Positions 1-64,000 of a stretch of 64,000 nt of DNA are shown here, piece by piece. The notes beneath the pieces are model-generated. The model was not told the origin of the DNA. It searched no databases and saw nothing but the letters and a program-made list of their open reading frames with translations. The position numbers and the translations under genes are program-made. Source of the stretch: Larus michahellis. Lineage: Eukaryota > Chordata > Aves > Charadriiformes > Laridae. Each line of letters opens with the position of its first letter. Position 1 is the first letter of the stretch. The stretch covers positions 811,001-875,000 of the forward strand of contig NC_133907.1 of assembly GCF_964199755.1 (NCBI RefSeq). The letters are read 5' to 3'.

Positions 1-1445
1 AAGAAGTTTCTTTGTTACCTGCAGTGTAGAACTGAGTCTGTTCATGTAAGTTTCTAAACCCTACCAAGAAAAATCTTCTGATCTCTTCAAAGGTCAGGAG
101 TACTAATACCATCCTTAACAAAAGAATTCTTATTGAGGGTGAAGAGCACATTTTCCTGGTAATGATCTCAAAGCAGATAGACAGCACCTGTATATTCAAG
201 ATCGTGGCTTTCGGTCTCTGCCAAACTGAGCTTTAAAAAAAACAAATCAACAAATCAAGAAACCCCAAACACCCTGTACGTTATGTTCTTATTCCCACAT
301 AGTTGTCATATTTTAAGCTTTCTTGAGGTTGAAGTTCTTCAACCTGCATCCAAAAGTATTATTTGAAAAATAAGATTCTGATAGATTTATCACAGGCTTT
401 TTGTGACTTGTAAATACTTTTAATAAGTTACGTGATTTTTTCCTAAAACCTTTTAATATTTCAACCCTACAAATTGGATTCTATTCCCAAAATTCGTCTC
501 AAAAAAGCATATCGTGCCCTTCTTCAGCTGCAACTGTGCTGCTGTGCATCAGTGTGCATCACTCTGTGATAATATAACCTCCTGATTTGTTGTACCTGAG
601 CTATTCAAATTACAACTATTAATTGTGATAAAGGGTTTCTTTTACTCCTTCCCCGTCTCCAGCCCTCCTGTGGATCTGTGGAAAGCTGTGTATAAGCTGG
701 CTGGCACATTGTCTTATTTACCCTCTGCCAGTCTCTGGAATTTTCTGGAGAATTATTCCACCCGTTTTCCTGCAAGTTTCTTTGCCTCAGACCATACAGC
801 TGAAACAGCAAGCGTGTATCATTGGGATACAGGGTAGTGTGGATTGGTCACAGCCTTGGCTATTTTTGTTTAGCACCTTTTAATTTCCATTAAATATTTT
901 AACAATTTTAGTTGCATGTCAGTTTGCAAGAGTGTTTTTGTCAGCTGCCTAGTAGGTGAGCGCCTGGCTAAATACAACATTGTTTGCGAACAATCATGGG
1001 GTACTATTTTTATTTCTTGGGGATATAATAAACATTTTTATTTGGAGATTTTCCCAAATGAGTTTGCCAAACCTGCCTGGACCAATATAAACCATGCTAC
1101 ACCATTGAGTAGGAATCCCTCGGCTGTGCATCATTGTCTAATACGAAATGTGCCAACATGAGAATTACTTGAATTCTCCTGCAATACCATATTTTCTCCT
1201 TGAAAATCTGCCAAGAACTTATTCTGGGTAATGTTCATCTTTCAGATCCTGTAGAAGTGGGAGAATGTAGCTCATTAGCACACAGGGACAAAGGAGGAGA
1301 AGTGGAGCTTGATCATACCTGCATCATGCGCAAAGTTTTGAGGTTAATTTTTATGGGAAGGCATACATGCACTTTTTCCTAATGCTCAAGGATTTGAATC
1401 TAATTTGAGTAAAATTAATTTGCTGTCTTTTCTTGTCTTCGGTAG
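1..1445 (+). other. STX16: STX16 intron sequence upstream of the first exon in the window
   Basis: AT-rich sequence that ends in the acceptor at 1444-1445. I searched for the missing N-terminal STX16 residues in all + frames and saw none. The short open frames here have no recognisable content. Confidence 0.7.
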
Positions 1446-4400
1446 CTTGCTGATGATCGTATGGCACTGGTATCGGGAATAAGTTTAGATCCCGAAGCAG
1501 CAATTGGAGTAACAAAACGCTTACCTCCCAAATGGGTCGATGGAGCAGACGAAGTAAGTTGTGTGGCAGATCCAACACAGAGTTTGATTTCTCTTGTAGG
1601 AATTTAGTAGTGTTGTCAGTTACGTTCTGGGTGCTGTAAGTTTTATGATGGAACTAGTATTAGAAGAAAAATTAAAATATGTGTGTTTTCTAAACTGGCA
1701 CTCTTGTTTAGAGGAAAATATCAGGCTTGAGGTTACTTAGTATCTTGAAGGATACATTGCAAGTGAAATGAAGGGAGATTATCTATGGCCAGAAGTTCTA
1801 GAAGACTGGGTTGGTATCATCAGTGGGAGCCCAGTATTAACACTACACTGGGAGCATTGGGATAGACATGCTGTGGCTGAACGATTAGACTTGAGGCTGC
1901 AGGAAAGTCCTAAAGCTCGTAGCAAAGCAAAGTTGTTCTCAGTTTGAAACTTAGAGGGAAGGGTACAAAAAAAATCCACTAGACTTTTTGTTTGAACACT
2001 TCGAGGGGTCCAATTGAATAGACCCCAAAATGTTAGAGATGAGCAGTTTACTGTGAGAAAACAGAAAGTGTTAGTGTCTTCTAGTAGGAGAACTTCTCCT
2101 GCCTATGCAGTACTGATGCCTTGCAAGTTGTGGAAGTATTTGGACAAATGCGAGGAAATGATTCTGCAGGCACCCAATTAAAAACCTTTTCCAGTACTTG
2201 ACGTGTGAAGGTATTCGTGACTTTCAGAAAATCCTTTTAAAATGTACTCTCAGAACACATCAGCTCATCGGTTCGTGCGTACAGAACCTGTTGTGCAGAA
2301 AAGTGATCAGTCTTCTTTTTACTATAATAATAATCATCCTTACAGAATTATTTTTCATGGCTTGTTTGAAAGCATGTCATTTAACTTCTACTGTTAAGCT
2401 CAGGCTCTCCGTTGTTTGACAGAGTTCAAGGTGTGACCTGAATTTTTATTTATATGTTTGGAAGTTGGCGAAACCTTCTTACTGTGATATTAATTACATA
2501 ATGATAAAAATATTATTCCAACTTAATGAAGCATATTTAAAAACAGCAGTCTTGCCTAAGATTAACACGACTAGGTTTAAAAAGTAGCAAACTCCAAGCA
2601 TGTGAGAGTACTCAGTTACTTCTTAGTCAGCTTTTTATGTGGGTTTTTTTTAATGATCTGTGTCTGCTTTTTATGTTACATATATTTCTTTCAATGATTT
2701 TTGTCTAGCATTTGTCAGACCCTTTTCCTCTCAAACACTAGTCACTTCCTTTTCTTCACTGTTGAGTTTTCTCTTTTAGATCCAGTATGATATTGCCAGG
2801 GTTAAGCAGAAGATGAAAGAATTAGCCAGTCTTCATGATAAACATCTGAACAGACCAACACTGGATGACAGCAGTGAGGAGGAGCGGGCAATAGAAATAA
2901 CAACCCAAGAGATCACTCAGGTACAGACTGCTTTCAGTTCCAAACCTACAGTTGGACGTATCTGTAATGCGTCATGGTGAGGTGGTGGTTTCCGTTGAGT
3001 AAAGCATTTCTGTTCTGATTAGTACTAGCGTGAGGCAGAATCCCGGGCCCTAGGGGTGGTGCTGCACTCACTGTCTTGGGGAGCTTCTCACCGAGTCACC
3101 TAACCTCCCTCTTCCTTTACTTAACCTGTTTGCTTTTCTACTCGGATAGGATTGAGAGACTTAAGCAAATCACACTTACAGGGATCTCGGAGAAATACAG
3201 ACATATATATTCTAAGGCTTACGGTCCAAGCAGTTGTAGTAAAGGAGATGTCTTTGGTCAGTAGTTGTGTTACTCTGCTACCTTGTTAGCTTTAAGTTTT
3301 TTGTTCATTTGTGTTCTGTGTTTCCATACCTTTTTAAACATTGCACTGGGCAATAAGAAATTAATTTTAAAAATCTAGAAATCAAAATATTAGTCTTCCA
3401 TTTGGAGCTTTTGCAATGTGATATTTAAAGTGTGTGTGTTGCTTTATGTCTTTTACTAATGGAATTGTTTTCTCAGTTGTTTCACAGATGTCAGAGAGCA
3501 GTCCAGGTCTTGCAGAGCAGGTCCCGTAGTTGTACAGAACAAGAAGCACGTGTTCTCAGGAACGTAGTGTCTTCCTTAGCACAGTCCCTTCAGGACCTAT
3601 CCACCAACTTTAGGCATGCACAGTCTGACTATCTCAAACGTAAGCATAAGAGATACAGTAATACAGGGGCACCTTCTCTGGAAAGCACTCATTAAGGTGT
3701 GCTTATTTTCTTGGTTGGGAGAACTGACGCACAGAAAGGTTATGGTTTCACGGTGAAATTTATCAGTGAAACCATCCACACTTCTAAGGCGTCATCGCTT
3801 CTCAAGTTGTGGTCAGAAAAGCTACTTCTCTTACACTGGTGAAGCAGCCATTGGTCTTCAGAAGCGATACCTGCTGGTGACTGGTAGTCTGATAGATTAA
3901 ACTTCAAAAGGTAGTCTGTGCTAAATTAAAATTTTGCATGCATAAACGGAGCGGAAGGGGAATATCCTCTGTTTGAAACTCTAAAATTGTGTGCAGTTCT
4001 ATTTTCAGCTAAGTAAGATTATTTTAATCTTGGAAGAAACCTACAAAAATTTGATCTTCAAATTGAATACTGATATAATATTTCTTCCTCCCGTAGTATA
4101 AATGGCACAGGTAGAACTTAGGATCACAATTCAGATGAGGGATGTTCCTAAGAGCATTTGTTAGAAAATAGCCTAGAGTGATTACATTTTAAGCTCTTAA
4201 CTTACCTAATTTTTTTAACTTCATGGAACATAATGACTTAAAATCACTGATTTAATTGGAATCTTGCAGGTCTGGTTGAATTTGTTATGCTTTGTTAAAT
4301 AGTAAGCCTATGTGACAGTTAAAATTTAGATACTGCTATTTATGTCACTTGTTAGCCAGATTTTCTTTCTTGTGCTTTTCTATGTGGTGCTTCAGAGCTT

Positions 4401-7400
4401 ACTCTTACTCTGATTTTAGTGTGCGTAAATATTATGCTCAAACATCGTTTGTCTTTTACAGGCATGAAGAATAGAGAAGAAAGATCCAAACACTTCTTCG
4501 ACACCTCAGTCCCACTGATGGATGATGGGGAGGATGATACGCTTTACGATAGGGTCAGTTAAGACATTATTACACAAATTCAATATGAAGAAACTGTTCG
4601 ATGTACTTTTAGTTTTAGTATGAAAATATCAAAATGGTATGCCATGAGCACCAAGCTGCGTGGAAATTCTACTGCTGCAGATTTCTGTGTTGCGTTTTCC
4701 TAATTAGTATTGCTGTTGCGATGTTAAGATGATTGTGCCATCATCCCCAGCGCTGCAGTGCGAGGGAGCTCGGTTTCACTACTGAATTCTCCCTACGTGA
4801 CTGAGAAGGGACTAGAAGGTCTGTAAATGCAGTGCTGTCCTTTGTCGCACCACTTTTCTGGGCAGATGCAAGAGTAATTGTTAGAAAATGGTGTGATTCT
4901 GAGTTTGGGTGGAAGGTGGCACTCTTTAAAGTTGACTCTAAAGCGTAACTGAAGAATTTCAGTATAACGGGTGTTTGCAAATGATGGTGTAATGCTTAGT
5001 TTCTGCACAGTTAATTGGTATGTTGTACAGCAGGACCAGACACGCTGCTTTGGTTTACTTTGTCGTGGAGTTTGGGGATACTGCATTTCTGAGCAATGGT
5101 GCGATCCGCTCTATTGCGTCCTATCTAATAGTGCTGCAGAATACTCTTAATGGTAATGTTTAACGTTTAACTGAAAACTTACGGAAAAGGTTAAGGCAGC
5201 TTTTCAACTAATCTTGTGTATAAGAGGTTTTTCACTTATCTCTATCTAAGAGTGATGGGGGGAAAGATAGTGTGAGTGGCCTTGGGAGACAAAACCAGTA
5301 AGGTCTCCATAGTTTAAAACAAAATCAGAATTGCTGCTGTGCCTTTACACATTTTAATGGCCATTGACGTTACGGGACTTTCTGTGGTGCTCATCAATAA
5401 GTAGATATTCCACAACTACAAGACACATGTATTGCTTTTGTACATCAATAAAAACATTCTTTAGGACACATCCTATTTTTAAAAGCTGTTTATATGTTCA
5501 GGCAGGATATAAGATTTAAATTTTTTCTGCTAAAACTATAAATAGCTGTCCAAGTTATTTTAGTGGCCCTGAAACTCTCTTTTTAAAATACAGTAAGATT
5601 TTTTTTCCTTAGATAGTTGTCTACTATGGAAATTGCAAAAGGCCTGTTGTGTTATGATATCTTATAATTATTTCTAGTGTTTTCACACTGTTAGTGTTAG
5701 TTCAACATCTAAATCTTTTGTTTCAACAGGGTTTTACAGATGACCAGCTAGCATTGGTGGAGCAAAACACATTAATGGTGGAAGAGCGGGAACGAGAAAT
5801 CCGTCAGATTGTACAGTCCATCTCCGATCTCAATGAAATATTTAGGGACCTGGGAGCAATGATAGTAGAACAGGTACATTGACATCACCATGTTAGTAAG
5901 AAGTAGGAGATTCCATGTAGTGTTAAGGCTTCCAGAAGACTTTTCCTGTTGTAACATCCCGTTTTCATGTGCTTCTTGCTTTTCCAAACATAGCTCTTCA
6001 GGCTAAGGTTTCCTTGCTTTAAATCTGCCAGAAGAGGAGTTAATGGAGGAAAAAAAAAAAATCAGCTGCTTATGGGTGTTAGTCTAAAAAAAACGTATAA
6101 TCCCAGAGTTCTGTTGGTTGTTTCTCCCAGAGATTCAGTTTAGGTTAAATGTGTCGGCCAAAGGCACCTGAGCTGGAAGTGAGGTGATTATTGAGGGATG
6201 TGATGTGAGATGGTGACAGAGCTGCCAGCTCGGCATTGAGCAAGGAGGTCCTTTACTGAAGTCCCAGCTACTTCTTCTGTAAAAGTTCATAGTTTATGTA
6301 GTTTATTAGCTGTTTGCTGCGAGCGTTGTTAATTACTCTGCTGCTCATAATAATAATTGCATTATGAAGTTCATTTAGGTTCAATTTGGTGCTCATTCTC
6401 TCCATTTTATTTAGGGAACAGTTCTAGATAGAATTGACTACAATGTTGAGCAGTCATGTATGAAAACCGAAGAGGGTCTAAAACAACTACATAAGGTAAG
6501 CTGATGGAATAGTTAAGCTGCTTTGCATATCTAATAAGCTTTTATAATTTAATAGCCATTAAATTATTCAGTCATTTTTCAGTTGGACGTTGTCCCTTTT
6601 AGAAATGGTTGCAGTACAGTGTAAAAAGTCCAACCGTACTGCAGTAGGAACTTCCCAGGTAACTTCTGTTAATGCCGTGCTTGATGCCTGGTCTTAATTT
6701 CTTAAATCACTTTCTGGGCATTCAAGTAATGTGCTTTGATCTCATAGCGCTGACCTGCTGGGACCTTTCTGCAATTCCTTGTCTGTTTTGGGAGCCCAAC
6801 GCCCGTGGAACAGGACCGGTTATTGGGTACCTCACTATAGATTTCAGTCAGATACATCCTGGCTTGAAACATCACCTCAGTAGTGTGAGCAGCAAGAATA
6901 ACCTCTCGTGTTTTCTCTTCCCATCTGACACTTGCTGGAAGTTAGGTCCAACGCAGTGCTTTCAGTGTGAAGCTTTTACTGTGAACATCTGAAAAGTTTG
7001 AATTGGCAGCAGAACACAGAGTTTTGCGGTTGTTCTGTTGGCTCTTTTGTTTTGTTTTGATTTGATTTTAAGCTAAGTTCTGACTTGTCAGCTCAGTTCA
7101 GTCCTCCCATTTCTGGAAATAAAGTAGAATGAGAGATTTATGCAAAAGCCTCTGTTTAAGTAAAACATTCTGGTTTGGAAACATGGATGCATTACTGCTA
7201 CATGCTCAACTTCATATTATGGTAGACTTCTAATATGGACAGCAAAAAAGTGCCATTTGAGGAAAAGCAAAATAAAATGGCTATAGGTTTATTCTTGTTA
7301 TACATAAAAATAAATTGGGGATCACTGAAATAAGGCATTGACCGTTGGTGAACAAGGCTTAAAGGGACTGCAAGCAACTTGCACAAACTGAACTGGAAAT

Positions 7401-8853
7401 AACTGAATCTGTTGGAACGAATGCTGTTTCTAGCCTAGTGGTAGTTAATGAGTTGTCAGCAACCCCCTATTGGGATTGCTGGCTGGAGGATGGATTCCTG
7501 ATGCAATACATACCGGCTTTCCGTACGGCATGGGAATTCCGTCACCTATCGGGGAAGACATACACACAGGTCTGAACAGTAGTGTCAAAGACAGCTACCT
7601 GCTGTTTCTAATAGTGTCGTTAACTTAATTCTGATTTGATACCTATAATGTCAGTCTCCTTTTCTGTTTTAATTGGCATAATTATTACAAACTACTGAGA
7701 CAGCACTTTCACAGAAATTGCATTAATTCGCTGCAGAAGTCTGCTGATACGAATCGCTAGTTTCCAATTCCTGCTTCAGGTGAAAATTGGAAGCAGTTAT
7801 GATACTTTGTCAGGCTTTGATACCTCAAGCCTAATTAAGTAAATAATTACAGTGGTTGCATGTTACATAGTTTCAGGTCAAAAACTCCTCTTTAGCAGAT
7901 CTGATAATAAATAATTACTTTCCAGGACTATAAAGGAGAAGAATTAATCTCTTTTCCCCTTTAAATTTTGAAGGTTTATTAATTTAAAAAGAATTAAATA
8001 CAAGTTTTGTTTTGTTTAGCTTCTATTAGCAGACATTCATTTGGCTTTTGGAGCGTTTTCTCCACGTTGCCTCCTTTTAATTCCCCTGGGAAAAAAAGGA
8101 AAGGGATGAGAAAATGTGGTTACAAGAAAGGAGTGAGTCAGAAAACTGAGAACCAAATCAAAAAGAAAGCTTTCAGTTCTAATTGAAATTAAATGAAAAT
8201 GCACAGCTGACTCAGGTACAACAAAAATGCCTATTAAAAAATGAAGTTTTGTTGTGAATTCTAATGTCCTTCAAACATAATACAGGAATCTTATATCAGC
8301 AAAACGAGTTAAAATATCTCACCAACTTTTCCTGTTCAGACTTTCACATACACGGTCGCCTGATCTTGCTTCCATGGTCTTCCCAGCCAAGCATTCCTCC
8401 AGAGCGAGTGTCGCTCCTCGTGTGTCCTGGGGGGCACGTGGCCTCTCAGGGGCTGCTGGACACACCTGCGGGAAGGCATCGCCCACAGGAGGACGCGTTC
8501 CTCTTTATGAGGGGCTCTGCTGTTCACTGCAGATAAACGTGACTTCAGTGGACGCTTGCCTTCACTGGGGTCTGTGCTGCAGACCAGAGTTGTTTTGGGG
8601 GAGCTGCTTGCAATATACATTGTGTGAAATGTCAAGTATCTCCGAATTGTTCCTTGGTAAGGTGTACCTCACTTGAACCAACCACGCGTCTGTAATTTGT
8701 AGCTCTGCAGAAATCTAAGCATGAACTCTTTCTTTTCTGTTTCTATAGGCAGAGCAATATCAAAAGAAGAACCGGAAGATGCTTGTAATTTTAATTTTGT
8801 TTGTTATAGTAATTGTCCTTATTGTTGTTCTTATTGGTGTAAAGTCACACTAG
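1446..8853 (+). CDS. STX16: Syntaxin-16, 3' part of the gene (7 coding exons)
   Basis: Syntaxin-16 is a tail-anchored Qa-SNARE of the trans-Golgi network that acts in endosome-to-Golgi fusion. Coding exons are 1446-1553, 2780-2920, 3477-3639, 4462-4553, 5730-5873, 6415-6495 and 8749-8853. All have AG acceptors and GT donors and they join in frame. They give 277 residues starting at [11 protein letters not shown]; the human protein, as I recall it, has 325, so about 48 N-terminal residues lie upstream of the window. The Habc region covers the first four exons. The SNARE helix is in 5730-6495, and its central glutamine is the last codon of exon 5730-5873 (IVEQ, followed by [10 protein letters not shown]). 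The last exon codes a hydrophobic C-terminal anchor of about 23 residues ending VGVKSH-like (human KSR). No lesions are seen. Introns hold no other gene that I can recognise. Confidence 0.97.
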
Positions 8854-10755
8854 GTTTCACCTGATTTTCTCATGTTTGGAGTTGATGTGAACTTTCTTCC
8901 CCAGTGCGAATGGACAGACCTGCACTCCCGAAAGCTGCCTTTGAATGTACAAGCCCTTGTGGTGCCAAGTCTGTGCGATGTTTCTGTAGAGTTCTTCAGA
9001 GCACGAGTCTGGTGATCTGTCAGGTGTTTGTGAGGATTACATGGAAAATGTCAGGAAACTTGATGCTCCCACACGAATAATTTGGCGCTCTGTGCCGAGG
9101 TATTTGGAAACACAGTACTTAAAAATAATTACAAAATTGAAGTTTAATGGTGAGTACAGTAATTAGGGTGTTACTGTGAACAAAAATGTGCTGTCGTCTG
9201 TATTCTCATGTCACAGTTGTGACAGGCTTCAAATTTAAACCATGTTACTGAGTCACGGGAGTAGGTAACAAAAATTGATCTAGATGTAAAACATGTTGAG
9301 GCACAAAAATGTTTGACTTTCTCCTTTCTTCCAGCCTCAGAAACTCCAAAGAACTGGGTAGACAGATAAAAAGGAAAGCTTTTAGCAACCAGACTGTAAT
9401 CCAACCCCTGTGATCTTAATTTAGATACTGCACCGTTACTAAGAATCAGAGTAGTACTTGATTTTGTAAATAGCAAGATTTAATCACCGGCATAATTTAA
9501 CACATTTAGTTAATTAAAAAATTTTCTGAGATTGAGTAATCACGGGAATGTTTTCCCTCATCAGAATGTTGATATATATTTTTTCGTGTACATTTTTTTT
9601 AGTTTAAAGTACAAACATTACATTAAAGCAGTGGTGAAGTTAAACCTAAAAAATGGAGGTTCTCCTTCCGTGTTTCTACTCCCCCTGACCTGCTGTGGTG
9701 GGTCTCAGATGTTTCAAACTTTAGTTCTTGTGTAAGGTGTTTCTTTTACAGTGCATCTGTCCATGCGTGTTACGGTTTTTGTATAAGAACTGACTTCACT
9801 ACAGTACATACTACATCCATTTTCCCTGACAGAAGATTATTTATTTTAAATGCCTGCCTGGAAAAGGACGTGTTTATGGTGTCTTACTGACCAGGAGAGA
9901 TGTCATGCAAGTGACATGTTACTAGGCCTTCAGTAGAGAATTTGGGTTATTTTCACTATTTTTTTCAGTGGAAAACTTTGCTGTAGGCCATAGAGAGAAA
10001 TTAGGGAAACATCTAAGTGATAGAATACTCATGATTTAATTCAGGCCTGAAGTGGTGTGCAATTGTAGAGGCCTTGCCTTAGTATTTTTAATATGGCTTT
10101 TCTGTATGGATTTTTTTTCCCCAAAGGGATTGTAACTTATTTCCTTCATTTTCTGGCTGATACAGCGCTCCCCATAAACTTGCAGAGATGCTCTGCTCAA
10201 AGCCCCATAGTGTTTGTAACACCGTGGTATTAATGTTGCGTGTGCGCCTGCCCGGAGTTTATCTTCGCCGCGTCCTAAGGAGGACGTAAGATGTGGCTTT
10301 AAACTGCCTCGGTGCAGGAACGGACCTGAGGCAGGGACTGCAACGGTGGGAAAGCCCCAGCTTTTTGTGGGGCTTCTTGGGAAAAGCTTTGTACCGCTCT
10401 TGTTACCTCTAGGCAAAGGGGATCCTTAACTTCCAAAACTGCCTCTTTAAACCCTCGATTGAATTCGCAAAGTAAATTGGTAGCAGAATGAATGACGCTT
10501 GTAGTTGGGTGTGCAGCTCCCCTGTTCTGGTAACGGATCTTCTCAATGATCGTGAGTAAAACTACTGTCTCCCTCGTGTGCTGTCTGCAGCGGTGGGTGT
10601 GAAGCAGCATATTGCTATAATTTAAAATACTGTATTTGCAACTTTCTCTCTAACATGAGATGGTGTTATTTATTTCTGTCTTGACTGGTGCTTTTGACAT
10701 TTTATCATGGCTAATAAATTCAAAGAAGTAATAAAACATGTCCAGCCTAATTGGT
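8854..10755 (+). other. STX16: STX16 3' untranslated region
   Basis: The stop codon is at 8851-8853. AT-rich sequence without a convincing frame follows. Two AATAAA hexamers, at 10713-10718 and 10730-10735, are the best poly(A) signals before the GC content rises. The exact cleavage site is inferred. Confidence 0.55.
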
Positions 10756-13150
10756 CAATTACTCATTTATTTATTTTTTTAAAAGAAACTGAAACATACT
10801 TGTGTGATGTTAATGTGCCTCTGTATACTCTTCGTAATTAGATGAAAGCAGCGGTGACATGAGATATCTTTGGAAAAAAAATAATGGTAATGTTGTGTAG
10901 CACAGTGTAATTTGCATTGTCAAGAGTGATTTTGCCCCTGGCAGCTGTCACTGCAATGCCCGCGGTACCTTAACTCCACTGAGGTAACTGGCTACATATT
11001 TTCTATCCAGATTCTGTAGGAGGCAATGTACTTTTAATACGCGTTGCACAAGAGGTTAAACTCAGATGTCAGCTGTCCTGTGTAACTTGAGCTGCAATTT
11101 ATTGAAGCTGATTATACCCAGGAAAAAAACCTCAGCAAGACAACTTCTAGGCTTTAAATCATTTCAGATGCCTGGCTTGTTACAATATCAGCAGCTGAAC
11201 CTAACCCTCACGCAGTGCTGTCAAGAGCTCCCTGGCCTGTCCCCGACGGGGTGCCACCCGTGCCGCGAGAGCCCGCTGCTGGGGCTGGCTGGCTCTGGTG
11301 GCGGCTGCCGTCACTCACGGGAGCCAGGGATGCCCGACCTGCCGCCGGCGCTGCCCTCCAGCCCCGCCACGGGCACGGGACGCCGCTCTTCTGCGGGCGG
11401 GGGCCTCTGCGTGGCTGCTGGATTCTTCTCGGCTTGTCCGGAGCCTCTGATTCCTCCCACAGCGCGACGGGAAGCTGCGTTACCCGAGCAGAACAGCAGT
11501 GCCAGAGCATCGCCCGAGCCTGTGCTCCCCACCTGGCGGGAGCGAGCTGTGGAGCTGTTGGCTTGTGCAGAATTTCTCCATGAAAACGTGTGCGAAAATG
11601 AGCTGCTGCTCCTTGTTAACACAAGTTCATCCTAGTCATATGTAAAAACGACAGTATTAAAAGCATCGTGGTAGCAAATTTCTTCCTACTGCAAGCCTTC
11701 TATAGAAACTGAAAAGTAAAATGGAAGAATTACTCTCTTGCTTGGTATATTTTGAATGTGCTAAAAATTTAAATTAATATAATCGATACAATGTTCACCG
11801 AGGCTGCCTGGATTGCAGTGATTTAGGATTTGCTTTTATGAAACACTTAAAACACAAAGGAGTCACATCGCTTTTGCTTAAACCCTTGGAAACGTTGGTT
11901 TTGGTACAGCCTTGCAAAATGTAAGCTTTTGCCTAGGTAAGAGTGAATCGGATTTTGTTGGAAAAAAATGTATATTTACTATCTCCAAAAAAACCCCAAA
12001 CCTGCCTTCCCAGAAAAATTACAGTTCATTAAAACAGGGAATCCATTATGATTTTGCATGTTAATTGTGATGGCTTTATGTAAGGTTTTGTTTGAGTCAC
12101 TTAATTCCATAAATACCCACCACTTGTGGAGGAGCGGCCGTGGGAGGCTGGTCCGTGCTGCAGCTTCCGCTGTGGCTCCCAGGAGCAGGAACGTTTGCAG
12201 CCGCTGGTAGTGGGGAGTTTGTGGGAAGTTTCTGTGCTGTAGAAAAATTGATTTCCTCAGTCTATTGCCTTGACTCGGCCCCTCCTCTGCTGCCCTTCCC
12301 TTCATGTGGGTTGGATGCGGATTTCCTCCTGCTGTTTGCCTTTCCGATGACGTGGGTTTGGGGATGTTCTTGCAGTAGCAGGAGTAGCAGAATCCCTACT
12401 CGATGGCGAGGAGCTTACTGCCCGGTTGAGTCTTTGGAGCATCTCAATCCTGAAACAATTGCTGTGCGATTGTGTGTCACGTCTCCATCGCTGACCACGC
12501 GTATTGGAGTGACAGCGAGCCCCTAAACGGCCTGCGTTCTGCGGCTCAGCAGGGACGCAGAAAACTTGTAGCTGGAGCCTGTCTGTTGGGTTATGCCGAC
12601 CGGCCTGGAGGATGCGACGGGCCTCTGCAACAGATTGAGCTAGATCTTTTATTCAGGCCAATTTTAAATATATCGGGCAATAAAGTTTCCATAATGTCAC
12701 TTCAGAGATCAAATAAGACCTCACTCTAAGGGAGCTTTTTCTGCAATTCAACCTGTTTCTTTTTCTTTTTAGATGTATTTCTATTACAGGCATCAGCATG
12801 CGCTTTTCCAGTGTAAGTGGAAGCGCGTTCCCTTTCCGATGTTTAGATTTTCCTAGCTTTTGATTAACAACCATCGATTCCCTACTGACATAACGTTAGT
12901 AGGTGGCAACTGGCAAATAGAAAAACACGAGGATAAATACTCTATTATATTGAACACAATCATTTAAATTTACAATGAAAGCTGGTGTTGGAAAACGTTG
13001 TTTCCTTTTAGTGGATCCCCATGCTGTACCTTAGAGCCTATTTTGGCTTTTTCCTCTTTCTGGAATGTTTTTAGATGTACATTTTACCTGCTGTTTAACT
13101 CCATGAGGAAAAGAGGAATTCGGCTTTTTCTGCTTTTATCCCTATGTCAC
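10756..13150. other. STX16-NPEPL1 intergenic region with a small GC-rich patch
   Basis: No recognised gene. A GC-rich patch at about 11180-11560 keeps several frames open, including a 189-codon + frame at 11066-11635. Composition explains this, and none of the translations resembles a family I know. A second moderately GC-rich stretch is at 12120-12640. Confidence 0.5.
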
Positions 13151-13578
13151 TTCACACTTTCGAGATGAAGCATTTCCACCCTCGGGCGGTGCTGTGGAGG
13201 GGAAACGCGGCCGCTGGGCTGGGAACAGGCGGCGGCTCCCGCCGGGGCGCCGGCACCTCCCGCAGCGCCGGGTCCGGGTGTTTTCCCCCATTTTCCTCCA
13301 TAGCCCGTGAAACTGCAAAACCGCCGCTCTGACCGCGCGTCCTCCGGTGCCGGGCCCCGCCGGGAGGCTGCTGGCACACGGGGGGACGCGCCGGTCCCGC
13401 CCGGGGCGGTGCGGAGGGGCCGGTGCGGGTCGCGCCGGGGCGGTGAGGAGGGGCCGGGCCGGGACAGGCCCCGCCGCCGCATCCGGGTCCCGGCGCCGCC
13501 CGCCCGCGCTGCCCGCCCCGCGGAGCCGGCGCCGGGCGGAGCCGAGCGGACGGGCCGGGCCGCGCCGCGGGCAGGAAG

Positions 13579-29189
<15,611 letters not shown>

Positions 29190-29935
29190 CGCCCCCAGCC
29201 CTACGTGACGGGGTGCGTGGGTTACCTCACTTTGCACTGGTTCGTTCTCAAGCAATGAAAATGTCACACATTAGAAATTGCCATTTTTTTTTACTATCAT
29301 GATAAGATTTATTACTTGTTTCTGATAAAAACAGCCTGATTTCTTTGTTTTTTTTAAATTATTGGTGCAGACAGTTGCTGAACAATATCAGTGGTGCAGA
29401 GTCCAAGCTCAACAAACTGTATCAGGAAGAGGGCGCATCCTCCTCTGAGCTCCTCACAAACCCTAACTAAGTGCATTGATGCATGAGAAGCTCTCTCAGT
29501 CTGAAGAAGCAACTGCAGCTATTGCTTACAAAGCCTTCTGAATTACCTGTTATATGTGAGGTTTTATCTGACATTTCTGTGGGCCCCACTACATCTCAGA
29601 ACACAGGACGAGGGGAAAAAAAAAACAACAAAGACAAACCTCTGTAGACTTGGCTTATTCAGTGACAATTTAGCTTAGCAGCAAAGGAGATGTAATGAGA
29701 AAAGGCCTATAGTTTTAATAAGGTGCTGTTTCCGCATGTTTAATGATTTTCTGACCAGTAAAATGAGCGAGAGTCATCCAGAACATATCCGTACGTAAAT
29801 CTTTCACATACAAATTGCAGAATGTATTCATGTTAAATGAGGAAAAAAATAGAGGGACTGTGATTGAGTAAAATCGGTTTACAAAGCTGAGTGGCTTCTT
29901 GCCACTTAATAAATTTATTATTATTAAAGCAGCTT
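29190..29935 (+). other. NPEPL1: NPEPL1 3' untranslated region
   Basis: Follows the TAA at 29187-29189 and ends after an AATAAA at 29908-29913. It holds a splice-acceptor-like tract ending at 29370 followed by a 30-codon open frame to a stop near 29470 (see findings). Confidence 0.6.
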
Positions 29936-30675
29936 ACATATCCCCTGTGGCGTTTCGTGGTGTTATTTCCATTCCTGAGAACACTGAGTGCTCCAAAAGC
30001 TTGTGCGCGACATCGTTGCTCTGTTCGGATTCCTCTTGCCAGCACTCGCCCATCTGAAGCAGAGCTCAGAGAGTAACGCTCGTGCTGAGCGGTGCGGGGG
30101 GTTCCCAACAGCTTGCGCTGATTCACTCCGTTTGGCTGGTTGGGCAGCAATGGGGGATGCGTAGCGTTCGTTTCTGCATAAGTCGGTCCCAAGGAGCTGG
30201 GACAAGCTCTGGCTGGGCTGGGGCACGGGCGGGGAGCGACTTGCCCCGTGTGTCACATCAGCAGCGCTGGGATCGGAGTCGGCAGCGGTTCATGGGTGCT
30301 GGCCCCTGCCCGCTGCTCGGAGCGTCAGCCTTTGGAAGCGTTCCATGGCTCAGCCGGAGCACCGATGGTGAAGAATCCCACCCGGCACACGCTCTTGACT
30401 GCTTCACAGATAAAGTCAAGCGGAGCTGTGATGAATTGCACCTTTCCCTGTGCCGGAGGTGATCGGCAGAGAGCCGTGCTGGGTTTTAGGTGGCGTTCCA
30501 ACAGTGAGGTACACATCTGGTTTAGGCATGAGTCGCTTTGATTAAAGACTTCACAGAAAGGTGAATGCAGAAGGGAGAAGAAACAACATTTTTCATTCTG
30601 GTTTTGTGGCAACATTTGATTCTTGGGCAGAATGTTACTACTTTGTTGTTGTTGTTATTAAAAAGCAGAACTTCA

Positions 30676-30780
30676 TTACTTCCTATATTTGCTTCTCCCT
30701 TGCTGTTTCGGTTCCCTGGTCCACTTGATCGTAGTTTTAGGAGAGTTACATATACGTAAATGAGTTCTGCCTCTGGCCAT
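30676..30780 (-). pseudogene. PIEZO relic block 17: C-terminal exon with frameshift
   Basis: One frame reads EAELIYVY, and another continues NSPKTTIKWTREPKQ to a stop at 30676-30678. PIEZO has YAKLIFLY then RSPETMIKWTREK and stop. One base is missing between the two parts. About ten extra residues follow the normal end. Confidence 0.87.
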
Positions 30781-32029
30781 TCTAGACAGTCAGTCTGGAG
30801 CGCTACCTGGTGCCAGAAACCGTTGCGGGAAACGTGTAGATGAGGAGTTATTTTCATTACTGACTCACTCCGACCACGGGAGCTAGTGGCAGAATGTTCT
30901 AACTTCACTGCTCTGAAATCAGGTCTTCAATCTCCATCCTGTAGAAACACTCTTCAAATTAATTCTAATTTTGAAATAATTCTGCTGGATTTCATTTGGA
31001 AGGCACTTTACAAAGCCATCTGTAACAAGAAATATCTAATATTAAAGAAATATAATACGAAATACCTGAAAAGCAAATGGGATAAATATTTAGGAAATAA
31101 AAAACTGAAAACTGGCCTAAATTTGCTTAAGCAGAGTAAAAGAAATCAACCCAGCAGTGAATAGTAAAAAGGTCTGATGCATCCTCTGTTTCAAAATACA
31201 AAAAAAAAAAAAATTAAGGCTTTTTCTTTTTCCAATTCCATAAAAAAATCCCTTTCTATTCCTGATGTACGTTATTGTTTCCTTCCGTTTGGACAAGAGG
31301 TCTGTTCTCTGGAGCAGATGCTTGGGACCTCCACAAGACAGTGCTTTGTGAGCTGCATTCACCGAATAAATGATTCTCTCCTGGGTTCCACAGAGCTCGC
31401 GCTGGGATCCGTCCCGTTAAGCCCACGGTGTTTCTTCACCCCCTAATGAGTAGAATTTTAGTTCCCCCAAGACCCGTTTCCACCCTCGGGGTTTACCTGC
31501 CCTTCAGGCACTGGCAGTTTCAGCTTCTGCTGCCACAGCCGCCCTGAGGCACTTGGTGTGAGACCCGGAGCTGGTCTGGGGAAGGGCAGACCCCAAACTG
31601 CCTCCGAAGCAGCAGATGCTCAGTGTCAGAAATTAACATGAGGGATAATTACCGAAGAGGAATAAGGCAGTGGCAAGCAGCGCAGCTGGAATCTGGTCTG
31701 TGCAGCTGGCGAGAGCAGATGGCAGGAGGTTTCCGATGTTCCCGCTGCGGCCGCCCCCGCCGAGCACCCCACAGTTACTGAGGGTTTGGCTTTAGAGTCC
31801 CTTCTGGGTGACAAACCAGCAGGTATTCGTGGGAAATGGTTCCAGACACCAGCGGCTGACCTCAGGGGATTTATGTGGCTACACCTGGTATATTCTGGCA
31901 CCATTTAAGCAACTTTAAATAGAAACACTCCGAGGCTGGGCCGTGGGCACCTGCAGAGTTTTGTGAAATCTGCTGGGTCCTGGTCCTCCACGCTGCCGGG
32001 TCCCCTGACCAAATGCTCGAAGATAACTC

Positions 32030-32215
32030 TGAAAGAGGGAGATTTAAATGAGATATTGAGAAGAAATCCTTTGCTGTGAGCGTGGTGAGCCCCTGGCCCA
32101 GGCTGCCCAGAGAAGCTGTGGCTGCCCCAATCCCTGGAGGGGTTCAAGGCCAGGTTGGACGGGGCTTGGAGCAACCTGGGCTGGTGGGAGGTGTCCCTGC
32201 CCAGGGCAGGTGCCT
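32030..32215 (+). mobile_element. CR1 LINE fragment, truncated at both ends
   Basis: Contains the CR1 3'-region phrase GGCTGCCCAGAGAAGCTGTG and the GTTCAAGGCCAGGTTGGA segment, then stops before the usual 3' tandem. It lies inside the PIEZO relic between blocks 16 and 17, antisense to it. Confidence 0.85.
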
Positions 32216-32379
32216 CTCTGGGTTATTTTGTAGGAATTAGAGCTTAAATTACTACAGCTGTGGCCTCAGCACTTTTATGAGGAGGTTGACAATTAAGTAC
32301 AAGCTAACGCACTGCCCCAGGAGGTCTCCTCCTTCTCCTCTCCTTCCTGGATCTTGCTGTTCCCTGAGGACGCCCGGTG

Positions 32380-32470
32380 GGAGCTGGCACAGGCAGCAGG
32401 TGAGTTCGCGATGGCCACCCTCTTTGGGGGCTGGTGGTCCACAGTAGGCCAGGCTGCTCTTTGTCTTGGT
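32380..32470 (-). pseudogene. PIEZO relic block 16: cap-domain fragment
   Basis: The minus frame contains KEQPGLLWTTSPQR, against PIEZO2 LEGNSNSLWTISPPS in the C-terminal extracellular domain. No other piece of the roughly 250-residue cap is recognisable. Confidence 0.5.
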
Positions 32471-33649
32471 GACAACCGTGTCCTCTGGCAGGGGTTTGCT
32501 GTGGGCTGTATGGCGGACTTGGGATGGCAGGACAAGGGTGATCTGCTGGCTTCCTCGTTAGAGCGAAGAGGAGTCGGTGGTTTATGGACTGTCTGAGGCC
32601 AACACGCTCGCTCAGGGAAAAACCTGTCTGTGATGTTTTCAACTTGTAAACCCTACCGCAGGAAAGGCCTTTGCTGACTTTGCTGCATTTTGCCTGGAGC
32701 AAATCAAGCCAACAGCATGTTTTACCGTACTTTGGGCCTACCAAATGCTGTCTGAGCTGGGGACTGGCGACAGACACATCGCCGGAGTTTTACTGAGGGC
32801 TCATTCCCTCGAGGAAAGATGGGCTTGGGTGAAGCAGTGCTTAGGAATTAACGGCTGCGGGGCAGTGCTGACCCTGTCTGTGTGGTGCGGCTGGGGGTGT
32901 GCTCCCCCCGATGCTCCGTGGCAGCACCCGCCGTGTCTCCCGCGCTGCTGGGGTGTCGGGGTGCCGGGGAGCTGCGGTGTGGGCAGCGAGCGCGGTGCGC
33001 GTCCAGACACTGGGGCTGTGCGTTGCGTCCATCCCGTGCGTGGTGTGCCGGGCTCACAGATGCTCCGAGGGTGAAGGGCACAGCGGTTTGTTGGGTCGTC
33101 GCGCGCAGCTGCAGTAACAGGGGTCCAGTCCTCGGCTGGGTGATCCGGCAAGAGCCTGTCGGGGCGCCCTGGGTGCAGCCCCTGCAGCAGCGGGGCTGCC
33201 TGTGGCCTGAGGGGGGGAATCAGCCTCATCCCTGACCAGAAACGGGGAGAGAAAAGCTATTCTGGGGCTGCCGCAGTCTGGCTGCCCACGAGGACAAACT
33301 GTTTCCCGCTGCCTACAGGGAGCGCGGGCTGGTGGGTGTTCGCAAATGCCCCCTCCTGCGTCTGGGACAGCATCTACTAAAGCCAACAAAATCTGTGATG
33401 TCAGAAGGCAGAAAGAAACTAAAATGTGACTTGCCGCGTCCACGTTTCTCGTTCTCCCTTACCCTTTTCCCATCACTTTCCTCCCAGCCGCTTTACACGC
33501 GGGACTGGGCAGCCTTCAGTTAGCCTGAAGGTTAAAGTCTCTTCGCTGTTGAGTTTTGAACCCGTAGTTGTGTGTCGTGCTTCGCTCAGAGGAACCCCGT
33601 ACCTGTGACCACCCCCATAGGGAGCCCTGAGGTGCCTGGGGCGGGTTGG

Positions 33650-33777
33650 TCAACCCGGACACCCACTGAAGAAGTGGCGTGAGGAGAAAAAGCGGCCACG
33701 CGGTACAGAGCAGTACGAGCCTGCGTTCTGCACCTCACAGACATTTTCCTCTCCTGCCCTTTAGGCTGAGGATACTT
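33650..33777 (-). pseudogene. PIEZO relic block 15: PQPKGQ exon
   Basis: Directly after a strong acceptor (AG at 33778-33779) the frame reads KYPQPKGQERKM, against PIEZO KYPQPKGQKKKK. The following inner-helix region has lost its hydrophobicity. SSVGVRVDQP still echoes SVAGVINQP at the start of the cap. Confidence 0.86.
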
Positions 33778-33860
33778 CTGCAAAGAAAGAAAATCTTAGT
33801 TAATTTGCCACAGCTGTTTCAGAAGTTGTTGTGAAAAGGGATTGCACAACAGTCACTCAC

Positions 33861-33990
33861 CTTCTTGGGGTCTCTCCAGCCTTCCGTGATGAAAATGTTA
33901 GCACATAAATCCCAGCAACACGGATCCAGCTGGAGAAGCTGAGGGTTGTGTCCGCTCAGCCCCACCTTGGCTCCCTTGGGGTGTTCGGGA
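33861..33990 (-). pseudogene. PIEZO relic block 14: exon with nonsense and 2-base insertion
   Basis: One frame reads RWG, stop, ADTTLSFSSWIRVAGIY. The next frame reads ANIFITEGWRDPKK up to a GTGAGT donor. PIEZO2 has DWVWTDTTLSLSSWICVEDIY then AHIFILKCWRESEK. The second Trp of WVW has become TGA (33956-33958). Two extra bases near 33903-33904 shift the frame inside IY-A. Confidence 0.9.
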
Positions 33991-35328
33991 CTTCTCCTCC
34001 CGTGGCTGCTGCGCGGGGCCCTGCCGGGGGCGGCCGCTCTCTGCGGGAGCTGCGTGATCCCACCCGCTTCCTGAGCGGGACAAAATGTCGGGCAAAGTAG
34101 AGTTTTGAAACATAGCCTTTGGGGCATGAAGACAAGCGCCTGTGTTCCAGGACCGTTCTAGCTGAGCCCGGGCATGTTTATCTCCTCGTGCTGATGCACA
34201 AAGCTGCTGCTCATCACGTTTGCCGCAGCAGTGGCCGGGGACCTGCTAAGAAAGCATCCGTACGAGGGAAGGGTCCTTTTGTGCTTACGCTGGGCTGAGT
34301 CAGGAGCTGCACAAAGCCACACCACACAGTCAAATTGATTTTTCTCCATTTGCACGTGTAAGGGATGGGATTAATACGTCTCATTCCTTGCTCCCCATTG
34401 TGGCTCATGGCCTGGAAATTCTGTTGCCTTGATGCCTGATGACTTCTAGGCTCCAAATGGGCAAGAAACAGTTTGCAAAAACTGCACTGTGGGATTGTTT
34501 TTTTGTTGTTTGTTTTTTTTCCCTTTCAAGTTTTCTTTCAAACACTTCTCTTACACAAGACCCACAGAGTTCCAGGCAGCGTCCACCCATATGAAACCAG
34601 ACATTTTTTTCCATAGTCTTTTTATAGATTTGATAATATTTAACTCAGCATGTATTAAAAAAGTATGGAGTACATAAAATTCATTATAAATGTCACCAAA
34701 TGGGCCAACGGCTTTTTAATATCACTGCCACAAGACTGTATTTTAACCTATTTCCTCTCTGGATCCATTCCAGTGGCAATTCCAGGAGGGGAATATATTT
34801 AGTCTATATTTACCTAGTCTGTTTAACTTTCAGTTAGTGTCTTTGGCTCATCCTGTGGCCGTGCTATTTTGGGATGATTTATACAATATTTACATTAAAT
34901 TCTGCTAATATTTCCTTGCCTCTTGAAGTCGGATTACACTATTTACATCTCAAAGGGCCGGGCTGGAGGCATAAGCAGCTGGTCCAGGCACCAGAGAGAA
35001 TTTAGCGCCGGGGAGGCTGCCAGAAGTGAGCCCGTGTGCCCGAGATACTCTTGGGGGGACTATTTAGAACGGGTCGGTCCCCCCTGAGGGAAGGGGAAGG
35101 TTTGCCATGGCAGCGAGCAGCGCGGTTGGTGTTGTGGGGTCAGACAACAGCATCCAGACCTTGCTTTTTTTTTTTTTCCATGAAGAATTTGTGGTGCACT
35201 TTCCATAAATCTCAAGCGTCCTGGGCTACTGTGCTGCGGGCCCTTTGTGGTTAGGACGGGGCTCCAGTTGCAGCAGCTGAACGCCGCTGCTGTTCTGAGC
35301 CCTGAAATAAGGGTGGACGCGGTTGTAC

Positions 35329-35479
35329 CTGCCCCGCAGCGTTGGCTGGGGACGGCCTGGGCTCTGGCCGCACTCCGTACAAGTCTGACAAACCAAAACA
35401 GATGCATTTGACCATGTGCCGAAGCTGAGCCACGTGGTTTCTGTTAGACCTCCTGGTAATGAGCGGAGCATAGGATTTG
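35329..35479 (-). pseudogene. PIEZO relic block 13: VAQL exon before the pore
   Basis: Acceptor (AG at 35480-35481) and GTACAA donor are kept. The frame reads RNHVAQLRHMVKCICFGLS, against PIEZO2 QNLVAQLWYFVKCVYFGLS, and then diverges. Confidence 0.88.
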
Positions 35480-35957
35480 CTGGAGTATTTTAAAGAATTT
35501 TGTTTTAAAGAAAAAAAAACAAACCTACTTAAAAGTAACAGATTTGACCTCTTTGTTAAGGCTGAATCAAAAGGCAAGCAGCCAAACAGAGCAGCTGTAG
35601 AGGAGAGGAAACTCCCAGCGTGTCCCCGCGTTAGGGCGACGCAGTCAGCTGCGGGAACCAAGCGCTATGGCTTGTTCAGGCCTCTCTGTGATGCGCTACG
35701 AGCAGTGGGGACAACGGCCTTGGGTGTGTGATTTAGCCTTTTATGAAACTGAGAGACAGGTTTTAAATTCAAATCAAAGCTTGGGTGCTGAGCCGTATTC
35801 CTTAAAACAAAAAAAATCAATTTTGGATTCAAAACAAAAAATTAAGACAGAGTACATTCAGCGACCTTTAATTGAACTGCAAACATGCATCAGAGTTAAG
35901 AGCAAAAACCAAAAAAATTCCTCTCCATATGTACAAAAACTTACCTTCGGGACTGAC

Positions 35958-36131
35958 CTGTGAAAAGCCCGGCAAGCCCCGGAGGAGACCAAAGCGCACG
36001 GAGCCAGGCGCCTTCTCAGCCCCGGCAGTGTCTGGCAGCACGGATGGTTCTTCTGCATCCATGGCACAGCACGGTTCAGCAGTCCAGGGAAAAAAATCCA
36101 AACTGGGAAAATATGTGACTACCACTGTTAT
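35958..36131 (-). pseudogene. PIEZO relic block 12: FFPW exon, open
   Basis: Acceptor and GTCAGT donor bound 58 open codons. The start, ITVVVTYFPSLDFFPW, matches PIEZO2 VAIVVKYFFQFGFFPWN. The second half aligns column by column with PYHPPNIIGVEKKEGY (here PSVLPDTAGAEKAPGS), although the hydrophobic end has eroded. Confidence 0.88.
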
Positions 36132-36513
36132 CTAGAGAGGGGAAAATAAAACAGAATGATCTGGAGTTTTGGACTATAATGATTCTCAAAGGAATCTGCA
36201 GATCTTTTAAGTATAGGGGACGGTTCCAAAGACATGCTTAATGGTTTGAAACTCTGGAAAAGAAGTCTTGCTCTGAAAGCCAGTGAAATTTTAGGGTGGA
36301 TAAATATTTTCTCTTTTTACTCAATTTACTTCTCATTTTCAAGTCAATGAATTCTCTACAGTTCCTGAACAAAATGTTTTAAGTCTTATATCCTTGCTAA
36401 TCCACTCTAGCATTGGTCATAAAGGACGTTCATTGTACTTTAAAAATGTCTCATTTGCAAAGTCACTCACTTCAATACCAAGAAATACTTCAGCAGTAGT
36501 AAGAAAAACGTAC

Positions 36514-36759
36514 CTGTATATAAATAATAGCTGTCATCCAGAAGGATTTTGTTGGCCTTGGAACTGATAAAATGACCCAGAAAAAAAAATAAAAATGGGC
36601 AGAACCAAAGCGAGAATTGAAGCAGAAATCCTGTGATTCAGAATGATCACGAAATAGCGACGTCTGCCTGACTTGGAGGCGCCGATACCATTGTACAAAG
36701 CAAAGCACAAGGCAAACTGGCAAAACTCTGCCTCCTCCAGTTCCTTGTCATGAAATATC
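36514..36759 (-). pseudogene. PIEZO relic block 11: pre-pore helix exon with poly-T frameshift
   Basis: The exon has an acceptor (AG at 36760-36761) and a GTACGT donor. The first frame reads IFHDKELEEAEF and later YFVIILNHRISASILALVLP. The second frame continues WVILSVPRPTKSFWMTAIIY. PIEZO2 has MFHDDELEESEKF, CYFVIILNHMVSAS and WAMLSVPRPSRRFWMMAI. The frame is broken at the nine-T run (36581-36589). The exon length, 246, fits a net shift. Confidence 0.93.
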
Positions 36760-37133
36760 CTGAACCACAGGAGGAGGGGGGGAGTTCAATTGAATCATTG
36801 TTATTTTCTAGGAAAAGGGGCGTGAGATTGCTAAGCAGCATTTTTATCCCAAAGGATTAAGTAAACCAGACCAGGGGATGGCATAATGGAACCTCTAAAG
36901 AACTGCAGGTGTGAGGGGAAACAGCACGTTGACCAAGTCTTCCGTAAAAGCTCTCGCTGACTCAGTCACTGATAACCACAGTCCAGGATACTGGATTTAT
37001 ACCGGCCTGATTTATAGGAACTAAAAGGATATGAATTAAATCATCCGAATTGCACCGGCTTGGTGACCCCTGAGTTACCAGGGAGTGTTTACCCTTACAC
37101 ACCCAACAGTTGCCAGATGACTGTGTCAAAAGT

Positions 37134-37294
37134 TTAGTCTCCTTTAACAGGCCCCAGCGGCGCTGGGCGGTGGGAGACCGCGGAGCCGGCAGACGGGCCG
37201 TCTTTGGGGCTGCCTTCAGCTGCCACCTCTTCTGCCGCTTCATCTTCACTCTCTTCTTCAGCTCTGTGGCTCAGATGTGCTCTTTTGAACATCT
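37134..37294 (-). pseudogene. PIEZO relic block 10 (weak): acidic exon ending in a stop
   Basis: A strong acceptor (AG at 37295-37296) is followed by an open frame with RAEEESEDEAAEEVAAEG and a stop at 37134-37136. It could be a PIEZO intracellular loop, but it could also be an unrelated minus-strand terminal exon. Assignment is by position only. Confidence 0.35.
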
Positions 37295-38094
37295 CTGAAC
37301 CCATCAGGAAGAAAAGAGCAGGCGGTGGGGACCTCGGGCAGAGCTCGGGGGCAGCTCTCTCCAAGCGGCAGGTCTCCCCCCGCGTGCCCCGGCTCCTCCT
37401 CGCGCTCGGCCTCGGGGAGGCCACAACCACCGGTTCACATTACTCTAACAGTTCGGAAAACGGTGGAGTTCAGAGTTACGTAGATGATTTAGAAGGACAA
37501 TTCTGCTCAAAATCCAAAGGAACTGTGCCTGTACATGGTGTGCGTGCCGTTGGACATCTTAGTGCACAGGTTTAACTTGTGTTTAAACAAGACAAGTATT
37601 TTAGTATGAGTTAACTACAGCATAATGGAACATACGGTTAATGGTTTTATTCTCTTTATTAGTATCTTAAATGTAATTTTAATATCATTTAAGGCAGTTA
37701 TTGAGCTCTAAATAGGAACATCTGGGAAGAAAATTATTTTCCATGTACATTGAAGTATGTCGGGCAACAGTAATTTTTGGGAGGGACAGAGCGGAAAATT
37801 GTGCACATCTCTCTCAAACACAGGCGCTCTCCCTGAACGAGGGCAGCTCTCGGTGCAGATACCAGCGAGCAGTGGGTGCCGTCCTTGCCGCGGGCAGAGA
37901 CATGTCCCCGCGGGGCGCGTCGTTTCCACTTCCACCGTCATCTTTCCTGCCAGTAACGGCTCGTGGGACTGTGGCTTCCCCCAGGTGGGCTCGGCCAGGG
38001 CTGCCACCTTTGCTTTCTGCAGACCCCAGGGACAGAGGCAGAAGGTGACGCTGCTGTTGGACCTGCGTCTTGGAGACGCTGCGCTTCCTCTGGC

Positions 38095-38166
38095 GGGGTG
38101 AGAGGGCCAGCGGTTCGCTTCCAGCTCTCGCGTTTCTTCGCTCTTAGTTTGATCAGTTTCATCCTC
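38095..38166 (-). pseudogene. PIEZO relic block 9 (weak): acidic loop exon
   Basis: After an acceptor (AG at 38167-38168) the frame reads EDETDQTKSEETRELEANRW. PIEZO2 has an acidic loop ending EEEETSDLRNKWHLV. The match is mostly compositional plus position. Confidence 0.35.
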
Positions 38167-40754
38167 CTGGTTGAAAACAGAACTAAGGCGACAACTGCCC
38201 TAAACCAGGTGTGCGCTTTATCTGAATTCAGTGTCTTACAAATGCTGTCCTTGTAACAATGCCGCAGCAGAGTCTGCAACTTCATTGTTGTAGAAATGAC
38301 CAGAAAACTCAGATTTGACTTAGAAATTACTTAAGAAATGAGAAATGTTCATTTTTTAGTCTAACTTTATTTTTTCAACTAGTCAAATACTTTTATTTTA
38401 TTCTGTTGTGTTTTACAACATTTTTTATTTCCTGTCAAGCCAGCCCTAACAAATAAATCCAGATTGCAAATGTGGAAGTATTTTCCCCGAAGGCGTAAGG
38501 TTAAGACCAAAGCCAAGGAGAGGCCGTTGGTAGGCCTGGTGTTCAGAACACCAGCCGTTTGTGTGGTATGGCCACTCACGTTCACACACATGACTGACTT
38601 CCCCATCTGACTGTCACGCTCTTTCTCATAAGACTGGGTATCCCACCAACATGCTTCTTTCTGAATCGTACTTCACAAGCCATTTCATAACATTCAGCCA
38701 CTCTTCATATCTCTCTGAAATACTGCTGGTGACAGCAAAATAGCATTCCCTTTGTCCTCAACTGTGGACAAACTCACAAACCTAATCCCAAGCCCATTGT
38801 ATGAATATCATCAGGGATGGGGATGGGTCTTAAACCCGTATTTTGTTGGGTATCCCTTTGACAAGTAAGGTATAAAGGCTGTGAGAGTAACAGAGGCTTT
38901 CATATCTCTGGCCAGCAGGAATTTATCTTATGTCTTTTAAAATGGACCCCCCTCCTATGAACACATGTAAGCTTGCAAGCCAGGAAATAATAAAGAGACA
39001 ATAGTTCATCTGAGTATTTATACTTCTTCTGATATTACTGTTATTATTTTTGTGGGGCGCAGCTTGCTTTGGACCTGGCTGGTATTTGGAAGCTCTCCAT
39101 CCCGAGATCTAACATCCAAAACAGGAAGCGGATCTGACAGGCACACGCAATGCTATAGGCAAACACAGAACAACATCATCAAGGCTTGGCTCTGGACCAG
39201 CTTTGTGTGTGATGTTGAAACATTTGGTATTTAGCTTAAGGCTTCTGCAAGGAAACATCTGTGAGATTCTGCAGCAGATAACGCAAAGCGTTTGATCAAT
39301 CTTTGTTCACCCAGAAAGGCATGAAGAAGGCTTCGGTTGGTCTTAACGGTTAAAAAAAAAAAAAAAAGGAAGATCCATCCTCTCCACCTGTAACAGCTCC
39401 CTGGCTCTCTCCTGCAGTGCGCCATGTTGGAGCAGGACCGCGGTAGCTGAGACCAGCCAGGGCTAAATCATGACCGATCTCCACGTTGCCTCCTGCCCAT
39501 GTTCTCATTCAAGCTTTACTCCTGTCCTCAAGTACTTGCTACTGGAGGGAGGCAGAAAACAGAAGTCAAAAGTCATCTGGAAAGACAGAAGAGCCAGAAA
39601 GGTATGTCATGGTTTAGCTTTAGCTGTTGGATTGCACTTCGGGTCTCTGCAAAGTCAGGCAGGCAAAGCCATTCAGCCAGGGTGGAATGGACAGGCCGGG
39701 GAGACCCCCTCCGTGGGTGAGCTGTTAGCTCGTCGCGTACAACACCTCAAACCAGTTTCTGTCCTTGTAATGTAGGAACACAGAGGTTTCACCAAAGGAA
39801 AAAGATCTGTTGGTGAGACATGCAGAACTGCCCACAAACGGGCACCTTCCTTCACAGTGCTCTGACACCGGCGACAAGTGATGGGAGATGCTGCATGAGT
39901 TGACTTCAGCCCTGGGAAAAGTCAACAGGAGTCTTTGCAATGGAAGACGGATGTTTACAGCCGCATACCCTGCATGCGGTTAGTGCTTAGCAACTGGTGA
40001 TTTGGGGGTATAATAGAAGGAGCTCACTGGGGTCTGTTCCAAGATGCTTTCTGGCCCCTTCTTGTCATTAGCTAGCAGTAGCAGAACTCTGCCAACTGCG
40101 AACTGAGCTCCAGAATATCCCTTTTCCCTTTATTCTTCCCTGTTTTGAATATTTCATTGCAGCGGCTGCCACCTTCTGCCACTCTTTGGGTGCTATGGAA
40201 CGGTGGCTGAGTGCTGGTGTCCGGGCTGCGCGTGGGCAGGGCGAGGACTCGGGATCCAGCTGTGCTAGAGGAGGAACTCGGTCCCTCATTTTGCCTTGTA
40301 GAGGGAAAGAAAGGCTGCTGATGGGAGAATCGTTTACAACAGTGGTTGCTATTTTGTACACTTGGGCTACAGATTTCCAGAATGCACCGTGTGTCCTTTG
40401 CTTCCAGTAGAACGTGGTGTGCAAAGAGACTTTTTAATTGTGGCCATAAAGCTGTCAGGAGCATAATACTGTCATCTCCATTGTGTTAGCCCCAAAATAA
40501 TTGTGCGGTTCTCCAAGATCAGTGCAAAATAGTCTCAGGTGTAAAGAAATCCTAAAGCACACTAAGCAAGCAGAGCCAAGAAAGCTGAGGACGGTCAAAA
40601 CTCACAGCGTCTTCAATGCTGTCCTGGGCTTTCCTCTGCCAGGAAACCAGACTCACTTTACCCATCTTGGGGCCGTTCTTAGGAACAGGAACTCAGTGAG
40701 AACTGGATGACCCATCACCCATTCCCAGCCTGGAACACGTGCGATAGCATGATG

Positions 40755-40841
40755 TGGGAAGCTCCTCCTCACAGTTCTGCAGTAACGACAGCAACTAACA
40801 GATTTGGGCCAGTAACGGGGTAATTTCCAGGAATAACATTT
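40755..40841 (-). pseudogene. PIEZO relic block 8: decayed blade exon
   Basis: After a good acceptor (AG at 40842-40843) the frame reads KCYSWKLPRYWPKSVSCC, against PIEZO2 YEWWRKILKYFWMSVVIY. This is the next exon expected after block 7, but the hydrophobic helix has been lost and the phase does not follow from block 7. Confidence 0.45.
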
Positions 40842-41529
40842 CTGGAGTTGTGTAATAAGGATCCTGAGGGGAGAGGGCCTAACGCAAAGTGAACTAAGCA
40901 CTAAGATAGCGGAAAAAATATTATTTGTTTCATATATCTCCTTTCTCCCCAATTTGCTGCCACAAAGGTCTAAACAGGATTTTTGTTTTAAAGAATCTTT
41001 CATACCCTCTTTATCGCATGCAAATAATGGATTATTTAACCTACTGACTGAACCAGAAGTCATTTAAATAACGTCTAGCCAACTGGCAAATATGTTCCAG
41101 CTCTCTTTGAAAGAGAAAAACAAACAAAATAGAAGAATGAAAGTTAGTGCAACTGTGTTTTCAACAAACCAGTCAGCGCCATTCCTGCTAATATTGCAGG
41201 GACCTCCTTCTCTTCGTAAACACCGCAGCCTGGTGCACAGCAGAGCTTGGTACTGCTTGGCCCTCCTGGGACATTGTTCCAGCAATCTTTCAGTTATTAA
41301 AATAAGGCTCCTACCTTGAGGCAGGGTAAAACAGTCATCGCACGCCCAGAGCCCTCCGCGCCAGCCTGCAGCATCAACAGGAGCAGATTTGTGCAGCGTA
41401 ATGGTGGAAATGAAGCTGAAGTTGAAGAAACCTTCCCCCGCCCCCAACAAAATTCAATAGAGATGTAACAGTTTACTCCATCTGAAAATCTGCGTTAAAG
41501 CACACTATTAATTTGATTTTGCTGCTTAC

Positions 41530-41708
41530 TTGGTACCAAGCCACAGAAACCAAAAGAGCACAGTGTAGAGTATTTCGTAGGCCACAGAGCTGCCAGTGAG
41601 GCTGGGAATTAACAACATGGCAGCAGAGAAATAAATCCAGTATTTAACTGGCATTCCCTTAAGCAGAGACAAGGATTTCCAGAAGAAGATTATGTGGTTT
41701 GTCCCCTT
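41530..41708 (-). pseudogene. PIEZO relic block 7: blade exon, open, with both splice sites
   Basis: The polypyrimidine acceptor (AG at 41709-41710) and GTAAGC donor bound 59 open codons. They contain KGMPVKYWIYFSAAMLLI and then VAYEILYTVLFWFLWL. PIEZO1/2 have IKYWIYVCGGMFFFVSF and VMYKIIYMVLFLFCVAL. This is one of the two most conserved blocks. Confidence 0.92.
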
Positions 41709-42423
41709 CTGTAATAAGAAGAAAACAAATCTGTTGGGCACGATGCTATCACTGTACCGTCTTGACACCTTTTTTATAATTCTCCCTGCCTGTGGCTGCA
41801 AATGCCTCTCTTGGTAGGTGACTTATCTTGCTTTAAACATCGTCACCTAGCAACAGGGCCCAAGAACGCAGAAATTGCAGTCCCATAGAGCAGTTGCCAC
41901 TCCTGAATGCATGTACCACGCTCTCCTCTACTGTGCATGGCGGGCCTCTGCTTGCCTGCCCAAAATCCACGTACTCAGAACAGCAGCCAGAGCGAGCTGA
42001 GCTGCTGGTAGAAACTGAGGTCTGTTCTTGGCAGCAGAAACTTCTGCTTCAGGAGCCGCGTATGGTCCTTACGATGCTCTGTGTTGCTCCCGGAATGGCT
42101 GGAAGGTCTTTGCTGTGAGCATCAAGGCATCGCCCCTCTCTGCCCCACGTCTTGCTGGGAAGGTGGCGACATCCGAGGAGTCTGTTCTCGTTCCAACACT
42201 GAAGCAAACGCGCGGCTGAGCCGTTTGCAGAAGCACGGACAAGCCAGGTAGCTGTCTGCACAAACCAACCGCTCATGTTAGCGCAACTGTTATTTAATAA
42301 CAATATCCTTGGAGTATTTTGATAACAGGTTCCAGCCTTAGTTTAGCAAGACTAAATGCTTAACTGTATTGCTAAAGAGAAGGTAAGAGAACCACACTAA
42401 GATGAACTTGTTTGTTTCCTCAC

Positions 42424-42529
42424 TGTTCTCATTCAATATCGCTTCTTGGAAAGATTCTTGTCTATCCTTCATATGTCTCTCAATCACATATTGCCTTAGC
42501 AACAGCCAGCCTGTGAACGCATAGAGCAT
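42424..42529 (-). pseudogene. PIEZO relic block 6: blade exon, open, with both splice sites
   Basis: An acceptor (AG at 42530-42531) and a GTGAGG donor bound 35 open codons that begin MLYAFTGWLLLRQYVIERH. PIEZO2 has ILFTITFWLLLRQHLTEQ at this place. The charged tail after the helix is also of the same kind. Confidence 0.87.
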
Positions 42530-43409
42530 CTGCAACTAAACCACATTTGCCCCTTATTTTTTCCATTGAACTCGTAGAGGTACACAGGCAACACCTTTCC
42601 TTGTTTGATAATGGATAGAGATGTAAATCCTTACAAACTATCAAAACAAGTGCAAAAAAGGAGCATACTTTAGAGGAGATGTCTGTCCCAGTGACTGTAT
42701 CTCATATTTGTGTAAATTAAGGAGCTCAGGTTGCAAAGACTTTGGAGGCAAGAGCTGCTTTGGGTCGGTATTGCACAGAACGTTGTGAGGTCTGGGCGTT
42801 GTCAGAAAATGGGGAGCAAAGTCTAATTGCTGTACTTCAGTAACAACAACTGACTCTCTTCCCTGACAGCTAATCACGTTAGCGTAGGAAGAAGAAAGTT
42901 TAACTTGGCTGTAGAGCACAACCCCCTCTGAACCCCACCTCCCATGTTGAAGTGTCCTCAACAAATGGAATGACCCGTGTTTCCAACACCATGGCGTTCT
43001 GCCGTGCGGACTCCAGGACTGGCCGTTCACCACACCGGGCTCTCTTACAAAGCCAAATTCTTGTATACGATAAACTGATAGGCCTGGAACAAGTTCCTGG
43101 GCTTTAATGGCAAGAACTGGACTTTGCCATTAAAGGGGGGGGGGTTGAAAACATACACGTCAAACTGCGCTTGTATTTCACGAATGCCTCTGCCAAGTAA
43201 TTTTGGTTCGTCCCTCGTATCGTTCCTACATAGCAGGTTGAGGGAGAGTACAATACAGTGCAAGAATAAAAACACAGTTTTATTGTTCTCTCACAGGCTG
43301 GCTCACTTAAGTAGGGAAGGGGAGAATGTGGAATTCCTACTTTTGTGCCAAGAGGCATGCTTGGCAGTCAGTGTGGTTTTAAACCAAAGCTGATGAGAAC
43401 TGATTGTGA

Positions 43410-43645
43410 GGTTTTAGGGAAGAATTCCTCTGGGGAGATATTTAGCCCTGCAAAGAAGCTTAGGGCAGGCAGGATGTTCCTGTGAGCAGGAAGGGAATGG
43501 GGAACTACGCAAGACACGATGCCCCTGGTCATGAGCCATCCAAATGATGCAGGACCAAACCAGCAGAACAAAACAAGTCCAACAGCTGTAATGTGCAATG
43601 CTCCAAATTTGCAAGGCAACAGAAACACGCAACGTAAGAAATGCT
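43410..43645 (-). pseudogene. PIEZO relic block 5: blade exon with frameshift
   Basis: Very clear match. The first frame reads IWSIAHYSCWTCFVLLVWSC, then IIWMAHDQ and SSPF, against PIEZO2 AWSITYHSWLTFVLLIWSC, TLWMIRN and SSPF. The alignment then continues in another frame with HRNILPALSFFAGLNISPEE, against GNLLLILQYIWSFELPE. The frame change falls at about 43479-43498. Confidence 0.87.
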
Positions 43646-45814
43646 GCCATTTAAATTTCAAGAGGCCTTACAAGCAGATATATCTGAAAACCTATGTGCT
43701 ACGTTATCCCTTTTGATTCCCTTGTGCGAAGCAGTTAAGGATTAACCAGCTCCGAAGTAAAAACCTTGTGTGTCTGCATCAAACAAATGGGCATCCAACA
43801 GCCTGGCTTGGAGTGGCTGTGAGGAATGAGGTAGGACAGATCGTCCTTTAGGAAACCAGGGGCCAGAGCCCTTTTAAATATGTTTCTTGGCCCTTCTGGC
43901 CGTGGTCTCTGGCACATACAGAGTTGTGCACCCAGTCCCTGTGCCTTTCATTTTCTGTTCCAAATGCCTTTATTGTCCCATTTCAGTAGGAAGCAGGTGT
44001 GATACTGGAAGGTACATCAAAATTACCTGCAAATGTTATACAAATTATGATAAGTTAGTGTGTTACAAAGTCAGGTTGGATAGACTCAACTGACCCGATG
44101 AGCATGTTTTATTTGTATGTTCTTCATTAACATGAAGTTCTTGTAAATGACAGCCAAGTGGGGTTTTACTTTTAGAGTTCATCTGGCACTGGAACTTTCT
44201 CTTTCAATCGTATATTGCCTGGTGACAGTCAAACAGTGAATGGATATTACACCTGGGGTGAAGCCAGATGCGCTTCCCTTCCCTCTTGGCCCCCTCTCCC
44301 CCCAAGCCCCCAACCTTAAGATAGAATCATTTGCTTGCTCGTGTTGGTAGTACTGAGGGAAGTAAGTCCCTCTTACAGCATGTACATGGCTGGCCAATAT
44401 TGATCCGTGAACAGCAGGCGAGCTGCCTTCGTGATTCTGTGTTCCCCAAGGCTCGAGTTTACAGCACAACCACCCCTGTTTTTAAGATGGAATTAGGTGG
44501 CGACTGTGCTTTGGTCTGCGTCACGCTTAGTCGTGTAATTATCACTCTTAGAGCATGGTACCTGATAGAGGAGGGCTGTGTCCTTTGCCGGTGTTGGCAG
44601 GCGCCGTGCAGGAAATGCCATGTACGTGCGGTGATGAGGGACCGTCCTGACGGCGTCCCCTCGCAAAATGAGCCGCCTAAAAATGAAACACAAGAGTATC
44701 GTAGGTGCAGCCGCGTCTTCCCACAGTGGTTTCTGGTGCGCTGGTACAGGAAGCTGGAACTGCTTTCTAATGACTCACTGCTCCTGCGTGTTGGCACGGC
44801 TACCCAGGTGGTGGTTTGCTGAATATTGGGTTTGTTCGTTAAGAAACTCAGATGGGTGGTGGGGAAAAAGCAGGAAAGGAAAAACAATAGCTCTCAATTT
44901 CTCTGAACACTTTTGTGCTGATAAGAGATAACGCTAGTCCACCTTATTCTCTTCATTCTTGGTCAGACGCAGCACATTATCCTACTCCAGACTTCTCTGT
45001 TGGTCACATTGGGACTTCTTGCCTGCACTCCTGCCTTAGGAACCACCCCAGGATATCACATTCCTATAACCCAGGTACACACCGTGCGGTACCAATGTTA
45101 CTCGCTGAGAGCAGCAGTACAGATTCACCAACACTCCTAAAATTTTTTTCTAATTTTTTAGCAGTCCTGTAGAAAGCAGGAGGCAAACATCAGCATGAAG
45201 AGTAACACAAAACCCAAGCTGAACAAGGCTTAAAATGTTTTGATGCACTTTCTCATGAGAGCAACGGTGATCCAGTCTGGACGTGGTGACACGCAGAACG
45301 GGACACAAGGTCTCCAGAGAGGCCAAGGCACACCTGAGTCTCTAAATGCTGTGTCGAACACTGGCAGCTGGGGTGGAAGAGCCCCTTCTGGGACATCGCT
45401 TAGGCTACACGATGAACCAGACAGAGCAAAACTTCTCTTTAGAACTATTTCTTTAGTTTGTGCATTAGCTGCAAACAAACTTTATCACAATTGCATTTTT
45501 GCTATTTGTTGGAGTTTAAATTCAGGTAGTGTAATTATACATGTACCTCTTTGTTCTTCTCCTCTTCCTCCTCTTCTTCCTGATCTTCAGAATTAGATGG
45601 TATTTTGGCATCTTAGGGCTTTGTCAGATTTGGGTTTGTTTTTTTTTTTCTTCCAGATTCTTGTAACTGTGATGCTACTAAGAAACGTTCCAAAATCAGG
45701 AATCAGTAGGCAGAAAATATTACCAGCATTGACTCTGCTGAGCCTGCAGAGCAGAAAGCAGTGCCTAAAAATGTACAGCTTCATCATTTTCCATGTAGTC
45801 TTTTGAATAATTAC

Positions 45815-45975
45815 CTTGAAATCTTTCCTGCTCCCCAGAAACGTAACTGCAGTAATACAGGAGAAGAGCACCGGCGTGCTTTAAGACAAAGCAAATGGCA
45901 CCACAGTAATCAAAAGTGCAATAAAGTTGCTCCCGTAAAGCATTGGTTCTCTCTTCCAAGGAAAGATTCAATCAG
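45815..45975 (-). pseudogene. PIEZO relic block 4: blade exon with intact donor
   Basis: The minus frame reads VLKHAGALLLYYCSYV, against PIEZO2 YHHANPILLLVMYYTLA. The block ends at a GTAATT donor whose intron begins at 45814. The other two frames are also open over part of it, so the exact frame is uncertain. Confidence 0.45.
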
Positions 45976-46879
45976 TCCTTTCAGGGGGATTATTACAATT
46001 CTTAGAGAAAAAAGGTCAGGTAACCTAATAGATAGTGCAATATAATACCTTCATTTTATTATTTTTTTATAGCCCACACTGAATCTGGTTTGGTGTATTT
46101 GATACCCCACTTCTTTGTACTGCGTTTCAGAAGTAGAGCCATGCTTCGTTATCGCACCTTGCGACTCCAGCATCCCAAAACCAACTCTCCCAACTGCAGT
46201 CTAGCAGATAAGAACAAACAGATGTGCTTATGAACTGATATGTCCCTATTTTCAAATCCCCAAACACATGCCTAGCGTAGGCCTATGCCTCCCATTTCTG
46301 CCTTCAGGTTTTTGTAAAGGGAGCCTGAATTACGATATATCCTGCTCTCACACACCCCAATTAATTTGCTGTTGGCTTTGGTCAGGACGGCGTCCTTTTA
46401 CATCGCAATAAAAAGAGAATGACAGAAGCAGAATCTGGTTTTGGTTCAAGGAGTTTCAAGAAAGTTCTGAAGAACACGGTGATGTTATCTGCAGTCAAAA
46501 TGACGCATTTGTCTCTCTACTGGCAATTCTGGGAGTTCAGTGGAACTGCAGTCTGTGTTTAAATGCCTTGTGAATCAAATCATTACAGAAAGGGCTTCAG
46601 TCGCGATTAGAAACGTCGCTGAACTGTGGCACCTGGGCCCAGCCCAGGTAAAAATGCCTTTAGATGGAGAAGTGGGATCAGCATCCAAAGCGCATTAACT
46701 TGCGGGTGGTTGGAGCAAGGCTATCGGTGATGGCACTTTGCTGCAGTAAATGGGCTTCTGAGGCTTTTACTACCAAGTAACCAATTGCCATGACGAATGC
46801 CCTTACCGTTAGGCAGCAGGCAGTGCCAGGCAGTCTGAAACGGCCCTGGGTTGTGAGGAAAGAGAACTGCTGAAACCGA

Positions 46880-46950
46880 TTGCCCCGAGCGAGGTGTGGG
46901 TGCCTCCTGAAACAGCAGATACTGGCTTTGTTGTGCCAACAGAAAAATGT
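46880..46950 (-). pseudogene. PIEZO relic block 3: blade segment
   Basis: The minus frame reads FLLAQQSQYLLFQEAPTP, against PIEZO2 LYLYQFQFFQEAVPP. The FQEA core and spacing are kept, but the rest of the exon is lost. Confidence 0.5.
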
Positions 46951-47392
46951 CTATTCTATAAAGCAAAACCTATGACGAAGCGAGCGCCTTGGTCTGAGGA
47001 TTTAATAGGCCGCGTCACGGAGGTGCACTTCCCTGGGGCGCCTGCGGCACGTCCCCTCCTCAAGCACAGTTCAGAGAAGACCGCCGCAGAAGACCCCTGC
47101 GGGGAGGAGACTCTCCCGTCTGCCGGCACCACAGCAAAGCGCTCAAGTTAAGGAAATAACGATGGCCCAGCCATCTGGGCTCCTCAGGCAGCGCATCAGG
47201 AGGGTCCGTAAGAGCCCAGGAGATCGAGGAGATCGGTTACCGCTACAGGCCCAGGACACAACGCTCCACTGAGTGGGCTAGTAACCAGCGCGTAATTAGG
47301 CGGTATTGCTCATCAGGAATTTGACAGAGGGCTTCCGCCTTTCGCTGTGGTGGCTGCAGGACTTGGACAGGCTGATATGAATGCAAACAGCC

Positions 47393-47415
47393 TTTTTTTT
47401 TTTTTTTTTTTTTTT
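47393..47415. repeat. Poly-T tract (23 T)
   Basis: An uninterrupted run of T on the + strand. Shorter runs are at 22036-22050 (T) and 39352-39367 (A). They mark length-variable sites and possible assembly errors. Confidence 0.95.
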
Positions 47416-48324
47416 CACAATTCTATTAACAAGAAGCTTTGGGTAAACTTTGACTTTAAGATAATGAGAGAGGGTTTAGTTTGATGAAGACAAGCGATGT
47501 TTCCTGGGTTTTCTTCTGCCCCAAATGTAAAACATCTCTTATTGAAACCAGAGTGGTTCTTGCCTAACCAATGAAAGTGGAACTGAGCTAATAACCTTTA
47601 ATGAACAAAACCTTTATTTTAAAATAATCAATAGCACATGAAAAACCCTGAAATACTAATTTTGTTTCCTCAGATACAAACCTGACAAAATGCCAGTTTA
47701 AAATAAAAAAAGAACTGGCACATTTTGTAGCACAACAAATTTTTATTGTTAATTTTTCTTTCAAGGTGTGGGTGTGTAAAGGGTGTGGATTGTTAATGAA
47801 ACAGAGAAGCATTTATTTCAGCTGCCTCTTCAGTGTAGCAGGTATTGCAAATAGCGCAGGCAGAGGGTGCTGCTTTCAACCATGGGTAAGTTGCGCCAAA
47901 AAAAGCGACGCTCATAAATTAGGTCATATATTTGTGTTGTCCAGTTGTTTCATGTACAAAGTTGTACTATTATTTGCAAAGTTTAATAAGCTGGTATTTT
48001 ATTTAAGTATAACCAAGGGTATATTGTACTGACTGTCCTTCAAAACAAGTTTCTAAAATAATAAGCACACGAAAACAAGTCCATATCAGATAACTTAAAA
48101 AAAGCTATTTGAATTTAAAGTAAGTTTCTGAAATTTATTATAGTATAACAATGGGAAATGTTATTCTTTTCCAGGAGAGCTTTCCATGCTAAGTTCAGTC
48201 ACATACAAGAACTGTACGAATGCTAAAGCTCCAGCAGGATAAATGGAGTTATACATGATATACTAAGGTTTTAACCATGTACATTTAATGAGTAAGGCTC
48301 AGTTTTAGGAGAAGAAATCCTTTA

Positions 48325-48415
48325 TTAAAGAAGAAATCCAACTGCTGATGAAGGTGAGGTGCAGCCAGTGTCCCTGTGACAACAGCATGACTTTTTCACA
48401 GCAGCTTCCTTTCCA
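48325..48415 (-). pseudogene. PIEZO relic block 2 (weak): blade segment
   Basis: Nucleotide-level resemblance to the PIEZO2 stretch GKVVVTILLGSSG...LTSSVYFF. The translation is GKEAAVKKSC then TSPSSAVGFLL and a stop. The position between blocks 1 and 3 is what collinearity predicts. Taken alone it would not be convincing. Confidence 0.35.
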
Positions 48416-49454
48416 AGCATCCTCGTTCTCTCCCTCCCTCTCTTTTTCTCTGAAGTTATCTACAAGAAAATTCTTCTGAAAAAAATAACATCTTCCAAGG
48501 TTCTGAGAAATAAATAGGTCAGTGAGTTCCTGAGCACTGGAGCGTTTCTGAGGCTGCCGTGAATCGAGTTCCCTCTCCTTCCAGAGGGATCTGCCCAGTT
48601 CTTTTGTCCAGACCATGCCTCATCTTCCCACACAGCAACGCTGCTGGGACATTTATCAGGCAAATGTACCTCCTAAAAATCATATTTCTAAATTTCACAT
48701 CTTTTTCCTTTTTTTTAACTTCTCATCTCTATAACATTTAGTTACATTTTAAATACGTGGTTCAATTTCAATCCTGCTTCATCTTCGTCGATCTTTGAGT
48801 GATTTCTTGAGGAGTAAGGTCTGCTCACCCTTCCCATCACATTGCTGCGTTATTCTATCCGTGAATAAATTGTCTTGTTTGCTATTAGGGCAAATGACAA
48901 AACTACTCTGAAAATCAGCCCAGAAGCTAAATTATTCTCCGTGATGGTTATGTCCCTCCCATGGTTGGTGTAGGAAACCTCCCCGACTGCGGGCCGGCAG
49001 CAACCCTTTACCTTGCTCAGAAAAGGGGCAGCAACCTTGCAGTGAGCGGTTCTGTGGCCTTCCCTCCCTTGAGTTCTCTCAGATGGAAAGCACAAACTGT
49101 GTCAATCGATTCCTTTGTGAGTACTTTAAATGTATACATTTCTAATCATCAAACCAAATGCCGGAATTTGTGTTCTGTCCAATAATCCTCATTTTCTCTG
49201 AAACGGGAACTATTGATCCCTTATGTTTCACTTTAATCCAGACTCCTTATTGCTGAACAAGTATTCTGAAACGTGGCTGTCGGATCATTCTTTCTAAATT
49301 AGAGTTGCTTTGCTTGGTTTCTTTCCAGACGCAAATAACTAGTCAGAACAGAAGTGTGCTTCTAATTGCAAATAAAATTCTAATTTTTCTTTTTTTCATT
49401 AATGTTCAAAAGTCTAATTCTAGAGTTTAAGATGAATGCAGACGGTCTGTATAC

Positions 49455-49550
49455 AACACATCCTTAGGTGCTTTAAAGAAAACTCTAAGCAGCAACCCAA
49501 GGATCGCAGAGGCAGCAGCTGCTTGGATTATCCACCAGAAAGTTAATTCC
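49455..49550 (-). pseudogene. PIEZO relic block 1: N-terminal blade helix
   Basis: The minus-strand translation has IIQAAAASAILGLLLRVFF followed by KAPKD. This lines up with the PIEZO2 segment around DIGMFIASLTIWLLCRN and KPVTD. An upstream frame at 49560-49660 may be the preceding segment. The donor is weak. Confidence 0.55.
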
Positions 49551-50331
49551 AAAGAAGGCATTGGGCACAAGTGTTTGGAGCGAAACAGAAAACAGCTGTC
49601 TGTGGGCATGATTATGTCCCAAAATTAACTCAAATGCTTTGACGAATAGCTGCAATATCAAATGCTCCAAGTTTCCACCTATTCACCCCGCATCGCTGTG
49701 TCCCCCCCAGGGCGCAGGAGCTGTTTGTGTCAGCTCTGTCTCCCGGTGAGCACTCTGGGCTCACCCAGACCCCAGGTAAATGAAGACACGGATCCAGCCC
49801 TGAGCTCATCAGCTTGGAGACGGGGAATAGCAGCGGTACATCGGGACAGTACTTGGCCTGGGTTTATATCCTTAGTACTCCTCAGAGCAGGATTAACTAG
49901 CAAGGCAGAACACAATGAAGTTGACACGGTAATACTGGCACTGCTGCCTTGCTCAGCAAATCCTTTTTCTGTCATATTAATTATTCACTGAAGCCACTTA
50001 CTACTTAAACTGTGAAAGCTGAAATATATTTGTGAATTTTCTTTTTAATCTTTGGCTAATGGTTTTGTAGTAGATAATCCAACAGAGAGTAGATGGTGGG
50101 TCTGTGATTTTTGCTGCCAAATTTATCTGTGAATGGACTTTGCAGCTCTGAAAACAGAGCTCTCTACAGTAATTTGCCAAAAAAGCGATTCCAAGCTGTT
50201 TTGAGGCTGGTACTTGTGTGCAGTCCCTTTTTACGTTATTGTTAGCTTAGGAAATTAATCACGGGGTGACCCAGAGCTCCCGGCCCAGAGACCAGGCAGT
50301 GCCGTGACGCGTCTGTGCCGCTCAGCAAAGG

Positions 50332-50380
50332 GATGCGGGTGTCCAGCTGCAGCGATGCGGGTGTCCAGCTGCAGCGATGC
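50332..50380. repeat. 22-base tandem duplication
   Basis: Two identical units (50332-50353 and 50354-50375), beginning GATGCGGGTGTCCAGC, followed by the start of a third that then diverges. Confidence 0.9.
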
Positions 50381-50464
50381 AGGCAGCCGGGCTGCGCTTC
50401 AGCCACGTCAATTCCCAGGGCTTCTGCCAGCTCCGGGCGGCTGCGGGATGCTCTGTGCTGGGTT

Positions 50465-51380
50465 TGTGTGGCAGGGGACTACAGGGGTGGCTTTTGTGAG
50501 AAGCTGCCAGAAGCTTCCCCAGTGTCCGATAGAGCCAATGCCACCGGCTCCAGGACGGACCCACCACTGGGCACGGCTGAGCCCATCACTGATGGTGGCA
50601 TCACCTCTGGGATAACATGTTTAAGAAAGGGAAAAAGTTGCTGTGCTACCAGGCAACTGTGGCCAAAGGGAGAAGTGAGAATATGAGAGAAACAGCTCTG
50701 CAGACACCAAGGTCAGTGAAGAAGGAGGGGAAGAGGCGCTCCAGGCACCAGAGCAGATATCCCCCTGCAGCCCCTGGTGAAGCCCGTGGTGAAGCAGGCT
50801 GTCCCCCTGCGGCCCCCAGAGGTCCACGGTGGAGCAGATATCCCCCTGCAGCCCCTGGAGGACCCCATGCCAGATGTCTGAAGGGTGCTGTGACCCCATG
50901 GAGAGCCCACTCTGGAGAAGGCTCCTGGCAGGACCTGTGGCCCCATGGAGAGAGGAGCCCACTCTGGAGCAGCGAAGAGCGTGAGGAGTCCCCCCCTGAG
51001 GGGGAAGGAGCAGCAGAGACAACGTGTGATGAAGTGACCACAACCCCCATTCCCCATCCCCCTGCATCACTCGGGAGGGGGAGGTGGAGAAATGGGGAGT
51101 GAAGCTGAGCGGGGGAAGAAGGGAGAGGTGGGGGGAGAGTGTTTTAAGATTTGGGTTTATTTCTCATTATCCTACCCTGACTTCATTGGTAACAAATTAA
51201 ATTAATTTTGCCCAAGTCGAGTCTGTTTCGCCCGTGACAGTAATGGGTGAATGATCTCCCCCTGTCCTTATCTCGACCCAGGAGCCTTTTGTTGTGTTTT
51301 CTCTCCCCCGTCCACTGAGGAGGGGAGCGATAGAGCGGGTTTGGTGGGCACTGGGTGCCCAGACAGGGTCACCCCAGCGC
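50465..51380 (+). mobile_element. Probable solo long terminal repeat of an avian endogenous retrovirus
   Basis: A single unit of about 0.9 kb that starts TGTGTGGCAGG and ends in CA. Within it are short direct repeats around GGAGCAGATATCCCCCTGC and CCCCATGGAGAGCCCAC, and an A/T-rich poly(A)-signal zone (51190-51215). I recognise the 3' half as an interspersed sequence common in Neoaves. Open frames in it are repeat shadows and not a host gene. No gag, pol or env sequence and no clear target-site duplication are seen. Family not assigned. Confidence 0.55.
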
Positions 51381-54300
51381 ATACTCCCACACTGGGATGG
51401 GAATTAGCGCAGGGACTGGTGCCGTAATTACACCGTCTGTGCCAAGGGAGTTTGTCTTCGCAGAGCGTCAGTCCCGCAGAGGAACGCGTCTTTCTGAAGT
51501 CCTCAGTGTGAGCGAGTCAATTAAGGAACGATGCTCTGAGGCTACATGTGCTCATCTCTTTACAAATTTCATCTCCATTATTTCTACTCTCAGTGGAATT
51601 TAACTCAGTCCTGTAATCCTCTCTGCGACATGTGAAGGCTGGATGATATTTAACGTTGAGTTCTCCACCTAAAATCTTGTTGGAAAGACCACGGATACCT
51701 ACGCCAGTGCTGGCCGTAGAAAGAACTATTTCATAATGGGAGTGCAAGTAAATATCATCAGTAACAATTAGTAAAACCCATCAAAACTTCCTTTGCTGTC
51801 CAGCGACAAATACCACTTAAGATATGACTGACATCATCGCAAGGAAAAGCACATTTTTAAATGGAACAGAAAGCAAAGTCTCTTGTGTCATATAAACAAA
51901 GAAATGGGTAAAGAGATAAGAAGATGTTATAATCCCAAATACAAATATTTGCCCTCTCCTGTGGAGCAGTTTCTAGAAACTAGTAGAAACCAACATACTG
52001 TTGTGCCTCGCTCTTCCCTGCGCTGCCCCCCGCTCCGGGGCCGCTGTCCCGAGGTCCATGTGGACGCAGGTTAAAGGTTCGCCAGTGGTTTAAAGGAAAC
52101 TGCCCAGTGTCCCCACTCCTGGCGGCTCCCGCCCTTTCCCCTGGCTCTTGGCACACATCCGGAGCGTCGGAGACGCGGGGCTGCCCTGGGCTGGTGCGGG
52201 TACCGGCCTCCCCCACCTCCTGCCCTGTGCGGCCAGCAGTGCTTCCATGTTTAAGGAAGGTTTCCACCAAGAAACCAGATCACTTTTTCTTCTGCCATTT
52301 TCTCCTTTAAAGCTGCACGAGAACGGCGACGTCTGACAGGCCTCAGCCCGGCCCAGAGCTTCCCTGGGAAACTTTAAACTGCGGTGCTCAGAGAAATTAT
52401 GAAATCTTTACTGGTAGAATTTAACAGCCTGCTTACACTGGAGCCAACCAGGAGAGATTTGTAAAGCTGTAAAATAAGCTAATTCTGTTTAAAATTATTT
52501 CAAAACCTGAACGGCACAAACTGTCTTTAAACTCAAAGGGCAGATTTGACTTTTAAAAATGAGATTATACTTTGTAAGGCCAAAATTAAATGCTGTTGTC
52601 CCAAGCATTTAACAAATATTTGTGAGGAATAGAAAAGGAAAGGTTTCTGGAATTGATTCCACTCAAAAAGGAAACCGATGGTAGTCTCCATCTCCCTCCA
52701 GTCTGCCCCTCCTGTCCGTACCCCCGGAGTCCTCTGCCCCGTAACTTCCCCTGTGCTCACACCACCTCCGCGAGACCCGTTCCCTGGCTCTCAAAGCGCC
52801 GGGGTCACATCAGCGCCCCAATCCGCCGGGCGCCCTGCTCGAGAGCTGCTCGACAGCGCTTCTCAGAAACCCCTTGGGCTGCACAGTCAAGCTTGGGACT
52901 TGCCACACTTTTGGGCATTAGTCACTTCAAAAGAAGAGGCTTGTAATTGCTTCATCACTGAGGCTGCCAGAGGAGGAGCAGCTCTCGTACCCGCTTCAGT
53001 TACATCTTGTGTTAATTCTGTGAATAAGAGCGCTGACATGCGAGTGCAGTATTTGCAGGACAGAGCTTTTAGCCAAGGCGGGCGGCTCTGCAGGACACCC
53101 AGTTGTTCTTTGGTTATTGCCCTGAACATAGAGCCGAACTATCAAAATTGTACATCTGAGTAAGACTTTGGTAGTTCAAGTGAAATATTTTGCTCAGTTC
53201 TTACTTATTTTTTCCAAAAGGTTGTGTGATCTTTTCAGACACTGATTCAGAAATGAGTGTTGATGTCCTACAGGTTTAATTAGTCACATGGATGGGACAA
53301 CATGCTCACAGCGAAGCACTCGGCTTCTTCCAGCTGCCTTCAGCCTTCTCCTGCAGAGAAGCAGCTCTGGTGCTGCTCGAGGGTAGGAGGGGAGCCGCGG
53401 AACTGAAGGGCGATGGCTGGGAATTGCGTGTTTCATAGGGAACACGGTCCATCGCCAACTGTTGAGTTTTTAAACTTGTCCGACCCTGCCCGCTGGACAC
53501 CACCATCTGTGAATGGCTTATGACTGCTGGACGCGAGCCAGGGCTACTGCAGGGCTTCTGGTCTCCGCCCACGAGTGCTCTCTGCGTGTGGGGAACTAAG
53601 GGTCTGTCCTCTCCTCCCTCGGCCAGTGGGAGCCAACAGATGTCAGTGCAGCCTGAGGAACGGGAGCTGGCGGCTGCTGGGGCTCTGCCCTGAGAAACAG
53701 CCCCTGGGGGAGGTTTGGCCATCGGACACTGCCTGGGTGAGGGGGAGAACAGCACCAGGGCTTTGGGGGAGGCTGGAAAGCCTCTCGTCGCTAAAAATAC
53801 CCACCTGAGTATTTTTAAAAACACGTTCAAGGGTCCTTATAAACACACGGAGTTTTGTTGACAGAACAAGACTGCTCATTTGTGCTGTGTATTACCCTTG
53901 AAAACACACTCTGTTTATGCCAGGAGTCCCATGACAACCCCAGATCGCGAAAGATGCCACAAAGAGCTCGACAACAAACGTGTCACTTTATCTGCCGGAG
54001 AGGCATGGAGAGGGAGCAGGAGGTGTCTGCAGGCTGCAGGAAAAGCAGTTAAGGCACGGAAATAAGCTGCTTTATCAAAATATTGCTTTGGCGTTTTCAC
54101 AACTGCGATGCCAGTGGCTTTCTAGCCCAACTCGCAGCACCTCGTGTGCAGCAGGTTAATGTGAGATATATGTACAAAGCCCTGTGAAATGAGTGGAATT
54201 GGGTAGGTCACCCGGTTAAGTGATTTCTGAATTTTACAATGTACTCTTTTTCCATCTGAAGCCATAAATATTTTTTCAGGTGGCAGTGCTAGGACCCAGA

Positions 54301-57100
54301 AAGCCACTGCAGAGAACCTCACATGTGGTCTTCAATGGGTAAAAAGAAAAAAAGGGAAATATTTTGATATTTCTGAAGGAAAACTGGGGCATGATGCTGA
54401 AAACTAACTAAGCGTCCGTAAAGATAGTCAGGGGGAAAGGCAGCAAGTTTTATTGTGTTCAAGAGAGTGAAAAGTTTGTCCTTTGGAGTTTGGATGGTGG
54501 CACTGGCTGGTTCTGTGCCCAGTGAAGCCGACCTGTCTGGGGGCAGTCAGTCTCCCCCGAGCACAGGCTGCCATTACCACTACCAGACCCCTACATGAGC
54601 CTTCACACGTCTAGCAAGAGGAATGGAGGAGGGACTCGGACTTTAGTTCATACCCACAACGTCAATTTGAGTCCAGAACGCAGTACTCTCAGATACAGCT
54701 ACATGAGACCCACTGCCACCTCTGAGGGCCCTTCTGCCTGCCACCGCCGGTCCGTTATCCCTCGCTGCGTTGTCAGGACCAGAGAGAAGAGAAATGCTGG
54801 ATGAGGTGATGAAGGATCTCACGGGAATTGCTTCGGAATAACTAACATCTGCATAAAATCAATCAGGATATTAATAAGTTGGATGCTTCTCTATTCAGCT
54901 GCATGCAGTGAAGTGCAGAGCTTTGCTCCTGGCGTCCAGGCCTTCACCGTGTGGCTGACGGGAACCAAGGATGGACTGGAAGGGTACCAACCACAACTGA
55001 CGCTCAGACCAGGCTGTCGTCCCCTCCCGCAGCCACGTCAATATGCTCCGATCTCCCCACATAAAGACTTTGTCCTCTTTATACAGGGAATGGACTTGAA
55101 TATCTTCCTAGATGAAGGTGGCTTTGCTCAGCCTGTGTCCTCGTGAGCCCGGGCTGTGCAGTCACAGCAATACTGCGTGTGCCGAGCGTGTCTTCTCAAC
55201 ACTGGCCCATGACTACAAGCACCAGCACCTTTTGCCATTTTATACCTGAAATACATTTCAAATGCAGCTAATTCTACCCATCGTGCCTTATCTGCGTATC
55301 ACAATGTTTATTTTACAGGTGAACTGACTTTTAAGTTAAGAGATGTGACGAGGCCACTGATGGTGGATTTGTGGTTATAGGTATCGGGAGCTCTTGGTGC
55401 TCACGCTTTCTGAAAGACACAAAGTTAACAGCTTAGATCGATACTTAAACAAGGACTTAGGAATCCAAGACTGAAATGAGGTGCTTGGTCACCCTTTTAA
55501 ATCTAGACTTCAATGTAGGAAACAGAGGAATGACAGCAAAATAAGAATTGAGCTGAAGCAAAGAACCAAAAGCAGAGACCAGATAAAACCTGCTTCAGAT
55601 AAAATTAATGGAAAACACTCGCAGTCTGTAGTGGGTGTTCAGTCATATAGACACTGAGCAAACTCCACACATGTAGACTCCTCTCCTTTTCCCTAAAAGT
55701 CTTGTTTTGCAACTGGGTGGCACGATTTGTTTTTCAGGGGTGCTCAGCACCTTTCGTTGCTGCAGCCACGCTGGGAGCAGCAGTCCCAGGGCCCGTTTGA
55801 GAAGCCAGCGCCTGCCCTCGAGATGCCTTTCCCAGAGGTGCTGGGTACAGCCCTGGCATCGGGACAGACGGGCGCCTGAGAGGGGCTGCCCACGGGGGGT
55901 CTGACACATCAGTGTCTTGCAGCAAGAAGTGAACACTGCGTGTACAGAGCACTTACAGTAAGGGGGGGGAGTTTGCGTTCAATCAATTATTTTCCCTCCC
56001 AAGGCACAAATAAATGCAAATTTTACTCATTTACATTTCTCTTGCTGACATGTTTCCTGGTGCTGATCCAAGGGGTTTTGCTTATCTATCCATGTCTCCT
56101 CTTTTACTGCAGTCTCACAGTGACTGCCTCTCTTCCTTGGTATTTTTTGCATTCCCAGATGGTCCGCTCTGCTTTTTAACCTCTCCTTTTTTTTTTTTTC
56201 CCTGTTGCAGATGGTAGAAACAACAGAATAAAAATACAGCGAGATCTGCAGCCCAGTGCTTGGGAAGGACAACGCTCTATTCCCTTCCTTCCCAGTGGGA
56301 TGGGGAGGAGGCAGGCTCCGAACCCTTCCCGCTCTGCCCGGCTGCCAGGGGGGCGAGAGCAGGAGCGGCGGTGGTCGGAGGAGCGGCAAATGGCAGACCC
56401 AGCGCCCGGGAAGCCTCGTGGCCCTGGAGGGAGGACTCCTCTGGGCCATCGTGGCGGTGGCTGAGCGTCACGGGCTCTCCCTTCGGCAGACACGGGCTTC
56501 GCTGCTGGGGATGGGTGTTGCTTAAGGAGTTTGAATGAAGCTGAACACACGGAGACGAGCCGTGGGGTTTGTCATGCGCCGGCACAGGGGGGCAGGTACG
56601 TCGTCTGTGTCTGTGGGCATGGCCAGTGCCCTTCAGAAATATATTCTTTAACTGCATTTTGTGAAACACGCTTAATTTGTGCTTTTTAAGCCTGAATCTG
56701 TCCCACAGCATACACGCTTCAAGTACAATGCGGATGAACAACATTCATATATGGCAGAAGATGGTTTGATTTTTGAGGTAATCTCCTCTGCTCTCTTTGA
56801 AACCGCGTGTGATTTCAAAACGCTGTCAATGTGTGGCATGCACTCTTTGCTCACATGAAACACAGGACTTTATCCTTCCTGTCACTTTTTGCCACCAACT
56901 AAAACTGGTGTAAGCTGGGAAGCCGATGAACCGTGCTTCTGACGTTGTTAACAGCTGAATGTGCGTAACGACATCTAAACTGTAACGATAGGCAGGGCCA
57001 TAGCCAGGAGTATGCCAGGATGTAAAATTCCTGATTTCTCATGAAACTAGTAATTCATAAGTTTTATAAGTTATTATAAGGGTTCAGAATAATAGGATGA
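51381..57100. other. Non-coding stretch with no supported gene
   Basis: I read both strands and found no recognised coding block. The missing N-terminal PIEZO exons are expected here on the minus strand but I could not identify them. Long frames at 52678-53163 (+) and 53306-53830 (-) have no family resemblance. Confidence 0.45.
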
Positions 57101-59179
57101 GGGAAAGCCTGTCCTCCACTTGGAAATACTACTTAATTTTCAGATTTCCATGCCAGATCATACCCGGGATGGCCATTACAGCGAAGACAGGCTTGGTGTG
57201 CTTTGCAGAACTTGTCACCTGCCCTGGAAAGGTTCTCAAAGTGAGGAAACCACGAGGGACTGGCCTTAAACTTGTCTTGCTGTGAATTGCACAAGGAAAA
57301 CTCTGCTTGTCCCCCCGCAGAGCCAGGGGAACAAATCCATAGGCTGAACGCTGCTTTCTAGTTTCACATTTTACCTCTTGGCTCTGTTTGAATTTGTTTC
57401 TTCACAGCCCTCAGGAGTTCATGTTCCTTTTGCAGGTGGCGCATCGCTACATCCCCACGACACAGCACGCTCCAGAGAACTGTCCCATCTGCGCGTACAA
57501 CCTTCCTCTCGTTCAGTGCCTCTCCAAAAAGCACAGGAAGAAAGGGAAAACCACTACTAATAATCCTCTAGGCTGACGTTTACATTTTCTCGGTATATTA
57601 CATTCTCGGGAGTGTGTTCATCAGAAGGACGAGTGCTCGGTCCCAGAGGAAGAGGCATCGCAGCGACAGCGTGGCTGGTGTGGCATCTCGGGCCCGATGG
57701 GAGATGGATTAGCTCCTGTGACGCAGCAACCGTTGCTGAAGCTTGGGCTCGTAGCAATGTGTAAAGTGAATTTGTCTGCTGTGTAATGATTTAATTTGTA
57801 CACTTACTAACTGCGGTAACAGCCAGGCGGCAGGGCATTGATTAGGTGCCTTGCGTAGTACGGGATAAAGGGGAAGAAGGAAACGTTCTCTCCCTTTGCT
57901 TGGGTGATGTCTTTCTCCAGGATCAGTCCCACTGACTTTCCACCGGACACTTTGCAGGAGTGAAGAGGTAAGAACCTGGCCATCAGTTAGCAGACCCGAC
58001 GGAAAGTGAGTCAAATAGAAATAAACTTGTTGAAATAACTAACAACCTGCCTAGGAGGGACACACACAGAGTGTCTCCTTGCAGAATGGGTGCGAGTCTC
58101 TCCAGGCACGTTCCTGCTGTGAAGCATTTGCTGCTGTCTCTGCCTGAGCCCACACTCACAGACCATTAAACACGTTTCCTGAACTTTGTTCCGGCATCCC
58201 CACGTGCTGTCGCTGGTTGTTCCCGGAGCTGCTCCGGGAACAGGATGCCAAGGAGCCAGTTTGCAGAGAAGCCCAAGCTCCCTCGGCAGGTCGGGGCTCT
58301 GGGTGAGCCGCCCCCGGCGCTGCTCCTCTGCTGCAGTGCGGTCAGACCAGCCGGGTCAAGGCCGGGTCCCACGACTAGGAGTGATGAAAGGCACACAGAC
58401 GAGAGCTGGTCGGCTCACCCGGTTAACAGTGACCTCCGCGGGTCACCGTTAGCTCTGCTCTGCTGTTCCTGCAGGGCAGCTCTTGCCCGTCACAGCTGTC
58501 CTGCTGCAGCAACAGAAACACTCAAAGGTTTCATATGGGATACGACCTGCTCAGCCTTTCGTGTGGTGGTAGTAAAGTGGGAAGGGAAGGTCACGCACTT
58601 AACAGATGCATCCTTCTGCTGGCACAGGCTTGCAGAAGATTTTGAAGGAGAAATTTCTATCATGGAGACATCTAACTTGTGAGAAAGCACTGAAAGGAGG
58701 AACTGAGACTTCAGTGAGAACCACGCAGGCTGTTTGCAGAGGATGGGCTAGAGCACAGAGCGCGGGTCGGAAGGATCCAGCTCCAGGGTGCAGGATGTGT
58801 GTGTGTGTGGCCAGGCCCCAGAGAGCATTAGTCATACCGTAAGTGAACAGTCAGAGCTGGCCGGAGATGAGTGTAAAATACAGCGTGACAAGGTTGGCAG
58901 CACTGTGCGTGGCATGGCTGCCAGAGAGGGGGATGTCACCTCGGCCGGCACCACTGCCCTCGGCAGGTAAATTGGCAGCAGCCGAGGAGGGGAATTTGAA
59001 GTTCGTTGCAAGGAAGCAGACGTGGTGCCTCCAGAGGAGAGGGGGAGAGTGAGAGAGCAAACTCCATCGTCGACTCCTCTGCTGGCTGACGGTGTTGGTA
59101 GAAGATCAAGGAGGCACTGACAAACAGGAGTGTGCAGAGAACCCGGGGCACGGCAAGCGGGCTGAGACAGGACAGAGAC

Positions 59180-59240
59180 CGGGCCGTTGAGGCCGGGAAG
59201 GGCCGTTAAGGTCACCGGGTCCGACCGTTGCGCTCCTCGG
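59180..59240 (-). mobile_element. Degenerate CR1 3'-end fragment beside the GNAS island
   Basis: GGGAAGGGCCGTTAAGGTCA followed by GGGTCCGACCGTTGC resembles the antisense of the CR1 3' end (TGGACTCGATGATCTTAAAGG). It has been altered toward the high GC of its surroundings. Too short for certainty. Confidence 0.4.
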
Positions 59241-59664
59241 ATGTCGCCAGGACGCGGTGGGCCGTTGGTCACCGCGGGTGCTGCGGTGGGGGAGCTCAGG
59301 CCGGACGCCCCCCGCGGAGCGGGGTCCTCAGCTCCCGGTGGCGAGCCCCTCACCGGGGCCGGGGCGGTGCGGGCTGCCGGAGGCGGGGGGGCCGACGCGC
59401 GGCTCTCGGGTGCGGAGCCCGCGGGGTCGGGCCGGCCGGTGCCCGCCCGGGGAGGGGGCGGGGGGGGTGTGCGCCGTGAGGCCGCGGCGGGCGCCGCTTT
59501 CCAGAGAATACGGTAACCGTGTCCGCATCACGTGCGGGCGGCGCGGGCCCGGCGCAGGGCAGCGCGCGCCCCGCAGCCCGGCGGAGCGGGGCCGCCTCAG
59601 GAGGCCGCCACCGCCCCCCGCCCGCCCCGCCCCGGCCCTCCGCCCCGCCCCGGCGCCCCGCAGC

Positions 59665-59682
59665 ATGCCCGCCGCGCCCTAG
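59665..59682 (+). promoter_or_regulatory. Five-codon upstream ORF
   Basis: ATG to TAG encoding five residues, ending six bases before the GNAS-exon start codon. Such a minimal upstream frame could reduce or tune initiation at the main ATG if transcripts begin upstream of it. Confidence 0.6.
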
Positions 59683-59688
59683 CGCACC

Positions 59689-59935
59689 ATGGGGCTGTGC
59701 TACAGCCTGCGCTCCCGCCTGGCCGCCGCGCACCCCTCCGCGCCCTACGGCGGCCAGGCGGACGGCCCCCCCCCGGCGGCGGCGGCGGAGCCGGGCGACC
59801 CGCAGGTGCGGCACCGGCTGCGGCAGGACCTGGTGGCCAAGGAGCGGGCGGACAAGAAGCGGAGCAAGAGCATCGACAAGACGCTGAAGGCGGAGAAGCG
59901 GGAGTACAAGCAGACGCACCGGCTGCTGCTGCTCG
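59689..59935 (+). CDS. GNAS: Alternative first coding exon of GNAS (XL-alpha-s-like)
   Basis: Gs-alpha couples receptors to adenylyl cyclase. This exon supplies an N-terminus of 83 residues (last codon split) ending THRLLLLG, the invariant junction before AGESGKS of exon 2. The ATG has an ideal context (ACCATGG). It starts MGLCYSLR: Gly2 and Cys4 suit lipid attachment, and the same eight residues begin the long GNAL (XL-G-olf) isoform as I recall it. A Pro/Ala-rich linker follows, then KERADKKRSKSIDKTLKAEK. That resembles the mammalian XL-alpha-s exon end (KRAEKKRSKLIDKQL). The usual Gs-alpha exon 1 (MGCLGNS) is not in the window and should lie downstream. The exon is far shorter than the mammalian XL exon. 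GNAL is the alternative, but synteny with STX16-NPEPL1 favours GNAS. Confidence 0.82.
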
Positions 59936-62900
59936 GTGAGCGGGGCGGGAGCGGGGCCGAGCGGCAGGTGCGGGGCGGAGCGGCAGCCGCCGCCTCCCGG
60001 GGCTGGCAGACGGAGCCCCGCCGCGGTGGGGGCTTGCGGGCACACAGCGGGGGGGGCAGCGGCATCCCGCGGCGGTGCGGCGGGCGCTTCCCCCGCCGGG
60101 CGGCCGTTGGCGCGGAGGCACCGCGGGGGGGGGGGCGGAAGGGCTCTCTCGGCCGGTGCCGCCCCCCTGCGCGGAGAAAGCCCGAGTTCCGATACGCGCG
60201 TTAATTTTCTGCCGCCGCCCCGAGCACACGCCGGAGGGTCCCAGTGGGTCGGTGCGGGGATCCGCGGCCCCGGGCGGGGGATGCGCCTGCGGCGGCACTG
60301 GGCTCCCTCCAGAGGAGGAGGACGAGAGAGGAACCGTCCCGCTGTCCGCCGCGGGGCCGGGTGCCCGGTGCCGGTGCGCGGTGCGTGAGCAGTGCGGGAT
60401 GCCCGGTGCCGGTGCGGGGCGCGATCCCAGCGCAAACCGCCGCAGGGAACCGCGCGCCGGCCCTCGAGTGAGCCGGGAGTTGGGGATGCCCCCGCTCCCC
60501 CCGCACCTGCAGGTGAAGCACGGTGTCCCGCACGAGGGGGCTGCGAAACTCTGAGCGTCTTGCAATAACGGAGAATATTTTCAAATGTCTGCAAATGACT
60601 TGAGAAGGCTCCCACCCCCTGAGGTGCGCAGCAAGGTTTGGCCCTGGTCTTCTCAGTACATGTTTGTACCTTGTAATAGAGGAGCTGGATTTTGAGGAGC
60701 TTTAGCAAACAATATTGGGCATAGTTTTCTGAGTCACAGTGGTCAGAGTTTTTATTCTAGCAGTACAGCTTCTTTTGACGCAGTTGTAGCGATGCTGGTG
60801 TTCATAAAGGTGTATTTTCTTCTCGGGGGAAGGGGGTTGAGCAGCACTTGTGTGAAGACTGAAGCTCGTACGCTGTGACTGCACGGGTGAGAAATCACAC
60901 CTCTCACCAGCCTGGCGTTCCTTTCCAGCACAGGCTCCGCTCTAGGAGTCTTATGGATTTTTTTAACATATTTCAAGTTTTTTCTGTAGTGAACAAGTGC
61001 TTGAAGAAGGATCTGTGAGAATTGCTTTCTCTTTGTAGTTTAAATAATTAGGAGAAAAAAAAACAGTAGGGCTAATTTTGATGTTAATCTGCAAGTCATA
61101 AAGGCTATCTGATAGGCTTCTGTATTTGCAGTAGGCAATATTTCAGTTGCCTGTTTTTTTAATATTGCTTCTAACACGTTGTGCCACAGAACTGTTTTTT
61201 GCAGAAGTGACATTAAACATTGAGTGGGTTAAACAATGTATCTTAGCAGTTTAACATTATCTATGGTGAAGCCAGCAGAGAGAGCATTCTTTGTCAAAGT
61301 ACTGGTTTATAAATCTGATGGATATGAGCCAGTGTTATGCTGGCACTGGTTTATTATATTTATTTCAGCCTGGACTTGAATAGCAGGAAGTCACTTTTTG
61401 GCCCTCTTGTAAATCTTGGGATGCCCGAGAGACCCATTTCCCTGCTCCTTGCGCGGGGACTGTCTGTTTTCCCGTTAGCTTCCTTCCCTTGCTGCTTCTC
61501 TCCTGCATCCCGCTCTCACTCTTACTTTGTGAATTTTTTATTTCTAAACTGGAATAAGAAGTCTGGGGTATACTTGGTTATACTTTATATGCAGGTATCG
61601 CTGCCACAGCTGAGTGTCTCTGTGCTGAGATGCTCATGGATTACATGTGCAAATAGTGCAGGACAGTAAAATTGAGTGAGGGGGGCAGGAGCATCTAGCT
61701 AGGGCTTAAAGCTGCAACTGAGTCTTTTTCCAAGGAATGGAGTTAGGATGGGCGGGGAAAAAAAGGCTGAAGAAGTACAGAGCCAGGGATATCCCCTCGC
61801 TTGGGCTTGAAGGCTCAATGGCAAAAGCGGCAATAGGTACTCGTGGTTTTCTACTCATGCTCCCGACTTCTCAGGCTGATGTGCTCCCGCAGGAGAATAT
61901 CGCTGCCGTGGACAGCAAAGGACAGCACCAGTGGCTGCGCTTTCTTTGGGAGTAATGCCATTTAAATGAGAACTGCACTGATGCGTCAGGTCAGGTCTGT
62001 CCTCAAGACTAAATTGTTTTTAACACATGGCTGCGTTACCTTGTATATGTTCAAGGGCTGCAAACGCAGAGCGCGTCCTCCTGTCGCGTGCTGGGCTGTG
62101 TGGAGCGCGGGGGTGACAGAGTCCCAGGTGTCACAGCCTGTATGTGACGTATCTGACGCTGGGTGCTCCGGTCTGTAACTCAGGTCGGGGCTCTCCAGCA
62201 CCACCAGTACTTCTGCTCTGTTTGCAGTTCCTTTTTTGGAAGGAAATTTCCTCACTTTATGGGAGTGCTCAGGGATGTGCAGTGCATGGGTGCAGTTACT
62301 CAGTGGATAGCTGCTCCCGCTGTCTTACGTGATTTTAAGAATTTTTCATGGTTTTTTTTCAATCCTTTTTTCACCACCACAAATGTATAAGGTAAATTCC
62401 AGATTCCTGAAACCTCTCTTCATTTCAGTAGAGCAAAGAACTTACACCTGCTCTATTTTTGAAGCAATACTCTGACTTTGTACTTGCAGGAGAGTAATTT
62501 TTTTGCTTTGTTTTTGTGAAAGGAAAATGCACAATCAATCAGGTGCAATCTCATTGGATTTTGTTTAGTGTACTGTACAAGTTGCAACTTCAAGATTACA
62601 ATCACTGTTACGTTGGCAACATAGTGTGAGTTCAGGGTTACTACTGGGTATTGGAGGGTGAGTTTCAGTGCGTGGGGGTTGTTTTTAATTTGAGAACAAT
62701 CCTGGCTCTAAAATTGAAAGTGTGTGCTTATAGGGGAAATGATTTTAAACTGCCATAAAACAATTCCATTCTGCGTGTGCTTTCTCATTGGTGACGATAA
62801 CGTGGGTCTTCCTCTATTTATTTTTTTTTAAAGACTTTAAAGTATAATTCTACTTAAATTGTGGTTTGTGGGTTTTTTTATCTTACAACAAATATTATAT

Positions 62901-64000
62901 GAAAACAAATACTCTATGAATACAAATACTATAGTCCTGTCTGAGGGGTTTTAATGCTTTTGATCAGTTAGCGTTTTCCAGCAAACCCCCGCTCTGCCGG
63001 GCCTGGCCGTTCAGCTCTCCTGGTGCGTGCGTTGCTCTCCCGTGGCCTCGCTCCTCTGCCGTGGGTTTGCTGTCGGAGAGGGAACTTGGGCTCCTCTCCC
63101 TGCTCTGCCAGTCCTTGTGCGCTGGGTTTGCTCGCTCTCTCAGGCTGAACTCTTACCTATGTAAAACGCACTTGTAGCTTATTCCCATATTGAAAAGGAA
63201 ACGTGGGTATCAATATAGCAATATAGATATATGCACTTGTCATCTTAGGTATTTATATTAAACTACAATATATTAAATAGTGGCCATTCTGAATCTTATC
63301 TACATCGGTGCTTAAGTAAAAATGTTTCTAGCAGAAATATTTATATTGGTACAAATACGAATATAGGGCATGCAAATTTGTAGTTTTTATAGAGGGAATA
63401 TATTACACAGGAAGAAAAACATAGTTTAAAGGGCTAGGAAATATCAGCGTGAAGACCAGCCACAGTCACCCTCTCTGTGTGTACGCTGCACGGTAAGCCC
63501 TTCCACGCCATATAATACAGACAGCTGTCTTGTATGGTTTACGTTGTGCTTTTTTCCACGGGGCTGGTACTTCATTCAGGGCACAAGCTGGGTGCTGTGC
63601 AGTGAATGTGCAGCTATTCAATATTCTTGTCCCCCTCATACAATGTGTCACCCCGTGCCCTGTTTACAACACACCATCCATACCCTGCGCTCAGCGAAGA
63701 ACTGTCGAAGTCCTTGCGGGCTTTTCTGTAGTGCTGATCGCCACCGGGACTGAAGGCTTCATAGATGCCAGTGCATGGCACTGCTGTGAACGAGGTGGTA
63801 TCTTTCTCCTCCTTTCATGGATGCTTGAGAGGGAAATGCCACCGAAGACTAAAGCTAAAATGGTCCAAAGCTACCACTGATTTTAAATGCCCCGTCTTTG
63901 CTGCGGGGGCTGCTTGCTCGGCTCCGCAGCAGAGGGAAGCTGCCCTGCTTCTCCGGGACAGCATTTCATGGCAAATCCCACAAGATAGGTCCCTTCTCCT
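59936..64000 (+). other. GNAS: First intron of GNAS (partial)
   Basis: Starts with a GTGAGC donor. After the CpG island ends near 60560 the sequence becomes AT-rich with no recognisable exon. I looked for another GNAS first exon ending in HRLLLLG and found none before the window ends. Confidence 0.65.

Follow-up and report, generated by a model that had tools for sequence, protein, structure and literature searches.

PIEZO channels are the major force sensors of animals. Two papers (PMC13419627, PMC6659173) give two PIEZOs in human and one PIEZO duplication in vertebrates, and the literature searched did not describe a third PIEZO in vertebrates. PIEZO2 (6kg7, 9vee) faces a G-alpha gene head-to-head, and an APCDD1 gene with the same orientation as PIEZO2 comes after it. 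Databases also hold intact proteins named 'piezo-type mechanosensitive ion channel component 2-like' from turtles, crocodile, squamates, amphibians, lungfish, coelacanth, platypus, marsupials and some placentals, and teleost proteins named 'component 2' (Mugil, Astyanax and others). For an old gene that died in place in birds, one report describes STK33 in neognaths, a unitary pseudogene (PMC4509753).

It was found that the window (the whole stretch of DNA analysed, 64,000 nt) carries a near full-length, intron-containing PIEZO relic on the minus strand, at ∼48.94–30.70 kb. It shares with PIEZO2 the full-length collinear homology and the gene arrangement described above, but it has decayed, is located on a different chromosome and falls in a sister clade. 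Like STK33 it is an old gene dead in place, although the gene is a different one, encoding a large ion channel.

By plain tblastn with four intact PIEZO queries, 48 HSPs (E ≤ 0.01) were obtained in the window, 48/48 on the minus strand and with 0/269 pairs in the wrong order, which was the collinear chain that the first-pass annotation had named as support. Human PIEZO2 gave 10 HSPs at E ≤ 0.01 (10/10 minus, 0/45 pairs misordered, best E 1.7e-15), and the third PIEZO of Pelodiscus gave 14 (14/14 minus, 0/91 pairs misordered, best E 2.6e-18). Reversed versions of the same four queries yielded 0 HSPs in the window, the four queries themselves yielded 0 HSPs in the neighbouring 200 kb (C16:611001-811000), and the best E of 22 reversed or locally shuffled queries was 0.12. 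When a frameshift-tolerant chaining aligner was applied to positions 29500–52000, the minus strand scored 807.5 and the plus strand 141; the reversed protein scored 157–169, dinucleotide shuffles (n = 20) 125.5 ± 11.5 with a maximum of 149.8, and other strand or region controls 125–160 in five of six, the sixth (270) overlapping the relic. The minus chain score was lifted to 1432 by a third-clade profile (plus 345, reversed 351). At a jump cost that was too low, short noise pieces were chained (1550 versus 994 and 1050 for controls); the cost was raised and the extra pieces were not used. Chance similarity was rejected on the reversed and shuffled queries, the flanking DNA and the aligner controls.

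The nine peptides quoted in the first-pass annotation were all recovered on the minus strand where it had placed them, in N-to-C order. Its blocks, about seventeen over 19 kb, proved collinear but undercounted: 30 pieces were chained from 45.75 kb downwards, several of them weak, together with three weaker N-terminal pieces. Its extent of 30676..49550 held broadly, except that the recognisable gene begins slightly short of the upper end, at 48,936 (exon 1), and runs to ∼30,700 (last codons). The pieces at 37–38 kb, 31–33 kb and 30.7 kb and at the N-terminus were weak when taken singly (Table 1).

Table 1. Exons of the PIEZO relic and neighbouring features, in window positions
Feature	Position	Strand	Evidence and remarks
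NPEPL1, neighbour of relic	13579..29186	+	
GNAS XL-type alternative first exon, neighbour	59683..59973	+	
Exon 1 (NNLASGLIFRVVLSFALIA)	48880..48936	-	Pelodiscus third E 0.008, 14/19 identical; no ATG at expected start position
Probable N-terminal exon, = Pelodiscus third residues 45-88	46805..46931	-	GT at 3' end; weak
Exon LSRVNAGNIFCLLIPDFGTF	45544..45757	-	AG before, GT after; Crocodylus third E 1e-7
Exon(s), path with 2 frameshifts	45164..45308	-	chain only
Exon, third-clade-specific stretch	43338..43639	-	chain + tblastn; identities turtle 54/99, crocodile 55/99, human PIEZO2 28/99
Exon WLLLRQYVIER	42395..42532	-	chain + tblastn
Exon KGMPVKYWIYFSAAMLLI	41527..41709	-	GT after; chain + tblastn
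Exons WLCLPDF; DF*LLFSASLQ*QVLEDRSKA*	39348..39719	-	three in-frame stops
Best exon YFVIILNHRISAS...SVPRPTKSFWMTAIIYIQ	36511..36785	-	E 1e-18 to 2e-15; one frameshift; donor ATACAG/GTACGT
Next exon	35945..36131	-	acceptor CCCTCTCTAG/AT
Exon HVAQLRHMVKCICFGLS	35386..35613	-	chain + tblastn
Exon ADTTLSFSSW	33860..33964	-	stop + frameshift; donor AAGAAG/GTGAGT
Exon KYPQPKGQ	33639..33786	-	acceptor TTTGCAG/AAG
Probable cap-domain piece	32427..32488	-	chain only, weak
Last exon AELIYVYNSPKTTIKWTRE	30700..30770	-	one frameshift; chain only; 13/19 identical to PIEZO2; IKWTRE exon alone E 5.6-5.7, non-significant, placed by chain

The neighbourhoods of the relic and of PIEZO2 in this genome correspond in gene order and orientation, APCDD1L and GNAS flanking the relic where APCDD1 and GNAL flank PIEZO2, with NAPG, or STX16 and NPEPL1, as the intervening genes. 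The relic and PIEZO2 are an ohnolog pair, as given by the mirrored blocks APCDD1L-relic-GNAS and APCDD1-PIEZO2-GNAL; the two blocks would go back to genome duplications early in vertebrate evolution. The relic is head-to-head with GNAS, whose body (C16:919770-1006637) starts at window position 108,770, beyond the window, so that only the XL-type first exon falls inside. The imprinted mammalian GNAS-AS1 is also head-to-head with GNAS. A second role for some of the relic, e.g. as an antisense RNA or as regulatory DNA for the GNAS locus, is suggested by this position and orientation only, and was considered quite unlikely.

The best database matches of the relic, searched with its pieces as read with a PIEZO2/PIEZO1 profile, were 'piezo 2-like' proteins of turtles, crocodile and lizards. 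In the tree, these proteins formed a third clade (support 100/99), sister to PIEZO2 and comprising a holocephalan, ray-finned fishes (among them the teleost 'component 2' proteins), coelacanth, lungfish, amphibians, sauropsids, platypus, marsupials and four placentals. The 'component 2-like' proteins are orthologs of the relic by the tree alone, their names coming from database annotation only. The relic was placed among the sauropsids (99/98), and its grouping with crocodile was not rejected by the AU test (p 0.18), the exact place among sauropsids being left unfixed by the tree. The tree input was 782 relic residues of a 1,087-codon path, pieces scoring <60 being excluded; the relic branch was very long (1.51), and its columns had been aligned with the third-clade profile, which leans towards the third clade.

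If the bird's own PIEZO2 or PIEZO1 had been duplicated or misplaced and the copy had then decayed, significant matches would also be expected, such as the PIEZO2 and PIEZO1 queries by themselves gave. However, over the same columns the relic was identical to the turtle third PIEZO at 0.52, to PIEZO2 at 0.39 and to PIEZO1 at 0.37, and the third-clade-specific stretch at 43.3–43.5 kb also speaks against such a duplicate. Plain tblastn bit sums were 598, 560 and 479 for the turtle, crocodile and lizard third PIEZOs versus 367 for human PIEZO2 and 189 for mouse PIEZO1. Because these bit sums and the database search with the PIEZO2/PIEZO1-profile reading agree, the preference for the third clade is independent of the fitted alignment. 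In AU tests of groupings named after the tree had been seen, the relic with PIEZO2 (p 9e-11) and with PIEZO1 (p 2e-42) was rejected. The bird's own PIEZO1 (C4) and PIEZO2 (C2) are located elsewhere in the genome. Origin as a duplicate was therefore judged highly improbable, and is already refuted unless the long branch wholly misleads the tree. Misassembly of the bird's own PIEZO2 was also rejected, the last exon of PIEZO2, 98.8% identical to human, being on C2. Sequence comparison thus confirmed the relic as a member of the third PIEZO clade, neither PIEZO1 nor PIEZO2.

Along the path of the third-clade profile chain, 10 stops and 22 frameshifts were counted over the 1,087 codons. No open reading frame spanning the blade, anchor and cap domains of a working channel was found in the relic, which has stops, frameshifts and some unrecognisable exons. 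Splice signals were kept at several exon ends, indicating a gene-like rather than processed origin. A processed (retro) pseudogene, for which no support was found and which should have no introns, is refuted and has next to no probability, since the pieces lie in gene order across 18 kb and carry these signals.

A Piezo_cap family search of the genome gave no intact third PIEZO (5/5 candidates scored, on C2 and C4 only). With the crocodile third PIEZO, 20/20 matches were in PIEZO2 (C2) or PIEZO1 (C4), with 18/364 candidates scored, in a search that did not list the relic itself and that other decayed copies would likewise escape. Since the genome has PIEZO1 and PIEZO2 but yielded no intact third gene, the relic, with introns kept and disabling lesions, is very probably a unitary pseudogene of the third vertebrate PIEZO channel, ohnolog of PIEZO2. 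The first-pass proposal of a decayed third PIEZO between NPEPL1 and GNAS was thereby borne out by homology, collinearity, splice signals, premature stops and frameshifts, the third clade and the location of PIEZO1 and PIEZO2 elsewhere.

The genome bears the mark of a bird, with 150 keratin-family matches and feather keratin up to 93% identical. Gene death would have occurred in the bird stem lineage or early in bird evolution, and the remnant would by now yield no product and only drift. With general bird substitution rates, a crude clock from a single identity value gave 240 million years at 1.2 per thousand sites per million years, 155 at 1.6, 115 at 2.0 and 85 at 2.5, i.e. a loss at 85–155 million years, or 240 at the slowest rate tried, as an order of magnitude only. 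Among the database matches, 0 bird rows were found in the best 120 of 858 and the best 120 of 2332, within gene models passing the length filter.

Intact relatives (proteins) were present in all five groups that the first-pass annotation had named for comparison: turtles, crocodiles, lizards, frogs and coelacanth. The turtle third PIEZO is 52% identical to human PIEZO2, and all five PIEZO Pfam domains were found in 3/3 intact third-clade proteins tested. Since these relatives largely retain the pore, anchor and C-terminal motifs, the living third gene would be predicted to encode a PIEZO-type mechanically gated cation channel.

We consider it somewhat probable that three PIEZO channels existed at the origin of jawed vertebrates, the third being the PIEZO2 ohnolog beside GNAS. 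It would be alive in most sampled lineages, platypus, marsupials and some placentals (tenrec, armadillo, treeshrew, reindeer) among them, where it would be called PIEZO2 or PIEZO2-like and probably include zebrafish piezo2a (redundant with piezo1 in bone), and would have been lost in birds and independently in most placentals including humans. A third paralog of such age, retained by many vertebrates but decayed in this bird, offers a natural experiment on what its loss means for touch, blood-flow and bone sensing. The relevance of teleost 'piezo2' studies to mammals needs re-examination, and orthology, naming and loss dates of the third PIEZO are directly testable in existing genomes.

The first-pass annotation had further limited mammals to PIEZO1 and PIEZO2, which was contradicted by third-type proteins in platypus, seven marsupial species and four placental species among the matches listed; 9/9 mammalian rows in the tree fell within the third clade. 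For two of the seven marsupial species the models were short (2,056 and 1,672 aa); the four placental species gave six rows of 2,216–2,670 aa.

It was found that the minus strand of the window carries the remains of a PIEZO gene. Four intact PIEZO proteins gave 14, 13, 11 and 10 HSPs by plain tblastn (E ≤ 0.01); all 48 HSPs lay on the minus strand, and the expected order was kept in each of the 269 pairs, bearing out the collinear minus-strand series claimed by the first-pass annotation, whose nine quoted peptides were all recovered in place on that strand (9/9). Reversed versions of the four queries gave no HSP in the window, and the intact queries gave none in 200 kb of neighbouring chromosome. 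With a frameshift-tolerant chaining aligner, the relic scored 807.5 versus 125.5 ± 11.5 for shuffles (n = 20). One stop-to-stop open stretch by itself matched PIEZO2 structures (E 3.5e-9) and PIEZO1 structures (E 2.7e-4) in the PDB. The last exon and some pieces at 31-33 kb and 37-38 kb were singly non-significant and owed their assignment to the chain.

A chain built with a profile from 11 intact third-clade proteins ('piezo 2-like' proteins of other vertebrates) scored 1432, compared with 345 for the plus strand and 351 for the reversed protein. It comprised 30 pieces and 1,087 codons, 537 of which were identical to loggerhead turtle, and its path crossed 22 frameshifts and 10 stops. No ATG was present at the expected start of exon 1. 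Splice signals, judged by eye at several joints rather than tallied over all, were kept at several exon ends, for example ATACAG/GTACGT and CCCTCTCTAG/AT, while AAGAAG/GTGAGT and TTTGCAG/AAG border the joint of ...WRDPKK and KYPQPKGQ. Because such signals survive at the ends of exon pieces spread over the chain, a retrocopy origin was ruled out. The relic is therefore an entire gene that decayed in situ, and cannot itself make a channel.

Coordinates of features in the window
Feature	Position	Strand	State
Relic exon 1	48,936-48,880	minus	recognisable
Relic chain (third-clade profile)	45,751-30,700	minus	
Stop-to-stop open stretch matched in the PDB	36534-36785		
GNAS XL-type alternative first exon	59683-59973	+	

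In a protein database the relic pieces matched 'piezo 2-like' proteins best, with 440 bits in turtles, 414 in crocodile and 412 in lizards. Next among the best 120 of 858 came other squamates, amphibians, lungfish, coelacanth, sturgeon and teleosts, with two marsupials at rows 61-62; true PIEZO2 of sharks, Callorhinchus and Polypterus also appeared, and none of these 120 rows was from a bird or a placental. The tblastn bit sums on the window were 598, 560 and 479 for third-PIEZO of turtle, crocodile and lizard, and 367 and 189 for human PIEZO2 and mouse PIEZO1, respectively. An IQ-TREE analysis of 783 columns, all covered by the relic, included 36 rows chosen from 293 proteins found, mouse PIEZO1 and the relic. 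PIEZO2 (100/98) and the third clade (100/99, 30 rows) were recovered, the inner order of the latter roughly following species order (holocephalan, ray-fins, lobe-fins, amphibians, sauropsids, mammals) with some forks open. The relic grouped with sauropsids (99/98, own branch 1.51); its columns had been aligned with the third-clade profile and lean towards that placement, a lean from which the tblastn sums and the relic-piece search are free. In topology tests, grouping with crocodile was not rejected (p 0.18); grouping with mammalian third-clade rows (p 0.008), PIEZO2 (p 9e-11) or PIEZO1 (p 2e-42) was rejected.

A marsupial third-clade query found, among the 120 of 2,332 matches listed, at least seven marsupial species, platypus, axolotl and Xenopus. 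Six of these 120 rows belonged to placentals, of at least four species (tenrec, reindeer, treeshrew and armadillo), and birds were absent from the 120. Judged from such sequences, loss in placentals looks patchy. Four of the placental proteins, spanning the four species, are 2,389-2,670 aa long, and their pore motif has drifted from FEELP to FDELP, QEELP or HDQLP. All five PIEZO Pfam domains were present in 3/3 intact relatives tested, and the anchor motif, inner pore helix, MFEELP constriction and MIKWTRE tail were largely kept in 14 third-clade rows; mammals showed some drift, and teleosts and crocodile differed slightly. By family membership, third-clade proteins would be mechanically gated cation channels.

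No description of a third vertebrate PIEZO was found in the titles and abstract openings of the openly accessible papers listed. Published sources describe piezo1, piezo2a and piezo2b in zebrafish, with piezo1/piezo2a redundancy (PMC10801085), two human paralogs, with the zebrafish copies ascribed to genome duplication (PMC13419627), and PIEZO duplication in vertebrates (PMC6659173); PMC9839778 was a further source. The main text of two missing-bird-gene studies (PMC4290089, PMC12954441) contains neither piezo, FAM38, GNAS nor NPEPL1.

In the whole genome (1.41 Gb), the Piezo_cap family gave six matches, only on C2 and C4, the contigs of the bird's own PIEZO2 and PIEZO1. With crocodile third-PIEZO, for which 18 of 364 candidates were scored, all 20 matches were PIEZO2 or PIEZO1 exons; the relic was absent from this list, and other decayed copies could escape. 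Neither search found an intact third-PIEZO ortholog, which should outrank those exons in the crocodile search. A simple neutral-decay simulation with bird substitution rates of 1.2-2.5 per thousand sites per million years roughly dated the relic's death to 240-85 million years ago. PIEZO1, near the end of C4 (94.8 Mb), was very compact (C4:2.045-2.055 Mb), and the open frames surrounding its exons reached 467 aa. Separately, the keratin family gave at least 150 matches (scored of 386 candidates), and feather-keratin matches reached 93% identity to a chicken sequence, which marks the genome as that of a bird. Very large feather/beta-keratin arrays lay at C22:6.41-7.74 Mb, C28:1.66-1.85 Mb and C2:168.6-169.1 Mb, the C28 array holding many near-identical pairs in opposite orientation ∼5.2 kb apart.

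The gene order on C16, the contig of the window, is RAB22A, VAPB, APCDD1L, STX16, NPEPL1, relic, GNAS; C2 carries GNAL, PIEZO2, NAPG and APCDD1. APCDD1-family matches were confined to these two contigs (6/6 matches; 11/11 candidates scored). The relic and GNAS on C16, and PIEZO2 and GNAL on C2, are head-to-head pairs, and on both contigs the APCDD1 gene beyond runs in the same direction as the PIEZO gene. That these neighbours are pairs from one duplicated block is well supported. The block probably dates from the early vertebrate genome duplications, a view helped by the presence of a holocephalan in the third clade. A GNAS XL-type alternative first exon (MGLCYSLRSRL...KKRSKSIDKTLKAEKREYKQTHRLLLLG) was present in this bird; its start resembles GNAL in its XL form, as though this exon were older than the GNAS/GNAL split.
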